Below, in pieces: positions 1 to 64,000 of a stretch of DNA of 64,000 nucleotides. The translations under genes were made by a program, and so were the position numbers. The notes beneath the pieces are model-generated. The model saw only the letters and a program-made list of their open reading frames with translations, searched no databases and had not been told where the DNA came from. Position 1 is the stretch's first letter. Every line of letters starts with the position of its first letter. Source of the DNA: Mucilaginibacter mali (GTDB taxonomy: Bacteria > Bacteroidota > Bacteroidia > Sphingobacteriales > Sphingobacteriaceae); assembly GCF_013283875.1 (NCBI RefSeq), contig NZ_CP054139.1, forward strand, positions 5,580,001 to 5,644,000. The letters run 5' to 3'.

Positions 1-357
1 TAATCGCAGGATATTCTTAAAATTCTCCATTTCAGGGATGCTTAAAAACTTTTCGCCTAAAAAGCTATCCATAAAATGGATCACAATGGCATCGGCCTGG
101 TAATCCGCTTCGCCATTAATAAACTCGGGGTCATTTATCCAAACGTGAGGTATGCCCGATCCCATAAAAACCAGGTCATCATCGTTAAAATAACCAATAT
201 GATCGCCCACCATGCGGCGGCCGGTCGATTTTAAAACCAATACCAATTCAAATTCGGGATGGAAATGCCAGGGGCAGGGAAAGTACTTCCCCGTCTCGCG
301 AAACACCACAAACGATTTATCAAAATCCTGCGGCAGCCTTTGTTCAATTGCCTTCAT
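1..357 (-). CDS. AraC-family transcriptional regulator, N-terminal part (truncated by window edge)
   Basis: The visible 119 codons start at an ATG on the minus strand and run off the window without a stop. They encode a cupin-like sensor domain with the metal/ligand-pocket pattern WHFHPEFELVLV near residues 32-43, followed by GDHIGYFNDDDLVFMG, as in AraC regulators that bind sugars or small molecules. The DNA-binding HTH domain would lie outside the window. The gene diverges from the catabolic cluster starting at 549, so it is a candidate local regulator of that cluster (inference). Confidence 0.8.
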   Translation of the reverse strand, partial: MKAIEQRLPQDFDKSFVVFRETGKYFPCPWHFHPEFELVLVLKSTGRRMVGDHIGYFNDDDLVFMGSGIPHVWINDPEFINGEADYQADAIVIHFMDSFLGEKFLSIPEMENFKNILRL

Positions 358-486
358 TCAATTATTAACTGGTTATTAATACAACATTAATGTATTTATT
401 CTAAATAACCCAGATTGACGGCCTAATTGTGAAAGATAATATTAGTAATAGGTACGAAAGTAATAGTAAAGTACTACGCCCGGATT

Positions 487-494
487 TACTTTTG
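487..494 (+). promoter_or_regulatory. Bacteroidota -7 promoter box upstream of ridA-like gene
   Basis: TACTTTTG matches the Bacteroidota -7 consensus TAnnTTTG and lies 54 bp before the start at 549, in the divergent gap with the AraC-type regulator. No clear -33 TTTG is visible at the usual spacing, so the promoter may need an activator. Confidence 0.45.
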
Positions 495-548
495 ATTTAC
501 AGGATAACAGGAATATTACACGGCTATTAACGCTAAATAAAAGGATAT

Positions 549-941
549 ATGAATAAACAAAAGATCGTTCACCCCGACCGCCAGTCGGGTTTTGATACAG
601 GCGCCTATTCAGATGGGGTACTGGTTGATGGCTTGCTGTTCCTTAGCGGCCAGGCATCGGTTGATTTTAAAACCTCCGAATTTGTTTTGGGGACGATAGA
701 GGAAGAAACCACGCGCACACTGGATAACATTAAAGCCATTATCGGCGCTGCCGGCGCTACAATGGAGGATGTGGTGAAATGCACCGTCCACCTGGCCGAT
801 ATCAACGATTTCGACCGTTATAACAAAGTTTACTCCACCTATTTTACCGGGATAAAGCCGGCCCGCACAACCGTGCAATCGGTACTGGCCGAAAGCTTGA
901 AGGTGGAGATAGATTGCATTGTTAAAATACCAGCCAAATAA
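549..941 (+). CDS. RidA family (YjgF/UK114) imine/enamine deaminase
   Basis: A 130-residue protein of full RidA length. The family forms cytosolic trimers that hydrolyse reactive 2-aminoacrylate or other imines made by PLP enzymes and amino acid oxidases. The signature IKPARTTVQSVL holds the carboxylate-binding Arg at about residue 106, and a Glu follows in KVEIDCIV. The ATG at 549 has a purine-rich AAAAGGA just upstream. It is the first gene of a long plus-strand cluster and its stop abuts the next ATG (TAAATGA), so it is translationally coupled to the dehydrogenase-like gene. Its likely task is to hydrolyse an imine released by the neighbouring aminotransferase or another cluster enzyme (inference). 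Confidence 0.9.
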   Translation: MNKQKIVHPDRQSGFDTGAYSDGVLVDGLLFLSGQASVDFKTSEFVLGTIEEETTRTLDNIKAIIGAAGATMEDVVKCTVHLADINDFDRYNKVYSTYFTGIKPARTTVQSVLAESLKVEIDCIVKIPAK

Positions 942-1934
942 ATGAGCATACTAAAAAATCCTGCGGATATTGAAGTTGGGGTAGTTGGGATTGGGCTGAT
1001 GGGGAGCAGCATCATTGTATGCCTGCTGGCATCGGGCCACAGGGTTAAGGCTATCGCGCCTATCGGGGCCGATTTTGTGAATGCTAAAAAACGGATAAAA
1101 GACCAGCTGATCAATTGCGATCAGGCCGGCTTGCTGCCCAAAACCATCCCTCACTGCCTGGATATGCTGGAAATTAGCATGGACTATAACATCCTGGCCA
1201 ATTGCGGCCTGGTGATGGAGTGCGTGATCGAAGACATCAACATTAAAAAGCAGGTTTATAAAAAGATAACCGATGTGGTTGCCGGTAATACAATCGTATC
1301 CAGCAATACATCGGCCATTGCCATCACCATTTTGCAAAAACTGGTGGCCGGGCCTGAAAGATTTATCGGTATACACTTTGCCGAGCCGGCCTACGCTACC
1401 CGTTTTTTGGAGATCACCTGCGGCGAAGTTACCGATACCAATTATGCCAACTGGGTATTTGCTTTGGCCCATTGCTGGGGAAAGGAGCCGACACTGCTCA
1501 GAAAAGATATTAAAGGCTTTATCACCAACCGCCTGATGTATGCCGTTTACCGCGAGATCTTCCACCTGATAGATAACGGCAAAACCAATATGGAGGATGC
1601 GGACAAGGCCTTCCGATATGATGTAGGATCGTGGATCACGCTGATGGGCTTGTTCAGGCGGATAGATTATTGCGGCTGGGAAGACCACGCGGTGATGTTT
1701 AAAAAGCTGTTCCCGCAATTATCAAACGCCGAATATGTACCCGAAGTAATGGGCGACATTGTAGCCCAAAACGGCCGCGGTATACAAAACTTAAACGGGC
1801 TGTATACTTACAGCCCCCGCGAGGCCAAAGATTGGGAAGAAGCATTCGCCGTGTTTAACGAGGAGATCTTCCGCCTGGCGGCATCGTACCCGGTTAGCTA
1901 TTCCCGCAAAGAAAGAATATTAGTTTCATCCTAA
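942..1934 (+). CDS. 3-hydroxyacyl-CoA dehydrogenase family protein, catalytic copy
   Basis: A 330-residue NAD-dependent dehydrogenase of the 3-hydroxyacyl-CoA dehydrogenase/L-gulonate dehydrogenase superfamily. The N-terminal Rossmann fold has an intact GIGLMGSS motif (Gly16, Gly18, Gly21). The catalytic His lies in IGIHFAEPAYATRFLEI with the partner Glu at its end, and the substrate-side SSNTSAIAI and the FITNRLMYAVYREI segment leading into the helical C-terminal domain are present. The substrate is unlikely to be a fatty acyl-CoA, because no thiolase, enoyl hydratase or ligase lies nearby. A single-chain hydroxy acid such as carnitine or gulonate is the better class of guess. It is paired with a degenerate paralogue at 3282. 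Confidence 0.85.
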   Translation: MSILKNPADIEVGVVGIGLMGSSIIVCLLASGHRVKAIAPIGADFVNAKKRIKDQLINCDQAGLLPKTIPHCLDMLEISMDYNILANCGLVMECVIEDINIKKQVYKKITDVVAGNTIVSSNTSAIAITILQKLVAGPERFIGIHFAEPAYATRFLEITCGEVTDTNYANWVFALAHCWGKEPTLLRKDIKGFITNRLMYAVYREIFHLIDNGKTNMEDADKAFRYDVGSWITLMGLFRRIDYCGWEDHAVMFKKLFPQLSNAEYVPEVMGDIVAQNGRGIQNLNGLYTYSPREAKDWEEAFAVFNEEIFRLAASYPVSYSRKERILVSS

Positions 1935-1955
1935 AAAAAGACGTAGCGCTTATCA

Positions 1956-3260
1956 ATGGAAATTAGAAAATATGACAAGTCTGCCCAATTATTAGAGCGG
2001 GCAAAAAAGGTTCTGGCTGGTGGTGTTTCTTCCGAATTCAGGAAGTATAACCACCCGCATGCCCTGTTTTATACGCATGGCAGTGGCAGCCGGGTGTATG
2101 ATGTAGATGGCAACGAATATCTCGATTTCACCCTGAGCCAGGGCCCGCTGATCCTTGGCCACTCGCACCCTTACGTGATGCGGGCTATTACCGAATATTC
2201 GGCGCCGGGGCAGTTATATGCCGGGCAGCATATCCGCGAAATTGAACTGGCCGAAAAGATCAACCAACTGATCCCAGCTGCCGAGCTGATGCGTTTTTGT
2301 TTGGATGGTTCGGAGGCGGTGCATACGGCTTTCAGGGTAGCCCGCGCCAAAACCGGTAAGCAAAAATTCCTGCGTTTTGAGGGGCATTACCACGGCTGGC
2401 TGGATAACGTTTGCTGGGGCATCTCAACACCATCAGCAGAGGCATTGGGCAGCCGAGAAGAACCGGAGGTGTTCCCCTGGACGGCCGGCCTGGCCCAAAA
2501 CACACGCGATGAATTTATTGTCATCCCATGGAACGATGCCGAACTGTTGCGGGAAACGGTAAAAAAAAACCATCACGAACTGGCCGCCATTATTACCGAA
2601 CCGGTGATGTGCAATAACGGCTGCATTATGCCTAAAGACGGCTTCCTGCAAGCCATCCGGGCTTTATGTACCGAATATAACATGGCCTTTATACTGGATG
2701 AAGTGATCACCGGCTTCCGGCTTTCGCTGGGCGGCGCGCAGCAGTACTTCGGCATTAAGCCCGATATGGCCATTTTTGCCAAAGCCATAGCCAGCGGCTA
2801 CCCCATCAGCGCCATTGTAGGCACCCGCGAATGGATGGGTTTGATCGAATCGGCAAAAGTGATCCATGCCGGCACCATGAACTCCAGCAATGCTACCGTA
2901 GCAGCAGCATTGGCAACCATAGAAGTTTTGGAAAAGGAAATGCCTTACGAGCAGATGTTCGCCCTTGGTAAAAAATTCATAGCCGGGCTGAAAGCCGCGG
3001 CCGAAAAAACGGGCCACAAAATGCTGGTACAAGGCCCGGGGCCGATGTTCAACATCGCCTTTACAGATGTTAATGAAATAGCCGATTACAGGGGTACTTT
3101 AGCTACGGATAAGGCTAAGCTAGGCAAATTTATTGCCGCCATGCATAACCGTGGCATCCGCATAATTGGCCGCGGCCTTTGCTATATTAGTGCTGCGCAT
3201 ACCGAAGCGGATATTGACCTGACCATTGACCAGGCTTACCAAGCCTTAAAGGAACTATAA
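1956..3260 (+). CDS. Class III PLP-dependent aminotransferase (glutamate-1-semialdehyde aminomutase-like)
   Basis: A 434-residue fold-type I aminotransferase of class III. The start of the fold is AGGVSSEFRKYNHPHALF. The PLP-phosphate region is LDGSEAVHTAFRVARA, the cofactor Asp lies in ILDEVITGFR, and the Schiff-base Lys lies in MAIFAKAIASGYP. It resembles HemL in length and overall layout, but the SEAV segment and the catabolic context argue for a transaminase or aminomutase of a degradation pathway rather than tetrapyrrole synthesis. It sits 21 bp after the first dehydrogenase and 21 bp before its paralogue, so co-transcription is very likely. RidA at the head of the cluster fits an imine-forming PLP enzyme. 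Confidence 0.88.
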   Translation: MEIRKYDKSAQLLERAKKVLAGGVSSEFRKYNHPHALFYTHGSGSRVYDVDGNEYLDFTLSQGPLILGHSHPYVMRAITEYSAPGQLYAGQHIREIELAEKINQLIPAAELMRFCLDGSEAVHTAFRVARAKTGKQKFLRFEGHYHGWLDNVCWGISTPSAEALGSREEPEVFPWTAGLAQNTRDEFIVIPWNDAELLRETVKKNHHELAAIITEPVMCNNGCIMPKDGFLQAIRALCTEYNMAFILDEVITGFRLSLGGAQQYFGIKPDMAIFAKAIASGYPISAIVGTREWMGLIESAKVIHAGTMNSSNATVAAALATIEVLEKEMPYEQMFALGKKFIAGLKAAAEKTGHKMLVQGPGPMFNIAFTDVNEIADYRGTLATDKAKLGKFIAAMHNRGIRIIGRGLCYISAAHTEADIDLTIDQAYQALKEL

Positions 3261-3281
3261 ACCTAAACAGATCCGAAAAAA

Positions 3282-4223
3282 ATGAAAAAACTGATAAAAC
3301 ACACCGACCCGGTTTTGCTTGTTGGCGATGGCGAACTGATTGCCAGCGCCGCTGTTTGCCTGCTTACTGCCGGCCATACCCTTAATGTATGCACACAAAA
3401 CGTAGCCGATTTTAACCTGCTGCTGAATAAGCACATCGACAGCCAGGGCAAAAACATCCCGCTTAGGGAAAAGCTGGCGGTAAGTGCTGTTTTAAAAGCC
3501 AACCGGGATTGTAGTTTAGTTATCGCCATCACCCACGAAGACGAGGAAAAAAAGAAAACCCTGCTGCAAAAACTGACCCCGCTTGTGAGGAAGGATGCCG
3601 TTGTGGCTATTAATACCGAAACCATTAGCCTTGAAGCATTGCAAAAGGGATTTGATAGGCCGGAACGGTTGATGGGCCTGAACTGGACCGAACCAGCGCA
3701 TACCACTTTTTTCCTGGAGGTCATCGCTTCTGACGAGAGCGAGGAGATTGCAAAGGGTATCTCTATTTTGGCTAAATTGTTCTGGTCTAAGGATCCGTAT
3801 TTGGTTAAGGGCGATGGTATCCGCAGTCGCCTGGTAAGCGCCATGGCAAGGGAGGCCTCCTTTTTGGTAGATAACGGCTACGCCTCGGTTGATGATATCG
3901 ACCGTGCCTGCCGTAACGATGCCGGCTATTACTTGCCCTTTTGCGGTAACTGCCGCTATATGGATTTAATGGGCACCTACGCCTACGGCATGGTGATGAA
4001 GGACCTGAACCCCGACCTGTCAAAGGATACGCATATCCCCCGGTTTATGGATAAGGTATTGCAGGATGGCGGCATGGGCATGAAGAATAAAAAAGGCTTT
4101 TACACCTATACCGATGGCGAGGTGGAGCGCTGGCACGATACTATGGAGAAATTCAGCTACCAGATACGGGCCATTATTGAGAAATATCCGTTTAATTATA
4201 ATAAAGAAACTTATACCGATTGA
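3282..4223 (+). CDS. 3-hydroxyacyl-CoA dehydrogenase family paralogue, probable pseudoenzyme
   Basis: A 313-residue paralogue of the gene at 942; the two align over their whole length (for example CLLASGHRV with CLLTAGHTL). Key positions are changed. The Rossmann motif reads VGDGELIASA, so the third Gly is replaced. The catalytic His of IHFAEP is Asn in LNWTEP. SSNTSAI has become AINTETI, and the Asn of FITNRL is Ser in IRSRL. The helical C-terminal domain is kept (DNAGYYLPFCG, GMKNKKGFYTY). Because the family works as dimers, a non-catalytic subunit pairing with the intact paralogue is plausible (inference). Its stop overlaps the next start by one base. Confidence 0.82.
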   Translation: MKKLIKHTDPVLLVGDGELIASAAVCLLTAGHTLNVCTQNVADFNLLLNKHIDSQGKNIPLREKLAVSAVLKANRDCSLVIAITHEDEEKKKTLLQKLTPLVRKDAVVAINTETISLEALQKGFDRPERLMGLNWTEPAHTTFFLEVIASDESEEIAKGISILAKLFWSKDPYLVKGDGIRSRLVSAMAREASFLVDNGYASVDDIDRACRNDAGYYLPFCGNCRYMDLMGTYAYGMVMKDLNPDLSKDTHIPRFMDKVLQDGGMGMKNKKGFYTYTDGEVERWHDTMEKFSYQIRAIIEKYPFNYNKETYTD

Positions 4224-5311
4224 TGATGCAGCGCCCCTTTATAGTTGATGCGCATTTAGATTTGGCCATGAACGCCCTTGAATGGAACCGGGACCTTTCG
4301 CAACCCCTGTCCGGCATCAGGCAGCGGGAAATGCACATGAAAGATAAACCCGACCGCGGTAAGGGAACTGTTTGCCTGCCAGAATTGCGAAAAGGCAGGG
4401 TTGGTTTGGTGGTTGCCACTCAGTTGGCCCGCTACACCCCGCCCGGCAGCGCCCTGCCCGGCTGGAACTCCCCGCAGCAGGCCTGGGCCATGACACAGGC
4501 CCAACTATGCTGGTACCGCGAAATGGAAAAATTGGGCGAGATGGTGCAGATTACCAACCTTACCCAGTTAGACGCGCATCTGGCACTTTGGGACAATACT
4601 ACAATTGACGACGATAAAAAACCCATCGGCTATATCCTGAGTTTGGAGGGTGCCGATTCGCTGGTGGAGATAGATTATTTGCATACCGCTTATAGCTACG
4701 GTTTGCGCGCTTTGGGCTTATCGCATTTTGGCCCCGGCCGTTATGCGCCGGGAACCAAAATGCAGGGGCCACTCACCGCTAAAGGTGTGGAGTTGCTGAA
4801 AGAAATGAACTCCCTCAACATGATATTAGATGTAACCCACCTTACCGACGAGGGCTTCGACCAGGCGCTTGACCTGTATCATGGGCATATTTGGGCCAGC
4901 CATCATAACGTCAGGAAGATCGTTCCTAATCAACGCCAGTTAACCGACAATCAAATTAAGCGCCTGGTAGAACGCGGCGCGGTAATAGGTGGTATGCTGG
5001 ATTGCTGGGCTATGGATATCCGCTTTATCGATACCGTATCCGACCCATGGCAGCTGGATATCCGCCTGGAGCATTTGGTTGACCATTGGGACCATATTTG
5101 CCAGATAGCGGGCAATACCGATCATATCGCCATCGGCAGCGACCTGGATGGTATCTTCGGTACCGAGCAGTCGCCCTGGGATATGAACTCCATTGCCGAT
5201 CTGCAAAAGTACCAGTCGATACTTTCGCGCAGAGGGTATAGTGCCCGGGATATCGAAAACATATTCAGTAAAAATTGGCTGCGTTTTATCTGTAAAGCGT
5301 GGTCATCATAG
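4223..5311 (+). CDS. Membrane dipeptidase (renal dipeptidase) family M19
   Basis: About 362 residues with the M19 dinuclear zinc site: HxD in VDAHLDLA, the bridging Glu in ILSLEGADSL, His in VTHLTDEGF and ASHHNVRKI, and the final Asp in IGSDLDG. The family hydrolyses dipeptides, including those with a C-terminal D-residue, and some members act on other amides. No signal peptide is visible, so it is probably cytosolic. The ATG at 4223 overlaps the previous stop (TGATG), giving translational coupling; a second ATG follows directly. In this cluster it may release the amino compound that the aminotransferase processes (inference). Confidence 0.9.
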   Translation: MMQRPFIVDAHLDLAMNALEWNRDLSQPLSGIRQREMHMKDKPDRGKGTVCLPELRKGRVGLVVATQLARYTPPGSALPGWNSPQQAWAMTQAQLCWYREMEKLGEMVQITNLTQLDAHLALWDNTTIDDDKKPIGYILSLEGADSLVEIDYLHTAYSYGLRALGLSHFGPGRYAPGTKMQGPLTAKGVELLKEMNSLNMILDVTHLTDEGFDQALDLYHGHIWASHHNVRKIVPNQRQLTDNQIKRLVERGAVIGGMLDCWAMDIRFIDTVSDPWQLDIRLEHLVDHWDHICQIAGNTDHIAIGSDLDGIFGTEQSPWDMNSIADLQKYQSILSRRGYSARDIENIFSKNWLRFICKAWSS

Positions 5312-5324
5312 CATATTCAGTTTT

Positions 5325-6689
5325 ATGAATGATCAATTTTTAGCCGGCGCTGCCAATGTGGATATTACCCCGCCACTGGGTACTTATATCAACGGCGATT
5401 TTGTGGCCCACTACGCGCAATATATTCACGATCCGCTGCATGCGCGCGCCACTGTGTTTCAACATAGAGAAATGCTGGTGGCCATTGTTGTGGTTGATAT
5501 CTGCGTAATGCCAAAAGATTTTGTTGACCGGGTGAAAGCTGAGATCAACAGGCAAACAGGCATCCTACCGGCCAATATGCTCATCTCCAGCACGCACACC
5601 CACGCGGCGGGTTCGGTGGCTTCGGTTTATCTGGGCGCTGCCGACCTGCAGTATATGCACAAACTGCCCGGCCTGATCGTTAAATCAGTACTGCTGGCTA
5701 AACAAAACCTGCGCCCGGCAAAATTGGCCTGGGGTAGTGTTGATGTTCCCGAACATGTGCTGTGCCGCCGTTACAGCATGCACCAGCCTTATAGGGCCAA
5801 TAACCCCGTTAGCGGCAATGCTGATAAAATAAAAACCAACCCGTTCGACGGTGAAGACCTGATTGGCGAGGGCATTGCCAAAACCGATCCGCAGGTATCG
5901 TTTTTAGCCGTGAAGGGCATCGATGATGAATGGATCAGCGTAGTGGCTAATTACTCGCTGCATTATGTGGGCGATTGGGATAATGGTACCATCTCTGCCG
6001 ACTACTTCGGTGAGTTTTCGCGCCAGCTGCAAGCCAAACTTAAGGCCGGCGACGGTTTTGTTGGCGCCATGAGCAACGGCACCAGCGGTAATATCAATAT
6101 CTGGGATTTTTTAGGGGAAAAGGATTACCCCACCGGCAAATTCGAAAAAAGTAAGTTCATCGGCGGCGATATCGCTGAAAAGGTATATCAGCAATTGCAG
6201 CAAGCGGAATGGGATAGCAACCCATCTTTATCGGTGCAATACACGGAGATAGAACTTAAACTTCGCAAACCAACAGCTGCCGAACTGCAAAAAGCCGAAG
6301 CCGTAGTAATGGAAAGCAATTACGAGGGAATGAAGATCGATAACGAAACATTAGCCCGTTTGTATGCGCGTGAACAGGTTTTACTTAACGACCTGCCCGA
6401 TACCCTGGATTTCCCGGTGCAGGCTATCCGGATAGGCAATGGTGTTATTGGTGGCCTTGCTGCCGAAATGTTTGCCGAGACTGGATTATGGCTCAAAGAA
6501 CATTCGTCAGTGAAGGATTATTTTACCATCGGCCTGGCCAATGGCAATACCGGCTATATCCCGCCCCAGCATGAGTTTGAGAACGGCGGGTACGAAACCT
6601 GGCGCAGCCGTACCAGCAAGCTGGAAACAAATGCGGAAGCGGTGGTAAAAAATGAATTGTTATCGCTGATAAATAAATTAAGTAGGTAG
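5325..6689 (+). CDS. Neutral/alkaline ceramidase N-terminal domain-like hydrolase
   Basis: A 454-residue protein starting with MNDQFLAGAANVDITPP at the ATG 13 bp after the dipeptidase stop. The opening AANVDITPPLGTYING, the LISSTHTHAAGS histidine pair, NYSLHYVGD and MSNGTSGNINIWD match the amidohydrolase-like N-terminal domain of neutral ceramidases (zinc-dependent amide hydrolysis). It lacks a signal peptide and the immunoglobulin-like C-terminal domain of true secreted ceramidases and is much shorter, so ceramide is an unlikely substrate. It probably hydrolyses an amide or lactone in the cluster's pathway. It is the last gene before a large palindromic repeat. Confidence 0.8.
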   Translation: MNDQFLAGAANVDITPPLGTYINGDFVAHYAQYIHDPLHARATVFQHREMLVAIVVVDICVMPKDFVDRVKAEINRQTGILPANMLISSTHTHAAGSVASVYLGAADLQYMHKLPGLIVKSVLLAKQNLRPAKLAWGSVDVPEHVLCRRYSMHQPYRANNPVSGNADKIKTNPFDGEDLIGEGIAKTDPQVSFLAVKGIDDEWISVVANYSLHYVGDWDNGTISADYFGEFSRQLQAKLKAGDGFVGAMSNGTSGNINIWDFLGEKDYPTGKFEKSKFIGGDIAEKVYQQLQQAEWDSNPSLSVQYTEIELKLRKPTAAELQKAEAVVMESNYEGMKIDNETLARLYAREQVLLNDLPDTLDFPVQAIRIGNGVIGGLAAEMFAETGLWLKEHSSVKDYFTIGLANGNTGYIPPQHEFENGGYETWRSRTSKLETNAEAVVKNELLSLINKLSR

Positions 6690-6697
6690 GTACTTGC

Positions 6698-6967
6698 TAA
6701 TAACATGTCGCACCTCCGGCGCTTGCCTTTGAAGATAGTCCCAGAGGGCAATGCCATTATTTAAGCGATTCGGTGCTCCTGTAGGAGCAAAATATTGGTA
6801 GCATCATGGCATAACCTCAGCAAGCGTGCCGTTAGGTACGCTATATTTATTCCGTACCTATGGCACGGGAGAGGTTAATTATGGTGGTTTTTCTACCAAT
6901 ATTTCACCCCGATGAGGTGTACACGCTCTTAAATAATGATATTGCCCGAAGGGGCGACATGTTATTG
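6698..6967 (+). repeat. Nested palindromic repeat, family 1 copy A
   Basis: This fills most of the 369-bp gap before the FAH gene. The outer arms TAATAACATGTCGC (6698-6711) and GCGACATGTTATT (6954-6966) are inverted. Inside them lie CATTATTTAAG/CTTAAATAATG, then a TGCTCC..GGAGCA hairpin followed by AAATATTGGTAG, a central GTGCC-TTAGGTACG/CGTACC-GGCAC palindrome, then CTACCAATATTTCACC and GGTG. The core recurs at 12094-12234 and 36187-36334. A short CTCCGAAGGAG hairpin follows near 6993. No gene is seen in this gap. Confidence 0.85.
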
Positions 6968-7058
6968 GTTCTAATACCGAAAAGACCATAGAACTCCGAA
7001 GGAGTGAAATGTTAAATATTAAACGCACAGATAAATTATACAAAACTGCTATACATAA

Positions 7059-7919
7059 ATGAAACTATTCAGGTTTGGTGAACCGGGTAAAGAAAAACCG
7101 GGTGTCATCATTGGTGAGAAGAAATATGACGTATCATCCTTCGGGATGGATTTTGACGAGGACTTTTTTGGCGGCAACGGCATGGAAGAATTGTCGAAAT
7201 TCCTGCTGAATAAAGAGGTAAGCCTACCGGTTGTTGGCGATGATGTACGTACTGGTCCGCCGGTAAAGCGGCCGGGTAAGATCATCTGCATCGGCTTAAA
7301 CTTCAGGGACCATGCTAAGGAAACCAACGCGCCGATACCTGCCGAACCCATTGTTTTCTTCAAAGCCACCACAGCGCTTTGCGGACCGAATGACAATGTT
7401 ATCATCCCCAAAAACAGTGTTAAAACCGATTGGGAAGTTGAACTGGCCGTAGTGGTAGGCAAAAAGGCGTCGTACGTAAAAGAGGCCGATGCGCACAAAC
7501 ACATAGCCGGTTATGTGTTGCATAATGATTACAGCGAACGCGAGTTTCAACTGGAGCGCGGCGGGCAATGGGTTAAGGGCAAAAGCTGCGATACCTTCGC
7601 GCCGCTTGGCCCGTTCATAGCTACGCCCGAAAAGGCCGGCAATGTAGATGATCTGAAGATGTGGCTAAAGGTTAACGGGCAGCTGATGCAAAGCAGCTCT
7701 ACCAGTCAGCTGATATTTAAAGTGCCATTTTTAATTCATTACCTCAGCCAGTTTATGACGCTGATGCCAGGCGATATCATCAGTACCGGTACACCGCATG
7801 GCGTTGGGCTTGGCTTTAAGCCGCCCATCTATTTAAAGTCAGGCGATGTGGTGGAGCTGGGCATCGATAATTTAGGCACGTCCACGCAAAAGGCGGTGGC
7901 TTACACCCAACCCTGGTAA
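7059..7919 (+). CDS. Fumarylacetoacetate hydrolase (FAH) family protein
   Basis: 286 residues with a short N-terminal domain and a C-terminal FAH fold. Fold signatures are GLNFRDHAKETNAP, DWEVELAVVVGKKA (metal-binding Glu residues), LHNDYSEREFQ with the metal Asp, KGKSCDTFAPLGP and GDIISTGTPHGVG. The family cleaves C-C bonds of 1,3-dicarbonyl acids or acts as hydratase or decarboxylase, with Mg2+ or Ca2+. Close relatives are often 2,4-diketo-3-deoxy-L-fuconate hydrolases, but no fucose genes are present here. The product is probably an alpha-keto acid feeding the flanking PLP or oxidase genes (inference). It is separated from the ceramidase-like gene by a palindromic repeat and is 16 bp before the next gene. 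Confidence 0.88.
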   Translation: MKLFRFGEPGKEKPGVIIGEKKYDVSSFGMDFDEDFFGGNGMEELSKFLLNKEVSLPVVGDDVRTGPPVKRPGKIICIGLNFRDHAKETNAPIPAEPIVFFKATTALCGPNDNVIIPKNSVKTDWEVELAVVVGKKASYVKEADAHKHIAGYVLHNDYSEREFQLERGGQWVKGKSCDTFAPLGPFIATPEKAGNVDDLKMWLKVNGQLMQSSSTSQLIFKVPFLIHYLSQFMTLMPGDIISTGTPHGVGLGFKPPIYLKSGDVVELGIDNLGTSTQKAVAYTQPW

Positions 7920-7935
7920 CCCCTATATTTGAAAC

Positions 7936-9075
7936 ATGAACGAACAGGCAGATTGGTACCGGGTAAAAAATGTGCAGCAGGCAGATAGCCCCGCGCTGCT
8001 GCTTTATCACGAACGGGTGATCAATAACATTGAGCATTTAATAGCGATGGCCGGGAACCCGGATTTGTTGCGCCCGCATGTAAAGACCAATAAATCGGCC
8101 AGTGTTAGCCGCCTGATGATTGAACGTGGCATCACTAAATTTAAATGCGCCACCATTGCCGAAGCCGAAATGCTTGGCCAAAGCGGCGCTAAGGATGTGT
8201 TGCTGGCTTATCAGCCTAATAAAGCGAAGCTTGGGCGGTTTATAGAATTGATGGGCGCATATCCGGGCACAAAATATTCCTGTTTGATTGATAATATACA
8301 GACTGCGAGGATGATATCGGATATGGCGATTAATCATAGCCTGAATGTGTCTGTATTTATTGATCTCAACGTTGGTATGGATCGTACGGGTATAGTACCT
8401 GATGAGGCGTTAAAGTTATTTAACAGAATAGAAACACTCTCAGGTAACGAGACAGAGGAGTTTCCCGGTATCGCGTTTGCAGGTCTGCACGCTTACGACG
8501 GCCACATCGAAGATGAAAACATAGATGAGCGTATCGCCCATTGCGAGCGTGAATTTAAAGCTGTTGAACAACTGCGGAACGATATAAAGAGAATGGGTTA
8601 TCCGTTCCCTTTACTCGTAGCGGGCGGCTCACCCACCTTTGCCATTCATGCCAAAAGAGCAAATACCGAATGCAGCCCCGGTACCTTTGTATTTTGGGAT
8701 AAAAACTATCACGACCATATCCCCGAACAGCATTTTCTTTTTGCCGCGCTGGTGCTAACAAGAGTTGTTTCATTGCCGGCCGAAGATAAGATTTGCATCG
8801 ATTTGGGTTATAAAGCCGTAGCCTGCGAAAAGCCATTGGCCGTGCGTGTATACTTTTTAAACGCGCCCGAATTGATGCCCTGCAGCCACAGCGAAGAGCA
8901 TTTGGTGGTGCAAGCGCCCCAAGGCCATCCGTATAAAGTGGGCGATGTGCTTTACGCACTGCCCATGCATGTATGCCCAACGGTGGCCATGTATAACCAG
9001 GCGCATATTATTCGCAATGGTATGTTTACCGAAAAATGGGCCATTGATGCCCGCGGCCGCGAATTAAGTATTTAG
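7936..9075 (+). CDS. D-threonine aldolase / D-serine dehydratase-like PLP enzyme (fold type III)
   Basis: A 379-residue alanine-racemase-like barrel. PLP binds Lys in LRPHVKTNKSA near residue 50. The C-terminal domain carries the divalent metal pair in MHVCPTVAMYN (His-x-Cys), typical of DSD1/D-TA enzymes. These cleave D-beta-hydroxy amino acids to glycine and an aldehyde or dehydrate them. It directly follows the FAH gene and precedes the FAD/Fe-S oxidase, so a D-configured or beta-hydroxylated intermediate is suggested for the pathway (inference). The ATG at 7936 is the only well-placed start. Confidence 0.88.
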   Translation: MNEQADWYRVKNVQQADSPALLLYHERVINNIEHLIAMAGNPDLLRPHVKTNKSASVSRLMIERGITKFKCATIAEAEMLGQSGAKDVLLAYQPNKAKLGRFIELMGAYPGTKYSCLIDNIQTARMISDMAINHSLNVSVFIDLNVGMDRTGIVPDEALKLFNRIETLSGNETEEFPGIAFAGLHAYDGHIEDENIDERIAHCEREFKAVEQLRNDIKRMGYPFPLLVAGGSPTFAIHAKRANTECSPGTFVFWDKNYHDHIPEQHFLFAALVLTRVVSLPAEDKICIDLGYKAVACEKPLAVRVYFLNAPELMPCSHSEEHLVVQAPQGHPYKVGDVLYALPMHVCPTVAMYNQAHIIRNGMFTEKWAIDARGRELSI

Positions 9076-9120
9076 CAAACCTTTTTAAATCAAAATAAAT
9101 TATCCCGAGGTTTGTAAGGT

Positions 9121-12045
9121 ATGCATCACCTGTCTGCTCAGTTTAAAACCATTGCCGGCCAAATCAACGGCGAGTTATACTTTGATGATTCGGCCCTGCA
9201 CCAAACGCAGCTGCTGGCCTATTCTACCGATGCCTCTGTTTACCAGGAGAAACCCTTGGCCGTAGCCCTGCCCAAAAACAGCGAAGACGTGAAGGTGCTC
9301 ATCAATTTCGCGCAGCAGCACCAGCTAACGCTGATACCCAGGGCGGCCGGTACATCGCTGGCCGGGCAGGTGGTGGGCAACGGCATTGTGGTTGATATCT
9401 CCAAATATTTTAACCGTGTAATTGAGGTAAACCAGGCAGAGAAATGGGTGAAGGTACAGCCCGGCGTCATTCGTGATGACCTGAACAACTATCTTAAGCC
9501 CTATGGGCTGATGTTCGGTCCCGAAACTTCGACAGCTAACCGCGCCATGATCGGCGGGATGGTGGGCAATAACTCCTGCGGCCTGCACAGCATTGTGTGG
9601 GGTTCCGTGCGCGACCATTTGATAGCGGCCAATGTAATATTGAGCGATGGCACCGAAGTGGTGCTGAATGCTAAAACCGATCCCTTGTCGCCTGGGGGCA
9701 ATCCCCTTGAAAATAAGATCTACCAGCAGCTGATTGATCTGGTTTCAAATAACCAGGAACTAATCCGCAAAAACTATCCCAAGGCCAGCGTTACGCGTCG
9801 CAATAATGGTTACGCTTTGGATAGTTTGCTGCACATGCAGCCATTTAATGCCGATGGCCCCGAGTTTAATTTATGCCAGTTACTGGCCGGCTCTGAAGGT
9901 ACGCTGGCTTTTGTTACCGAAGTAAAAATTGCCCTGCTCGATTTGCCGCCGGCCGAAACGGCGCTGATCTGCATCCATTGCAACTCTATACAGAAATCGC
10001 TTACGGCCAATATGATAGCCCTGAAGCATCAGCCCATGGCATCGGAACTGGTGGACAAGTTCATTATGGATTTTACCATCGGCCACCCCGAGTACGGCAA
10101 GAACCGCTTTTTTATCGAAGGCGATCCCGAAGCTATCCTGATGGTGGAGTTTATGGAACATACCCGGGAAGAGATAGAAGCGCGCTGCCAAAAACTGATC
10201 GGCGATTTGAAAGCCAATAATGCCGGGTACGCCTACCCGGTGCTGCACAATGCCGATACCAAATACGGCTGGGAGGTACGCAAGGCTGGCCTGGGTTTGC
10301 TGCGCAACATCAGTGGCGATAAGCAGCCCGTTAACCTGATAGAAGACTGTGCCGTAGCCCCCGAAGACCTGCCCGCTTACATTCACGATCTGCAGCAGTT
10401 GCTGGCCCGTAACGGCGTAAGCGCCTCCTACTATGCCCATGCCGGGGCAGGCGAACTGCACGTAGAACCGGTGCTCGATTTAAAGAGTGAAGAAGGTGTA
10501 AAACTGTTCCGCACTATATTGGCCGAGACGGTTGACCTGGTAAAAAAATACAACGGCTCCCTATCCGGCGAGCATGGCGACGGCCGCCTGCGCGGCGAGT
10601 TTATCCCGGCCCTGTTGGGTAACGAGGTTTACGAGTTGCTGAAGCAGGTAAAAAACATCTTCGACCCGAACCGGGTGTTTAATGCCGGTAAAATAACCGA
10701 TACGCCCAAGCTGGAGGCAAACCTGCGTTACCAGGTGGGCAAACAACCCGCCCCTAAAAAAACAACGTTCGATTTTTCGGGCAAGGGCGGGATCCTGAAG
10801 TTGGCCGAAAAATGTTCGGGCAGCGGCGATTGCCGTAAGAGCGAGATTTCAGGTGGCGTGATGTGCCCCAGCTATATGGCTACCCGGCGCGAAAAGGATA
10901 CCACCCGTGCCCGTGCTAATGTGCTGCGCCAGTTTTTAAGTAACGAGGCCGATGATCAGCCCTTCAATCACCAGGAGATAAAGGAGGTGATGGACCTGTG
11001 CCTAAGCTGCAAAGGTTGCAAGGCCGAGTGCCCATCAAGCGTGGACGTAGCCAAAATGAAGGCCGAGTTTTTGCAGCATTATTACGATCATAACGGCGTA
11101 CCTTTCCGCGCAAAGCTGATCGGTAATTTTACCGGGCAAATGAAACTGGCCTCGGTATTTCCATGGGGATTTAACCTGCTTTACGGTACCCCTTTTTTAC
11201 GCCGCATCGCCAATCATATCGTCGGGTTTCACCCAGACCGTACCATCCCTAAACTAAGCCCGGTTACCTTGCGAGACTGGCATAAAAAGAGAACTAAACC
11301 ATCCGCGCAACCCCGTAAGGTGTATTTGTTTTGCGATGAGTTTACCAATTATAACGATACAGAAATTGGTAAAAAAGCTATCCAACTGCTGGAAGCTTTG
11401 GGTTATCAGGTAATTATCCCCAACCACGAAGAAAGTGGCCGCACCTGGTTATCAAAAGGCCTGGTGAAAAAAGCGGCTGGGATAGCCAATAAAAACATCA
11501 GCCTGTTAGCCGGATTGATCACCGCCAATGCTCCCCTGATCGGTATCGAACCATCGGCTATATTGACTTTCCGCGATGAGTATATCGACCTGGCTGATAC
11601 CGCTAACTTTGAGAACGCGCTGAAGATCTCTAAAAACGTATTCACTATCGAGGAGTTTCTGAGCCGTGAAGCCAGCCGCGGACTGATCAGCGCTTCAAGC
11701 TTTACCTCCGAGTCAAAAGAAGTGGTGATACATGGGCATTGCTTCCAAAAGGCGCTATCTACCCAAAAAAGTATTACCGATACGCTCAGCATCCCGGCTA
11801 ATTACAAAACCACGCTCATTCCATCGGGCTGTTGTGGTATGGCCGGTTCGTTCGGGTACGAGAAAGAGCATTACGAAGTATCGCTGCAAATTGGCGAACT
11901 GGTACTTTTTCCCACCCTGCGCAAAACTACCGCTGATACTATTATCGCCGCATCAGGTACTTCCTGCCGGCATCAGATTAAGGATGGTACGCAAAAGCAC
12001 GCGCTGCACCCGGTAGAGATATTGTGGGATGCGCTGGTTAAATAG
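9121..12045 (+). CDS. FAD-binding and Fe-S D-2-hydroxyacid oxidase (GlcD-GlcF/D-lactate dehydrogenase type)
   Basis: A 974-residue fusion. Residues about 1-270 are the FAD PCMH domain (RAAGTSLAGQVVGNG, MIGGMVGNNSCGLHS). Residues about 270-540 are the FAD oxidase C-terminal domain (YYAHAGAGELHVEP, SGEHGDGRLRGEF). Two Cys clusters follow (CSGSGDCRK..MCPSY and DLCLSCKGCKAECPS), and the C-terminal part has a CCG-type motif, PSGCCGMAGSFGYE. Such enzymes oxidise D-lactate, D-2-hydroxyglutarate or similar acids and pass electrons to quinone. No transmembrane segment is visible, so peripheral membrane association is expected. It ends the catabolic cluster. Confidence 0.9.
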   Translation: MHHLSAQFKTIAGQINGELYFDDSALHQTQLLAYSTDASVYQEKPLAVALPKNSEDVKVLINFAQQHQLTLIPRAAGTSLAGQVVGNGIVVDISKYFNRVIEVNQAEKWVKVQPGVIRDDLNNYLKPYGLMFGPETSTANRAMIGGMVGNNSCGLHSIVWGSVRDHLIAANVILSDGTEVVLNAKTDPLSPGGNPLENKIYQQLIDLVSNNQELIRKNYPKASVTRRNNGYALDSLLHMQPFNADGPEFNLCQLLAGSEGTLAFVTEVKIALLDLPPAETALICIHCNSIQKSLTANMIALKHQPMASELVDKFIMDFTIGHPEYGKNRFFIEGDPEAILMVEFMEHTREEIEARCQKLIGDLKANNAGYAYPVLHNADTKYGWEVRKAGLGLLRNISGDKQPVNLIEDCAVAPEDLPAYIHDLQQLLARNGVSASYYAHAGAGELHVEPVLDLKSEEGVKLFRTILAETVDLVKKYNGSLSGEHGDGRLRGEFIPALLGNEVYELLKQVKNIFDPNRVFNAGKITDTPKLEANLRYQVGKQPAPKKTTFDFSGKGGILKLAEKCSGSGDCRKSEISGGVMCPSYMATRREKDTTRARANVLRQFLSNEADDQPFNHQEIKEVMDLCLSCKGCKAECPSSVDVAKMKAEFLQHYYDHNGVPFRAKLIGNFTGQMKLASVFPWGFNLLYGTPFLRRIANHIVGFHPDRTIPKLSPVTLRDWHKKRTKPSAQPRKVYLFCDEFTNYNDTEIGKKAIQLLEALGYQVIIPNHEESGRTWLSKGLVKKAAGIANKNISLLAGLITANAPLIGIEPSAILTFRDEYIDLADTANFENALKISKNVFTIEEFLSREASRGLISASSFTSESKEVVIHGHCFQKALSTQKSITDTLSIPANYKTTLIPSGCCGMAGSFGYEKEHYEVSLQIGELVLFPTLRKTTADTIIAASGTSCRHQIKDGTQKHALHPVEILWDALVK

Positions 12046-12093
12046 CAACCGCAGCCTTAGTTTTTCATGCCCCGGACACATTAAGGACAAGTG

Positions 12094-12234
12094 TGCTCCG
12101 GTAGGAGCAAAATATCGGTAGCGCAATGGTCTGATTATTCTTGCGTGCCTTTAGGTACGCTATATTCCGTACCTACGGCACGGAGGATTAGACTTCTAAT
12201 TTTTTCTACCAATATTTCACCCCCATAGCGTGCC
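12094..12234 (+). repeat. Palindromic repeat, family 1 copy B
   Basis: It lies in the 427-bp gap after the oxidase gene and has the same modules as copy A: a TGCTCCGGTAGGAGCA hairpin, AAATATCGGTAG, the central GTGCCTTTAGGTACG/CGTACCTACGGCAC palindrome, then CTACCAATATTTCACC. The outer arms found in copy A are only weakly kept. The rest of the gap (12235-12430) shows no gene. Confidence 0.8.
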
Positions 12235-12430
12235 TGATCTCTAACTTAACGACACTGCTCGTCGGAATATTGAAATTTATAATTCAAAAAATATGGTAAT
12301 AAGTAGTTCTTCCATAAAAAATAAACTGTTTAATCATGGGCGATCACCTCTGTGATCAATCCCCAACCAACTATGTAAAATAGTATCATAAATGCCTAAT
12401 TTATAGATACCCCCACTGCTTGCCTCCTGT

Positions 12431-12438
12431 TAACTTTG
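12431..12438 (+). promoter_or_regulatory. -7 promoter box for the GH36 gene
   Basis: TAACTTTG fits TAnnTTTG, 34 bp before the ATG at 12473. It predicts a leader of roughly 30 nt. No good -33 element is visible. Confidence 0.5.
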
Positions 12439-12472
12439 TTAAGTTCAGTATGTAAAACCGGCTTAACTTTTT

Positions 12473-14665
12473 ATGAGCGTAAATCCAGCTAAAATTTCCC
12501 GCGCTATCATTTGTTTCATGTTTTGTTGTTCCATCGCTATCGGGCAAACTAAAAAAGGCGCGATAACTGAATTGGCCGACCCTAAAGGCTGGGTGATCGA
12601 AACCAGATCTTCGGCCTACCAGTTGTACATCAACTCATCAAACAGCATCAGGCCGGTATTTTACGGATCGCGCGAGCAGGCCGAACAGCAAAAAAAGAAC
12701 GCCCAATGGTTTGACGGTATTGAAGAGGTACCGGTGCGGGGCAACTTCCCTTTCAAAACCCCCGCGCTGGAAGTGATCTATGCGGATAACGTGCGCGATG
12801 CTGAACTGGAATATGTGAAAGGAGAAGTAATAGATATTGAGGGCAGGCAAACCCTGAAGATCACCCAAAAAGATAAATACTACCCGTTGGAGGTGACATC
12901 CTACATCCGCGTACTGCCCGAGTTTGATATCCTTGAAAAATGGATGGTGGTAAAAAACACAGGGACTAAAGGCAATATCAAAATAGAAAACGCGCAGTCG
13001 GGCAGCATTGTGCTCCCGGCTGATGAGTATATGCTTACGCACCTGGCGGGCAAGCAAATGAACGAATTTCAGCAGCAGCAAACCCTGCTTACACCTGGGT
13101 TAAAGGTGATCCAAAGCAAAGCTTTTAAGGCCAATTTTAACCCACCATGGTTTATGGTGCGACCTCAAAACGCGGCTAAAGATGCCGGGCCAGCCTGGTT
13201 CGGTTCGTTGCATTACAGCGGCAACTGGGATCTGACCTTCGATAAATCCATCGACGGGAACGTACAGATATTGGGCGGCATTAACTTTTGGGACAGCGCG
13301 TGGCAATTAGTGCCCGGCGCCAGTTTTGAAACGCCCAAGTTATCGGTAGGCTATACCAATGATGGCCCCGATGGCGCTGCTCAAAACATGGCGGCTTATG
13401 CCCGCAAAACCATCCTGCCGGCAAGGCACCGTAACGATTTGCGCCCCGTATTATACAACAACTGGGAAGCTACCTTTTATGCCGTTAACGAAGACCAACA
13501 ACTGGAGCTGGCCAAAAAAGCAAAGGACATCGGCATTGAATTATTTGTAATAGATGATGGCTGGTTTAAGGGCCGCACCAGCTCTACCACCGGGTTGGGC
13601 GATTGGGAGGTAGATAAAACAAAATTCCCGAACGGCCTGGGGCCGATGATTAAAAAGATAAACGATATGGGCATGGATTTCGGTATCTGGATAGAGCCGG
13701 AAAGCCTGGTGCCCGCTGCCGAAGTTTATAAAAACCACCCCGATTGGGTTTTCGATATGCCACCCAACCGTACGCTGCCCATTACGCGCCGTTATTTGAA
13801 TTTGGCTAAAGAGGATGTGTATCAGCATCTGCTGGAGGTATTGAGCAAACTGTTAGCCGAAAATAATATCAAATTTATTAAATGGGACCAAAACTCCTAC
13901 CTGTCGGAAACCGGTTGGAAGAGCGCCCCGGTGGAGATACAGCGCGAAGTGCGTATCCGCTTTATGAAGAATGTTTACCGTTTGGTTGATGAACTTAAAA
14001 AGCGCTTCCCAAATGTTTGGTTTGAAAGCTGCGCCAGCGGCGGCGGCCGGGTTGACCTGGGTATGCTATCGCGTATGGACCAGGCCTGGGTAAGCGATGA
14101 TACCAGTCCCCTGGACCGTATTTATATGCAATACGGTTACCTGTGGGCACTGCCTGCCAATACCATGGTAAGCTGGGTAACGGGAAACGCTGTGCATCAG
14201 TCTACTTCGCTCGATTTTAAATTTGATGTATCTATGGCCGGCGTACTGGCCGTGGGCGATGACCTGCGTAAATGGAATAGCGGGGATATGGCCACCGCGG
14301 CTAAAAAAATAGCCGAATACAAGGTGATCCGCCCATTGGTGCAACAGGGTACAGTTTACCATTTGGTATCGCCGTTTGAAGAGAACCGCTCGGCGCTGCA
14401 GTACTCTGATGCAACAACCAGATCGGCTGTCATCTGCTATAACATGGCCGAATACCTGATGGGCAGTCAGTATGGTTCAAGACAGGCAAGCACCTTGAAG
14501 TTAAAAGGCCTGAAAGCTGATCAAGCCTACATCATACAAAAAATTGAAGAACGCGATAAACCGGGCACAACCTACAAAGGCGCTTACCTGATGAATATAG
14601 GTATTGAATGGCCGGTTAAAGGCGCTAATAAAAGCCAGATACTGTTGGTAACCCCAAAGCAATAA
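12473..14665 (+). CDS. Alpha-galactosidase, glycoside hydrolase family 36
   Basis: A 730-residue GH36 enzyme with an N-terminal signal peptide (hydrophobic AIICFMFCCSIAIGQ), so it is periplasmic or exported. After a beta-rich N-terminal domain, the barrel shows VIDDGWFKGR, FGIWIEPESLVP, the nucleophile Asp in IKWDQNSYL (near residue 472), WFESCASGGGRVDLG and the acid/base region WVSDDTSPLD. These are the retaining GH36 catalytic motifs for alpha-galactosides such as raffinose-type sugars or galactomannan side chains. No SusC/SusD pair is nearby, so it is not part of a complete polysaccharide utilisation locus here. It is 21 bp from the HisD-like gene. Confidence 0.93.
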   Translation: MSVNPAKISRAIICFMFCCSIAIGQTKKGAITELADPKGWVIETRSSAYQLYINSSNSIRPVFYGSREQAEQQKKNAQWFDGIEEVPVRGNFPFKTPALEVIYADNVRDAELEYVKGEVIDIEGRQTLKITQKDKYYPLEVTSYIRVLPEFDILEKWMVVKNTGTKGNIKIENAQSGSIVLPADEYMLTHLAGKQMNEFQQQQTLLTPGLKVIQSKAFKANFNPPWFMVRPQNAAKDAGPAWFGSLHYSGNWDLTFDKSIDGNVQILGGINFWDSAWQLVPGASFETPKLSVGYTNDGPDGAAQNMAAYARKTILPARHRNDLRPVLYNNWEATFYAVNEDQQLELAKKAKDIGIELFVIDDGWFKGRTSSTTGLGDWEVDKTKFPNGLGPMIKKINDMGMDFGIWIEPESLVPAAEVYKNHPDWVFDMPPNRTLPITRRYLNLAKEDVYQHLLEVLSKLLAENNIKFIKWDQNSYLSETGWKSAPVEIQREVRIRFMKNVYRLVDELKKRFPNVWFESCASGGGRVDLGMLSRMDQAWVSDDTSPLDRIYMQYGYLWALPANTMVSWVTGNAVHQSTSLDFKFDVSMAGVLAVGDDLRKWNSGDMATAAKKIAEYKVIRPLVQQGTVYHLVSPFEENRSALQYSDATTRSAVICYNMAEYLMGSQYGSRQASTLKLKGLKADQAYIIQKIEERDKPGTTYKGAYLMNIGIEWPVKGANKSQILLVTPKQ

Positions 14666-14686
14666 AGACAAAGGATTTAATAAATT

Positions 14687-15976
14687 ATGAAATACATTAA
14701 ACAAGGAAAAAGCGATACCGAGCTAAAAGAAGCCGATGCGAAGGTTAAGGAAATTGTAAGCGGCATCATCAAAAACATCGAAGCCAATGGCGATGTGGCC
14801 GTAAGGGAACTATCAGAAAAATTTGATAAGTGGGCACCCGAAAGCTTCCGCTTAACCGAAGCGCAGATAGCCGAAATTGTGAGCGCCGTACCCGAACAAA
14901 CCGTTAACGATATCAAATTCGCGCAGGCGCAGATCAAGAACTTCGCCACTAAGCAGCGCGCATCGATACAGGATATTGAGTATGAGACCCTGCCCGGCGT
15001 GTTCCTGGGGCATAAAAACATCCCGGTTAACAGCGCGGGTTGCTACATCCCCGGCGGCAGGTACCCAATGGTGGCCTCGGCGCACATGAGCATCCTCACC
15101 GCCAAGGTGGCGGGTGTAAAGCGGGTAATTGCCTGCACGCCTCCAATTAATGGCAAAGTGCCTGCGGCTACCATCTGCGCCATGCATTTGGCCGGGGCCG
15201 ATGAGATTTACCTGTTAGGTGGTGTACAGGCGGTTTGCGCCATGGCCATCGGTACCGAAACCATACAGCCGGTGGATATTATTGTTGGTCCGGGTAATGC
15301 CTATGTAGCCGAGGCAAAAAAACAACTGTATGGCAGGGTAGGCATCGATTTGTTTGCCGGCCCTACCGAAGTGCTGGTGATAGCCGACGAAACATCCGAT
15401 GCTGAAATTGTGGCTACAGACCTGTTAGGTCAGGCTGAACACGGCCCTACATCTCCCGCCTGCCTGATCACCACATCCGAACAACTGGCCAATGAAACGC
15501 TGGTGGAAATTGAAAAGCAATTGTTAGTGCTGCCGACGGCAGATATTGCCGGCGTAGCCTGGCGCGATAACGGATCGGTTATAGTTGTGGCCGATGAAAA
15601 GGAGGCTGTAGAAGTAGCCGATAAACTGGCTTACGAACACGTGGAAGTATTGACCAAAGACCCGAACTACTTCCTGCATAACATGACCAACTATGGCGCC
15701 CTGTTCCTTGGCCCGGAAACCAATGTGGCCTATGGCGATAAGGTGATCGGCACCAACCATACCCTACCCACCAATAAGGCCGCGCGCTATACCGGCGGCC
15801 TGTGGGTGGGTAAATTCCTGAAGAACTGTACCTACCAGCGCTGCACGCCGGAAGCGGGCGCTTTCATCGGCGGGTACTGTATGCGCCTGTGCGAAATAGA
15901 AGGCTTTATGGGCCACCGCGAACAAGCCGCCCTGCGCGTTCGCCGGTATGGGAAAAAGGAAGAAGTGGAAGCTTAA
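14687..15976 (+). CDS. Histidinol dehydrogenase (HisD) family protein, probably a non-histidine paralogue
   Basis: 429 residues with all HisD catalytic landmarks: [34 protein letters not shown] (zinc and catalytic residues), LAYEHVEVL with the Glu-His pair, and IGTNHTLPT. It reads [16 protein letters not shown] where histidine-pathway HisD usually has DMPAGPSEVLVIAD, and ends in [15 protein letters not shown], features I associate with sulfopropanediol-type HisD paralogues. No other his genes are nearby; it follows an alpha-galactosidase. It probably oxidises a primary alcohol to the acid with two NAD+, with the substrate unknown. A terminator follows directly. Confidence 0.8.
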
Positions 15977-15987
15977 TAATTAAAGTA

Positions 15988-16017
15988 AAAGAGGCCGGGA
16001 GTTTTCCTGGCCTCTTT
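15988..16017. terminator. Bidirectional terminator between HisD-like gene and 16021 gene
   Basis: The stem AAAGAGGCC pairs with GGCCTCTTT around an interrupted GGGAGTTTTCCT core. It lies between convergent genes and has A/T tracts on both sides, so it can serve both strands. Confidence 0.8.
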
Positions 16018-16020
16018 GCT

Positions 16021-17052
16021 TTAATTATCCTTAAACCTCGCTATCGTCTTCCTTCCCAAATCATACGTTACCCTAAACACCTGCTGGCTGCTGCCGGTGC
16101 TTTCGGGGGTTTGGTGGAAACTGAATACAAACTGGCCTTTAATGTTTTTAAACAGGAATGGGGTATAGATGATATCTACCCGGTTATAGGTCTTTTTGCT
16201 GTAGTACGAGTCGCCGTAAACAATTTCGTGGCCCTGGCCGGCGTAAAACTCATCAAACAAGGCCAGTTTATGATAGCTTAGGTAAACGCTGGCCACAAAA
16301 CCTTTTGGTATCTTAAAGCCATCTACCCCGCGCTGGCGCTCTAATGATATCATACCGCCGGCCTCAACCGAAAGTGAATCGAAGGTGGTTTGCTTGTGGC
16401 TGAAATCCATCCCTAAGCGTATTTGCGCGCCGCCGTTATCATTGATATGGTCGTTAGGTAAAAGCACTTCGGCGCCGGCATCGTGCAGCAGCAAAAAGTA
16501 ATGCGAGATGTAGAAGTTGCCATCGGCCTTGGGTGTGTACTTACCCGATGCACCGAAGATGAACTGCTCGCGGTCGGTAACGGTTTGGCGGCTCACCCAA
16601 TCCAGCCAAAAAGTTTCGTAACCGTGGTGGTTTTGGTATCGCGCCAGCAAGCCCTCCACATTGGGGCGAAAGTAGCGCAGCGTATCGTTTAACAGGGCGC
16701 GGGGATAGTTGCTTACCAAACCCTCGCGCGGGAAGGCGCCGGCATTAAATTGCCAGGCCGAACTTTTATACTGGTAATAAGCCACCGGGTCTACCTTACC
16801 GAAGAATGGTTTGGCGCCAAACTCGTGCAGGCCGTTTACGCCCACTACAAAGCTGTTAAGACTATCCAGGTTCAGGCCAAAATCCAGCGCGGTACGTGTG
16901 CCTGAGTAGGTGCGCGAGCGAGCTACAAACTCCTTATACTCGTGGTTATCTAAAAAGCCCAGTCCGTTAAAATGCACATCAAGCGTTTGGGCGCGGGTGG
17001 CAAGGGTGGCGGTAAAAAACAGGGCGATCAGCAGGTAATATCTTTTTATCAT
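16021..17052 (-). CDS. Predicted outer-membrane beta-barrel protein, unknown function
   Basis: 343 residues with a clear signal peptide (YYLLIALFFTATLATRAQ, cleavage after RAQ likely). The rest has no membrane helix and shows alternating aromatic/polar strands (FYISHYFLLLH, VYLSYHKLALF, GQFVFSFHQTP) ending in a basic residue-rich strand, as in Bacteroidota outer-membrane porin-like proteins. I do not recognise a named family. The gene lies 9 bp downstream of the GT39 gene and shares its transcription, with a bidirectional terminator at its end, so an envelope role is likely. Confidence 0.65.
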   Translation of the reverse strand: MIKRYYLLIALFFTATLATRAQTLDVHFNGLGFLDNHEYKEFVARSRTYSGTRTALDFGLNLDSLNSFVVGVNGLHEFGAKPFFGKVDPVAYYQYKSSAWQFNAGAFPREGLVSNYPRALLNDTLRYFRPNVEGLLARYQNHHGYETFWLDWVSRQTVTDREQFIFGASGKYTPKADGNFYISHYFLLLHDAGAEVLLPNDHINDNGGAQIRLGMDFSHKQTTFDSLSVEAGGMISLERQRGVDGFKIPKGFVASVYLSYHKLALFDEFYAGQGHEIVYGDSYYSKKTYNRVDIIYTPFLFKNIKGQFVFSFHQTPESTGSSQQVFRVTYDLGRKTIARFKDN

Positions 17053-17061
17053 AGGGTGTAA

Positions 17062-18780
17062 TTATTCAACGGTAAAACTAATGGGGCGGCTGTTCCTGCC
17101 GCCCGGGAATGGTGTGGTGCGCACCGAAAAAACCAGCTCGTACTTACCCTTTACAGTCGGCGCGTGAAACTCGAAATGGTAAGGAATACTTTGATGAGCC
17201 GGGATACTGATACTATCCTGCCGCGAACCGAAGCGCACGGGGAACAGTTCCTCCTCATCCTGTAAAAAAATGGCGGCTATCACCAGCTCGTGCGGGTAGC
17301 CCTGGTTCTTAAAGCTAATGGGCCAGTTGTACGGGTTGGTGATGGTGAGGTCTAAAGCCATGGCCTGTCCGGGTTTGGCCTTCATGTTTTTGGCATCGGT
17401 ACGGATATCTACCTTTTGGAAGGTGCGTACGCTATCGATCCACATACTATGCCACATGCCACGGGTGGTGGGGAAGCTATCCAGCACCAGTCCCTTGCCA
17501 TTAAAATCCATGGTGTACAGGGCGCGCTTGTGCTGCATGCTATCCTCAATGGGCCAGATATCAAATTGCGTGCGGCGGTAGGCACGGGCATCATAAGCAA
17601 AACCTTTTAGCGAATTGGTGTAATAGCTATACTTTGATGCCTCCTGGAAACCGCTGATAAAGATCACGTAATTATCGCCGGCCTTTTGCTTTAGTTGTTT
17701 AGCCCATTCGCGGTAGCCATAATAGCTTTGAAAGCGCGAACTGTTCTTAATAAAGGCAGGCGGGAAGATAAGTGATATCCGCAGCGCCATGACCAGCACA
17801 ATATTAGCCACCGCCAGCGGGGCAAACCATTTGGGGGGCTCGCCTAATTGCTTAAAGCGGATCAGCACCAGCATCACCAGCGGCGCGAAGGCGATCAGCG
17901 TCCAGTGCGATTGTACCTCGCCTTTAAACGTGTTTAATAAAAAGAAGATCACCGTGCCGATGAAATTAACCAGCAGGCATCGGATAAAGGCATCCTTTAT
18001 TTTAATGGTAAGCGCCACATAAAACAAAAACCAGCCGATGAGCGGCCCGGCCATCAGAATCTGTCCCGGGAAGTAAAGCACGGTGGTAATCGGTTCATAA
18101 ACCTCGGCCGAGCGTTCGTACAAATGGTAACTGAGCGACGGATAATCGTGATGCATCTGCCACAGGATATGCGGGGTAAACAACGCGGCGGCAAGCACAA
18201 CTATCAAATAAAAGCTTGGCCGCCTAAGCAGTTTGATGTTTGATAACAGGGTAAACCCAATGAGCAGTACCCCGTGATATTTGCTATAAAGTAAACCGGC
18301 AATAATTAATCCCAGCAGTAAGGCCCATTGCAACTTATCCTCGTCTGCATATTTTTGGTAGATAAAATAAAACAGCAGGGTAAAAAAGAACAACGGCACA
18401 TCGGGCGTGGTGGTAAAACCATAAATGTGCAGGATGAGCAGACCGGGCACCACCAGTAAAAACCAGCGGGCCTCCACGGCATAGCGCTTCAGGATGAGCC
18501 AAAGCAGGTAGATGGACGCGCTGCTGGCCAAGATGGTCATCAGGCGAAGTCCTAACTCGTTATGTACCAGCATATCGCCCAGGCGGATGAAGATAGCTAC
18601 CATCGGCGGGTGATCGTAGTAGCCCCAATCTAACAGGCGCGAGTAGATCCAGTAGTAAGCCTCGTCGGGGTGCAGTTCAAGCGTGTAGGCTTGTATAATA
18701 TTGAAGATGGTCCAGCAAAGCAGGAAATACCAGATGGGTTTATCCGACCGATAAGAAGTATTTAGCGCGTTGTCCGGCAT
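17062..18780 (-). CDS. Glycosyltransferase family 39 (ArnT/PMT-like) membrane protein
   Basis: 572 residues from the ATG at 18780 (a TTG four codons upstream is less likely). The N-terminal two thirds form many hydrophobic helices. The first periplasmic loop holds LHPDEAYYWIYSR, the acidic catalytic site of PMT/ArnT enzymes, and YYDHPPMVAIF follows. These integral membrane enzymes transfer sugars from polyprenyl-phosphate donors to lipid A, proteins or other envelope acceptors. The last 150 residues are a soluble beta-rich domain (LDLTITNPYNWPISF). TACCTTTA upstream is a one-mismatch -7 box. The acceptor cannot be told from the sequence. Confidence 0.85.
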   Translation of the reverse strand: MPDNALNTSYRSDKPIWYFLLCWTIFNIIQAYTLELHPDEAYYWIYSRLLDWGYYDHPPMVAIFIRLGDMLVHNELGLRLMTILASSASIYLLWLILKRYAVEARWFLLVVPGLLILHIYGFTTTPDVPLFFFTLLFYFIYQKYADEDKLQWALLLGLIIAGLLYSKYHGVLLIGFTLLSNIKLLRRPSFYLIVVLAAALFTPHILWQMHHDYPSLSYHLYERSAEVYEPITTVLYFPGQILMAGPLIGWFLFYVALTIKIKDAFIRCLLVNFIGTVIFFLLNTFKGEVQSHWTLIAFAPLVMLVLIRFKQLGEPPKWFAPLAVANIVLVMALRISLIFPPAFIKNSSRFQSYYGYREWAKQLKQKAGDNYVIFISGFQEASKYSYYTNSLKGFAYDARAYRRTQFDIWPIEDSMQHKRALYTMDFNGKGLVLDSFPTTRGMWHSMWIDSVRTFQKVDIRTDAKNMKAKPGQAMALDLTITNPYNWPISFKNQGYPHELVIAAIFLQDEEELFPVRFGSRQDSISIPAHQSIPYHFEFHAPTVKGKYELVFSVRTTPFPGGRNSRPISFTVE

Positions 18781-18892
18781 CCTGGTGCTCAAAAATTTTT
18801 GTAAAGGTATAATAAACGCCGTTAAGCCAAGCCTGTGCGAACGGAAATGACCATTACATGGAATTTTTAGACGCCAAAACGCTGCAAATAAT

Positions 18893-18900
18893 TATGTTTG
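18893..18900 (+). promoter_or_regulatory. -7 promoter box for the DinB gene
   Basis: TATGTTTG matches TAnnTTTG. It lies 27 bp before the ATG at 18928 and rules out the earlier in-frame TTG inside the box as a start. Confidence 0.6.
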
Positions 18901-18927
18901 CAGCATACAAGCAAACCTTTACAAACC

Positions 18928-19383
18928 ATGAGCCAGCAATTTGATACCATCCGTAACCCGCGTTTAACCATACTTGCCGCTATTGAGGGGCTTACTATCG
19001 AACAATTGAACACCGTTCCAGCAGGCTTCAATAACAATATTATCTGGAACCTGGGCCATATGGTGGCAGCCCAATGCGGTATTTGCTACAAACGTGCAGG
19101 ACTTGCCCTGCCTATCGACGAGGCTTTTTTCGATACCTACAAACCCGGCAGCAAACCCGAAAGGTTTTTTACGGCCGAAGAATTTGAGCAAATAAAAACC
19201 CTGCTAACCACAAGTACCAATACTTTAGAAGCCGATCTGCAAAAGGATATCTGGGGTAATTACCCAACCTGGACAACCCGTTATGGTGTAGAGATACATA
19301 ATATCCAGGATGCTATAGCCTTTTTACCTTTTCATGAGGGCCTGCACATTGGTGCCATTATCGCGCTGAAAAAACTGGTTTAA
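18928..19383 (+). CDS. DinB family protein (DinB-like four-helix bundle)
   Basis: 151 residues starting MSQQFDTIRNPRL. The metal triad of the DinB/YfiT fold is visible as His in IIWNLGHMVAAQ and two His in FLPFHEGLHIGAI. Relatives include thiol-dependent transferases, and many remain uncharacterised. It probably acts as a cytosolic metalloprotein in thiol or stress metabolism, with the substrate unknown. It is monocistronic: its stop is one base from the stop of a convergent gene. Confidence 0.85.
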   Translation: MSQQFDTIRNPRLTILAAIEGLTIEQLNTVPAGFNNNIIWNLGHMVAAQCGICYKRAGLALPIDEAFFDTYKPGSKPERFFTAEEFEQIKTLLTTSTNTLEADLQKDIWGNYPTWTTRYGVEIHNIQDAIAFLPFHEGLHIGAIIALKKLV

Positions 19384-19384
19384 A

Positions 19385-20146
19385 TTATCGCTTTATCGCA
19401 TATCCCAGCCCGATGTTCAGCGATACAAACACCGCGCTTTGCTTGCCGGCAGGGCCGTTATTTAGGGTATAGTTATCATCTATCTTCCATTTAGAATTGG
19501 TTGCCTGCAGGTAATAGCCCACCCGTACGCCAATAGGGATATTGCGTTGTATAGTATAGCAATCCATTTGCTTAGGTTTTAGCTTGATGACATAATCAAA
19601 CCCGCCACCAAGTTCGAAACCAAGGTTCGGGTTCCAAAGTGTTTTGCTTGCGGTAACGTTGGTTAATTCGTTAGAAAAATCGGCTGTGCTTTGCGTGCGG
19701 TTATCATCCTGTATGCGCAGCATGGCTTCGGATAGGTTTAAGCCGATAAAGGGATATAGCCTTACGTTTTCACTATTCGAAAAATTATAACCTGCGCGGG
19801 TGTAAAACTGGAACTGGTTGTATTTGGCCCGGATCCCGTTTGATGGATTACGATCGCCGGTGGAGGTGAATGAGCCGCCCAAACCATCTTCAAACAGCCA
19901 GTTTTTATGTACATGGCTCATGCTTAAATTCAGCCACATATTATTTTCGGGCAGGGATGGGATGGCGTTTTTATTCAGTATGGCATTCAGATCTCCCAGC
20001 TTACCTGGGCGATAGGTTACCTGGATCTGCGCAGCACCGGCAATATCGCGCCGGCCAAACCAGCCGTGGTGTTTGGCGGTATCGGTTTGTGCATGAGCGG
20101 CGGTTAACATAGCCAGGGCGCATAGGGTTAATGTCAGTTTTTTCAT
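19385..20146 (-). CDS. Secreted outer-membrane beta-barrel protein, unknown function
   Basis: 253 residues from the ATG at 20146. The signal peptide KKLTLTLCALAMLTAAHAQ is followed by a small barrel with strands such as FYTRAGYNFSN, LYPFIGLNLSEAML, LGFELGGGFDYVIKL and VFVSLNIGLGYAIKR, with the terminal aromatic/basic pattern of OmpA/OmpW-like porins. No catalytic motif is seen. It stands alone next to a 350-bp region with repeat remnants and no visible -7 box. Confidence 0.7.
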   Translation of the reverse strand: MKKLTLTLCALAMLTAAHAQTDTAKHHGWFGRRDIAGAAQIQVTYRPGKLGDLNAILNKNAIPSLPENNMWLNLSMSHVHKNWLFEDGLGGSFTSTGDRNPSNGIRAKYNQFQFYTRAGYNFSNSENVRLYPFIGLNLSEAMLRIQDDNRTQSTADFSNELTNVTASKTLWNPNLGFELGGGFDYVIKLKPKQMDCYTIQRNIPIGVRVGYYLQATNSKWKIDDNYTLNNGPAGKQSAVFVSLNIGLGYAIKR

Positions 20147-20340
20147 AAACAATGTTTTAAGTGGTACTATTGGTTAATTAAAAGCTTTAACGTTTTGTTT
20201 TAATTAATGATATGTACGAGGAGGAGATTAAATAGGTTTGCGTGGTGCTGTTTATCGGTTGGTACTGTTATTAATGGTAGTCTGCGCATAGCCGGACCGA
20301 CGTAAATACAGCACTAACTAAACATAAAAGCACAAACCAG

Positions 20341-20375
20341 ACGTATGTAGAGATTGTCCTCGTTCCTCACGATGA
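20341..20375 (+). repeat. Fragment of the family 4 dispersed repeat
   Basis: AGAGATTGTCCTCGTTCC followed by TCACGATGACA resembles one arm of the family 4 repeats at 33168 and 34548. The opposite arm is not present, so this is a remnant in the 250-bp gap downstream of the phosphopantetheinyl transferase gene. Confidence 0.45.
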
Positions 20376-20396
20376 CATTATGGTTGATACGGTTCT

Positions 20397-21047
20397 TTAT
20401 ACCACCGCATAGCCTACCCATTCCCCATGATGCGATAAAGAAACCATTGCACCAGTATTCTTTCCCTTAGCGGTAATGAACGGATAACCGGAAGAGCTTT
20501 TTTCTACGCTATAATTTTTGTTGTAAGACAGTAAAGGATCTGCCAGCAAGAATTGGCGAACTGCGGATGATTGCGTTTGCGGATCGGTGGTATCGATACG
20601 TTTTATACCCCAATGGATATTCCTGAGATCAGGATTAAACGAAGCTACGGTATGCAACACTTCATCACCATAAATTATTGAGCGGGAGTAAAGCGTTTGA
20701 TTTTGAAAAGAGATCGTCGCCCTGAAGCTGGCGTCATCATCAAAGCCGGTACTGACAATATTTACAGGAATGGCAGGTGAGGCTTTGACGGGTGTGTCTA
20801 AGCTAATAACAACCGTTTTAACAGGAGAGAAAACCAGATCGGGCTGCAATCTTTGCAGGCATTTGTACGCCGCCTCCTTAACCGACCATAACAGCCATAC
20901 AAATTGTTCAAGCGGGATATGGCTGAGATTAGCGTAGTATAATTGCTGTTCTGTTTCGGCTAATATTTTTTTGTAGAACCGCGGGTTACGGGTACGGGCA
21001 GTATCAATAGTATTTAAAGCAATAATATCGTTGCCGATGCTGTTCAT
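20397..21047 (-). CDS. 4'-phosphopantetheinyl transferase superfamily protein
   Basis: 216 residues starting MNSIGNDIIALNTID. The Mg-binding pair is visible in GNDIIAL and in WLLWSVKEAAYKCLQRL (the WxxKEAxxK signature). It transfers phosphopantetheine from CoA to the Ser of carrier proteins. The start ATG overlaps the stop of the ACP gene (TGATG), so it is translated together with its probable substrate and likely also primes the second ACP at 30416. It is the last gene of the five-gene minus arm of the dialkylresorcinol-type locus. Confidence 0.88.
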   Translation of the reverse strand: MNSIGNDIIALNTIDTARTRNPRFYKKILAETEQQLYYANLSHIPLEQFVWLLWSVKEAAYKCLQRLQPDLVFSPVKTVVISLDTPVKASPAIPVNIVSTGFDDDASFRATISFQNQTLYSRSIIYGDEVLHTVASFNPDLRNIHWGIKRIDTTDPQTQSSAVRQFLLADPLLSYNKNYSVEKSSSGYPFITAKGKNTGAMVSLSHHGEWVGYAVV

Positions 21048-21298
21048 CAGGCATTTAAACGCTCGGCAATCACATCGATACAACTGCCTACGTTTATCAT
21101 TTTTTCGGCATCGTCATAATCAATTTCCACGTTGTATTTTTCTTCAGCGTCGATAATAATATCTACCAGGTTAGCCGAATTAATCTTCAGGTCCTTTATC
21201 AGGTCGGTGTTTTCGTTTATGCCGGCCAGTTGTTCTTTATCAAGGGTATAAGGTGCCAGTATTTTTTTTAGTTCGTCTAAAATTTCTGCTCTGTTCAT
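21047..21298 (-). CDS. Acyl carrier protein, minus arm of dar-type locus
   Basis: 83 residues of ACP length and acidity. The phosphopantetheine site is the Ser of KDLKINSANLVDIIIDAE; the usual DSL is NSA here, which marks it as a specialised pathway ACP and not the FabB/FabF housekeeping one. It lies 3 bp from the ketosynthase gene and overlaps the phosphopantetheinyl transferase gene. It probably carries the growing acyl chain made by the three neighbouring enzymes. Confidence 0.9.
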   Translation of the reverse strand: MNRAEILDELKKILAPYTLDKEQLAGINENTDLIKDLKINSANLVDIIIDAEEKYNVEIDYDDAEKMINVGSCIDVIAERLNA

Positions 21299-21301
21299 TT
21301 G

Positions 21302-22570
21302 TTATTTATATTTTGAAAATATTAAACAGCTGTTAACATCTCCAAATCCAAAATTAGCCTTTGCTAATATATTAATATCTTTCTTAATCGTTGTTAATGG
21401 TATACAATCCTCAGCTATCAATTGTGTTATCCCGGGGTTCGGATCTTCGAGGTTGATATTTGGGTGGGCAAAGTTATGCTTTATTTGCAATATCGCCGCC
21501 ACCGATTCTATCGACCCTGCCGCGCTCAAACAATGCCCTATCATTGATTTTAGGGAATTGATAAGTGGAAAATCCTTGCCGTTACGCCCTAAAGCCGTCG
21601 CCCAGTTCTGTACTTCCTGCTTATCGGCCATGGTAGCGGTTAAATGCCCGCTTACCAAATCTATATCATCCCGATGAATACCAGATGAAATTACCGCATC
21701 ATCAATGCATTTTATTACTCCCGCAGGGTTTGGGGCCGTCATGCTGCCGCCGCCTCGCTGCCCGCCGCTGTTGCTGCTGCCGCCTAAAACCTCGGCGTAA
21801 ATGGTGGCGCCGCGTTCAAGGGCCATATCCAGGTCTTCCAGTATCAAAGCCCCCGAACCCGATCCCGGCACAAAGCCACCGGCAGTAGCGCTCATGGGAC
21901 GCGACGCTTTTTCGGGCGCGTCATTAAATTTGCGCGAAAGCACCCGCATACTGTCGAAAGCGCCATAAACGTATGGGTCAACATATTCGCTGCTGCCCAC
22001 CAGCATACGGTTGGCCTGGCCTTGTTTTATGTATTGATAGCCCATTAAAATAGCCTGCGTACCCGTTGCGCAAGCCACCGAGTTGGTAGTGATCATATTG
22101 CCCAAACCCAACCGGCCGGCTATATAGCTGGTCACCCCGCTGTTCATGGCCTGCTCTACCACCCGCGATCCCAGTTTGCGGGCCTCTCTATTATCTACCC
22201 GGATGATCACGTTCTTCATAGCCTCGGTATCGGCCACGCTGTTACCGAAGATGCAGCCCGTATCCCAGCGCGGTTCGTCGGTATCGTAAGGCAAACCGGC
22301 ATCGGCCCAGGCATCAAGTGCGGCAGTTATCCCGTAGCCAATATTAGTGCCTTTTAACCCGTGAAAGGTAACTTCGGATATGTATTTCTTCAAGCTATCC
22401 CATTCAAAATCGGGCACTCCGGCCACCTGGCAACTAAAGTTAAGTTCCTGGTATAGCGGCACAAATTTCACGCCCGAAATGCCGTTCTGTATCGCATTAA
22501 GGAACGCAGGCACCCCAACGCCGTTTGGCGATACCACCCCTATACCGGTAACAACTACGCGCCTGCTCAT
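21302..22570 (-). CDS. Beta-ketoacyl-ACP synthase (FabF/KAS II-like)
   Basis: A 422-residue thiolase-fold condensing enzyme. The active Cys lies in NSVACATGTQAIL. The first His is in SGHLTATMADKQE (diverged from the usual HGT motif) and the second in SMIGHCLSAAGS. GFGDVNSCLIF closes the fold. It elongates ACP-bound acyl chains with malonyl-ACP. Its start overlaps the dehydratase stop by four bases (ATGA). Together with the neighbours it forms a dedicated short fatty acid synthase that may supply beta-ketoacyl or acyl substrates to DarB (inference). Confidence 0.9.
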   Translation of the reverse strand: MSRRVVVTGIGVVSPNGVGVPAFLNAIQNGISGVKFVPLYQELNFSCQVAGVPDFEWDSLKKYISEVTFHGLKGTNIGYGITAALDAWADAGLPYDTDEPRWDTGCIFGNSVADTEAMKNVIIRVDNREARKLGSRVVEQAMNSGVTSYIAGRLGLGNMITTNSVACATGTQAILMGYQYIKQGQANRMLVGSSEYVDPYVYGAFDSMRVLSRKFNDAPEKASRPMSATAGGFVPGSGSGALILEDLDMALERGATIYAEVLGGSSNSGGQRGGGSMTAPNPAGVIKCIDDAVISSGIHRDDIDLVSGHLTATMADKQEVQNWATALGRNGKDFPLINSLKSMIGHCLSAAGSIESVAAILQIKHNFAHPNINLEDPNPGITQLIAEDCIPLTTIKKDINILAKANFGFGDVNSCLIFSKYK

Positions 22571-23031
22571 TTTTTAAAACCGTCTACATGCTTAATTATT
22601 CCGCTGAACATACCCCGCGCTACCAGCTCGCCGGTTTCATCCAGCAGTTCTACATAGCACTTCAGCTTACCAAAACGGAAGTACTGCTTTTTTGATACCA
22701 CCGTTACCTTTTGCCCTGGCAGCACCATTTTAAAGAACGATACATCGGTTGAGGTTAATAACGGGAACAAGTCGCTCTCATCGCCCAAATCCAAATTAGC
22801 ATCCTTCAATATCAAAAATATACCCATTACCACCAGGCCTATCTGCGCCATAATTTCGGTAATGATCACGCCCGGCGTTACCGGGTTGCCGGCAAAATGA
22901 TCTTCGTAAAAAAAGGCGTCTTCCTTCAACGTAAAATCGCCGATCACTTCATCCTCCGTCAGGCGGGATATATTATCTACAAAACGGAAAGACGATTTAT
23001 AGGGCAGATGGTTTAATATACTGTTCTTCAT
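22567..23031 (-). CDS. 3-hydroxyacyl-ACP dehydratase (FabZ/FabA-like hotdog)
   Basis: A 154-residue single hotdog domain. The catalytic His lies in YEDHFAGNPVTPG and the Glu in VIITEIMAQIG, matching FabZ. It dehydrates 3-hydroxyacyl-ACP to the enoyl form. It is translationally coupled to the ketosynthase. No ketoreductase is present in the locus, so that step would be borrowed from primary metabolism (inference). Confidence 0.88.
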   Translation of the reverse strand: MKNSILNHLPYKSSFRFVDNISRLTEDEVIGDFTLKEDAFFYEDHFAGNPVTPGVIITEIMAQIGLVVMGIFLILKDANLDLGDESDLFPLLTSTDVSFFKMVLPGQKVTVVSKKQYFRFGKLKCYVELLDETGELVARGMFSGIIKHVDGFKK

Positions 23032-23045
23032 TCGGTTTCGTAAAA

Positions 23046-23846
23046 TTACCGGCAGTGTTCGCCGCCGTCAACGTGTATCAGGCTGCCGTTTATCCAGGCG
23101 GCCTCGTCGGTACATAATAAATAAATTACCCCGGCTACGTCGCGCGGTTCGGTCATGCGTTGTAAGGGGTTGCGGGTTTGGGCTATCTCTACCAGTTTTT
23201 CGCTACCCGGTATTCTTTGCAGGGCGGCCGTATTGGTAATACCAGCCTGTATCAAATTAGTTTTGATACCAAAAGGCGCGAACTCCACTGCCATATAGGT
23301 AACCAAACTTTGCAGCGATGCTTTGGCAATGGCAACCGCGGCATAGGCATCCCAATGCTTATCGGCACCCTCGCTGGTAAGGCCGATAATACGGGCATCA
23401 GCATGAAATAAGCCGGCGTCGAGCAGGTCGCGTGTCCAATCGAGCAGGCTGTTGCTCATGGCGTAGCTGGTGAGTTGGATATCCTCGGTAGTTAACAGGG
23501 CTTCATTCTTTTGGGTTGATACCAGGGGTTTCAGGTTACCACGGGCAACCGAATGCATCAGCAGTTTTACCTTACCTTTTTTATCGGCAACAAAATCGGT
23601 CATAAAGCTTTGGCGCGATGCGGCATCCAATACATTAAGGTTAAAGGGTAATACCTCAACGCCGTTTTTGGCGGCTACTTCAACCAATGTGGCAACCGTT
23701 TTTTTGGCCATGGCTGATGGCTCGCGGTACAACACGGCAATATTCATCCCGTGCGCTGCCAGCTTTTCAACGGCGGCAAAACCAAAGCCGCTTGATCCGC
23801 CCAGTATTACTGCCCATAAGCCCGAAAAAGGTAAGTGTTTATCCAC
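23046..23846 (-). CDS. SDR-family enoyl-ACP reductase (FabI/FabL-like), GTG start
   Basis: A 266-residue short-chain dehydrogenase. The nucleotide motif is GGSSGFGFA. The catalytic Tyr and Lys are spaced YxxxxxxK (YAAVAIAK), the spacing of FabI/FabL enoyl reductases rather than the YxxxK of ketoreductases, and DGGEHC-type residues close the fold. GTG at 23846 is the only reasonable start, because no ATG occurs between the upstream stop and the Rossmann strand. It is the first gene of the minus arm, 15 bp before the dehydratase. Confidence 0.85.
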   Translation of the reverse strand: MDKHLPFSGLWAVILGGSSGFGFAAVEKLAAHGMNIAVLYREPSAMAKKTVATLVEVAAKNGVEVLPFNLNVLDAASRQSFMTDFVADKKGKVKLLMHSVARGNLKPLVSTQKNEALLTTEDIQLTSYAMSNSLLDWTRDLLDAGLFHADARIIGLTSEGADKHWDAYAAVAIAKASLQSLVTYMAVEFAPFGIKTNLIQAGITNTAALQRIPGSEKLVEIAQTRNPLQRMTEPRDVAGVIYLLCTDEAAWINGSLIHVDGGEHCR

Positions 23847-23895
23847 CCGGTAGCTGTTTTTGTATGTCTGATAGACTTATCCCTACATAATTATT

Positions 23896-23930
23896 GGAGG
23901 TATCGGGGGTTTGAATCCCTTCCTCTCCAC
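23896..23930 (+). other. tRNA-Ser-like 3'-end fragment (possible attachment-site scar)
   Basis: The segment reads as a T-arm (GGGGG, loop TTTGAAT, CCCTT) followed by an acceptor strand CCTCTCC and A, with a short variable-arm-like GGAGGTATC before it. The 5' half (a GGAGAGG acceptor strand, D-arm and anticodon arm) is absent upstream. It lies in the 280-bp gap between the two divergent arms of the dar-type locus. Confidence 0.5.
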
Positions 23931-24111
23931 TATTTTTAAAAGTATATGTTGGGCTCAGTCGTTTTAAACCTTATCAATTAAATACCCTCAAAATAAACAA
24001 AATTAATTGAATACCCGGGGTAAATATATTTCAGGATATTAAATCAATTATGCGGGCTTATTGTTTTAGGCTTGGTGTTTTTATCCCCGAAAAAGAACCG
24101 GGGAATTTTAT

Positions 24112-24119
24112 TATGTTTG
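24112..24119 (+). promoter_or_regulatory. -7 promoter box for the plus arm of the dar-type locus
   Basis: TATGTTTG matches TAnnTTTG and ends 7 bp before the ATG at 24127, so the transcript would begin at or very near the start codon. A CCCCG/CGGGG inverted repeat (24085-24103) sits directly upstream where a -33 element is missing and could be an operator. Confidence 0.55.
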
Positions 24120-24126
24120 ATCGCTT

Positions 24127-24612
24127 ATGAAAATGAAGATAGTTTGCAAGATAACTTTCGTAATGCTTTTCCTGTTGACCGTCAGCAGCAGTTATCAACG
24201 CGCATTAGCGCAAAAACTGGATAAAAACACGTTCTATGCCGTCATGACATCGGGCAAGCCGGAGGATATCGAAAAAGAATTATCTATACTAACCGAAGAG
24301 CAGCAGGCTTACGCGGGCGCCTTACTGATCCGCAAAGCTGGCTTGCCTAAAGTAAAAGAGCGTTTAAAGTTATTTAAAGCTGGCAAAGCCAAACTGGAAA
24401 CCGCCTTAGCCGCCGAACCTGATAATACCGAATACCATTTCCTCCGTTTAACTATACAGGAGCATTCGCCTAAAATAGTAAAATACAAAGCCGATATCCC
24501 CGCCGATAAGGCATTCGTAATTAAGCATTTTGATAAGCTTTCGCCAGTAGTTCAGCACGCGGTGAAGGAGTATGCCAAGGAATCAAAAGTGATAAAACCC
24601 GAAGAATTATAA
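24127..24612 (+). CDS. Secreted hypothetical protein, first gene of the dar plus arm
   Basis: 161 residues with a signal peptide (ITFVMLFLLTVSSSYQRALAQ). The mature part is helical and Lys/Glu-rich (KAGLPKVKERLKLFKAGKAK, LAAEPDNTEYHFLRLTIQEH), like a short TPR-type protein. The family is not recognised. It is 12 bp before darA and presumably co-transcribed. A periplasmic accessory role in handling or transport of the lipid product is possible but unproven. Confidence 0.7.
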   Translation: MKMKIVCKITFVMLFLLTVSSSYQRALAQKLDKNTFYAVMTSGKPEDIEKELSILTEEQQAYAGALLIRKAGLPKVKERLKLFKAGKAKLETALAAEPDNTEYHFLRLTIQEHSPKIVKYKADIPADKAFVIKHFDKLSPVVQHAVKEYAKESKVIKPEEL

Positions 24613-24624
24613 TTTTATACCCGA

Positions 24625-25524
24625 ATGAGTAAAAAGGTTTTAGCTATCTACTATACCCAATCGGGGCAGATGACGGATATCATCAGCAACTTTACCGCGC
24701 CGTTAATTGCCGGTGGGGTAGATGTAGATATTGTTTTGGTGCAACCCGTGGTTAATTACGATTTCCCCTGGACCGGCAGCCGTTTCTTCAGCGTTATGCC
24801 CGATTGCCAGTTAGGCGTGCCTACCGAATTGCAACCATTTGAATTAAAGCACAATGCTTACGACCTGGTGATCCTGGGTTATCAGCCCTGGTTCCTGTCG
24901 CCAAGTATCCCGTCAAACTCTATCATCCAGCACCCTAAATTCAGGGCGGTGGTGAAAGACACGCCGGTGGTCACCATATCTGCCGGGCGCAACATGTGGC
25001 TTAATGCTTTTGATAAGATAAAACAGTTACTGGCCGATGCGGGCGCCAAATTTGTAGGCAACGTAGCACTGGTAGATAATAACCCCAATTTTGTTAGTTT
25101 CATCACCATTTTTTACTGGATGCTTACAGGTAAGAAGGAACGCTACCTTAATATCTTCCCTAAACCGGGCGTATCCGAAGAAGATATTAAGCACACCAGC
25201 GTTTATGGCGAGGTGCTTTTGCAGCACTTAAACAACGGCGACTGGGACACTTTACAGCAGGAAATGGTTGATAAAGGCGCGGTGCGTGTTAAGTATCCGC
25301 TGATGGTAATTGAGGGCAAAGCCGGCGTTATATTTAAGGCCTGGGCAAAATTTATTTCAAAACGCAAAAACAAAATGCCCTGGATAACAGCTTATAAGTA
25401 TTATCTTTTTATAGCGTTGTTTTTAGGTGCGCCCATACTGCTTACTTTAGATGCGATATTTTTGCGGCCATTTACGCAAAAAAGCATCCGTGCAAAAAAA
25501 CAGCACTACTTATTGTTAAACTAA
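24625..25524 (+). CDS. darA: DarA-like dialkylresorcinol biosynthesis protein
   Basis: 299 residues. The N-terminus IYYTQSGQMTDII is flavodoxin-like, and the segment FPWTGSRFFSVMPDCQLG and a hydrophobic C-terminal helix (FIALFLGAPILL) are as I recall for proteins named dialkylresorcinol condensing enzyme DarA. In dialkylresorcinol systems DarA acts after DarB and has been linked to aromatisation of the 1,3-cyclohexanedione, which suits a flavodoxin-like fold. The exact role is from memory and less certain than the family. It sits 15 bp before darB. The C-terminal helix suggests membrane association. Confidence 0.82.
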   Translation: MSKKVLAIYYTQSGQMTDIISNFTAPLIAGGVDVDIVLVQPVVNYDFPWTGSRFFSVMPDCQLGVPTELQPFELKHNAYDLVILGYQPWFLSPSIPSNSIIQHPKFRAVVKDTPVVTISAGRNMWLNAFDKIKQLLADAGAKFVGNVALVDNNPNFVSFITIFYWMLTGKKERYLNIFPKPGVSEEDIKHTSVYGEVLLQHLNNGDWDTLQQEMVDKGAVRVKYPLMVIEGKAGVIFKAWAKFISKRKNKMPWITAYKYYLFIALFLGAPILLTLDAIFLRPFTQKSIRAKKQHYLLLN

Positions 25525-25539
25525 AACTGATCGAAATAT

Positions 25540-26688
25540 ATGTCTGCCAACCCGGTTTATATTGTTAATACCTCGGCCTATTTCCCCAACCAACCCGTTA
25601 GTAACGACGAGATGGAGGAATACCTGGGCTATATTAACGGCAAACCATCAAAATCTAAAAAGATAGTATTGCGTAACAACGCCATCACCAACCGCTATTA
25701 CGCGTTGCAGAAAGGCGGTAAGTCGACCCATACCAATGCCCAGATGACCGCACTGGCCGTACGCGAATTATTTGATAACGACCCCGAAAAATTAAAAGAT
25801 ATTGAATTGCTAAGCTGCGGCACCTCATCTCCCGACCAAATGATGCCCAGCCACGGGGTGATGACCCACGGCTGGCTGCCCGAAGCTGGCGGCATAGAGG
25901 TAGTATCGCCTGCAGGTGTTTGCTGCGCCGGTATGCACGCGTTGAAATTTGCTTACCTGGCCATTAAAGCCGGCGAGGTGAATACCGCTGTGGCTACCGG
26001 TTCAGAAAGGTTTTCGGGCCTGCTGGTATCTGATGTATTTGAAGAGGAAGCCCACAAACTGGTAGAACTGAACGAGAACCCGTACATCGCGTTCTCGAAA
26101 GAGTTTTTACGCTGGATGTTATCTGACGGTGCTTCGGCATTTTTACTGTCGGATAAACCCAATGAAGAGGGCTTAAGCCTGCGCATTGAGTGGATAGAAG
26201 GCGTATCCTATGCCGACCGGATGGAACCCTGCATGTACATGGGATCTGAAAAGGAAGCTGACGGCACCTTTAAAGGCTTTATGGATTATACGCCCGAAGA
26301 GATCATGAACAAATCTATCTTCAGCGTAAAACAGGATATCAGCTTGCTAAGCGATAACATCGTTCCGTTGGGTGGGCAAAAAATTAAAGAGATATTCGAG
26401 AAAAAAGGTTTGACCGTTAATGATATCGACCACTTTTTACCGCATATCTCCAGCAATTTCTTCCGCGGTAAGATATACGATATGATAGAAGAATACGGCG
26501 GCGGCATCCCTTACGAAAAATGGTTTATTAACCTTTATACCGTAGGCAACGTTGGCGCGGCATCCATCTATTTAATGATCAACGAGATGTTCCACAGCGG
26601 TAAATTGAAGAAAGGTGAGAAGTTATTGCTGCTGGTGCCGGAAAGTTCGCGGTTTAGCTATATGTATGCGATGTTGACGGTGGTGTAG
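25540..26688 (+). CDS. darB: DarB-like ketosynthase (KAS III fold)
   Basis: A 382-residue FabH-like enzyme. The active Cys lies in PAGVCCAGMHALKF, the His in HFLPHISSNFF and the Asn in YTVGNVGAASIY, completing the Cys-His-Asn triad. It is longer than FabH and has the N-terminal segment typical of DarB. DarB joins two acyl thioesters, one a beta-keto form, to give a 2,5-dialkylcyclohexane-1,3-dione, the precursor of dialkylresorcinols. With DarA and a dedicated fatty acid arm this identifies the locus. Palindromic repeats follow its stop. Confidence 0.88.
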   Translation: MSANPVYIVNTSAYFPNQPVSNDEMEEYLGYINGKPSKSKKIVLRNNAITNRYYALQKGGKSTHTNAQMTALAVRELFDNDPEKLKDIELLSCGTSSPDQMMPSHGVMTHGWLPEAGGIEVVSPAGVCCAGMHALKFAYLAIKAGEVNTAVATGSERFSGLLVSDVFEEEAHKLVELNENPYIAFSKEFLRWMLSDGASAFLLSDKPNEEGLSLRIEWIEGVSYADRMEPCMYMGSEKEADGTFKGFMDYTPEEIMNKSIFSVKQDISLLSDNIVPLGGQKIKEIFEKKGLTVNDIDHFLPHISSNFFRGKIYDMIEEYGGGIPYEKWFINLYTVGNVGAASIYLMINEMFHSGKLKKGEKLLLLVPESSRFSYMYAMLTVV

Positions 26689-26708
26689 AGCACCTTGCAA
26701 ACGGGGGG

Positions 26709-26844
26709 ACTCACCCGGTCGTGGCTACGCCCGACCACCCTCTCTTCGCTGCGCGAAAAGAGGGGCTGGGTTACCGATACTGCTCCTGCCCTCTTTCCGC
26801 GCAGCGAAGAGAGGGCCGACCAGCGAAGCGTAGTCGGGGTGAGT
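26709..26844 (+). repeat. Palindromic repeat, family 2 copy a
   Basis: The inverted ends ACTCACCCGGTCG..CGACCACCCTCTCTTCG and CGAAGAGAGGGCCGACC..GTCGGGGTGAGT enclose a variable loop of about 30 bp. It lies inside the dar plus arm between darB and the XRE-like gene. Other copies are at 42729, 43405, 47366 and 63727. Confidence 0.85.
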
Positions 26845-26870
26845 AAGACGGGCGATAAGCACACCCGAAA

Positions 26871-26948
26871 GCCTCACCTAAATCCTCTCCAGAGGAGAGG
26901 ACTTCAGAAGCTTTATAACCCTCTCCTCTGGAGAGGGAAGGGTGAGGC
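26871..26948 (+). repeat. Palindromic repeat, family 3 copy a
   Basis: GCCTCACC at the left and GGTGAGGC at the right frame two hairpins, CCTCTCCAGAGGAGAGG and CCCTCTCCTCTGGAGAGGG. It follows the family 2 repeat by 26 bp and could form a terminator-like or mRNA-stabilising fold within the operon. Confidence 0.8.
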
Positions 26949-26972
26949 CTTTACATATTGAAAAGAATTAAA

Positions 26973-27380
26973 ATGAAAAAAGAGAACGTACCACAAGACC
27001 TTAGCGCGTTGGCCAAGATCACCAAAGAGGTGTGCTATGCTACCGACGAGAGCGGGCAGTACGTTACGCAGTTAAGCAGCGGCTGGGATGTAAAAATAAG
27101 CGCGCTGGATGCGGCCTGGCAGGATATAGACGGCCGCGTGGCACAGGCCAGGCAGCAGGTAATTGACGGCAAAGCCAGCCCTATTTTATTTTTTATGGAA
27201 TACCGCCTGATGGATATTAAACTGCTGGCCCAGTATACCGGCTTTTGGCAATGGCAGATCAAACGCCATCTTAAGCCTGATGTATTTAATGAATTATCTG
27301 AAAAAAAATTAACGCTATACGCCGAAGCTTTTAACGTAAGCATCGCCGACCTGAAAACCCTCACCGTGCATGAAAATTGA
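26973..27380 (+). CDS. Small XRE-like HTH protein in dar-type locus
   Basis: 135 residues from the ATG at 26973 (an upstream TTG at 26958 is less likely). The C-terminal half resembles an XRE-type helix-turn-helix (LLAQYTGFWQWQIKRHL, then LTLYAEAFNVSIADLKTL). The N-terminal half (DESGQYVTQLSSGWDVK) is not recognised. It overlaps the BtrH-like gene by 11 bases, so the two are coupled. It may regulate the locus or, because the recognition helix is poorly basic, act as a protein partner. Confidence 0.7.
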   Translation: MKKENVPQDLSALAKITKEVCYATDESGQYVTQLSSGWDVKISALDAAWQDIDGRVAQARQQVIDGKASPILFFMEYRLMDIKLLAQYTGFWQWQIKRHLKPDVFNELSEKKLTLYAEAFNVSIADLKTLTVHEN

Positions 27381-28386
27381 TCTAGAACACCGGCAATCGG
27401 CACATTGCGAATCGGGGGTTACCAGTAGTTTATTATGGGAAGCATCAAAAGGTAAAATTACCGAACCGCTGGCTTTTGGCATTGGCGCGGGTTTGTTTTA
27501 CGCTTATATCCCCTTCATCAGCATTAATAATGGCCCGGCCATAGCGTTCCGTACCATGCCCGGCTGGATCTTCGGCCGTACCTGTCGTTCGCTGGATATC
27601 CCGGTCATCCGAAAAAAATTCAGTTCGCGCGAAAAGGCCGAAACTTACCTGATGGAGCAGCTAAATGCCGGTCAGCCCGTAGGTTGCCAGGTAGGGGTTT
27701 ATTATCTCAGCTATTTCCCTAAAGAATACCGCTTCCATTTCAACGCACATAACCTGATCGTTTACGGTAAGGAGGGTGATAACTATTTGATCAGCGACCC
27801 GATCATGGAGACACCCACCACCCTAACCAGCTACGAATTGGAGCGGGTGCGCTTTGCCAAAGGGGCTTTAGCGCCAAAAGGGCAGGTGTATTACACCAAA
27901 TACAATGGCGAGATAACCGACGGCCGCATCCGCGAAGCGATAAAAAGCGGCATCAAACGTAATGTGTTCAATATGTTGAGCATACCCGGTCCATTCGCGG
28001 GGGTTAAAGGCATCCGTTTCACCGGGAATAAAATAAAAGGCTGGCGCGATAAGCTGGGTTTAGAGAAAGCCAAACTGTATTTGGCGCAACTGGTGCGCAT
28101 GCAGGAAGAAATTGGTACCGGTGGCGGCGGATTTCGCTATATTTATGCCGCATTTTTACAGCAGGCCCACGCCTATTTGCCACAGGACGAATTGTTAGAG
28201 ATATCTAAACTATTTACACTTGCAGGCGATAAATGGCGCACAGCGGCGGTACACGCGGCCGGCATTTATAAAGGCCGTATTGGCAGCCAGGCCGATTTTG
28301 ATACCATGGGCAACTATTTGCTGGAAATTGCCGAATTAGAAAGAGAAGCTTTTATAGCTTTGAAGAACATTAAATGGTTAACGTAA
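27370..28386 (+). CDS. BtrH N-terminal domain protein (acyl-ACP acyltransferase-like, DUF4872 C-terminus)
   Basis: 338 residues. The papain-like BtrH domain covers about 1-150: catalytic Cys in AHCESGVTSSLLW, His in FHFNAHNLIVYG and Asp in LISDPIM. The helical C-terminal half (GGGGFRYIYAAFLQQA) fits DUF4872. Butirosin BtrH moves an acyl group from an ACP to an amine, so here a transfer of an ACP-bound acyl chain onto an alcohol or amine acceptor is plausible (inference). It overlaps the preceding and following genes by 11-13 bases, and an ACP gene ends the same operon. Confidence 0.82.
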   Translation: MKIDLEHRQSAHCESGVTSSLLWEASKGKITEPLAFGIGAGLFYAYIPFISINNGPAIAFRTMPGWIFGRTCRSLDIPVIRKKFSSREKAETYLMEQLNAGQPVGCQVGVYYLSYFPKEYRFHFNAHNLIVYGKEGDNYLISDPIMETPTTLTSYELERVRFAKGALAPKGQVYYTKYNGEITDGRIREAIKSGIKRNVFNMLSIPGPFAGVKGIRFTGNKIKGWRDKLGLEKAKLYLAQLVRMQEEIGTGGGGFRYIYAAFLQQAHAYLPQDELLEISKLFTLAGDKWRTAAVHAAGIYKGRIGSQADFDTMGNYLLEIAELEREAFIALKNIKWLT

Positions 28387-29135
28387 CTTACCCGGCTGTC
28401 GATATCCAGAACCTCAGTTTCCAATACCCGGGGAACGGGGAGCCATCTTTTACTCATTTAAATTTAAAGATCGCTAAAGGCGACAGGTTCGGTTTGTTCG
28501 GCCCCAACGGCGCGGGCAAAACCACGCTAATGAATTTAATGACCGGCCTGCTGAAACCCAGCGAGGGCAGCATCGCTTTGGCGGGCGTAAAAGTTGGCCG
28601 TCATAAATACCGCGTGAACCGCTTGTTCGGTTTTATACCGCAGGATTTTTCTTTTTACCAGGAACTAAGCCCTGCCGAGAATTTGGAATTTTTCGGCGCC
28701 TGGTATGGCCTGAGCCGTAACAAGATCAAACAAAAGACCGACGAGTTGCTGAACATTATGGGCCTGGAAGATGTGCGCGATAAGCAGGTACAGCAATTTA
28801 GCGGCGGGATGAAACGTAGAGTCAACCTGGCCATTGGCGTTATCCACAATCCCGGTATTTTGTTTTTAGACGAACCTACCGTTGGGGTTGATGTGCAAAC
28901 GCGCCACGCCATCATCAATTACCTGATAGAGCTGAACAAAAGCGGCACTACGCTGATATACACCTCGCACCAGTTAAGTGAGGCCGAGGACCTTTGCAAC
29001 CAGGTAGCCCTGATGGATAACGGCCAGGTGATGGCGCAGGGATCGCTGGATGACCTGCTGGAAGAACATAAGCACCACGATCTGGAAGAACTATTCTTAA
29101 ATTTAACCGGTAAACATTTTAGGGATGATGTTTAA
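28374..29135 (+). CDS. ABC transporter ATP-binding protein
   Basis: A 253-residue ATPase. Walker A is GPNGAGKTTLM, the signature FSGGMKRRVNLA, Walker B ILFLDEPTVGV, and the H-loop is TSHQLSE. It belongs to the ABC-2/DrrA-type exporter class. It overlaps the BtrH gene by 13 bases and the permease gene by 11, so the three are made together. It likely powers export of the resorcinol-type lipid or an acylated product to the outer envelope. Confidence 0.93.
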   Translation: MVNVTYPAVDIQNLSFQYPGNGEPSFTHLNLKIAKGDRFGLFGPNGAGKTTLMNLMTGLLKPSEGSIALAGVKVGRHKYRVNRLFGFIPQDFSFYQELSPAENLEFFGAWYGLSRNKIKQKTDELLNIMGLEDVRDKQVQQFSGGMKRRVNLAIGVIHNPGILFLDEPTVGVDVQTRHAIINYLIELNKSGTTLIYTSHQLSEAEDLCNQVALMDNGQVMAQGSLDDLLEEHKHHDLEELFLNLTGKHFRDDV

Positions 29136-30408
29136 GCTTTGGGCCACCATAATAAAAGATGTGCGCATTTTGCTGCGCGATAAGGTGGGCATTCTGCTGA
29201 TGTTCATTATGCCCGTGGCGCTGGTAATTGTGGTCACCAGTATCCAGAACAGCACCTTTCAGTTCATGAATAAGAACAAGCTGCTGTTGCTGGTCAGCAA
29301 CAGGGATACCGGCAAGCTTAGCCCGCAGCTGATACAGGCCATTAATAATATCGGTATGTTCAAGGTGTCCGAACTGCCAAAAGGTACCGATAGCGCCGGC
29401 ATCAACACCAGGCTGCACAGCAAAGAAGCTGAACTGGCCATTATGATCCCTGCCGATTTTTCGGTTAAAGTAAGCGAACGGGCAAAAGCATCGGCCAATA
29501 AAGCATTAAAAAGTTTTGGGTTGGAGGGCGACTCGATAAAGGCTAATGCATCGGACACCAATCCTATCAGCATGTATTATAACCCGGTATTGCAGGAGCA
29601 ATTGCGCCTCTCGGTACAGGGTGCCCTGCGTAGCGCTTTGCAACTGGTAGAAAGCCGCGAAACCCTGGGCGACCTGTACATGTCCATTAATGATAAACCG
29701 CTGCCTCCTGCATTGGAAAAAGAGATGCTGAGCAGCAAGACCGTCATCAACCAGATACCCACCTCGCGTGGCAGCGACAGGCAGGTGCCCAACGCCACCC
29801 AGCATAACGTGCCGGCGTGGACCATCTTCGCCATGTTCTTCATTGTAATGAGTCTAGGCGGCAGCGTAGTGCGCGAAAAAGTGAGCGGCAGTTATATCCG
29901 GTTGAAGACCATGCCTACCAATTACTTAGTTGGGCTGGCATCAAAGCAGATCGTTTACCTGGGTGTAACTATGTTCCAGGCGCTGGTGATATTTACTATT
30001 GGCGTATGGCTGTTCCCGGTGATGGGCCTGCCCGCGCTGAATATCCCGCATGATGTTTTGGGGCTCATTGTAGTTACCCTGTTCACCGGGTGGTGCGCGG
30101 TAAGCTATGCTATATGCATTGGCGTATTTGCTAAAACACAGGAGCAGGCCAACGGCTTCGGGGCGGTATCTATTGTGATACTGGCGGCCATCGGCGGGCT
30201 AATGGTGCCCAGCTACGTAGTATCCGGGCCAATGAAAGCGCTGGTGAACTTTTCGCCGCTGCATTGGTGTATCGAAGCTTACTACGGCTTATTTTTAGAG
30301 GGCGGAAAATTTACCGATGTACTGGCAAACATTATACCTTTGATCGGCATTACCCTATTGCTGCAAGCCATAACGGTAATAGGCTTAAAACGAAAAAATT
30401 TAATATAA
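29125..30408 (+). CDS. ABC-2 type transporter permease
   Basis: 427 residues: an N-terminal helix (VGILLMFIMPVALVIVVTS), a large extracytoplasmic domain of about 200 residues, then five helices in the last 180 residues (TIFAMFFIVMSLGGSVV to LIGITLLLQAITVIG), the layout of ABC-2 exporters. It pairs with the ATPase encoded just upstream. The following ACP gene starts 7 bp later. Confidence 0.9.
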   Translation: MMFKLWATIIKDVRILLRDKVGILLMFIMPVALVIVVTSIQNSTFQFMNKNKLLLLVSNRDTGKLSPQLIQAINNIGMFKVSELPKGTDSAGINTRLHSKEAELAIMIPADFSVKVSERAKASANKALKSFGLEGDSIKANASDTNPISMYYNPVLQEQLRLSVQGALRSALQLVESRETLGDLYMSINDKPLPPALEKEMLSSKTVINQIPTSRGSDRQVPNATQHNVPAWTIFAMFFIVMSLGGSVVREKVSGSYIRLKTMPTNYLVGLASKQIVYLGVTMFQALVIFTIGVWLFPVMGLPALNIPHDVLGLIVVTLFTGWCAVSYAICIGVFAKTQEQANGFGAVSIVILAAIGGLMVPSYVVSGPMKALVNFSPLHWCIEAYYGLFLEGGKFTDVLANIIPLIGITLLLQAITVIGLKRKNLI

Positions 30409-30415
30409 TTACAGC

Positions 30416-30679
30416 ATGGAAAAAACAGAACTGAAGCAACAGCTAAAAGTCCAGATCATACAATTTTTAAACCTGACAGAATTAACCCCCGAGGATATTA
30501 AGGACGATGAACCGCTGTTTGGCGATGGTTTAGGTTTAGATTCTATCGACTCGCTGGAGCTGATCGTGCTGTTGAAAAAGGAATACGGCATTAATATCCA
30601 AGACCCTAAAGAAGGCCGCAAGATATTGGTGGATGTAAATACTATGGCCGATTATATTGAGGCTAACGGGAAGAAGTAG
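30416..30679 (+). CDS. Acyl carrier protein, plus arm of dar-type locus
   Basis: 87 residues with a classic phosphopantetheine site, LGLDSIDSLELIVLLKKE, and an acidic helix set. It ends the plus arm, next to the exporter. Some dar systems carry an ACP (DarC in the operons I recall), so this may be the DarB-dedicated carrier, while the ACP at 21047 serves chain elongation (inference). Confidence 0.9.
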   Translation: MEKTELKQQLKVQIIQFLNLTELTPEDIKDDEPLFGDGLGLDSIDSLELIVLLKKEYGINIQDPKEGRKILVDVNTMADYIEANGKK

Positions 30680-30695
30680 TATCGTAAAACCTGTG

Positions 30696-30780
30696 GGGTA
30701 GGCTGTCATGGGTAGCACGTCGAACCATGGCGGGCAGACCCCTCGAACCAGTCTTCGACAAGCTCAGACTGACATCCCTG
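30696..30780 (+). repeat. Dispersed repeat-like segment with TCGAACCA/CTTCGACAAGCTCAGACTGACA motif
   Basis: The 190-bp gap between the ACP and GT51 genes carries GTCGAACCATGG and CAGTCTTCGACAAGCTCAG, which can fold partly. It resembles the dispersed repeats elsewhere in the window, but no second full copy was found here. No coding potential is seen. Confidence 0.35.
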
Positions 30781-30827
30781 TTATAAATTATCGTCAAAAA
30801 ACACAACGTCATTCTCAGCAAACAAAA

Positions 30828-30851
30828 AGAGACACGAGGTATCGTGTCTCT
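30828..30851 (-). terminator. Rho-independent terminator of the GT51 gene
   Basis: A 10-bp perfect stem AGAGACACGA/TCGTGTCTCT with a GGTA loop, followed on the minus strand by TTTTTGTT. It lies 18 bp downstream of the minus-strand stop. Confidence 0.85.
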
Positions 30852-30869
30852 GCAATGTATTGGGATGAA

Positions 30870-33062
30870 TTATAACAATCCGCGTTCCTTTAATTCCTTT
30901 TGGCGCTCTTTCTCCTGCTTTTTCAGCTCCCGCTTTTCCTGGCGGATCTGCTTTTTGGTTTTTCCGGCAGTATCAACCTTTGGCTCCTCGTTTTTGGTGC
31001 TATCCTTCTTTTTGCCACCGCCAAATAATCGCTGGAAAAAATTCGGCTTCTTTTCCGGTTCCGGTGCAGGTGGCGGGGTAACCTGGGTTACCGGCATATC
31101 GTTTTCGTCATCGTCATCGCCCTGCTTAAATATGCGGGTAATATTGCCGGTATCAGCCGGGTTCAACTGCCTGCGCAGGCTTTCCTTAAGGCGCACGGTG
31201 AACAGGCCATAATTACTGCTGTCGCGGTGTACGGTTAATCCGTGGCCTTCCATTAAATTACCTATAACATTAAAATAATAGCTCAAGCGCGGGTTCAGGC
31301 TGCCGTCGGGCAAAAACGCGTACAGGCCCGATTTTGGTTTCGGTACAATACTGGCCAAATAAATACTTTCGCCAAGTGTCAGCTCGGCCGGTGTTTTGCC
31401 AAAATAATAGCGCGATGCCTCGCCGATGCCGTATACGTTGCGGCCCCATTCAATAATATTGAAGTAAACCTCCAGCATCCGGTTCTTGGTCATGATGCGG
31501 TTACTCTCTATCATCCAAACGATCAGGATCTCCTCCATTTTGCGGGCCAGTGTTTTCTGGCGACTCAGGAAGGCGTTTTTAACCAACTGCATCGATATGG
31601 TGCTGCCACCCCGCTTAAATTTCTTCTCCATATAATCCGTCGCCAGCGATTTACGGAACGCCTCCTCAACAAAGCCATTGTTTTTGTAAAAAGTAGGGTC
31701 TTCGGCGGTCATTACGGCATTGCGCAGGTCGGGGGCAATTTCTTCCAGTGGGGTATAGTAGGGGTTGGCATTGCTGATGATGCGTGGCGGCATCGGTTTG
31801 CCCTTTTCGTACGGCGTATAAATAAAATCACCGTTCAGCTTACCAAAGTCGGTAACGCCATATTTCACCACTTTAAAGCCATCCTTGTCCAGTCGCGAAT
31901 CAAACTGTACATCCTTGGGGTTAGCGGTATCCAAATAGAAATTCATCTTGTAGTTCAGCTTGCCCGCTACATGTATGCCCTGTAAGGATTCGAACGTACC
32001 GCCGGGGAATGAATCGAACATATCCTGCGCGTTTACCCAGCCCGTGTTTACCTTCATCTCGTAGATCTTCACCGGGTTCAGCGTATATTTCAGATAGGGG
32101 TGCGCGGTTAGCTTCTTCATGTAAATGACCGACGAACTATCCAGCGAAACAAAGTTAGATCCTACAAAAATATTGGCATCTATCGAGCCATTAGGCACCA
32201 CAATATCATTGGCCGCAAGCGCCTTATGGTTTACCACCAGGTTGCGTGCCGATAATGTACTAAAGATGCGGGTCTCGCCACCGCTGTTCTCTACCTTATT
32301 CAGGCGGGTGGTGATGGTATCAAAACTCACATGGGCATGGAAGCGCTTCTCTACAAACGGCAGGGTGATCTTGCCTTTATCAGAGAACAGGCTGATATCG
32401 ATATTCTTATCCGATGGGTGCATCGTCCCGGCAAAATGCCAGATGGTATCGCTGTTATTTACTTTAATGTTTGATGATAACCTGCCATCTTTTATCGAAG
32501 CCGTTGTAGCAACTGTAACCTTCGATGAATCATCGGTATAGCTTACCCTAAAACTTTTCATCTCCAGGTTATCGGGTATTTTATAAAGCACCTGGTTGAT
32601 CAGGTTATCGGCAATATCGGCCAGGTCGGTTTTTTTGTGTACTGTAGTGGTGTCTTTTTTCTTGCGGAACAGGAAATCGAAGTTCTTTACGCCCTTAATA
32701 TTGGTAAGGTTCAGGTTGCCGGTCTCCATATTTACTTCGGCCAGTTTTACCTTGCCAAACAACAGTGGGAACAACTTTACACCTATCTCAAATTTGGTAA
32801 TACGCAACAGGCTATCGCGATTTTCGGGAACAACGGTGATAGACGTAAAAGCCACAGTAGTTAATCCGGTAAAGTGCGGATCGGTGAGTTGTACATCAAG
32901 ATTATAATCCTTTTTTGCTTTGGCCCTGGCTTTTGCGATGGCATTTCTCAATAACACTTCGCGCTTTGACCAGGCAACAAAGCCCCCGATAATTAAGAGT
33001 ACCAGCAGGGAAACAAGAGTGATAATGGCTATACGGATATATTTGGGGTTGAGGCGCTGCAT
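30870..33062 (-). CDS. AsmA-like / peptidoglycan glycosyltransferase (GT51) fusion protein
   Basis: 730 residues. One N-terminal helix (IAIITLVSLLVLLIIGGFV) anchors it. Residues about 45-420 resemble AsmA/DUF748 lipid-transport-type beta repeats (VNMETGNLNLTNIKGVKNFDF). Residues about 455-620 are a GT51 domain: TAEDPTFYKNNGF with the catalytic Glu, RGGSTISMQLVKNAF, and MLEVYFNIIEWGRNVYGIG with the second Glu. No transpeptidase domain follows, only a charged K/E/P-rich tail. It would polymerise glycan strands from lipid II at the inner membrane. The usual His of EDxxFxxHxG is Asn. A strong -33/-7 promoter precedes it. Confidence 0.85.
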   Translation of the reverse strand: MQRLNPKYIRIAIITLVSLLVLLIIGGFVAWSKREVLLRNAIAKARAKAKKDYNLDVQLTDPHFTGLTTVAFTSITVVPENRDSLLRITKFEIGVKLFPLLFGKVKLAEVNMETGNLNLTNIKGVKNFDFLFRKKKDTTTVHKKTDLADIADNLINQVLYKIPDNLEMKSFRVSYTDDSSKVTVATTASIKDGRLSSNIKVNNSDTIWHFAGTMHPSDKNIDISLFSDKGKITLPFVEKRFHAHVSFDTITTRLNKVENSGGETRIFSTLSARNLVVNHKALAANDIVVPNGSIDANIFVGSNFVSLDSSSVIYMKKLTAHPYLKYTLNPVKIYEMKVNTGWVNAQDMFDSFPGGTFESLQGIHVAGKLNYKMNFYLDTANPKDVQFDSRLDKDGFKVVKYGVTDFGKLNGDFIYTPYEKGKPMPPRIISNANPYYTPLEEIAPDLRNAVMTAEDPTFYKNNGFVEEAFRKSLATDYMEKKFKRGGSTISMQLVKNAFLSRQKTLARKMEEILIVWMIESNRIMTKNRMLEVYFNIIEWGRNVYGIGEASRYYFGKTPAELTLGESIYLASIVPKPKSGLYAFLPDGSLNPRLSYYFNVIGNLMEGHGLTVHRDSSNYGLFTVRLKESLRRQLNPADTGNITRIFKQGDDDDENDMPVTQVTPPPAPEPEKKPNFFQRLFGGGKKKDSTKNEEPKVDTAGKTKKQIRQEKRELKKQEKERQKELKERGLL

Positions 33063-33079
33063 TCAAGAGGTATTTTTGT

Positions 33080-33110
33080 CAAAGCTAAACTAAATCTTAT
33101 CCGATACAAA
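33080..33110 (-). promoter_or_regulatory. Complete Bacteroidota promoter (-33 and -7) of the GT51 gene
   Basis: On the minus strand TTTG (33110-33107), 19 bp spacer, then TAGCTTTG (33087-33080), a full match to TTTG-N19-TAnnTTTG. The start codon is 17 nt further on. Confidence 0.75.
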
Positions 33111-33167
33111 CGCTGCGAAGGGTAAAATGTTTCCTTTGGAACGCAGCTAAATCTCCCCAATACCACA

Positions 33168-33302
33168 TTGTCATTGCGAGGAGCCCGGGTGGGGCATTAG
33201 CGATGGCGCGACGCGGCAATCTCGTCGCATTACTCTGCTTACTACGAGATTGCCGCGTCGCGCCCATTTCACTGGCTTCCCCACTGCTCCTCGCAATGAC
33301 AA
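33168..33302 (+). repeat. Palindromic repeat, family 4 copy a
   Basis: The inverted ends TTGTCATTGCGAGGAGC and GCTCCTCGCAATGACAA enclose GCGGCAATCTCGT/ACGAGATTGCCGCG. A second copy lies at 34548-34653. It fills most of the 329-bp divergent gap between the GT51 and mrp genes; no gene is seen here. Confidence 0.88.
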
Positions 33303-33376
33303 ACTATTTAGGAGAGGGATTGGGGAGAGGTAAAGCTATTTTTCATTATCATGACAAACTTCCCCCCGTGTTGTAG

Positions 33377-33384
33377 TAGATTTG
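33377..33384 (+). promoter_or_regulatory. -7 promoter box immediately before mrp
   Basis: TAGATTTG matches TAnnTTTG and ends 7 bp before the ATG at 33392, predicting a leaderless or nearly leaderless transcript. Confidence 0.55.
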
Positions 33385-33391
33385 CAGTTGC

Positions 33392-34462
33392 ATGATGACC
33401 ATTACTAAAGAACAAGTTTTACAAGCACTTAGCAACGTTGAGGAACCCGATCTGAAAAAAGACCTGGTTACCCTTAACATGATACAGGATATTGCCATTG
33501 ATGGCGACAATTTAAGCTTCTCGGTGATACTGACCACGCCGGCCTGCCCCTTGAAGGCGATGATAGAGAATGCCTGCCGCAATGCCATCGCCCACTTTAT
33601 CAGCAAGGAGATTAAGGTGAGCGTAAATATGACCTCGCGCGTTACCACCCAAAAAAACACCGGGGTACCGGGCGTGAAGAATATCATCGCGGTAGCATCG
33701 GGCAAGGGTGGTGTAGGTAAGTCTACCGTGGCGGCCAACCTGGCTCTGGCACTTTCAAAAAGCGGTGCGCAGGTTGGTTTAATAGATGCGGATATTTATG
33801 GGCCGTCGGTACCCATCATGTTCGGTTTGGAGGGCGCGCGCCCGCAAGCCAGCCAGGTGAATGGTAAAACACGCATAGAACCGATAGAGAAATACGGCAT
33901 TAAATTATTATCGATAGGTTTCTTCACCGACCCTAACCAACCCGTACCATGGCGCGGACCAATGGTTTCAACCGCGGTAAAGCAGTTGTTTAACGATGCT
34001 GATTGGGGCGAACTGGATTACCTGGTAGTCGATTTGCCGCCGGGTACCGGCGATATCCATATCACCGTAACGCAAACCTTCCCGGTAACAGGCGCGGTGA
34101 TTGTTACTACCCCGCAAAACGTTGCCTTGGCCGACGCCAGGAAAGGCATAGGCATGTTTATGATGGAAGCCATCAACGTACCTATTTTGGGTGTGATAGA
34201 AAATATGGCCTACTTTACCCCTGCCGAATTACCGGAGAACCGTTATTATATCTTCGGGCAGGATGGCGGTAAAAAGCTGGCCCAACAAATAGCAGCGCCA
34301 TTTTTAGGCGAATTGCCGCTGGTGAAAAGCATCAGCGAATCGGGCGATGCCGGCGCGCCGGTAGTGTTGCAGGATGGCGTAATGACCGAAGCCTTTATGC
34401 ATATTGCCGAACGCGTGGCGCAACAGGTGGCGATCGCAAATGCGAAGGCGAATAGTAAATAG
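33392..34462 (+). CDS. mrp: Mrp/NBP35 family Fe-S cluster carrier ATPase
   Basis: 356 residues. The N-terminal DUF59/MIP18 domain (about 1-85) is followed by a P-loop ATPase with the deviant Walker A of this family, ASGKGGVGKSTVAANLA, then DADIYGPSVP and DLPPGTGDIHIT. Mrp proteins bind a 4Fe-4S cluster as dimers and deliver it to apoproteins in the cytosol. The usual C-terminal CxxC is not visible, as in many bacterial members. Two adjacent ATGs occur at 33392 and 33395. A NifU-type scaffold gene lies downstream beyond two repeats, consistent with a shared Fe-S task. Confidence 0.92.
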   Translation: MMTITKEQVLQALSNVEEPDLKKDLVTLNMIQDIAIDGDNLSFSVILTTPACPLKAMIENACRNAIAHFISKEIKVSVNMTSRVTTQKNTGVPGVKNIIAVASGKGGVGKSTVAANLALALSKSGAQVGLIDADIYGPSVPIMFGLEGARPQASQVNGKTRIEPIEKYGIKLLSIGFFTDPNQPVPWRGPMVSTAVKQLFNDADWGELDYLVVDLPPGTGDIHITVTQTFPVTGAVIVTTPQNVALADARKGIGMFMMEAINVPILGVIENMAYFTPAELPENRYYIFGQDGGKKLAQQIAAPFLGELPLVKSISESGDAGAPVVLQDGVMTEAFMHIAERVAQQVAIANAKANSK

Positions 34463-34539
34463 CCCCACCCAAACCCTCCCCAGCAGGGAGGGCTTAAGGA
34501 CTTTTAGAACCCTCTCCTCTGGAGGGGCAGGGTGAGGCT
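34462..34539 (+). repeat. Palindromic repeat, family 3 copy b
   Basis: It starts at the last base of the mrp stop codon: GCCCCACCC..CCCTCCCCAGCAGGGAGGG, then CCCTCTCCTCTGGAGGGG and GGTGAGGC. Its position could give mrp a terminator-like 3' end. Confidence 0.78.
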
Positions 34540-34547
34540 TCAACAAT

Positions 34548-34653
34548 TTGTCATTGCGAGCTATAGCGCGGCAATCTCGTAGCTTGAATTGCGACCTACG
34601 AGATTGCCGCGTCGCCCCAAGCCACAGGGCCCAGCCGCTCCTCGCAATGACAA
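34548..34653 (+). repeat. Palindromic repeat, family 4 copy b
   Basis: TTGTCATTGCGAG at the left and CTCGCAATGACAA at the right with the internal GCGGCAATCTCGT/ACGAGATTGCCGCG stem, as in copy a at 33168. It lies between mrp and nifU. Confidence 0.88.
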
Positions 34654-34720
34654 GATGGGGAAGAGCAGCGCCTCTTTGAATTAAAAAATTATTAATACCT
34701 TTATATATAAATAAATTAAA

Positions 34721-34999
34721 ATGAGTTTAGTAGCACAGGTGGAGTCGGCATTGGATACTATCCGTCCTTATTTGGAGGCCGATGGCGGGAATGTATCTGT
34801 AGAGGAGATAACACCGGAAAATGTGGTAAAGTTAAGGTTATTGGGGTCGTGCGGATCGTGCCCGATGAGTATCATGACCTTAAAGGCAGGCATTGAGCAG
34901 GCCATTATAAAGGCTGTACCCGAAATTACCGCTGTTGAAGCCATTAACCTAACCGATATAGACGACCCTAACGCCGTACTGCCCGAAAACATGCGTTAG
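34721..34999 (+). CDS. NifU C-terminal domain protein (Fe-S scaffold/carrier)
   Basis: A 92-residue stand-alone NifU C-terminal domain. The cluster-binding Cys pair lies in LGSCGSCPMSIMTLK (CxxC), and the fold start PYLEADGGNVSVEEI is typical. It assembles or transfers a 4Fe-4S cluster. Proximity to mrp suggests a functional pair, although 258 bp with two repeats separate them. The leader is A/T-rich and no -7 box is obvious. Confidence 0.92.
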   Translation: MSLVAQVESALDTIRPYLEADGGNVSVEEITPENVVKLRLLGSCGSCPMSIMTLKAGIEQAIIKAVPEITAVEAINLTDIDDPNAVLPENMR

Positions 35000-35022
35000 T
35001 GTTAAGAATTGTTAAATTGGCA

Positions 35023-35050
35023 TTGGCTTTGTTGCAATAAATTATCTTTG
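35023..35050 (+). promoter_or_regulatory. Promoter of the 35090 gene
   Basis: TTGG (35023-35026), 16 bp spacer, then TATCTTTG (35043-35050), close to the TTTG-N17-19-TAnnTTTG consensus. The leader would be about 33 nt and contains TAAGGAG. Confidence 0.6.
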
Positions 35051-35089
35051 TAAGGAGTTATTATAACCAATAAGGGGCATACCGAAACC

Positions 35090-35725
35090 ATGAAGTACCT
35101 GTTAGCATTGTTGCTTGTTTTTTTTTCGGCAGCGGCGGTTTTCGCGCAGCAGCAGGAGAAACCATTGGTGCAGTTTTCGGGCGTGGTGCATAATTCCGAT
35201 AGCAGCAACGTAGTGATCCCTTATGTTACCATCACCAATATCAGTGCTAACAAGCAAACCTTTATTGCTAACTACAAAGGCTACTTTTCGTTTGTAGCGC
35301 ATGAGCAGGATACGCTTCGCTTTACTTGCGTAGGTTTTTCGCCGGTTACGGTGGTGATCCCCGAAAATGCCAATAAAAGCTATACCCACAATGTGGCCAT
35401 GAAATCGCAGATCACCAATCTGCCTACTTTTAAGGTGTTCCCATGGGCTACTACTGATGAGTTCAGGCGCGATTTTATAACCATGAAGCTGGCGGATGAT
35501 GACCTGGAGGTAGCCCGCAAAAATCTGAGTAAAGGCTCGATCGCCGAAATGGCCAAAACATTGCCCCGCGATGCACACGAGATCCAATCGGCCTATGCCC
35601 AGGGCGAGCATATCAATATCCTGAACCAGCATTCGCTGATGCCTAACCCACTGCTTAACCCAATTGCCTGGGGCACTTTAATCAAGCAAATTTCTGAAGG
35701 CGATAAAAGCCGTAGCGGGAATTAA
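35090..35725 (+). CDS. Secreted carboxypeptidase-regulatory-like domain protein
   Basis: 211 residues with a signal peptide (YLLALLLVFFSAAAVFAQ). Residues about 27-105 form the Ig-like CarboxypepD_reg domain (FSGVVHNSDSSNVVIPYVTI, FIANYKGYFSFVAHEQDTL, FTCVGFSPVTVVI) seen at the N-terminus of TonB-dependent receptors, here without the receptor. The C-terminal 100 residues are helical and not recognised. It is periplasmic, with an unknown partner, and is a single-gene unit with its own promoter. Confidence 0.82.
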   Translation: MKYLLALLLVFFSAAAVFAQQQEKPLVQFSGVVHNSDSSNVVIPYVTITNISANKQTFIANYKGYFSFVAHEQDTLRFTCVGFSPVTVVIPENANKSYTHNVAMKSQITNLPTFKVFPWATTDEFRRDFITMKLADDDLEVARKNLSKGSIAEMAKTLPRDAHEIQSAYAQGEHINILNQHSLMPNPLLNPIAWGTLIKQISEGDKSRSGN

Positions 35726-36040
35726 GAAGGTTTATTAAATTTAACGACTTCTGTTGTTCAGGCGCAAGCAAAAAATGAACAAAAATCCTTATTTTTTGAA
35801 CAAAATTTGAACACGTAACACATTGATGTATAGCTAAATAAGTGTGTTTGTTCAATTTTTCACTTTTTCTCCTCTCGCTGTTTTTTTAAGGTACTGACAA
35901 GGGCACGCCACCGTTGTAATGGTGATTATCGATACTTTGTCTCTACAGGTTTATGCCAGAGCCGAGCGTTAGCTATGGACCATGGGATTATTAAGAGGCT
36001 TGACACCCCGGCGGGCAATGTCATTAAGTTAAGCTTTTAA

Positions 36041-36156
36041 GCCCCACCTAAACGGCGAAGCCCTCATGAAATAATCCTCCCCAAAGGGGAGGACTCTAAG
36101 AATTTTGCGCTTGTGCAGCCTAAGTCTCCCCTACCGGGGGAGATTTAGAGGGGGCT
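36041..36156 (+). repeat. Palindromic repeat, family 3 copy c
   Basis: GCCCCACCTAAA..GGCGAAG, the hairpin CCTCCCCAAAGGGGAGG and then TCTCCCCTACCGGGGGAGA and TTTAGAGGGGGC. It lies in the 758-bp gap between 35726 and 36483. The first 300 bp of that gap have no visible gene or element. Confidence 0.75.
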
Positions 36157-36186
36157 TTATTCGGCTGATCATCCTTAACTTAATGG

Positions 36187-36334
36187 CACCCCGGGCGGGG
36201 TGAAATATTGGTAGAACCGTATTATATTTATTCCCCCCGTGCCTTTAGGTACGGAATATATATGGCGTACTTAAAGGCAAGCGGTAACGCCTATGTTATC
36301 AAACTACTACCGATATTTTGCTCCTAATGGAGCA
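36187..36334 (-). repeat. Palindromic repeat, family 1 copy C (inverted)
   Basis: The modules of copies A and B occur in reverse order: a CACCCCGGGCGGGGTG hairpin with AAATATTGGTAG, the central GTGCCTTTAGGTACG part, then CTACCGATATTTTGCTCC and GGAGCA. The central palindrome is partly rearranged. It lies upstream of the apbE gene. Confidence 0.8.
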
Positions 36335-36483
36335 TTTTTCACCCGTTTTTTTATTAAAAAATTTTCCTGTTGATAATTTAAAAAGCCTGATTATCTTAGC
36401 AATAAGCTATAAGTATAAGTTATATCAATGTAACTTATTGATAATTAAATATATACTATTATTTATAATCAGTCTAATTAAAA

Positions 36484-37992
36484 ATGAAATCGCTAATTAC
36501 GCTCTTTTCGGGATGTTTCCTGCTGATGTTGTGCAGCAACTTTACCGTACCAAACACAAAAAACACACGCGTTTATGTATCCGATTACGAAAACGTACTG
36601 GGTACCTCGCTTGAAATAAAAGTGTCGGCCACATCGCCAGATGAAGCTGCAAAGGCAGAGGATGCTGCCATGGCAGAAATAGATCGCCTGAATAAGATAT
36701 TGAGCGGTTATGATGCTAAAAGCGAGTTCCGCCAGTGGATGAATGGCAGCAAACAGGCAGTAAAAGTATCGCCTGAATTATTCCAGGTGTTGAACCTGTT
36801 TGATAAATGGCGTGTGCAAACCAACGGCGCACTTGACGCATCGGCAGAAGCTGTAGGTAAAGTTTGGAAGGCTGCCGCGCAACGTAACCAATTGCCAACT
36901 CAAACCGAAATTAACAACGCTGTTGCGCAGGTTAAGCAAGCGCATTGGGCACTGGATGTTAACAACCAAACCGCTACCCGTTTAGATAACGCATCGCTGA
37001 TGCTGAACACTTTCACTAAGAGCTATATTATGGATAAGGCCTGCGCTGCTGCCATGAATACCAACGGTGTAAACGGCGTGGTGCTGAACATTGGCGGCGA
37101 TATTATGGTGCGTGGCGAGCATACCGAACAAATAAACGTAGCCAACCCTAAAGCTGATGCCGAGAACGATGCGCCAGTAGCCATGCTGAACATCAGCAAC
37201 AAAACTGTGGCCACCAGCGGCAACTACCGTCGTGGCGAAATGATACAGGGTAAATGGTATTCGCACATTGTAGATCCGCGTACCGGCCGCCCGGTTGAGC
37301 AGGTGATCAGCGCTACTGTTATTGCGCCAAACGCTGTCGACGCAGGCGCTTTGGCAACCTCGTTAAACGTATTAACCCCTGCCGAAGGCAAAGCACTGGT
37401 TGAAAAAGTTGAAGGCGCCGAATACATGATGATCACCGCCGACGGCAAACGTATTGAAAGCGATGGCTTTAAAGCTTTGGAAAAACCTGCCGCAAAACCT
37501 GCTGTAACCACCGCCAGTATATCAAAAGATAAACTTTGGGATACTAAGTACGAATTGTCTATCAACATAGAACTGGCGCAAATTGAGGGTGTGCGCGTGC
37601 ACCGCCCGTTTGTTGCCGTTTGGGTAATGGATGCTGATAAAAAACCGGTGCGTATGATTGCCCTTTGGTACAATAAACCACGCTGGCTGCGCGATATGCG
37701 CTCGTGGTACGAAACCTATAACGAGGCCTTCACTGCCGAAAACAGCAGCATCAGTTCTACCACCAGCGCTACCCGTGCGCCGGGCAAATACACCCTGAAA
37801 TGGGATGGTAAGGATGACAAAGGCAACCTGGTGAAACAGGGTAAATACACCATTTACATTGAGGCTGCCCGCGAACATGGTACCTATCAACTGATCAACC
37901 AGGAAATGGAGTTTAAAAAAACCCAGGTGATAGATCTGGCCGCAAATACAGAAATTGCTTCAGCATCGCTGGATTATCATAAAATTAAATAA
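36484..37992 (+). CDS. FAD:protein FMN transferase (ApbE) fused to DUF2271
   Basis: 502 residues. A signal sequence with a possible lipobox (LLMLCSN) leads to the ApbE domain (about 35-335): MLNTFTKSYIMDKA, VVLNIGGDIMVRGE, YSHIVDPRTGRPV and the metal site in APNAVDAGALATSLNVL. ApbE attaches FMN from FAD to Ser/Thr of extracytoplasmic redox subunits. Residues about 350-500 are DUF2271 (WVMDADKKPVRMIALWYNK, KYTLKWDGKDDKGN), a beta domain normally encoded separately. The downstream PepSY gene overlaps the stop by one base (TAATG), making a coupled pair for extracytoplasmic flavin or electron transfer (inference). Confidence 0.9.
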   Translation: MKSLITLFSGCFLLMLCSNFTVPNTKNTRVYVSDYENVLGTSLEIKVSATSPDEAAKAEDAAMAEIDRLNKILSGYDAKSEFRQWMNGSKQAVKVSPELFQVLNLFDKWRVQTNGALDASAEAVGKVWKAAAQRNQLPTQTEINNAVAQVKQAHWALDVNNQTATRLDNASLMLNTFTKSYIMDKACAAAMNTNGVNGVVLNIGGDIMVRGEHTEQINVANPKADAENDAPVAMLNISNKTVATSGNYRRGEMIQGKWYSHIVDPRTGRPVEQVISATVIAPNAVDAGALATSLNVLTPAEGKALVEKVEGAEYMMITADGKRIESDGFKALEKPAAKPAVTTASISKDKLWDTKYELSINIELAQIEGVRVHRPFVAVWVMDADKKPVRMIALWYNKPRWLRDMRSWYETYNEAFTAENSSISSTTSATRAPGKYTLKWDGKDDKGNLVKQGKYTIYIEAAREHGTYQLINQEMEFKKTQVIDLAANTEIASASLDYHKIK

Positions 37993-38654
37993 TGGCTGAA
38001 CATAAACCAGGGCAACCCCGCACGTTGGTAAGGCATCCGCGCACGGATAAAAAGCCTAAACCTGCCTGGCAAAAAAACACGGCGGCACTGTCGCGCTGGC
38101 TGCACATTTATTTGTCGATGGTCAGTTTTGTTATCGTGCTGTTCTTTTCGGTAACGGGGCTTACCCTTAACCATGCCGATTGGTTTGGCGATAAAGAGCA
38201 CCTGACCAAGTACAAAGGCAAAATGCCGGTAGAGTGGGTAAACGCCACTGATACCAACGCCATTAAAAAACTGGAGATAGTTGAGCGCTTGCGTAGCACC
38301 CACCACATTAAAGGCGCGGTAAGCGATTTTTTGATTGAGGATAACCAATGCTCATTATCCTTTAAAGGCCCCGGCTATAGCGCCGATGCCTTTGTTGACC
38401 GGAAGACCGGCGAGTATAAGCTGAACGAGGTGAGCCTTGGCCTGGTTGGTGTAATTAACGACCTGCACAAAGGCCGCGACAGTGGTTCGAAATGGAGCTG
38501 GGTGATCGACATCTCGGCCGGCTTCCTGGTGCTGATATCATTGAGCGGCTTGGTGATGCTTTGCTTTATGAAGAAGAAGCGCCTGAGTGGCTTTATATCG
38601 GCTATAGCGGGCGCAATTATCTGCTACCTTATTTACGCGCTGCTGGTGCCTTAA
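37992..38654 (+). CDS. PepSY-associated transmembrane helix protein
   Basis: 220 residues. A cytosolic basic N-terminus (PRTDKKPKPAWQKN) leads to LSRWLHIYLSMVSFVIVLFF, the first PepSY-TM helix, then a periplasmic PepSY-like region (NHADWFGDKEHLTKY) and two C-terminal helices (SAGFLVLISLSGLVMLCFM, FISAIAGAIICYLIYALLV). LHKGRD and the helix His residues could bind haem, as in related ferric reductase-like proteins. It is co-translated with ApbE-DUF2271. A terminator follows 29 bp later. Confidence 0.88.
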   Translation: MAEHKPGQPRTLVRHPRTDKKPKPAWQKNTAALSRWLHIYLSMVSFVIVLFFSVTGLTLNHADWFGDKEHLTKYKGKMPVEWVNATDTNAIKKLEIVERLRSTHHIKGAVSDFLIEDNQCSLSFKGPGYSADAFVDRKTGEYKLNEVSLGLVGVINDLHKGRDSGSKWSWVIDISAGFLVLISLSGLVMLCFMKKKRLSGFISAIAGAIICYLIYALLVP

Positions 38655-38682
38655 AATATTAATTGTGATTTTTCTAAAAGAG

Positions 38683-38705
38683 AGCGGCTTTCGGGCCGCT
38701 TTTTT
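38683..38705 (+). terminator. Rho-independent terminator after the apbE-PepSY operon
   Basis: AGCGGC and GCCGCT stems with a TTTCGG loop, followed by TTTTTT. Confidence 0.85.
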
Positions 38706-38899
38706 GGTTTGATGGCACAACCGTTCGGCATAAACCCGGGCGTAGTGGAAACCCTGCAAGCGCGCGATAGGGTGTGCTGGTGGCAAGGCGCGGAGTTGGA
38801 GCGGAGAACGGGTGCAAACGCTTAATGGAAGCACAGGCATTGCTTTTCAAAACGCTTCAACAAGCCACAAATAGGTGGCTTTAAGGTAAATAAATAAGG

Positions 38900-39222
38900 A
38901 GTTCCCTCCCACGGGGAGGGGCGTGTTGGGCTTGTGTAGTGGCAGGGAGGGGTTTATACGATGTTGCATCGTGGTTAAACCCCTCCCTACACCCTCCCAA
39001 TAGTAATAGCCCATAATTAGGCATATTGTAATAAAAGCGTTGGGAATGTGCGATTCCCTCCCATGGGGCGGGTGTAGGGAGGGGTTTATACGGTATAGCA
39101 TATCGACTAAACCCCTCCCTACCACTACACAAGCCCGGCACACCCCTCCCCAAGGAGGGAACTGTCTAATCATGGGCTATTACTCTCCCAATGGGAGGGA
39201 ATCGCACATTCCCAGTGCTTTT
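38900..39222 (+). repeat. Large compound inverted repeat (family 3-like)
   Basis: The left arm AGTTCCCTCCC..TTGGGCTTGTGTAGTGGCAGGGAGGGGTTTA (from 38900) is mirrored by TAAACCCCTCCCTACCACTACACAAGCCCGG..GGGAGGGAACT ending at 39163. A second pair interleaves with it: TAATAGCCCATAATTAG..GGGAATGTGCGATTCCCTCCC (39003-39063) against the reverse complement at 39164-39222. The 604-bp gap from 38655 to the IS holds this, the terminator and an unrecognised GC-rich stretch at 38710-38850; no gene is seen. Confidence 0.8.
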
Positions 39223-39262
39223 TCGAGGGCTCGGGCGATGATTGTCGTAAAACAAAAAGAGG

Positions 39263-39295
39263 CCGTCTCATAAGTCAATTATGAGGCGGTTTTTT
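39263..39295. terminator. Terminator hairpin in the IS left end, copy 1
   Basis: CCGTCTCATAA and TTATGAGGCGG pair with a GTCAA loop (one G-T wobble) and are followed by TTTTTT on the plus strand. It would stop transcription entering the element from the left and, with the flanking T tract on the other strand, also the transposase transcript. Copy 2 has the same structure at 50595-50627. Confidence 0.8.
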
Positions 39296-39403
39296 CGTTG
39301 ATGCCGATTTAGATGAGTTATTAGGAAAGCGGGACTGTATCAGCCTGCTTTCGATTTTTTTGAGTTGGTTCAGGTGTTTTTATCGGATAAAAAGCCTTTT
39401 TTA

Positions 39404-40930
39404 TCAGGCTTTCCACTTTCTGAGGTTATGTGCGATGGATAATAACCCTATTTCGACCTCGGTTTTGGACATTCCCTTCAGCAGGAATCGCCTGAAGCCG
39501 TGATTATGCTTCAGGTTGGCGAACACCGGTTCGACATCTGCGGGCCGTCGCTTTCGGTATTTGATGCCCTGTTCGGTATTCAATCTTTCTTTCGCTATCT
39601 GCTTGTGTATTCTAAGGCTGTGGTTGATCTCCACCACGCGGTTACCGGCTGCTTGGTGACAAACGCCCCGCATGGGGCAGTTTTCACAATTCTGCGCCTG
39701 ATAGCGGCTGATCAGTTGCACATAGCCGGATGTGGAGACCCGCTGCCCGGTGCCGATATGCTGCATGTGTTGTCCCATCGGACATACCAGGTAATCTTCC
39801 TGTTCATTATAGTGCAAACTGTCATTACCGAATGCTTTGATGCCTTTATTTTGTTCCTGGTCGAACGTGTTGTATTTGATATAAGCTTCAATGCCTTTTT
39901 GCTGTAATACGCCATAGTTCTCGTCCGAACCGTAGCCCGCATCGGCCACTACCGCTTTTGGAAGTGCATGATATAAAGTTTCGTATTGTTCGATGTGTGA
40001 TGGAAGGGTCTGGTAATCGGTTGTGGTTTGGTGCAGGCTATAGTTCAAGATGAACTGCTCCTGGGTGGAGATCTGCAGATTGTATCCGGGTTTAAGCTGC
40101 CCGTTCAGCATAGGGTCTTCTTTCATCCGCATGAAGGTGGCACCCGGGTCGGTCTTCGAAAAGCTGTTGCGACCGCCTAACAGCTTTTCCTGCTCGTCAT
40201 ACCGGGCCAGGTTCTCCGGCCAGTGCTTTTTGGCATAGTTCAGCTTCTGCCTTACTTTCTTATCGACATCTTCCTTATCGTCCAGGGCGGCGTTGATCTT
40301 TGAGATCGTTTCTTTTACTTTTTCCGGGTTGATCTCGCTGTATTCCAGCGGTGCGGTGTCTTTAAGTTCTTCGGCAGCGATGGTTTGCGCATAACTCCAC
40401 AGTTCATCCAATTGGGCTTTCATCTTCTCCTTGCTGTTCTTAATGCTTTTGCCCCATACAAAAGTGTACTTGTTCGCTACCGATTCGATCTTGGTACCAT
40501 CGGTAAAAACAGCTTCTTTCAGCGAGACGATACCTTCCTGCTGTAATAACAATACGATCTGTGAGAAGATCTCCTTTAAAACACCCGACAGCTTCTCGCT
40601 CCGGAAACGGTTGATGGTATTGTGATCAGGCTTTTTCATGCCTAAAAGCCACATGAAATGTACATTCTGCGCGGCCTGGTCTTCCAACTTCCGTGAAGAA
40701 TACGTGTTGGTCAGATAACCGTAGATCAGCAGCTTGAGCATCAGCCGCGGATGAAAGCTGGATGCCCCGCCGCCTTTATACTTGCGGTTAATCGGTTTAA
40801 CATCTACCTGATCGACCACCTTCGATACAATACGTACCGGATGACCCTGCGGTACCAGTTCCTCCAGTTTATACGGTAAAAAGGTTAACTGGTCAGGATC
40901 ATATTCCTTAAAGACTACTTTTCCTCCCAT
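39404..40930 (-). CDS. IS1182-family transposase (copy 1)
   Basis: A 508-residue intact DDE transposase. The N-terminal DUF772-type domain (SSFHPRLMLKLLIYGYLTN, KKPDHNTINRFRSEK) is followed by the catalytic core: Asp in VFTDGTKIES, Asp in AVVADAGYGSDENYG and Glu in RRPADVEPVFANLKHNHGF, with a Cys cluster (CENCPMRGVC) before the last motif. It is probably active, because two identical copies imply recent movement. Confidence 0.93.
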   Translation of the reverse strand: MGGKVVFKEYDPDQLTFLPYKLEELVPQGHPVRIVSKVVDQVDVKPINRKYKGGGASSFHPRLMLKLLIYGYLTNTYSSRKLEDQAAQNVHFMWLLGMKKPDHNTINRFRSEKLSGVLKEIFSQIVLLLQQEGIVSLKEAVFTDGTKIESVANKYTFVWGKSIKNSKEKMKAQLDELWSYAQTIAAEELKDTAPLEYSEINPEKVKETISKINAALDDKEDVDKKVRQKLNYAKKHWPENLARYDEQEKLLGGRNSFSKTDPGATFMRMKEDPMLNGQLKPGYNLQISTQEQFILNYSLHQTTTDYQTLPSHIEQYETLYHALPKAVVADAGYGSDENYGVLQQKGIEAYIKYNTFDQEQNKGIKAFGNDSLHYNEQEDYLVCPMGQHMQHIGTGQRVSTSGYVQLISRYQAQNCENCPMRGVCHQAAGNRVVEINHSLRIHKQIAKERLNTEQGIKYRKRRPADVEPVFANLKHNHGFRRFLLKGMSKTEVEIGLLSIAHNLRKWKA

Positions 40931-40963
40931 GCCTTTAAGTTACTGAAAATTACGCTCAAAAAC

Positions 40964-40998
40964 AAAGAGGCTGCCTCGCTTTTGAGACAGCCTCTTTT
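40964..40998. terminator. Terminator-like hairpin in the IS right end, copy 1
   Basis: AAAGAGGCTG-CTC and GAG-CAGCCTCTTT pair with one mismatch around CGCTTTT, flanked by A and T tracts. It sits at the 3' side of the M28 peptidase gene and can serve as its terminator. Copy 2 has it at 52296-52330 next to tatC. Confidence 0.8.
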
Positions 40999-41018
40999 CT
41001 ATATCAATAAAAACCTGA

Positions 41019-42632
41019 TTAGTTTTTAGGTGCATCCTTGGCGTCAACAACCGGGCGCGCATCGCGGTTAGCTAACTCCCAACCCATAAAATAGGCGTGC
41101 TGCGCGCGTTTAGCTAACAGCGGGAAGTTGATCTTGCTTACCTCGTCGCCCGCGCCATGGTAATCGGCGTGGGTACCGTTAAACCAGAATACAATTGGTA
41201 CGCCGTGTTTAGCGAAGTTGTAGTGATCTGAACGGTAGTAGAAACGGTTCTTGTCGTTCAGGTCGTCATAACGGTAATCCAGTTTCAGGTGGGTATACAG
41301 GTTATTGGCATCCTCGGTAATTTGGTGCAGGGTGCTGCTCAGCATGGCCGAACCGATAGGGAACACATAATTAGCCGAATCGGGGTTGCCTTTGTAGTCA
41401 TCGCCAATACGACCGATCATATCGATGTTCAAATCGGTAATGGTGTTAGCTAACGGGAATACCGGGTGCTCGGTGTAGTACTCAGAACCTAACAGGCCTT
41501 TTTCTTCGCCTACGTTACCCAGGAACAGGATGGTACGGCGTGGACCATGGCCATCTTTTTGGGCCTGGGCAAAAGCACGGGCAATGGTAAGGATACCGGT
41601 AGTACCGGAACCGTCGTCGTCGGCACCGTTGTTTACTTTATCCTTTGCATCTGGCGCAAGGTTTAAGCCGATGTGATCATAGTGGGCCGAGAATACCAAA
41701 ACTTCATCTTTTAATTTTGGATCGTTACCCGGGATCATCGCAACAATATCAGCCGACATTACATCTTTTGTTTCGGTACCGAACGAGGTATTAACACTGG
41801 CTTTAACCGTTTGCGATTGCGGAGCGCCGCCATCAATAGCGGTTTTTAAAGCGGCATAAGTTTTACCGGTTGCCTTCAACAGTTGGTCGGCAACATCGGT
41901 AGTGATGTTAATGGTTACCACACCGCCCATAGCGTTACCGCCACGGCCGCCACCGGCTGGCGCTGCTGCGCCAGGTTCCCGTTTAAGGGCAACGCCCGGG
42001 TGCTGAAAAGCAAAGCGCGGAGCCATCTGGGCCACAGTTGGGCTGGCAGACAGGATCAGCGATGGGCCTTTTTCCATAATGGCACGCATGCGTGGGTTCA
42101 TCATCCCACCACGGCGACCGCCTGCGCCACCAGCCGGAGGCGTTGCAGGGGCTGCACCCGGAGGGTTTTCGTTCATTACTAACACTACTTTACCTTTAAG
42201 GTCGGCAGTTAATTCGGCATCGGTACCGTAACCTACGTAAACAATATCGTCGGCCTTAACGGTAGTGGTAGGGGCACCACCGGTAGCGTAAAAATCTTTA
42301 CCCATAGTTAATGCCTTACCGTTAACGGTGAAGTTGCTTACTTTAAAGCTGGTTTGGGTTAAAGGCACATCTAAAAAGTACGAACCCTTGTTGGCAGGCA
42401 ATAAGCCTAATTTTTTGTACTCGCCGGCTATGTATTTAGCGGCTTTTTCGGCACCAGGCTGGCCTGTTTCGCGGCCTTCCATGTCGTCGGCGGCAATAAC
42501 GCTCAGTTGTTGCTTGGCAAATTCAGCGGTGATCAGTTTCGAATACTTTATCGCATTCTGATCGGGTTTTTGCTGGGCGCAGGCTGTGGCGGCAATGGCC
42601 ATAGCTGCAACCCATGTTGCGGTTTTTTTCAT
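41019..42632 (-). CDS. M28 family metallo-aminopeptidase
   Basis: 537 residues with an export signal (TWVAAMAIAATACAQ, possibly a lipoprotein with Cys18). The M28 zinc ligands are visible: His and Asp in FSAHYDHIGLN, Asp in NNGADDDGSGTTG, Glu-Glu in NVGEEKGLLG, Asp in NLDMIGRIGDD-like NIDMIGRIGDD, and His near GTHADYHGAGDE. A protease-associated-like insert with a Gly/Ala/Pro-rich stretch (APATPPAGGAGGRRGG) lies at about residues 155-230. It likely trims peptides in the periplasm or at the outer membrane. It is downstream-flanked by IS copy 1. Confidence 0.92.
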   Translation of the reverse strand: MKKTATWVAAMAIAATACAQQKPDQNAIKYSKLITAEFAKQQLSVIAADDMEGRETGQPGAEKAAKYIAGEYKKLGLLPANKGSYFLDVPLTQTSFKVSNFTVNGKALTMGKDFYATGGAPTTTVKADDIVYVGYGTDAELTADLKGKVVLVMNENPPGAAPATPPAGGAGGRRGGMMNPRMRAIMEKGPSLILSASPTVAQMAPRFAFQHPGVALKREPGAAAPAGGGRGGNAMGGVVTINITTDVADQLLKATGKTYAALKTAIDGGAPQSQTVKASVNTSFGTETKDVMSADIVAMIPGNDPKLKDEVLVFSAHYDHIGLNLAPDAKDKVNNGADDDGSGTTGILTIARAFAQAQKDGHGPRRTILFLGNVGEEKGLLGSEYYTEHPVFPLANTITDLNIDMIGRIGDDYKGNPDSANYVFPIGSAMLSSTLHQITEDANNLYTHLKLDYRYDDLNDKNRFYYRSDHYNFAKHGVPIVFWFNGTHADYHGAGDEVSKINFPLLAKRAQHAYFMGWELANRDARPVVDAKDAPKN

Positions 42633-42728
42633 GTTTGTTTGATCAGTTTAGCCCGTTTGGGCAGCAGGGCTGCTTTGCGGAAGTTTATGTTTGTTCTTTG
42701 TTTTTAGTTTCTATTTTAAGCTCCGTAG

Positions 42729-42868
42729 ACTCACCCCGACTACGCTACGCTGGTCGACCCTCTCTTCGCCTTCGGCGTAAAGAGGGCAGAAGCAATATTT
42801 AATAGCCCCTTCCCCTCTTTCCGCGTAGCGGAGAGAGGGTGCCCAAGCGAAGCAATGGGCGGGTGAGT
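42729..42868 (+). repeat. Palindromic repeat, family 2 copy b
   Basis: ACTCACCCCGACTACGC..CCCTCTCTTCGCC at the left; CCTCTTTCCGCGTAGCGG, AGAGAGGG and GGGCGGGTGAGT at the right. The loop sequence differs from other copies. It ends 10 bp from the rpiB stop. Confidence 0.82.
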
Positions 42869-42877
42869 CTCAACTTC

Positions 42878-43315
42878 TCAGCAACTCATCTTACCCACCC
42901 GGGTAGCATGCCTGCCACCTTCAAAATCGGTAGACAGAAAAGTATCCACAATTTTTTTAGCCTCATCAAGCGATATAAACCTGGCCGGGATGCAAACCAC
43001 ATTGGCATTATTATGCTGACGGGCCAATGCGGCCAGTTCCGTATTCCAGCAGATGGCGGCACGGATGCCCTGGTGCTTGTTAGCTGTAATGGCCACACCG
43101 TTGGCGCTGCCGCAAACCAGTATACCAAAGTCGGCCTTGCCGCTTTCTACTGCCGAGGCTACCGGGTGGGCAAAATCGGGATAATCAACCGAATCTGTTG
43201 AATAGGTGCCGAAATCGGCGATCTCGTTTGCCTGTACACTGCCTGCCAATACTTGTTTATATTCAAAGCCGGCGTGGTCGGCGCCGATAGCTATCTTTAA
43301 GCCAGTTTTCATCAT
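42878..43315 (-). CDS. rpiB: Ribose-5-phosphate isomerase B
   Basis: About 145 residues; the start is the ATG at 43315 or the next one at 43312. The RpiB/LacAB motifs are IAIGADHAGFEYK, SVDYPDFAHPVA, and the catalytic Cys loop LVCGSANGVAITANKHQG (the usual GSGNG has an Ala). It interconverts ribose-5-phosphate and ribulose-5-phosphate in the pentose phosphate pathway. A -7 box ends only 2 or 5 nt before the ATGs, so the mRNA is probably leaderless. Confidence 0.93.
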   Translation of the reverse strand: MMKTGLKIAIGADHAGFEYKQVLAGSVQANEIADFGTYSTDSVDYPDFAHPVASAVESGKADFGILVCGSANGVAITANKHQGIRAAICWNTELAALARQHNNANVVCIPARFISLDEAKKIVDTFLSTDFEGGRHATRVGKMSC

Positions 43316-43317
43316 CT

Positions 43318-43325
43318 CAAATGTA
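43318..43325 (-). promoter_or_regulatory. -7 promoter box abutting rpiB start
   Basis: TACATTTG on the minus strand matches TAnnTTTG and excludes the upstream TTG inside it as the start codon. Confidence 0.55.
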
Positions 43326-43404
43326 TTCAAATTTGTGAGGGACTAAAGTAACTATTTTGTTGCCAATTGGAAGAAGATGTCGTGCCCAGCATGACGGAAG
43401 TATT

Positions 43405-43539
43405 TACCCCGACTACGCTACGCGGGTCGGCCCTCCCTTCGCTGCGCGGAGCAGCCGGTAGGAGCAATGCCGGATAACTTTATCCCTCTTTGCGCGCAGC
43501 GCAGAGAGGGTGGTCGGGCGAAGCAACGACCGGGTGAGT
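43405..43539 (+). repeat. Palindromic repeat, family 2 copy c
   Basis: TTACCCCGACTACGCTACGC..GGCCCTCCCTTCGCTGCGC at the left and GCGCAGCGCAGAGAGGGTGG..CGACCGGGTGAGT at the right. The loop carries GCCGGTAGGAGCAATGCCGG, reminiscent of the family 1 hairpin. It fills the 316-bp gap upstream of rpiB together with short flanks; no gene is seen. Confidence 0.78.
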
Positions 43540-43641
43540 CTTAACCTTGGTTAGTTTGCATGCGTTATGCTATTTTACAGGGCATCAGCTTTCAAAGCTC
43601 TGCATGACGGATTGGAGATCGAAGGGAAGGATGTGTAATAA

Positions 43642-43974
43642 TTACAGCGCCAGCTCGATATTAGGGTCCCAGTAAAGGTTCTTGAAATTCACTACCTGGT
43701 CGTTTTCCACCAATACGCCCTCTTCGGCCAGTAGTTGCTGCATGGTATCGCCGCCGAAATGGAATTTACCGGTAAGCAGGCCCTGGCGGTTTACCACGCG
43801 GTGGGCAGGTACCTGTGGCGATACTTTACCGGCGTCGTTCATAGCGTAACCCACCATGCGCGATGAGCCTTTGGCACCCAGATAATTGGCAATGGCACCA
43901 TACGATGTTACCCTGCCTTTTGGTATTAAACGCACCACCTGGTAAACCTGGTCGAAGAAGTCGGCACGCTCCAT
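43642..43974 (-). CDS. Alkyltransferase-like protein (MGMT family lacking the active-site Cys)
   Basis: A 110-residue MGMT C-terminal (Ada/Ogt) domain with the DNA-binding part RVTSYGAIANYLG and SSRMVGYAMND. The active-site motif PCHRV is PAHRVVN here, so the alkyl-accepting Cys is Ala and the protein should bind O6-alkylguanine without repairing it. Such ATL proteins flag lesions for nucleotide excision repair. It lies 2 bp after trmB on the same strand, hence co-transcribed. Confidence 0.9.
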   Translation of the reverse strand: MERADFFDQVYQVVRLIPKGRVTSYGAIANYLGAKGSSRMVGYAMNDAGKVSPQVPAHRVVNRQGLLTGKFHFGGDTMQQLLAEEGVLVENDQVVNFKNLYWDPNIELAL

Positions 43975-43976
43975 AT

Positions 43977-44627
43977 TTATTCGAATGAGAATTTAAGGTA
44001 ATTAATATTTTTATTATCCTTCAGGTATTTCTTTTCGTAGTAAGTTTTTATCGATAGCACCTCATCGGCATGGGGCGATTGGTACAGGTTTTCGGTGCGG
44101 GTATGCAGCTTAAGGCCTAGTTCGGCTATCTTATCGGCAGTGTAGGCGTGCAGGCCATCGTTATCTGTTTTAAGGTGAACAATGCCACCGGGTTTTAGCA
44201 GCGGATGGTACATTACCAAAAAGCGTGATGAGGTGAGGCGCTTCTTCTCGCGGCTCAGTTGCGGCTGCGGATCAGGGAAGGTGATCCAGATCTCGTCTAT
44301 CTCGCCCGGGCCAAAATAATCCAGCAGGTTCTCTATCTGTATACGCAAAAAGCCAACGTTGTGGATATTATCCTCAAGCGCGGTTTTGGCGCCGCGCCAG
44401 ATGCGGTTGCCCTTGTAATCGATACCGATAAAGTTTTTTTCGGGAAACAGGCGGGCCAGGTTAACGGTGTATTCGCCCTTGCCGCAGGCCAGTTCAAGCA
44501 CTACGGGGTTGTCATTAGCAAAAAAGCCGTTGGCCCAGTTCCCCTGGAAAGGTTTCCCGGCATCCATTTGTACCACATTTTTAAAGGTGCTTACCTCGGC
44601 AAATCGTCTTAATTTGTCTTTTCCCAC
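43977..44627 (-). CDS. trmB: tRNA (guanine-N7-)-methyltransferase TrmB
   Basis: 216 residues from GTG at 44627 (VGKDKLRRFAE). A TTG further upstream overlaps the promoter box and is rejected. The SAM-binding motif is VVLELACGKGEYTVNLA, and ITFPDPQPQLSREKKRL is the TrmB catalytic/tRNA-binding signature. It methylates G46 in the variable loop of tRNAs, with SAM as donor. It forms a two-gene unit with the alkyltransferase-like gene. Confidence 0.93.
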   Translation of the reverse strand: MGKDKLRRFAEVSTFKNVVQMDAGKPFQGNWANGFFANDNPVVLELACGKGEYTVNLARLFPEKNFIGIDYKGNRIWRGAKTALEDNIHNVGFLRIQIENLLDYFGPGEIDEIWITFPDPQPQLSREKKRLTSSRFLVMYHPLLKPGGIVHLKTDNDGLHAYTADKIAELGLKLHTRTENLYQSPHADEVLSIKTYYEKKYLKDNKNINYLKFSFE

Positions 44628-44645
44628 GTGCAGTGTATTTAACTG

Positions 44646-44653
44646 CAAAGGTA
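44646..44653 (-). promoter_or_regulatory. -7 promoter box of trmB
   Basis: TACCTTTG on the minus strand, 18 nt before the GTG start; a leader of about 12 nt is predicted. Confidence 0.6.
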
Positions 44654-44718
44654 AAGTTTATGTTAACACGGTGGTAATGCTGGGTGTTGATTTTTGTTTG
44701 GGAGGGATAAAGGTAAAT

Positions 44719-44764
44719 TTAACCACAAAGGGCACAAAGGTTTGCACAGAGGACACAGAGAGTG
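44719..44764 (+). repeat. Dispersed repeat TTAACCACAAAGGGCACAAAGG (family 5), copy a
   Basis: TTAACCACAAAGGGCACAAA followed by GGTTTGCACAGAGGACACAGAGAG. A second copy lies at 58325-58372. It is not palindromic. The 318-bp gap 44648-44965 holds this, a GC-rich segment at 44790-44875 and the repeat at 44879. Confidence 0.75.
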
Positions 44765-44878
44765 ATGGTGGTATATTATAGTTATTTTATGGCGTTGCCT
44801 GCGGCCGGGCTTTCCGCTCATACTGCACAGGCCTTAGCCACGGGCGGGTATCCGCTTCAATCCCTAACGCGGGAGATT

Positions 44879-44966
44879 GTCTGAACCTTGATCTATCTGA
44901 TTTAACAGATAACAGGATCTTTAAAATCGTGGAGATCCTGAAAATCTGTTTAATCCCGGTTCAGAC
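44879..44966 (+). repeat. Inverted repeat with GTCTGAACC ends
   Basis: A perfect GTCTGAACC/GGTTCAGAC pair with imperfect inner pairing (GATTTAACAGAT against ATCTGTTTAATC, AGGATC against GATCCT). Its right end touches the stop codon of the gene at 44966. Confidence 0.8.
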
Positions 44967-45406
44967 TACTCCGCCGGCACCCCAAACCCCTTCAAATTCT
45001 CAGGATTGGCCTTTGGCTTATCCTTTTTACCAAATTTGCTGAACAAGCTTTTGGCTTTGTCCCACACACTCATTACCGAATCTTCGCTGATGAAGTGCGA
45101 TGCTTTTTGCGAGGCAAGGCCCACCAATGTTTTCACTAAAAAGTTGGAGTTGCGGAAGATGGTTTTGTTTAACGCCACCGGCAATAATACGCGCGATAAC
45201 AGCCCTACAAAATCCTGGCCTAATACGCCGCTGCTTTTAAGCCCCTCGGTAGCTGCCGATTTGGGGAACAGCGACATAAAGGTGGCGAATATATTGGCCG
45301 GACCGGTAAAACGCAGACCAATAGCGGTGCGCTGCTCCTGCTCTACACCTTTTAAACGGGCTATTTCGCTGTGCAGGTCATCAATATTTCTTATCCTCAG
45401 GTCCAT
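44966..45406 (-). CDS. Hypothetical protein of a YtxH/holin-like envelope operon
   Basis: 146 residues, basic, of unrecognised family. The N-terminus LRIRNIDDLHSEIARLKG looks like a short coiled helix, and the middle (FVGLLSRVLLPVALNKTIF) is amphipathic. The last codons border a dispersed repeat. It begins 8 bp after the holin-like gene, and similar three-gene sets (YtxH, holin-like, this) point to envelope stress maintenance (inference). Confidence 0.7.
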   Translation of the reverse strand: MDLRIRNIDDLHSEIARLKGVEQEQRTAIGLRFTGPANIFATFMSLFPKSAATEGLKSSGVLGQDFVGLLSRVLLPVALNKTIFRNSNFLVKTLVGLASQKASHFISEDSVMSVWDKAKSLFSKFGKKDKPKANPENLKGFGVPAE

Positions 45407-45414
45407 AGCGGCGT

Positions 45415-45753
45415 TTATTTAAAAAGTTTTCTGATCAGGGCATTAACAATAGGTTTCTCCAGGCTTTTGCGGAACACCATCACAAAAATAATGACGACGA
45501 TATACAGGAAGGCTACGCAGCCAAAGCCCTGCCACGATGAGTGCAGCACGCTTGAAAGGAAAAGCGCCAGGGTAATGCTGGCAAACAACACCGTCATAGA
45601 TAAACCAAGGATGATAAATACATCGGTAACCATCCCGGCAAAAATAGAGGTGCCACGCTCGATGGCCCGCAGGCGCGCCAGCTTGATATAGGTTTCCAGG
45701 TATTCGCGTACCTGGTCAATTATCGGCTCGTCTTTAGGGTCTTTGTCTTCCAT
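45415..45753 (-). CDS. Holin superfamily III / phage holin family-like membrane protein
   Basis: 112 residues: a charged N-terminal helix (YLETYIKLARLRAIERG), two membrane helices (VFIILGLSMTVLFASITLAL, FGCVAFLYIVVIIFVMVF) and a basic tail. This matches the putative holin-X (Phage_holin_3_6-type) family found in chromosomes. These proteins are not known to lyse cells here. It is the second gene of the operon that starts with YtxH. Confidence 0.8.
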   Translation of the reverse strand: MEDKDPKDEPIIDQVREYLETYIKLARLRAIERGTSIFAGMVTDVFIILGLSMTVLFASITLALFLSSVLHSSWQGFGCVAFLYIVVIIFVMVFRKSLEKPIVNALIRKLFK

Positions 45754-45781
45754 GCAGATGTGTTTGTAGATATTATTTAAC

Positions 45782-45806
45782 CTGTCCCGGCAATTAGCCG
45801 GGACAG
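45782..45806. other. Perfect intergenic hairpin within the YtxH operon
   Basis: CTGTCCCGGC and GCCGGGACAG with an AATTA loop, in the 71-bp gap between the YtxH and holin-like genes. It has no long T tract on the minus strand (GTTAAATAAT), so it may be an RNA processing or partial attenuation site rather than a full terminator. Confidence 0.65.
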
Positions 45807-45824
45807 ATCAGCGTATTTTTATAT

Positions 45825-46091
45825 TCAGGCGTGTTCCAGGTCGTCCTGGTATTCTTCTTCGGCGCCTTTTACCTTGTTTTTAATGCTGTCGACGATCTTG
45901 TCTTTAAAGCCAACCAGGTTGTCAATTTCGGCAGCAGCCGTTTCTTTGATCGAGTCGCCCAGGTTTTTTAACGATTCGCTCAGCTTGTCGCGGGTCTCGG
46001 TACCTTTATCCGGCGCGAATAATATGCCTAACGCTGCCCCTGCTGCCAAACCGGCCAGCAATGCAACAACTACCTTTGTGTTATCATTCAT
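45825..46091 (-). CDS. YtxH domain-containing protein
   Basis: 88 residues: a Gly/Ala-rich membrane segment (VVALLAGLAAGAALGILFAP, the YtxH signature with APDKGTETRDKL after it) and an amphipathic Lys/Glu helical tail. YtxH-type proteins are general-stress membrane proteins of unknown mechanism. It is the first gene of the three-gene operon. Confidence 0.88.
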   Translation of the reverse strand: MNDNTKVVVALLAGLAAGAALGILFAPDKGTETRDKLSESLKNLGDSIKETAAAEIDNLVGFKDKIVDSIKNKVKGAEEEYQDDLEHA

Positions 46092-46227
46092 AGTATTATA
46101 ATTTTTAAGTTGAACAATTGTTTTTAATTGGGTTTAATTTTTATCAAATATGGCATTTTGCCTGTTTTGTTAACGTTAAGCCTACCGTCAAAGTATGGTC
46201 AATTTATAAATTGGTGTGATATTTTAG

Positions 46228-47271
46228 TTAAATATCAGGGCCTGTTTTTATCCGTTCCAGCCTGTCGGCCGCCATGCGGTTGGTTTCGTAGATCTCTACC
46301 AGCAGCAGAAAGTACGATAATAGTACCGGGCCAAAAACCAGCCCCAATATACCAAAAAGCGGGATACCGATGAATACCCCAATGATAGAAATTATAGGAT
46401 GCGTGTTGGCTACCCGCTTATTAATGATCATGCGCAGCACATTATCTACGTTACCGATAAATATCAGCCCGTAAACCAGCAGTAAAACCCCCTTTAGCGA
46501 ATGCCCGTTTATCATCAGGATAATAGCCGCGGGGATGCACAGCGTAGGCGCGCCTACCACCGGTAAAAATGAGATAAAAGCGCCCACTACGCCCCAAAAA
46601 ACCGGATCGGGGATACCGAACACCAGGAAGCCGTTGGCCAGCAGTACGCCCTGCACAATGGATATGATACCCTGGCCCAAAACGTTGGAATAGGTAGCAT
46701 CGCGCAGGGCTACAGCAAACTTCATGGCATGCTGCTCGCGGAAAGGAGCGTAGCGTAGCAGCCCGGCCTCAAACTCGCGCATCTGCACAAACATAAAGTA
46801 CAGCAAAAAGTACATTACCAGCAGCGTGATCAATATACTCACCGCGCTGCTTAATATCGATGGGAACAGATCGGTAGCCAGCGAACCGACTCTTAGCATA
46901 ATGCTGTCGGCCAGATGCGGCTGCTTAAAGTTCGATCCGGCAAATTTATCCAGCTTACCCAGCCATTCCTCTATCGGGAAGGTATTGCGGTTGAGGGTAG
47001 AGATCTTATCGATCATCATAAAGCTGAGGGTAAGAAAAGGGATCACCACCAAAATGACCGATATTAATATGATGATAACCGCCACAAGCGATTTATTCCA
47101 TTTCTTCCCCTCTACCAAATACAGGTAAAATGGCCTGAAGATGGTATACAGCACTATAGCGCCCAGTATAGAGCTAAACAGATCGCTAAGAGCGTAAAAC
47201 AGCAAACACCCCAGCAAGATGATGGCGATCAGGGTAATGTTATTACGCTGTTTATAGTTAAAAATGGACAT
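46228..47271 (-). CDS. AI-2E family transporter (PerM/YdiK-like permease)
   Basis: 347 residues starting MSIFNYKQRNN at 47271; an upstream extension to 47355 would run toward repeat sequence and is rejected. It has eight or so helices in the AI-2E arrangement, for example LIAIILLGCLLFYALSDLF, AVIIILISVILVVIPFL and GVVGAFISFLPVVGAP (the conserved FxPxxG-like loop). The family exports small molecules or balances ions in different species, so the substrate cannot be assigned. It is monocistronic. Confidence 0.9.
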   Translation of the reverse strand: MSIFNYKQRNNITLIAIILLGCLLFYALSDLFSSILGAIVLYTIFRPFYLYLVEGKKWNKSLVAVIIILISVILVVIPFLTLSFMMIDKISTLNRNTFPIEEWLGKLDKFAGSNFKQPHLADSIMLRVGSLATDLFPSILSSAVSILITLLVMYFLLYFMFVQMREFEAGLLRYAPFREQHAMKFAVALRDATYSNVLGQGIISIVQGVLLANGFLVFGIPDPVFWGVVGAFISFLPVVGAPTLCIPAAIILMINGHSLKGVLLLVYGLIFIGNVDNVLRMIINKRVANTHPIISIIGVFIGIPLFGILGLVFGPVLLSYFLLLVEIYETNRMAADRLERIKTGPDI

Positions 47272-47365
47272 GAATGGGTTGAGTATAATTTTGTTTCTGA
47301 CAGGTAAACAAAGAAGTGGTGAAAAAGTTGTAGGTTGGAAGTGGCGAAATTGCATTGACGCGATT

Positions 47366-47504
47366 ACTCACCCCGACGACGCTTCGCTGGTCGGCCCTCT
47401 CTCCGCTGCGCTGAAAGAGGGCCGAAGTTGTAGTGAAGATTGCATGTCCCCTCTTTCCGCGCAGCGGAGAGAGGGTGGTCGAGCGAAGCAACGACCGGGT
47501 GAGT
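47366..47504 (+). repeat. Palindromic repeat, family 2 copy d
   Basis: ACTCACCCCGACGACGC..CCCTCTCTCCGCTGCGC at the left and GCGCAGCGGAGAGAGGGTGG..CGACCGGGTGAGT at the right with a unique loop. It lies between the AI-2E permease gene and the DHp-like gene. Confidence 0.85.
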
Positions 47505-47517
47505 TATCGCTACCCCT

Positions 47518-47724
47518 TTACTTTACCTCATCCAAAAACTTATTGATATTCTTACAGCCATCGCTGATAGAATCCATGTAGTATTGCCAGTCCGGAGGTG
47601 GGTCGGTCAGTTCAAAACGGAGTTGCTCCAGGCACAGGATCATCCCCGAAAGCTGGTTGCGGATATCGTGCCGCAGTTGGTAAAGTACCTCGGCGTCAAT
47701 GGTTTTCTTTTCTTCTCCCTCCAT
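47518..47724 (-). CDS. Small DHp-only histidine kinase-like protein
   Basis: 68 residues starting MEGEEKKTIDAE. YQLRHDIRNQLSGMILCLEQ resembles the phosphoacceptor helix (H-box) of HisKA kinases, with the His followed by the acidic-x-x-Asn pattern, and ISDGCKNINKFLDEV resembles its second helix. No ATPase domain, sensor or membrane helix is present. It starts 7 bp after the NtrC-like regulator stop, so the two are co-transcribed and it may act as a phosphotransfer or dimerisation partner. Confidence 0.72.
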   Translation of the reverse strand: MEGEEKKTIDAEVLYQLRHDIRNQLSGMILCLEQLRFELTDPPPDWQYYMDSISDGCKNINKFLDEVK

Positions 47725-47731
47725 CACAAAA

Positions 47732-49168
47732 TTACTTGCCCAAATTAATGGCCTTCATTTTATTGTATAATGTTTTGCGGTCTATCTGTAAAATCTCGGC
47801 GGCCTTGGTTTTATTAAAATTCACCTCGCGCAGTACTTTTAATATGGTATCGTATTCGGCTTCCAGCGCGGCGTTTTTCAGGTCGTGCTTTGGCTCTTTG
47901 GCAGTGGCAGGGGTTGGTTCGGCATGGCTTACCGGGGCCGGTTCGGCAGCAGCCGGCATCATATATTTGGTGTTGATGGATATTTCCAGCGGCAGGGCTT
48001 TCATCTGCACCTCGTCGCCCTCGGTTAATAAGGCTGCACGGCGTACCACGTTCTTTAACTCGCGGATATTGCCCGGCCAGCGGTAATTCATGAAACACTC
48101 TATCACATCAGGGGCAAAACTGCTTACGTTGCGGCCCAGTTCCTGGTTGGCCATCTTTAAAAAGTGGTCAGCCAGCAGCATAATATCGCTGCCACGTTCG
48201 CGCAGGGCAGGCATGTAGATACCAAACTCGTTAAAGCGGTGGAAAAGGTCTTCGCGGAAGCGGCCTTTTTGGATAGCGTCCTGCAGGTTTTCGTTAGTTG
48301 CCACTATAATGCGCACATCCAGGTCTATCTCTTTAGTGCTGCCAATGCGCTTTACCTTGCGCTCCTGCACGGTGCGCAGCAGGGCGGCCTGTATATCGTA
48401 AGACAGGTTTCCCACTTCATCTAAAAACAGCGTGCCGCCGTTGGCCATTTCAAAGTGGCCTATTTTGGTATATAACGCACCGGTGAACGAGCCTTTTTCG
48501 TGCCCGAAGAACTCACTTTGGGCCAGTTCCTTGGTCAGCGAGCCGCAATCCATAGCGATGAATGGCTGCGCGTGGCGCGGGCTGTTAAGGTGGATACTTT
48601 TCGCTACCGATTCCTTGCCTGTTCCGCTTTCGCCGATAATGATCACACTGTAATTGGTTGGCGCCACCAGTTCTATCTGGCGTAGTAGTTCTTTCGATGC
48701 CTTTGCGTTGCCCAGTACAAACTCCGACGATAGTACTTGTTTCTTATCGCTTTTGCTGGGTTTGGTAGTGGTGGCCGCGGCCACGGGTTCCTCTTCCAGC
48801 AGGGCGTGGCGGGTTTCGATAGCTTTGGTAATGGTATTTAATATCTCATCGGGGTACAGCGGCTTGGTGATATAATCATAAGCCCCCATCTTGATCAGTT
48901 CTACCGCCATCTTAATATCAGAATACCCGGTGATGATGATCACCCCTGTTTTAGGGTAGCTGGTTTTGATATTGATCAGCATCTGGCGGCCATCCGTATC
49001 CTCCAGCCTGAAATCGCAAAGCACCAGGTCGTACTCGGCGTTTTTCAGATGCTCCATGGCGTTGGCGCCGTTATTGGCGGTGGTAACGTCAAAATTGTTG
49101 CGCGTTAAAAATTTGGATAATAATAGCCCAACGTTAACTTCATCATCAACAATGAGTATTTTTTTCAT
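47732..49168 (-). CDS. Sigma-54-dependent response regulator (NtrC/AtoC type)
   Basis: 478 residues from the ATG at 49168. The receiver domain is 1-120 with phospho-Asp in LVLCDFRLEDTDG and Lys in YITKPLYP. The AAA+ domain is about 150-385: Walker A GESGTGKESVA, GSFTGA in place of GAFTGA, Walker B GTLFLDEVGN and the arginine finger region RFREDLFHR. The C-terminal Fis-type HTH (LREVNFNKTKAAEILQIDRK) ends the protein. It activates sigma-54 promoters after phosphorylation. The partner kinase is not in the window; the DHp-like protein just downstream may link to it. Confidence 0.93.
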   Translation of the reverse strand: MKKILIVDDEVNVGLLLSKFLTRNNFDVTTANNGANAMEHLKNAEYDLVLCDFRLEDTDGRQMLINIKTSYPKTGVIIITGYSDIKMAVELIKMGAYDYITKPLYPDEILNTITKAIETRHALLEEEPVAAATTTKPSKSDKKQVLSSEFVLGNAKASKELLRQIELVAPTNYSVIIIGESGTGKESVAKSIHLNSPRHAQPFIAMDCGSLTKELAQSEFFGHEKGSFTGALYTKIGHFEMANGGTLFLDEVGNLSYDIQAALLRTVQERKVKRIGSTKEIDLDVRIIVATNENLQDAIQKGRFREDLFHRFNEFGIYMPALRERGSDIMLLADHFLKMANQELGRNVSSFAPDVIECFMNYRWPGNIRELKNVVRRAALLTEGDEVQMKALPLEISINTKYMMPAAAEPAPVSHAEPTPATAKEPKHDLKNAALEAEYDTILKVLREVNFNKTKAAEILQIDRKTLYNKMKAINLGK

Positions 49169-49285
49169 ATTATCGGGAATGTAGGTATATGTATCAACGG
49201 TCAAGGTAATACAAATTTGGGAAATAATTTTATTCATTTCACACAAGAGCGAAAAATGTATCACCCTCGAGGCATTTTTTAACGC

Positions 49286-49293
49286 TATTTTTG
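49286..49293 (+). promoter_or_regulatory. -7 promoter box for the AraC-type gene
   Basis: TATTTTTG fits TAnnTTTG, 26 bp before the ATG at 49320. Confidence 0.5.
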
Positions 49294-49319
49294 CAGATAT
49301 CCCTTTGCAACCGCTTTTA

Positions 49320-50087
49320 ATGACGTTTATAAGCTATATCCCATGCCCTGCGCTGCAGCCATACGTTGCGTCCTTTGCTATTTCCGGGCAGGCGGACGGT
49401 GCGGTTTATAAGATATTGCCAGGCACCGGTTTGGTCATCGGGTTTCAGTACCGGGGCAGTTTGGCTTACCTGGAAGATGAAACAACGATACCTTTGGATA
49501 CAGCGGGCATTACCGGATTGAACGATACTTACCGGGTGTTTAAAAGTTCGGCCAATATTGGTTCGGTGCTGGTGTTTTTCAGGGATGGCGGGGCGGCGCC
49601 ATTTTTTAAAGATCCCTTGCACGAATTGTTTAAAGAGAGTATTTCGCTCGATAATTTCATGCTCCGGTCGGAACTACTGATACTGGAAGAACGCCTTTGC
49701 ACGGCCAGGACCGATGGCGATAAGATAAAAGTGGTTGAGCAATTCCTGCTGTCTAAAATGCGGCAGCTAAAGCCCGACACGCTGGTAGCCGCTGCCATCG
49801 GCCTCATTTGGCAAAGCAGGGGGAACATCCGCATGGCCTACCTGTCCGAACGGCTCCACATTAGCCAAAGCCCGTTTGAAAAACGCTTTAGAAAAGTGGT
49901 TGGCGCATCGCCTAAAAAATTCGCATCGATAGTGCGGCTTAAAACCCTGATCGCCGACGCGGGCAGCGACCTGTCGTATACCGAAATAAGTTATAGCGCT
50001 GGTTTTTACGATCAATCGCACTTTATCAAAGAGTTTAAAAGCTTTACAGGTGAAACACCTGAAGCGTTTTTCGGGAAAGAAAAATAA
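49320..50087 (+). CDS. AraC-family transcriptional regulator
   Basis: 255 residues from the ATG at 49320. The N-terminal part (SYIPCPALQPYVASFAISGQ, YKILPGTGLVIGFQYRGSL) is the DUF6597-type ligand domain of such regulators. The C-terminal HTH pair is MAYLSERLHISQSPFEKRF and TEISYSAGFYDQSHFIKEF, ending in the FxGETPEAF signature. The next gene, a DUF1398 protein 70 bp downstream, is its likely companion. The effector is unknown. Confidence 0.9.
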   Translation: MTFISYIPCPALQPYVASFAISGQADGAVYKILPGTGLVIGFQYRGSLAYLEDETTIPLDTAGITGLNDTYRVFKSSANIGSVLVFFRDGGAAPFFKDPLHELFKESISLDNFMLRSELLILEERLCTARTDGDKIKVVEQFLLSKMRQLKPDTLVAAAIGLIWQSRGNIRMAYLSERLHISQSPFEKRFRKVVGASPKKFASIVRLKTLIADAGSDLSYTEISYSAGFYDQSHFIKEFKSFTGETPEAFFGKEK

Positions 50088-50157
50088 ACGATTTTTTACA
50101 ATGATGGACTGCGTCAATTGGGCAGTTTTGCTTCAACAAAAACAAGTAATAACAACC

Positions 50158-50568
50158 ATGAAAACCAATAACGAAACCCCGTTTACCGTAGAACAAATTA
50201 AGGCCGCCCACAGCAAAGTGAAAAGCGGCGCCGATTTCCCGGCTTATATACAGGAGCTAATAAAGCTGGGCGTTACCGGGTACCAGACTTTTGTAACCGA
50301 TAGCCATACCCTTTATAAAGGTGCAAACGGCTATGAAACCGCGTCCGCTGCCCGGTACGAGCCGTTGATCATAGCCGATGCAAGCAATAAATCGGTATTT
50401 GTTGATCAACTGAAAAACCATCAGCGGGGCGGATCAGATTATTACACTTTTTGCCGACAATGCGCTGAAGCAGGGATTGAAAAGTGGGTAGTAGATATGG
50501 CCGCCATGACCTGCGTGTACTACGATAAGGCCGGGAATGAAATATTGAGCGAAGCGATCCCACAATAA
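50158..50568 (+). CDS. DUF1398 family protein
   Basis: 136 residues starting MKTNNETPFTVEQIKAAH; an ATG-led extension into the AraC gene is rejected. KSGADFPAYIQELIKLGVTG, YQTFVTDSHTLYKG and a C-terminal WVVDMAAMTCVYYD fit DUF1398, small proteins once annotated as phage envelope proteins. Function is unknown, and it is often encoded next to AraC regulators as here. IS copy 2 begins 23 bp after its stop, probably inside its original terminator. Confidence 0.85.
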   Translation: MKTNNETPFTVEQIKAAHSKVKSGADFPAYIQELIKLGVTGYQTFVTDSHTLYKGANGYETASAARYEPLIIADASNKSVFVDQLKNHQRGGSDYYTFCRQCAEAGIEKWVVDMAAMTCVYYDKAGNEILSEAIPQ

Positions 50569-50590
50569 TTGGGCGTGTAAAAACAACAAC

Positions 50591-52326
50591 GAGGCCGTCT
50601 CATAAGTCAATTATGAGGCGGTTTTTTCGTTGATGCCGATTTAGATGAGTTATTAGGAAAGCGGGACTGTATCAGCCTGCTTTCGATTTTTTTGAGTTGG
50701 TTCAGGTGTTTTTATCGGATAAAAAGCCTTTTTTATCAGGCTTTCCACTTTCTGAGGTTATGTGCGATGGATAATAACCCTATTTCGACCTCGGTTTTGG
50801 ACATTCCCTTCAGCAGGAATCGCCTGAAGCCGTGATTATGCTTCAGGTTGGCGAACACCGGTTCGACATCTGCGGGCCGTCGCTTTCGGTATTTGATGCC
50901 CTGTTCGGTATTCAATCTTTCTTTCGCTATCTGCTTGTGTATTCTAAGGCTGTGGTTGATCTCCACCACGCGGTTACCGGCTGCTTGGTGACAAACGCCC
51001 CGCATGGGGCAGTTTTCACAATTCTGCGCCTGATAGCGGCTGATCAGTTGCACATAGCCGGATGTGGAGACCCGCTGCCCGGTGCCGATATGCTGCATGT
51101 GTTGTCCCATCGGACATACCAGGTAATCTTCCTGTTCATTATAGTGCAAACTGTCATTACCGAATGCTTTGATGCCTTTATTTTGTTCCTGGTCGAACGT
51201 GTTGTATTTGATATAAGCTTCAATGCCTTTTTGCTGTAATACGCCATAGTTCTCGTCCGAACCGTAGCCCGCATCGGCCACTACCGCTTTTGGAAGTGCA
51301 TGATATAAAGTTTCGTATTGTTCGATGTGTGATGGAAGGGTCTGGTAATCGGTTGTGGTTTGGTGCAGGCTATAGTTCAAGATGAACTGCTCCTGGGTGG
51401 AGATCTGCAGATTGTATCCGGGTTTAAGCTGCCCGTTCAGCATAGGGTCTTCTTTCATCCGCATGAAGGTGGCACCCGGGTCGGTCTTCGAAAAGCTGTT
51501 GCGACCGCCTAACAGCTTTTCCTGCTCGTCATACCGGGCCAGGTTCTCCGGCCAGTGCTTTTTGGCATAGTTCAGCTTCTGCCTTACTTTCTTATCGACA
51601 TCTTCCTTATCGTCCAGGGCGGCGTTGATCTTTGAGATCGTTTCTTTTACTTTTTCCGGGTTGATCTCGCTGTATTCCAGCGGTGCGGTGTCTTTAAGTT
51701 CTTCGGCAGCGATGGTTTGCGCATAACTCCACAGTTCATCCAATTGGGCTTTCATCTTCTCCTTGCTGTTCTTAATGCTTTTGCCCCATACAAAAGTGTA
51801 CTTGTTCGCTACCGATTCGATCTTGGTACCATCGGTAAAAACAGCTTCTTTCAGCGAGACGATACCTTCCTGCTGTAATAACAATACGATCTGTGAGAAG
51901 ATCTCCTTTAAAACACCCGACAGCTTCTCGCTCCGGAAACGGTTGATGGTATTGTGATCAGGCTTTTTCATGCCTAAAAGCCACATGAAATGTACATTCT
52001 GCGCGGCCTGGTCTTCCAACTTCCGTGAAGAATACGTGTTGGTCAGATAACCGTAGATCAGCAGCTTGAGCATCAGCCGCGGATGAAAGCTGGATGCCCC
52101 GCCGCCTTTATACTTGCGGTTAATCGGTTTAACATCTACCTGATCGACCACCTTCGATACAATACGTACCGGATGACCCTGCGGTACCAGTTCCTCCAGT
52201 TTATACGGTAAAAAGGTTAACTGGTCAGGATCATATTCCTTAAAGACTACTTTTCCTCCCATGCCTTTAAGTTACTGAAAATTACGCTCAAAAACAAAGA
52301 GGCTGCCTCGCTTTTGAGACAGCCTC
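50591..52326 (-). mobile_element. IS1182-family insertion sequence, copy 2
   Basis: 1736 bp with the same ends as copy 1 at 39259. It lies between convergent genes (DUF1398 and tatC). The flanks CAAC (left) and TTTG (right) give no direct target duplication but are near-complementary, as expected if the element entered the arm of a terminator palindrome. Confidence 0.9.
50736..52262 (-). CDS. IS1182-family transposase (copy 2)
   Basis: 508 residues, identical to the transposase of copy 1 (39404-40930): the same DDE residues in VFTDGTKIES, AVVADAGYGSDENYG and RRPADVEPVFANLKHN. It is intact, and no frameshift is needed. Confidence 0.93.
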   Translation of the reverse strand: MGGKVVFKEYDPDQLTFLPYKLEELVPQGHPVRIVSKVVDQVDVKPINRKYKGGGASSFHPRLMLKLLIYGYLTNTYSSRKLEDQAAQNVHFMWLLGMKKPDHNTINRFRSEKLSGVLKEIFSQIVLLLQQEGIVSLKEAVFTDGTKIESVANKYTFVWGKSIKNSKEKMKAQLDELWSYAQTIAAEELKDTAPLEYSEINPEKVKETISKINAALDDKEDVDKKVRQKLNYAKKHWPENLARYDEQEKLLGGRNSFSKTDPGATFMRMKEDPMLNGQLKPGYNLQISTQEQFILNYSLHQTTTDYQTLPSHIEQYETLYHALPKAVVADAGYGSDENYGVLQQKGIEAYIKYNTFDQEQNKGIKAFGNDSLHYNEQEDYLVCPMGQHMQHIGTGQRVSTSGYVQLISRYQAQNCENCPMRGVCHQAAGNRVVEINHSLRIHKQIAKERLNTEQGIKYRKRRPADVEPVFANLKHNHGFRRFLLKGMSKTEVEIGLLSIAHNLRKWKA

Positions 52327-52352
52327 TTTGTTAAATATGATGTAAGCTGAGA

Positions 52353-53222
52353 TTAGCTTCTCATCAGCTCTTCACTCTTTTTGATCTTACGTTTCTCCAC
52401 AGCTACCGCTACAAAAATACTTACTTCGTAAAGGATAAACAGTGGGATACTTACCACTGTCATGGTCAGCATATCGGGCGTTGGGGTAACTACCGCGGCT
52501 ATGATCAGGATAACCACAATGGCATAGCGCCGGCTGGCCCGCATAAACTTAGGCGTCATGATGCCCAGGTTAGCTAAAATGTATATCAGGATAGGCAATT
52601 CAAAAACAAGGCCGGTGGCCAGTGTTAAGGTGGCAACCGATGACAGGTACGAATCGATATCGGGCAAATTAAGGATATCCGGACTAACTGTATAGCCCAT
52701 TAAAAAGTGTACAGATATAGGTGTGATTACATAATACCCGAACATAACCCCCAAAAAGAACAGGAACGTGGCATAGAATACGAAACCGCTAGCAGCCTTA
52801 CGCTCCTTCTCATGCAGTGCCGGCTTTACAAAGCGCCATATCTCCCACAACAGGTACGGGATACCCAAGGTGATACCTGCCAGCAACGAAGTATTGATCT
52901 GTAGGATGAACTGCCCGGCCATCTCGTTATTCATTAATTGTACCTTGATGGTGTTGAAACACATATCGCGGTGCAGCCAATGGCCCAGTTCGCACATTTT
53001 ACGGGCCGTCCAAAAATCGTTTTTGCTGGGGGCCATTATAATACCCTGCCATAGCGTATCAAAATAACTGAACGCCAGGATGGTGAATACCAATATAGCT
53101 ACAGAAGCACGGATCAAATGCCACCTTAAAGCCTCCAAATGGTCGAAGAACGACATTTCGGCTTCCAGGTTTTTTCCTTTATCCTTTATGGCATTTACAA
53201 GTTTATTTCCGGTATCGCTCAT
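52353..53222 (-). CDS. tatC: Twin-arginine translocase subunit TatC
   Basis: 289 residues with six membrane helices. The N-terminal signature MSFFDHLEALRWHLIRA with the conserved Glu-Leu-Arg-like ALRWHL, and GIPYLLWEIWRFVKPALHEKER in the first cytosolic loop, are TatC hallmarks. The region around MCELGHWLHRDMCFNTIKV is a longer periplasmic loop than in E. coli TatC. It receives folded precursors with RR signals. tatA is not adjacent. The IS right end now forms its 3' flank. Confidence 0.93.
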   Translation of the reverse strand: MSDTGNKLVNAIKDKGKNLEAEMSFFDHLEALRWHLIRASVAILVFTILAFSYFDTLWQGIIMAPSKNDFWTARKMCELGHWLHRDMCFNTIKVQLMNNEMAGQFILQINTSLLAGITLGIPYLLWEIWRFVKPALHEKERKAASGFVFYATFLFFLGVMFGYYVITPISVHFLMGYTVSPDILNLPDIDSYLSSVATLTLATGLVFELPILIYILANLGIMTPKFMRASRRYAIVVILIIAAVVTPTPDMLTMTVVSIPLFILYEVSIFVAVAVEKRKIKKSEELMRS

Positions 53223-53267
53223 GTTAAACCTTTGTTTAGGGGTATTTTTAAATTATTAAAGGCTTAA

Positions 53268-54608
53268 TTAGTCGGCGTACTCAAAAGTCTCCATAAACTT
53301 GGTGGTAAAGTTACCAGCACGGAAATTAGGATCCTGCAACAGCTTCAGGTGGAACGGAATGGTGGTTTTTACACCCTCGATCACAAATTCGCTCAGCGCG
53401 CGCGACATGGTGCTCAACGCTTCTTCGCGGGTTTGCGCTACGCAGATCACCTTGGCTATCATCGAATCGTAATTTGGCGGGATCACATAACCGCTGTACA
53501 CATGCGTATCCACACGCACACCATGGCCACCCGGCGAGTGGAAATTGGTAATTTTACCTGGCGACGGACGGAAGTTGTTGAACGGATCCTCGGCATTGAT
53601 ACGGCATTCGATGGCGTGCATTTGTGGCTCGTAGTTTTTGCCCGAGATAGGGATACCGGCAGCAACCTTTATTTGTTCCTTAATTAAGTCAAAATTGATT
53701 ACCTCTTCGGTTACGGGATGCTCTACCTGTATGCGGGTATTCATCTCCATAAAGTAGAAATTACGGTCTTTATCCACCAAAAACTCGATGGTACCGGCAC
53801 CTTCGTATTTAACGGCTTTGGCGCCTTTAATAGCCGCCTCGCCCATTTTTTTACGCAGTTTTTCAGTCATGAAGGGGGATGGGGCCTCTTCCACCAGTTT
53901 CTGGTGACGGCGCTGGATAGAGCAGTCGCGCTCGCTTAGGTGGCAAACTTTGCCGTACTGGTCGCCCACTACCTGTATTTCAATATGGCGTGGGTCTACC
54001 ACGTATTTTTCCAGGTACATGCCATCGTTAGCGAAGGCGGCGCCTGCTTCGGCACGGGCCGAATCCCAGGCGGGCTCAAACTCTTCATCCTTCCACACAA
54101 TGCGCATACCGCGGCCACCACCACCGGCAGTAGCTTTAAGGATAACAGGGTAGCCGATCTTTTTAGAGATCTCTAAACCTTGCTTAACGCTCTCCAACAG
54201 ACCTTCCGAACCCGGGATACAAGGTACACCGGCTTTTTTCATGGTTGCCTTAGCCGAAGCTTTGTCGCCCATGGCGTTGATCTGGTCGGCAGTGGCACCG
54301 ATGAACTTGATATTGTATTCGGCGCAGATAGCCGAGAATTTGGCATTTTCAGATAAAAAGCCGTAGCCCGGGTGGATGGCGTCGGCATTGGTCAGCTCGG
54401 CGGCCGAGATGATGTTGGGGATATTCAGGTACGAATCGCGGCTGGCCGGCGGACCGATACATACGGCCTCATCGGCAAAACGCACGTGCAGGCTGTCGCG
54501 GTCGGCGGTTGAATATACAGCTACCGTTTTTATACCCATCTCCTTGCAGGTACGGATGATACGCAAGGCTATCTCACCACGATTAGCTATTAATATTTTT
54601 TTAAACAT
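53268..54608 (-). CDS. accC: Acetyl-CoA carboxylase biotin carboxylase subunit
   Basis: A 446-residue biotin carboxylase. The N-terminus [20 protein letters not shown], the ATP-grasp Gly loop [14 protein letters not shown], the catalytic [11 protein letters not shown] region, and [14 protein letters not shown] are all canonical. It carboxylates the biotin of AccB with ATP and bicarbonate, the first step of fatty acid synthesis. It is the last gene of the rpmF-plsX-fabH-accB-accC operon, 103 bp after accB with a repeat hairpin between. Confidence 0.95.
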
Positions 54609-54616
54609 TTTTTTTA

Positions 54617-54710
54617 GTTGATTGGGTTGATTAAGTTGACTATGTTGAATGGGTTAAAAAAATGCAGGTAGATAACTACTCACTTAATCAACCGCTCACT
54701 TAATCAACTG
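54617..54710 (+). repeat. Heptad-like inverted repeat between accC and accB
   Basis: AGTTGATTGGGTTGATTAAG and TTGACTATGTTGAATGGGTT are short TTGATTRRG-like units. The complementary CTCACTTAATCAACCGC and TCACTTAATCAACTGA lie at 54678-54710, so the transcript can fold into a long hairpin. Confidence 0.7.
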
Positions 54711-54711
54711 A

Positions 54712-55197
54712 CTAAACAGGTTCTACTAAAAACAAAGGCTGGTCGTATTCAACCGGCGAAGCGTTATCTACCAGCACTTTAACAATACGGCCCGATACTT
54801 CGGCTTCAATTTCGTTAAACAGCTTCATCGCCTCGATAATGCACAGTACGCTGCCAGTGCCTATCTCGTCGCCCACATTCACAAAGAATGGTTTCTCCGG
54901 GCTGGCCGAACGGTAGAAGGTACCGATCATTGGCGATTTGATAGTGATATATTTTGAGGTATCAGCCGCCGCTGGCGCTGTTGCCGGAGCCGCTGCTGCC
55001 GGTGCTTCCTCTGTTGCAGGGGCAGCTGCCGGTAAGCCGGCTGCTACTGGTTGTGCTTGTGGCACAGTTGCCGTAACAAAGGTTGGCGCCTGGTTGGTTT
55101 TAATAGTGATCTTAAAATTCTCCTGCTCAATAGCAACTTCATTTACGCCCGATTTTGAAACAAAGCGTATAAGGTCCTGTATTTGCTTAATATCCAT
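54712..55197 (-). CDS. accB: Acetyl-CoA carboxylase biotin carboxyl carrier protein
   Basis: 161 residues. An Ala/Pro-rich linker ([16 protein letters not shown]) joins the N-terminal helix to the biotinyl domain with the biotin Lys in [15 protein letters not shown]. It shuttles carboxyl-biotin between AccC and the carboxyltransferase. It is co-transcribed with fabH and accC, although 310 bp with tandem repeats lie between it and fabH. Confidence 0.95.
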
Positions 55198-55246
55198 AGT
55201 TTGTAAGTAATGGTTTTAGGAATAACAGTTTTTAGGTTTATCAAAA

Positions 55247-55505
55247 TATGCAAATGTGCGTATGTGCAAATATGCAGATGTTTCTTTTTTAATATGCAAA
55301 TATGCGTATGTGCAAATATGCAAATGTTATTTTAATGTGCAGATATGCTATGCGCAAATATGCTTTGTCAATAGTTTTCTTCAATATGCAAATGTGCGTA
55401 TGTGCAAATGAAGCTGGCTGTAGTATAACAACCTATGGTTAATTATGTTCGGGGAATGTGAAAGGCATCATATGCACATTTGCATATCCGCACATTTGCA
55501 CATTA
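55247..55505 (+). repeat. Array of TGCAAATATGC/TGCGTATGTGCAAAT units between fabH and accB
   Basis: Four direct units of about 30-45 bp start at about 55247, 55293, 55336 and 55385, each built from AATATGCAAATGTGCGTATG and TGCAAATATGC motifs. An inverted unit (CATATGCACATTTGCATATC, 55470-55505) follows. Spacing and sequence vary, so this is not CRISPR. It fills the 310-bp gap inside the operon. Confidence 0.8.
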
Positions 55506-55507
55506 AA

Positions 55508-56497
55508 TTAATACGCCCACTTAAGGTAGATAGAACCCCAGGTAAAGCCGCCGCCAAAGGCAGCCAGTATAATGTTGTCGCCTTTTTTAAACTTGTCTTC
55601 CCACTCCCACAGGCACAGCGGTATGGTGCCGTTGGTGGTATTGCCATAACGTTCGATGTTTACGATCACCTTGTCTGATGTTACACCGGTGCGGTTAGCG
55701 GTAGCATCGATAATGCGCTTGTTGGCCTGGTGGGGTATCAGCCAGGCAATATCATCGGCAGTAAGGTTGTTCTTTTCCATTACCTCGGCAGCTACATCGG
55801 CCATATTGGTAACGGCAAACTTAAACACCGCCTGGCCTTCCTGGTAAGCAAAGTGTTCTTTAGCGTCGACAGTTTCGTGCGATGCGGGTTTTAACGAACC
55901 GCCTGCCTTTTGGTGCAGGAACTGACGGCCTGAGCCGTCGCTGCGTAAAATCGAATCGACAATGCCTAAACCTTCGGTATTGGGCTCAAGCAGGGCAGCG
56001 CCGCAGCCATCACCAAAAATAATACAGGTAGCACGGTCTTCGTAATTGATGATCGACGACATTTTATCACCGCCAACAACCAATACTTTAGTATGCTTAC
56101 CACTCTCTATAAACTGCGCGCCGGTAGCCAGGCCAAATATAAAGCCCGAGCAGGCCGCCTGCAGATCGTACCCCCAGGCATTCTTCGCGCCAATTTTATC
56201 GGCTAAAATGTTTGCGGTAGCCGGGAATGGCATATCGGGGGTGGTAGTGCAAAATATGATCAGGTCGATCTCTTCGGCGCTGATGCCGCGTTTTTTTAAT
56301 AGACCTTCAACAGCCGGAACGGCCATATCTGAAGTAGCAAGGCCCTCGCCTTTTTGTATACGACGTTCTTTTATGCCGGTACGGCTGGTGATCCATTCAT
56401 CGTTGGTATCGACCATGGTTTCCAGTTCCTGGTTGGTAAGCACATACTCAGGGGCGTAGCCGTGCACCGCGGTTATAGCGGCATGAATTTTACTCAT
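55508..56497 (-). CDS. fabH: Beta-ketoacyl-ACP synthase III
   Basis: 329 residues with the FabH start [20 protein letters not shown], the active Cys in [12 protein letters not shown], His in [12 protein letters not shown] and Asn in [12 protein letters not shown]. It condenses an acyl-CoA primer with malonyl-ACP to begin fatty acid synthesis. It follows plsX by 13 bp, the usual order. It is shorter than and distinct from DarB at 25540. Confidence 0.95.
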
Positions 56498-56510
56498 TTA
56501 TAAATCTGTT

Positions 56511-57449
56511 TTACTGAAAAGCTTGTTTTACTTTATCAACCAAACCTGTTTCGACCATGTTTTTTGATAGCAGCACCATGTTTTTGATAGCTTCCGGACT
56601 TGATATGCCGTGGCCTACCACAACAGGGGCGTTCACGCCCAAAATGGGGCTGCCGCCATACTGCTCGTAATTAAAGCGGTCGAAAAATTCGTCTTTAAGG
56701 CCCTTTTTAATAGTGATGACATAAAAAGATTCGGCCATTTTAAGGATCACGTTACCTGTAAAGCCATCGCAAACGTAAACGTCGGCACTGTCGTTAAACA
56801 GGTCGCGGCCTTCCACATTGCCAACAAAGTTAAACAAGGTGGTTTCTTTCATTAAAGGGTAGGTAGCCTGGCAAAGGAGATTGCCTTTTTCTTCTTCCTC
56901 GCCAATGTTCATTAGCGATACGCGGGGATTTTCGATACCATATACCGATTGGGCAAACAAGCTACCCAAAACGCCAAACTGCACCAGCACTTCGGGCTTG
57001 CAATCGGCATTGGCGCCTACATCCAACAAAATACCCAAACCGCCTTTCAGTTTGGGTACAATGGTTGTCATGGCGGGGCGTTGTACGCCCGGTATGGTTT
57101 TTACGCTGAACATGGAGCCCACCAGCATAGCGCCTGTGTTTCCGGCCGATGAGAACGCGTCGATCTTACCCTCCTTTAAAAGGTTAAAACCTACACTGAT
57201 GCTCGAATCGGGCTTTTGAACAATGGCCTTGGTGGGATGCTCGCCCATGCCAATCACTTCGGTTGTGTTTACAAACTCGAAGTTATCGGCGCTAAAATTA
57301 TTTTCCTGTAAAATTTCAAGGGCAACTGCCTGATCTCCAATCAGTACAAGCTTTTGCCCTTCAGCTAATGATTTACAAGCTGCTATCGCCCCTAAAACAG
57401 TTGCTTTGGGAGCGTAATCGCCGCCCATAATATCTAAGCCAATCTTCAT
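56511..57449 (-). CDS. plsX: Phosphate acyltransferase PlsX
   Basis: A 312-residue protein with PlsX motifs LDIMGGDYAPKATV, FSAGNTGAMLVGS-like SSAGNTGAMLVGS, LDVGANADCKPEVLVQF, VYVCDGFTGNVILK and SPILGVNAPVVVGHG. It makes acyl-phosphate from acyl-ACP for phospholipid synthesis and is a soluble, membrane-associated enzyme. It is placed between rpmF and fabH as in many bacteria. Confidence 0.95.
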   Translation of the reverse strand: MKIGLDIMGGDYAPKATVLGAIAACKSLAEGQKLVLIGDQAVALEILQENNFSADNFEFVNTTEVIGMGEHPTKAIVQKPDSSISVGFNLLKEGKIDAFSSAGNTGAMLVGSMFSVKTIPGVQRPAMTTIVPKLKGGLGILLDVGANADCKPEVLVQFGVLGSLFAQSVYGIENPRVSLMNIGEEEEKGNLLCQATYPLMKETTLFNFVGNVEGRDLFNDSADVYVCDGFTGNVILKMAESFYVITIKKGLKDEFFDRFNYEQYGGSPILGVNAPVVVGHGISSPEAIKNMVLLSKNMVETGLVDKVKQAFQ

Positions 57450-57465
57450 TTACAGAAAATTAAAC

Positions 57466-57657
57466 TTAGGCTACGGCTGCTTTCTCAATAAGTACTTTAC
57501 CGTTGTAGTATACGTTACCATCAACAGTGTAAGCGCGGTGCGGTAAGTGGATCGCGCCTGTAGTTTGGCAAGTAGTTAAAGTAGGAGCCTCAGCTTTGTA
57601 GTGTGTACGGCGCTTCGCGGTTCTTGATTTGGAAAATTTCCGTTTTGGATGTGGCAT
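57466..57657 (-). CDS. rpmF: 50S ribosomal protein L32
   Basis: 63 residues, MPHPKRKFSKSRTAKRRTHY, the bL32 N-terminus, with a basic head and C-terminal HRAYTVDGNVYYNGK. The zinc-binding Cys set is absent apart from one Cys, so this is a Cys-poor form. It lies between the DUF177 gene and plsX. Confidence 0.95.
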   Translation of the reverse strand: MPHPKRKFSKSRTAKRRTHYKAEAPTLTTCQTTGAIHLPHRAYTVDGNVYYNGKVLIEKAAVA

Positions 57658-57674
57658 AATTTCTTATTATTATG

Positions 57675-58199
57675 TTATTTAATGTTTTTGAGCGCATCCC
57701 ATCTCGGGTCATTCAGCTGCTCTGTTTGTTCGTCACTTGCCGATAGTTCTGTTAACCTATTCAGCATATCCTTATCACAATATGGGGTTGCCCCCGGTTT
57801 GCCGCAGGTAGCTATAAAAGGCACCGCGACATTTATGTATTCGTACATCAGCCCGGCAACGTTGATCTCGTGATCGTTTTTACCAAGGGCAATTACTTCC
57901 TCATCTTCATCCACCGGCTCGTCGCTAAATTTAGCGATCTGCTGCTCGTGTATATCCACCTGCTGCGGATAACCGGCCAGGCATTTATCGCAGGTTAACT
58001 GAATATCTCCCTTAATGCTGAAGTTCAGGATCAGCATAGTTTCCTGCTTTTCCAGATCCACCTTGCATTGCAGGTTGGCCTTTTTTACCAGCGAGTATTC
58101 AAAATCGTCGAAGAACGCGTCGGTGATCACATAGTCAAACTCGTGCTTACCCAGTTTTAAACCGGTAAAGGGGATGGCGTATGTTCTCAGTGATTTCAA
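57675..58199 (-). CDS. DUF177 (YceD-like) protein
   Basis: About 174 residues from TTG at 58199 (LKSLRTYAIPFTGLKLG). A TTG further upstream lies in the -7 box and is unlikely to be used. DUF177/YceD features are CDKCLAGYPQQVDI with the Cys pair and the acidic DEPVDEDEEVIAL. The family precedes rpmF in most bacteria and is linked to 23S rRNA or ribosome assembly. It is the first gene of the operon running to accC. Confidence 0.9.
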   Translation of the reverse strand: MKSLRTYAIPFTGLKLGKHEFDYVITDAFFDDFEYSLVKKANLQCKVDLEKQETMLILNFSIKGDIQLTCDKCLAGYPQQVDIHEQQIAKFSDEPVDEDEEVIALGKNDHEINVAGLMYEYINVAVPFIATCGKPGATPYCDKDMLNRLTELSASDEQTEQLNDPRWDALKNIK

Positions 58200-58217
58200 T
58201 GAGCAATATTTAGCCCG

Positions 58218-58225
58218 CAAATGTA
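58218..58225 (-). promoter_or_regulatory. -7 promoter box of the DUF177-rpmF-plsX-fabH-accBC operon
   Basis: TACATTTG on the minus strand, 18 nt before the TTG start. It predicts a leader of about 13 nt. Confidence 0.6.
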
Positions 58226-58324
58226 GGAAAAATAAATATATCTGGAAAGTGATTTTTAAATGAAAATGTTAATAAGGCTTTTGGGTGTGGAAAACGTGGG
58301 GCTGCAGGCGAGGATTGGTGGTGA

Positions 58325-58430
58325 TTTAACCACAAAGGGCACAAAGGGAGGAACACAGAGAGCACAGAGGCTTTCAAACTCCCTCCCTGGGGAGGGGCGC
58401 GGTCGGATGTGTGATGGCAGGGGGGGGTAT
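58325..58430 (+). repeat. Family 5 repeat copy b followed by a family 3 remnant
   Basis: TTAACCACAAAGGGCACAAA and ACACAGAGAGCACAGAGG (as at 44719), then CTCCCTCCCTGGGGAGGGGC as in the 38900 element. These fill the 300-bp gap upstream of the SUKH gene. No gene is seen there. Confidence 0.7.
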
Positions 58431-58501
58431 CACGATTTAAAATCTCCATGGTTTAGATGTTGAGATTAATATTATCTATTTTGCATCATCAACAAAAGAA
58501 T

Positions 58502-59269
58502 ATGATTAACATCGATGAGATCATCAACTATCTGAGAGAAAATCATACCGAAATAAGTATTGAGCTTAAACCCGGTGCCAGCGCTGAATTGATTATGCAA
58601 GTAGAAGAAATTTATAAGCTTAAACTTCCTGATGATGTACGCAAGTTTTATGAATTTACGAATGGCTTTGAATTACTTGATGACCACATTTTCAATATTA
58701 TATCGCTTGAGGATATCATTGATAATAAAACACAGTATAATGACGCTTACATTAACATTGCTGAATATTTGATATACAGTGATGTTTGGTCTTTGATAAT
58801 TGACCCCGCTGACCATAATAATTATCAGATTACTAATAGCGATCACACAAACAACAAAGAAATTACGCTTACCAAATCATTAGCAGACTTCCTGCATCAT
58901 TTTATTATTGGCGGCCTGTTTGAAAAAGAAGGTTTGTACCATTGGTACAACGAATTGCTTGTAGAGAAACTGACCAGCTCACCCGGAAATTTAGCGGGCA
59001 CTTTTTATTTTGAGGAGTTATTTCGGATTACAGGAAGAGGGCCAGTAATGAGCGGGCAGATTACATCAGGCAAATTATCGGCCAGCAATTTGTTTTGGTT
59101 TGAAAACGATGATTATAAAACGATAATTGATATTGAAAGTATTGAACTTGGCCGTAATGCTAAAGGCGGATTTGTGGGTTTAATGCTGAGCAAATATATC
59201 CACCATAGTACAGAAAAGAAGATCAAAAAATTAAGAGGCAGCACTATAAACATCTACAGGTTCAATTAA
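58502..59269 (+). CDS. SUKH (SMI1/KNR4) protein with an EF-Tu domain II-like C-terminus
   Basis: 255 residues from the ATG at 58502. Residues 1-140 are a SUKH domain (LKLPDDVRKFYEFTNGFELL; SLEDIIDN), the immunity fold for contact-dependent toxins. Residues about 165-250 look like the beta-barrel of translation GTPases: FEELFRITGRGPVMSGQITS followed by IESIELGRNAKGGFVGLML, matching the EF-Tu domain II pattern IxGRGxVxxGxVxxG and AGxxVGLLL. The gene is more AT-rich than its neighbours and monocistronic, suggesting acquisition. A role as immunity or toxin-decoy protein is an inference. Confidence 0.78.
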   Translation: MINIDEIINYLRENHTEISIELKPGASAELIMQVEEIYKLKLPDDVRKFYEFTNGFELLDDHIFNIISLEDIIDNKTQYNDAYINIAEYLIYSDVWSLIIDPADHNNYQITNSDHTNNKEITLTKSLADFLHHFIIGGLFEKEGLYHWYNELLVEKLTSSPGNLAGTFYFEELFRITGRGPVMSGQITSGKLSASNLFWFENDDYKTIIDIESIELGRNAKGGFVGLMLSKYIHHSTEKKIKKLRGSTINIYRFN

Positions 59270-59277
59270 AGTCGCCT

Positions 59278-59355
59278 GTCATGCCGAACTTGTTTCGGGA
59301 ACCCACACGCAAAGTCGACTTATATGATGAGATGCCGAAACAAGTTTGGCATGAC
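59278..59355 (+). repeat. Inverted repeat with GTCATGCCGAACTTGTTTCGG ends
   Basis: GTCATGCCGAACTTGTTTCG at the left and CCGAAACAAGTTTGGCATGA at the right are near-perfect inverted copies. It lies between the convergent SUKH and ruvC genes, where it can act as a terminator-like fold. Confidence 0.85.
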
Positions 59356-59364
59356 GTTCTGGAT

Positions 59365-59955
59365 TTACTTCTTCACCTTCAGCGGCGAAGCCACCCGCTG
59401 CGTATTCTCCTTCACAAATGATTCCCAGCCCGAGTAGCTGATCTTATTCCCCCTGCCGGTAGTAATGCGCTGAAAACTGTGGCAAACGGCTACGGCCAGT
59501 CCATCGGTAGCATCTAAAAACTCAGGGGTTTCTTTAAATTTTAGCAGGGTTTGCAGCATGGCGGCTACCTGCTCTTTAGTGGCATTACCGTTGCCGGTGA
59601 TGGATTGTTTGATCTTGCGGGGGGCGTATTCGCATATGGGCAGGTTACGGGATAGCGCTGCCGCGATGGCAGTGCCCTGTGCCCGGCCAAGCTTTAGCAT
59701 AACCTGTATGTTTTTCCCGTAGAACGGCGCTTCAATGGCCAGGCAATCGGGTTTGTAATTATCTATCAGGGCTACGGTTTTCTCGAAGATGCGCTGCAGC
59801 TTCAGCATATGGTCGTCAAGGCTGGCCATTTTTACTACGCCCAAACTAATCAATTCCAGCTTGTTGCCGCTCTCTTTCACCAGGCCATAACCCATTACGG
59901 CTGTACCGGGGTCTATCCCTAAAATTATCCGCTCTTTTTGTGGGGCCTGCTGCAT
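59365..59955 (-). CDS. ruvC: Crossover junction endodeoxyribonuclease RuvC
   Basis: 196 residues from the ATG at 59955. An upstream TTG lies before the promoter box and is rejected. The acidic catalytic residues are in LGIDPGTAVMGYGL, AIEAPFYGKNIQ and FLDATDGLAVAVCH. It resolves Holliday junctions with RuvAB. The C-terminal tail after KISYSGWESFV is longer than in E. coli. The -7 box ends 5 nt before the ATG, so the mRNA is likely leaderless. Confidence 0.95.
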   Translation of the reverse strand: MQQAPQKERIILGIDPGTAVMGYGLVKESGNKLELISLGVVKMASLDDHMLKLQRIFEKTVALIDNYKPDCLAIEAPFYGKNIQVMLKLGRAQGTAIAAALSRNLPICEYAPRKIKQSITGNGNATKEQVAAMLQTLLKFKETPEFLDATDGLAVAVCHSFQRITTGRGNKISYSGWESFVKENTQRVASPLKVKK

Positions 59956-59960
59956 GGTTA

Positions 59961-59968
59961 CAAAGCTA
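59961..59968 (-). promoter_or_regulatory. -7 promoter box abutting ruvC
   Basis: TAGCTTTG on the minus strand, followed by TAACC and ATG. Confidence 0.6.
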
Positions 59969-60018
59969 AGGTTTTTAGCGGGCAAATGTTAACAGGCACG
60001 CGCAGGTACTGTGCTTTG

Positions 60019-60681
60019 TTAATAAGGTGGCGCCAGGATGTATAGTTTATAGGTGGCCGCTATCAGCCCCACCACCGAAAGATAAAATATCCACTTGCCG
60101 CTATTCCTGTCGCCGGGCGAGTAAACAAATACCTGCTCGCCGTTGGGGAGGGTCTTTTTGCTTTTCCACAAGTGCCAGCCTATAAAAAAGCCCAGCACGC
60201 CGCCAAACAAGGCAAAAAAGTAACCCACCATTACCCAAAAATGCTCCGAATGCTCGGGTTTCTTCAGTTCCTGCATGCGTTTTTCACCGATCTCTTTTTC
60301 GCGGGCAGCATCAATAACCACACCCCTTTCCTTTAGTATCTTTTTAGCCAGGGCATAGTCAAAGGCACTCCACTCATCGGGTTTATTGATGATCTCCATC
60401 AATTCATCGTCATCAAATCCAAATAAATAATGGTCCAGGTCCGCCTCGTCGGCATAGCGGCCTTCGTATGCTTCAATTACCTGGTTAGCCCGGTCAAAAT
60501 CGTCGCTGCTTATTTTTACCCAATACTCGCGCGACATTTCGGTACGCGTTGCGAACGAAGGATTAAACAGGTCGGGGCTTTCTTCCAGCACATACTCGAT
60601 ATGGTGTGCTGCCAATATTTCGGCCAGGTTATTGGCCAAAGCCAGATCGTTAAATTTGCGGTAGGTGAGTAATTCGGGCAT
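60019..60681 (-). CDS. Hypothetical protein with DUF2007-like domain and two C-terminal membrane helices
   Basis: 220 residues. The N-terminus (LLTYRKFNDLALANNLAEIL, then HHIEYVLEESPDLF) resembles DUF2007 putative signal-transducing proteins. A middle acidic segment (YLFGFDDDELMEIINK) is followed by YALAKKILKERGVVI, as in proteins with a DUF2007-plus-membrane layout. Helices lie at VGYFFALFGGVLGFFIGWHL and FYLSVVGLIAATYKLYI. Function is unknown. It is 8 bp after a lipoprotein gene. Confidence 0.7.
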   Translation of the reverse strand: MPELLTYRKFNDLALANNLAEILAAHHIEYVLEESPDLFNPSFATRTEMSREYWVKISSDDFDRANQVIEAYEGRYADEADLDHYLFGFDDDELMEIINKPDEWSAFDYALAKKILKERGVVIDAAREKEIGEKRMQELKKPEHSEHFWVMVGYFFALFGGVLGFFIGWHLWKSKKTLPNGEQVFVYSPGDRNSGKWIFYLSVVGLIAATYKLYILAPPY

Positions 60682-60689
60682 GATCTGGT

Positions 60690-61229
60690 TTAACTAAATG
60701 AAATATGTTTCATAAATAATAAGCGCCGGGTGCTTTTGTCAAAATACAGCATCCAAAAACTATAGTCAAGATCGGTTTTATCAGCTATTCCCCATAAGGT
60801 ATAGCGGGTTTGTTCGTCTGCTGTTAACTCGCTATTCATCTCTGCAGGATGAAAAAATTTAAGCGAATCGATAGTGCTGGTACGGTTTAACCTGAATTTA
60901 CCACAGGTAACAAAAATGCCTGGCAGGGTAGCCAGGTCTATCCTTTCCAGGTTGACAGAATCGCCATATTTAATAAAGCTGCTGTTTTTAAAATATACGC
61001 GCCAGGTGTTGTTTGTGCTATCGGTTTTATCAACGTTAATGCTGGTTATGCTATCGGGCCGGCCAAAACAGTTTAATACATGGCTGTAAGTGTCGGTATA
61101 AGTGATCAGGCCATTCAGTTTCATGTTCGAGATGAAAAAGCCACGTTTGTTCCCGGCAGGCTTTTGATCGCGATTGCAACAGGCAAGCAGCGTGGCGAAA
61201 CAAATAAGCAGGTATTTAAACAGTCGCAT
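60690..61229 (-). CDS. Putative lipoprotein, unknown function
   Basis: 179 residues starting MRLFKYLLICFATLLACCN, a lipobox with Cys at about residue 17. An earlier in-frame ATG would run into the upstream M20 gene. The mature part (DSITSINVDKTDSTNNTW, YTLWGIADKTDLDYSFWMLY) is beta-rich, and no family is recognised. It lies 17 bp inside the region following the M20 stop, so it probably shares that transcript. Confidence 0.72.
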   Translation of the reverse strand: MRLFKYLLICFATLLACCNRDQKPAGNKRGFFISNMKLNGLITYTDTYSHVLNCFGRPDSITSINVDKTDSTNNTWRVYFKNSSFIKYGDSVNLERIDLATLPGIFVTCGKFRLNRTSTIDSLKFFHPAEMNSELTADEQTRYTLWGIADKTDLDYSFWMLYFDKSTRRLLFMKHISFS

Positions 61230-61246
61230 AAATAGGTGTCCGCATA

Positions 61247-62572
61247 TTATTTCCCCTTCGGCATATTCATATAATCTATTGCCAAATTGCACAAGGCTTT
61301 TACCCCCAGCGTAAACCCGCTTTCGTCAATAAAAAAGTCGGGCGTATGGTGGGCCGGGGCTTTGGTTGGATCGCTGCCTTTGGGCAGGCCGCCTAAGTGC
61401 AGGAAGATACCGGGCACCTTTTCCTCGTAAAAGCTAAAATCCTCGGCGCCGGTTTCGGCGTTGCGTAATAGTACATTGCTTTTTCCGGCAGTGGCTTCCA
61501 GCGTGGGCAGCATTTTGGCTACTAACTCAGGATTATTATAAGTTACCGGGTAATGGCTGCTGTACGGGATCTTTATCTCAACGGTAGCGCCGTTAGCTTC
61601 AGCGGTTTTGGTGGCGATGGTTTTTATGCGTTCGATGATCATCTTCTCATCGCCGGGACTAAAAGTGCGGATGGTGCCCAGCATGGTAACCGCTTCAGGG
61701 ATAATATTGCTGCGGTTACCACCATTAATAGCACCAATGGTTACCACGGCCGGGTTATCTGTAATATGCAGGTTGCGGCTCACCACGGTTTGCAGGTTGT
61801 TTACGATCTGCGCGGCCGTCACCACCGGGTCCACGCTTGACCATGGGTAGGCCCCGTGCGCCGAACGGCCTTTAACGATGATCTGCATATCGTTCACCGC
61901 TGCCATATCGCCGCCGGGACGATAGGTGATGGTGCCCGCAGGCTGGTACGATTGGATAAGCAGGCCGAAAACAGCATCCACCTTCGGGTTTTCCAGTACA
62001 CCCTCGGCCACCATTTGTTCGGCGCCCGATTTTTTACCGTCCTTCAGTTCAGCCGGTAAAACCCCTTCTTCCGATGGCTGGAAAATGAATTTAACAGTAC
62101 CATGCAGGTCATTCTTCATCACGGCCAAAACTTCGGCGGCACCCATCAAAATCGCCATATGCGAATCGTGCCCGCAGGCATGCATTACCCCGGTCTCGGC
62201 ACCGTTATACATCGTTTTTACCTTCGATGCGAATGGCAGTTTAACACGCTCGGTAACCGGCAGGGCATCCATATCGGCACGCAGGGCTACCACAGGGCCG
62301 GGTTTTCCACCTTTTAGTATACCTACCACGCCGGTTGTGGCCACACCGGTTTTTACCTCGATACCTAACGATTGCAAGTGTTTGGCAATAATTTCGGCGC
62401 TGCGCACTTCGTGGTTGCCCAGTTCGGGGTGTTCGTGGAAATCGCGGCGCCAGGCTATTACTTTGGCTTCAATGGCATCGGCCTTTTTAGCTACCAGCGT
62501 TTTTGATGCATCGGTTTGCGCTAAGGCCGATAGTGATATTAAGGAAAACGAAAGGAGGAAAAGCTTTTTCAT
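61247..62572 (-). CDS. M20 family amidohydrolase (N-acyl amino acid / indole-3-acetyl type)
   Basis: 441 residues with a signal peptide (LFLLSFSLISLSALAQ). M20D features are RRDFHEHPELGNHEVRS, the zinc-binding MHACGHDSHMAILMG with Cys and His, FQPSEEGVLPA, a dimerisation domain (NRSNIIPEAVTMLGTIRTFS) and GAEDFSFYEEKVPGIFLHLG. It is a periplasmic amidohydrolase cleaving N-acyl or N-carbamoyl amino acids. It is likely the first gene of a three-gene minus-strand unit with the lipoprotein and DUF2007-like genes. Confidence 0.92.
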   Translation of the reverse strand: MKKLFLLSFSLISLSALAQTDASKTLVAKKADAIEAKVIAWRRDFHEHPELGNHEVRSAEIIAKHLQSLGIEVKTGVATTGVVGILKGGKPGPVVALRADMDALPVTERVKLPFASKVKTMYNGAETGVMHACGHDSHMAILMGAAEVLAVMKNDLHGTVKFIFQPSEEGVLPAELKDGKKSGAEQMVAEGVLENPKVDAVFGLLIQSYQPAGTITYRPGGDMAAVNDMQIIVKGRSAHGAYPWSSVDPVVTAAQIVNNLQTVVSRNLHITDNPAVVTIGAINGGNRSNIIPEAVTMLGTIRTFSPGDEKMIIERIKTIATKTAEANGATVEIKIPYSSHYPVTYNNPELVAKMLPTLEATAGKSNVLLRNAETGAEDFSFYEEKVPGIFLHLGGLPKGSDPTKAPAHHTPDFFIDESGFTLGVKALCNLAIDYMNMPKGK

Positions 62573-62637
62573 GCCCGGGAATGATTTTTCACTAAGATAA
62601 ACATCTGCCCGGCATATTAAAAACAGGGGCGGGATGT

Positions 62638-63633
62638 TTATGAAATATTCCAGGTTGTGGCCACAAAGCTGCGCAGGTAGTTAATAATTCCTTTTAGGTG
62701 CGAAGCTTGCGTAAAGGCAAAAAACTGATCGTGCGTGGTGTGGAAGCCCATATAAAACAACCAAAAGCCAAGGCCAAGGTAGGGCACCGCCGCCTTTTCC
62801 TGTTCGCTTAAAGGGCGCACCTGCTGATAGCCCTCTAAAAATATATCATAAGCTTCACTGGCTGCTTCCTGCGTTGCACGGCCGGTGTATATATCCAGGC
62901 ACAGGTGCTGATGAAAGGTAGCGATATCGTTAACCAGCCAACCATAACCCATAAAATCAAAATCGAAAAAGGTAATGGCATCGCTATCAAAATGGAAATT
63001 CTTCGGCAGGAAATCGAAATGGCAATATCCGCTGGTAAACCCACCGGCCGATAAGTTTGTTAAAACATTAACAGCCCTGCCGGCAGTTTCCTGCAGCCAT
63101 TGATAGTCTTCGGCAAGATCGGCAAAGTTGGGTTTCACCATTTCCAGCGGCTGGTAAAGGGTTGTGTCAAAATCAAAACCACAGCGCGTGCCAGCGGGGT
63201 TTACGCCTGCTGAAACCTGGTGCATACGGGCCATTTCACGGCCTAAAACCTGTAGCTGGGTCGTACTCATTTGGCGCACAACCGTACCATGCGCGTAAGT
63301 GAACAGTACCGCGTGGCGTATACCCTCAATAGCTTCGACAGCCTGTATCGCATCACCCGATTTATCGGTAAGCGGATGGGAAACCGGCACGCCGGCTTTG
63401 TTTAAGGTTAACAACAGATCGACCTCGGCTTGTATTTGAGGCAGATTACGGTGCGATGAACGGTATACCCTTAAAATGTATTTATCGCTAAGCGTGTTTA
63501 CTAAATAAGTATCGCCAACGCCGCGCACCAGCAGGCGGCAATCCGTGTTAGCAAAGCCGTATTTATCTGTAATGTATTTAGCTAATGCTACGGGGCATAA
63601 AGTGGAATACGTTGCAGGGAAAATAGTGGACAT
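62638..63633 (-). CDS. Aminoglycoside phosphotransferase-fold kinase (homoserine kinase II-like)
   Basis: 331 residues. The kinase N-lobe has VRGVGDTYLVNTLSDKYILR. The catalytic loop is GYCHFDFLPKNFHF, a variant of HGDLHxxN with Asp and Asn kept, and the metal Asp lies in ITFFDFDFMGYGW. The family phosphorylates amino alcohols, sugars, homoserine or choline, so the substrate is uncertain. It is 65 bp upstream of the M20 gene and may be co-transcribed. A family 2 repeat lies upstream. Confidence 0.88.
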   Translation of the reverse strand: MSTIFPATYSTLCPVALAKYITDKYGFANTDCRLLVRGVGDTYLVNTLSDKYILRVYRSSHRNLPQIQAEVDLLLTLNKAGVPVSHPLTDKSGDAIQAVEAIEGIRHAVLFTYAHGTVVRQMSTTQLQVLGREMARMHQVSAGVNPAGTRCGFDFDTTLYQPLEMVKPNFADLAEDYQWLQETAGRAVNVLTNLSAGGFTSGYCHFDFLPKNFHFDSDAITFFDFDFMGYGWLVNDIATFHQHLCLDIYTGRATQEAASEAYDIFLEGYQQVRPLSEQEKAAVPYLGLGFWLFYMGFHTTHDQFFAFTQASHLKGIINYLRSFVATTWNIS

Positions 63634-63726
63634 GGCGACGAAGAATAAGGCGGTGAATATAGGGAATATGGGCGATTTTGAATGGATTTGTGCTTCTTAT
63701 ATCTGTTATGACCCCGCGCCCATTTG

Positions 63727-63882
63727 ACTCACCCGGTCATTGCTTCGCTCGACCACCCTCTCTTCGCCTGCGGCGAAAAGAGGGATGAACTGGTAGCGAT
63801 GGGTTTGACACCCATCGCCAAGTTAACCACCACAACTCCTGCCCTCTTTTCGCGCAGCGAAGAGAGGGCCGTCGGGGTGAGT
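63727..63882 (+). repeat. Palindromic repeat, family 2 copy e
   Basis: ACTCACCCGGTCATTGC..CCACCCTCTCTTCGCC at the left and GCGCAGCGAAGAGAGGGCCG, TCGGGGTGAGT at the right. The loop is longer than in other copies and has its own hairpin, GCGATGGGTTTGACACCCATCGC-like. Confidence 0.85.
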
Positions 63883-63891
63883 CTACAGGTA

Positions 63892-64000
63892 TTATTTAGC
63901 TACATTTAAATAAAACGTTTGCCGGATACCCTTAAACACAAAGGGCACTTCGGGCATCAGGTTTTGGCAATCGCCGCTGATATCGATGGTAAATGGTCCG
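63892..64000 (-). CDS. C-terminal end of an unidentified gene (truncated by window edge)
   Basis: 35 codons before a TAA at 63892-63894 read in one open frame: FTIDISGDCQNLMPEVPFV is followed by a basic FKGIRQTFYLNVAK end. The frame is open to the window edge and the coding style fits its neighbours. Too little is visible to name a family. Confidence 0.55.
   Translation of the reverse strand, partial: GPFTIDISGDCQNLMPEVPFVFKGIRQTFYLNVAK

Follow-up and report, generated by a model that had tools for sequence, protein, structure and literature searches.

The dialkylresorcinol locus of Mucilaginibacter mali, probably one half of a flexirubin pathway split across the chromosome

Described dar systems and the genes of the locus

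Flexirubin is a well-known yellow-orange pigment of the Bacteroidota, and its pathway serves as a taxonomic marker. DarB, which forms the dialkylresorcinol (DAR), probably takes 3-ketoacyl and 2-enoyl thioesters. The closest solved relative of the DarB described here, over its full length, is StlD (5gk0, E 3.8e-101), which acts in stilbene formation.

In Chitinophaga pinensis, the published account (PMC3992019) places darB and darA (Cpin_6850/6851) apart from flxA–flxY (Cpin_1853–1877), and reports both that DarA and DarB suffice for free DARs in E. coli and that the organism, split as its genes are, produces the pigment. The M. mali genome shares with it DarB, the presumed DarA, FlxA, FlxB, FlxY and the separation of dar from polyene genes. 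Azoarcus sp. BH72 has a dar operon, for arcuflavin, with the same order as the plus-strand operon here (PMC3949708), namely darA, darB, a small protein, a BtrH-like gene, ABC ATPase, ABC permease and acyl carrier protein (ACP), and is likewise unlinked from polyene genes. In Azoarcus, however, a pair of small genes parts the ATPase from the permease, and the ACP is followed by ketosynthase (KS) genes. The Azoarcus polyene resembles xanthomonadin and is made without FlxA, and the published table contains no enoyl-reductase arm.

The window, a 64,000-nucleotide stretch of the complete 6.04-Mb M. mali chromosome, carries its dar genes at 20397–30679. DarA, DarB, a divergent arm, two ACPs and BtrH-like and ABC-2 genes had been proposed here in a preliminary description, and all were found as open frames. 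Two plus-strand genes that it had left unnamed, DarG and a 161-aa protein, are included below.

20397–21083, minus strand: 4'-phosphopantetheinyl transferase (PPTase; PF01648, E 8.6e-10)
21047–21298, minus strand: ACP1, serine motif NSANL (by motif; NCBIfam ACP models at 30–42 bits, under their cut-offs)
21302–22570, minus strand: FabF-like KS, C167/H309/K341/H346 (PF00109/PF02801)
22567–23031, minus strand: FabA/FabZ-like 3-hydroxyacyl-ACP dehydratase (PF07977, E 1.3e-12)
23046–23846, minus strand: FabL/FabI-like enoyl-ACP reductase (SDR), Y168-x6-K175 (PF13561; best PDB match enoyl-ACP reductase 3oic)
24127–24612, plus strand: conserved protein of 161 aa, all-helical and secreted in appearance, which opens the plus arm (by conservation across DarB loci)
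24625–25524, plus strand: DarA-like, presumed flavodoxin-like DAR aromatase (by position and conservation beside DarB)
25540–26688, plus strand: DarB, DAR-forming ketosynthase/cyclase (NF053539, 627 bits, cut-off 550)
26958–27380, plus strand: DarG (NF053545, 193 bits, cut-off 170)
27370–28386, plus strand: DarH, BtrH-like acyltransferase, C13/H127/D143 (PF14399, PF16169; NF053550, 440 bits, cut-off 300)
28374–29135, plus strand: ABC transporter ATPase (PF00005)
29125–30408, plus strand: ABC-2 type permease (PF12698)
30416–30679, plus strand: ACP2, serine motif DSIDSLE (PF00550; NF006617 at 71.8 bits, barely above its cut-off of 70)

Every frame is open and the catalytic residues of the locus enzymes are kept. 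The four KS residues are conserved in 47/47 aligned sequences, and the Y-x6-K spacing of enoyl reductases is retained by the SDR in all 50 examined. The SDR reaches 138 bits on the curated FabL equivalog (cut-off 328), and is thus enoyl-reductase-like without being filed as FabL. ACP1 also scores below the Pfam cut-off, and the real start of the PPTase probably lies inside its open frame.

Of the 76 DarB loci whose upstream sequence reaches far enough, 75 have the 161-aa protein; its structure model is confidently helical (pLDDT 91) and gave no PDB match at E ≤ 0.001. Family-model searches with the DarA-like protein gave no match, and a weak one to the flavoprotein 4ici was seen (E 0.021); it adjoins DarB in 76/76 loci. 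DarG takes its name from an NCBIfam model named for flexirubin, and is distinct from Azoarcus darG. A Bacteroidota promoter pattern matched the window once, where 2.8 matches were expected, and not at all between the two arms. When the window flanks were compared across 83 loci, Mrp and mtgA were found to adjoin dar in only one other (L143, genome G011).

Aryl-polyene genes elsewhere on the chromosome

The absence of aryl-polyene genes had led the preliminary description to suggest a stand-alone pathway, its product a dialkylresorcinol or cyclohexanedione, free or acylated. Such a compound, with no tie to aryl polyenes, might be a signal. A search of the rest of the genome for flexirubin genes had been set beforehand as the test of this reading. 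Within the stretch the absence holds: flx genes inside the locus are ruled out, as the next gene, at 30870, follows ACP2 after a gap of just 190 bases. It does not hold for the genome. The tyrosine ammonia-lyase FlxA (NF053541, 857 bits, cut-off 700), the ketoreductase FlxB (NF053542, 377 bits, cut-off 340), KS/CLF-like genes and dehydratases are grouped at C1:4968122–4976004, 624 kb from the locus, and the ligase FlxY (NF053551, 664 bits, cut-off 520) lies at C1:5398258–5399547, 199 kb away. The pathway genes thus sit in three separate pieces of the chromosome. The ketoreductase noted as missing is indeed missing from the stretch, but the genome does encode one, FlxB.

Other sites were considered. 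A second ammonia-lyase, at 3898091, was rejected as FlxA (293 bits against the cut-off of 700). Read by eye, the KS site at 4605743 is a FabF adjoining an ACP gene, and that at 5244396 has glycosyltransferase-like and acyltransferase-like neighbours with no flx gene seen; neither was retained as a polyene locus. A further KS site is a 2201-aa frame at 5057561. A search with one 1284-aa MMPL–acyltransferase–methyltransferase protein of other FlxA clusters found no relative in the genome, where the MMPL model matches ten sites with RND-pump-like open frames of 999–1137 aa. Export would therefore differ, or run via the ABC-2 transporter. In C. pinensis, the polyene cluster of 25 loci includes export-type genes, flxP–flxU; the surroundings of the M. 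mali flx pieces showed none of this kind.

With FlxA, FlxB and FlxY on the same chromosome, the stand-alone reading fails by its own criterion and was dropped. It could draw on the E. coli result, in which DarA and DarB by themselves gave free DARs (PMC3992019), and on the operon's own exporter and ACPs, yet the operon also includes DarH and the flexirubin-named DarG, and full-length DarB without FlxA was seen in none of 96 good-quality Mucilaginibacter genomes (0 of the 45 with full DarB). We regard it as highly improbable. From the proposed product, the dialkylresorcinol survives, as does its being acylated and possibly exported; what falls is a separate product with no aryl-polyene part.

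The relatives indicate the same connection. In 29 Mucilaginibacter-type loci the sequence behind the dar locus extends far enough to tell, and in 26 of these the flx polyene block directly follows its last gene, whilst 25 of 59 wider loci have no flx gene within reach at the identity limits used. Across the 96 good genomes (from 120 in all), FlxA, DarB, DarH and the arm occur all together in 45 and none of the four occurs in 42; seven have FlxA only, one has FlxA and the arm with broken DarB/DarH, and one has DarH with a partial DarB. In five of the 120 genomes a full DarB has no full FlxA to go with it; each of these genomes is less than 90% complete, and two contain a partial FlxA.

Taken together, FlxA, FlxB, FlxY and the polyene KS and dehydratase genes in the genome, the 26/29 adjacency, the 45/96 co-occurrence, the flexirubin-named DarG, the fold and triad of DarH (below) and the published precedents make it very likely that the locus supplies the resorcinol part of flexirubin, in a pathway that is split, with its aryl-polyene genes at other places on the chromosome. 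The distance between the pieces and the lack of a family match for DarA were counted against this reading, as were the five genomes with DarB but no full FlxA, the 25 wider loci with no flx gene, the missing relative of the MMPL fusion, the FlxW proposal for C. pinensis and the two DarH frames that lack C13 (both below). A decaying pathway that makes no pigment is improbable. The three pieces would fit it, as would a 269-base palindromic insert, predicted to fold, between darB and darG (the same gap has a median of 20 bases in 33 relatives) and a relative, G089, in which DarB and DarH are broken; but here the frames are all open with catalytic residues kept, and C. pinensis, also split, still makes its pigment (PMC3992019).

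The divergent arm, DarH and a proposed pathway

In the good genomes the arm is present in 45/45 with full DarB and in 0/7 with FlxA alone. Since it tracks DarB rather than FlxA across the genus, its enoyl reductase, dehydratase and KS probably feed the alkyl side of the resorcinol. A role for the arm in polyene synthesis, or in the pathway at large, is the alternative: functions such as KS, dehydratase, ACP and PPTase belong to polyene formation too, and FlxA accompanies the arm in 46/46 good genomes. However, a polyene needs no enoyl reductase, and the arm is absent from the seven FlxA-only genomes, so that we consider this unlikely. The FlxA-only genomes may be one lineage, with its own KS, ACP and acyltransferase (four of the seven were read).

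DarH belongs to the BtrH_N family (PF14399, 153.8 bits, cut-off 29.7). Among 25 aligned frames its Cys-His-Asp triad is conserved as C13 in 23, H127 in 25 and D143 in 25, the two exceptions being frames without the portion that carries C13. Its sequence gave no PDB match at E ≤ 1. Its fold is that of the carrier-protein-dependent acyltransferases CtaG (closthioamide) and CcbD (celesticetin), the latter an amide-forming enzyme, with full-length agreement (Z 19.5–22.2) and a matching Cys-His-Asp (C11/H128/D144 in CtaG, from titles), although sequence identity is just 10–12%. On the basis of this fold and triad, DarH is likely to be the enzyme that joins polyene and resorcinol. CtaG forms an amide (PMC6772006), whereas DarH would form a phenol ester. 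The C. pinensis authors propose that the ester step falls to FlxW rather than to a BtrH-like protein (PMC3992019).

A more specific proposal, which we put at slightly under an even chance, is that DarH is the flexirubin ester synthase, moving the aryl-polyenoyl group from an ACP to a phenol, unlike its amide-forming relatives, and that the arm is a dedicated fatty-acid cycle supplying both partners of DarB; the latter would explain why the arm follows DarB and not FlxA in the genus. In the split pathway as a whole, the PPTase would load the ACPs, after which the arm KS, dehydratase and enoyl reductase, with an outside ketoreductase (FlxB or FabG), would build alkyl acyl-ACPs, among them the two thioester substrates of DarB, 3-ketoacyl and 2-enoyl. 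By homology, DarB would condense and cyclise these and DarA aromatise the ring to give the DAR, and FlxA, FlxY, FlxB and the polyene KS/CLF and dehydratases, 199–624 kb off, would make the aryl-polyene acid. DarH would then form the ester, placing on a hydroxyl of the DAR the aryl-polyenoyl group that a carrier protein (ACP2, perhaps) brings, and the ABC-2 exporter may carry the pigment outward.

With the polyene-half genes in the same genome but relocated, the locus is largely ordinary, a known type of pathway cut into pieces. We make no claim that the assignments of DarH or the arm are new to the literature. Whereas a view the size of the window pointed to a new pathway, the context of the whole genome and of its relatives reveals a known one in pieces, and co-occurrence and the DarH fold add two testable assignments, for ester formation and for alkyl-chain supply.

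Gene content and conservation of the dar locus

All of the genes attributed to the dar locus in the preliminary description are present as open frames, and the plus-strand arm holds two further genes that it did not name, DarG and a 161-aa protein. The features of the locus are as follows:

Window 20397–30679, minus strand (divergent arm), in gene order: enoyl-reductase-like SDR, dehydratase, ketosynthase (KS), ACP, PPTase
Window 20397–30679, plus strand, in gene order: 161-aa secreted-looking protein, DarA, DarB, DarG, DarH, ABC ATPase, ABC-2 permease, ACP (ACP2)
Window 24127–24612: 161-aa protein, upstream of darA
Window 26689–26957: 269-base insert between darB and darG
Window 26695–26961: 88-aa frame, probably spurious

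DarA was assigned by position. The GC content of the locus is 0.472, compared with 0.479 for the window, which spans positions 5580001–5644000 of the chromosome, and the closest DarB relatives are from Mucilaginibacter (79–86% identity). We confirmed 216 DarB relatives and used the best 80 as loci, counting presence only where there was sufficient sequence on the relevant side. Within these 80, DarA is present in 76/76 loci, the 161-aa protein in 75/76, DarG and DarH each in 64/64, the ABC pair in 58/64, the last ACP in 59/64 and the divergent arm in 43/65. The arm is found in 28 of 33 loci of Mucilaginibacter type, a block of 41 (L014–L052, L066 and L069) grouped by rank, a few of which carry other taxon labels; in L066 the arm lies elsewhere in the same genome. 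Given this conservation in relatives, the gene grouping is not due to chance. The helical 161-aa protein gave no match in family scans or fold comparison.

The plus-strand arm resembles the published Azoarcus order of darA, darB, small protein, BtrH-like gene, ABC ATPase, permease and ACP, and that operon is described as unlinked from its polyene genes (PMC3949708). Gene names differ from that paper because the NCBI DarG and DarH are not its darG and darH (PMC3949708). NCBI models exist for flexirubin DarG, FlxA, FlxB and FlxY, and also for DarH.

The darB–darG insert comprises two palindromic repeat units, with a predicted RNA fold of −152 kcal/mol; in 33 relatives the gap has a median of 20 bases (range 2–409). 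Similar copies occur at ∼34.5, 42.7, 43.4, 47.4 and 63.8 kb of the window and also in other parts of the genome. The insert might reduce expression of DarG to ACP2.

Separately, StlD/DarB-family genes were seen on Bacteroidales plasmids, directly downstream of a helix-turn-helix or TetR regulator gene:

NZ_CP103211.1 (L135), 11406–13131: plasmid StlD/DarB-family locus
NZ_CP072340.1 (L137), 14355–16125: plasmid StlD/DarB-family locus
NC_015165.1: plasmid StlD/DarB-family locus, from listing

Nearby annotation, from an incomplete gene table, shows no darA or BtrH gene. Such a pair is perhaps a plasmid-borne cyclohexanedione signal and its receptor.

Aryl-polyene genes elsewhere in the genome

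The locus had been described as a stand-alone dialkylresorcinol (DAR) locus without aryl-polyene genes, and that reading does not survive a search of the genome, a single contig of 6,044,097 bases listed as 100% complete. The aromatic-lyase search gave two places and the KS C-terminal search six, and the flexirubin genes lie in two pieces of the chromosome (C1), listed here with two nearby transposase genes:

C1:4968122–4976004: FlxA (tyrosine ammonia-lyase; NF053541, 857 bits, cut-off 700), FlxB (ketoreductase; NF053542, 377 bits, cut-off 340), two FabF-like KS, CLF-like gene, 209-aa conserved protein, two dehydratase-like genes
C1:5398258–5401357: FlxY (ligase; NF053551, 664 bits, cut-off 520), AcpS, esterase-like gene
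C1:4983827–4985362 (L012:10827–12362): 511-aa transposase
C1:5402088–5403623 (L120:12089–13624): 511-aa transposase

The FlxA piece is 624 kb from the dar locus and the FlxY trio, which adjoins FlxA in relatives, 199 kb. No export set of the C. pinensis type was found beside the pieces, and one query with an MMPL fusion from another cluster found no relative in the genome. A split flexirubin layout has already been published for C. pinensis (PMC3992019).

The two transposase genes encode identical proteins. The FlxA piece is separated from one copy by ∼8 kb, and the FlxY trio from the other by 0.7 kb. Around them the DNA matches exactly over 1215 bases, bounded on each side by the first mismatch, and none of 48 25-mers sampled from this stretch was found in the window. 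Rearrangement via these copies is possible.

Linkage and co-occurrence in the genus

In relatives the flx block lies directly behind ACP2 in convergent orientation, in 26/29 Mucilaginibacter-type loci and 34/59 loci overall, counting those whose downstream sequence reaches 9.5 kb or more; we set the identity limits for these counts, so more distant copies are left uncounted, and in L056 FlxA lies just past the locus end and was missed. Across 120 genomes of the genus, FlxA was over cut-off in 69, DarB in 60 and DarH in 61; 62 contained the dehydratase of the arm. Among 96 good genomes, 45 have FlxA, DarB, DarH and the arm, 42 have none and seven FlxA alone; one (G005) has DarH and, at the edge of a contig, a partial DarB. 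Five of the 120 genomes, all <90% complete, have full DarB but lack full FlxA, and two of these five show partial FlxA. Dyadobacter sp. HH091, with dar and flx genes, is reported as positive in the KOH test (PMC9606717).

In the 55 genomes with both genes full, FlxA and DarB are within 13 kb in 31, at 13–50 kb in nine, farther apart on one contig in three, and on different contigs in 12, many of which are draft assemblies. The M. mali spacing is the farthest on one contig (631 kb between match starts). Thus, linkage prevails in the genus, and the split seen in M. mali is probably derived. The dar and flx pieces most likely form one flexirubin pathway.

In another good genome (G089:C1:2687956–2690502), DarB and DarH of the dar operon are broken, with both FlxA and the dehydratase of the arm at full length, a natural example in which the resorcinol half is lost.

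Four of the seven FlxA-only genomes were examined (L138–L141, from G013, G071, G117 and G017), all large. Their cluster differs, having an MMPL–acyltransferase–methyltransferase fusion, a family 2 glycosyltransferase and a halogenase-like protein, together with KS, ACP, lipid-A-type and AAT-type acyltransferases (family scan in one of the four). Its product may be an aryl polyene joined to a non-resorcinol partner.

Candidate roles of the divergent arm and DarH

C. pinensis DarA and DarB are reported to produce DAR in E. coli (PMC3992019), and the closest solved structure to our DarB is StlD. The SDR of the arm has the enoyl-reductase spacing Y-x6-K, compared with Y-x3-K in FlxB; the arm therefore lacks a ketoreductase, as had been proposed, and FlxB or FabG could supply this step. 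In good genomes the arm accompanies 45/45 full DarB genes and 0/7 FlxA-only genomes, the latter not being independent since they are possibly one lineage. The arm therefore probably supplies the alkyl portion of the resorcinol. It is absent beside DarB in 22/65 loci, so not all such pathways require it.

Family profile scores place DarH in the BtrH family. In 25 sequences, H127 and D143 are invariant and C13 occurs in 23, the other two being shorter frames lacking that part. The AlphaFold2 model (mean pLDDT 78.9, pTM 0.78; residues 111–123 weak) matches AziU2-U3, CtaG and CcbD along almost the full chain (Foldseek E 1.3e-9 to 2e-5; Z 19.5–22.6, 3.5–4.1 Å, 290–303 residues), while the next matches cover the C39-like part only (Z ≤13.7). 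PDB titles list CtaG variants C11A, H128A and D144N, and the His-to-Asp step is 16 residues in both CtaG and DarH. CtaG would move hydroxybenzoate from one carrier protein onto a chain on another (PMC6772006). For the flexirubin ester, the C. pinensis authors proposed FlxW, a ligase-like enzyme (PMC3992019). By analogy with the CtaG step, DarH is a candidate ester-forming enzyme that would take an aryl-polyenoyl group off a carrier protein and attach it to a hydroxyl of the resorcinol.
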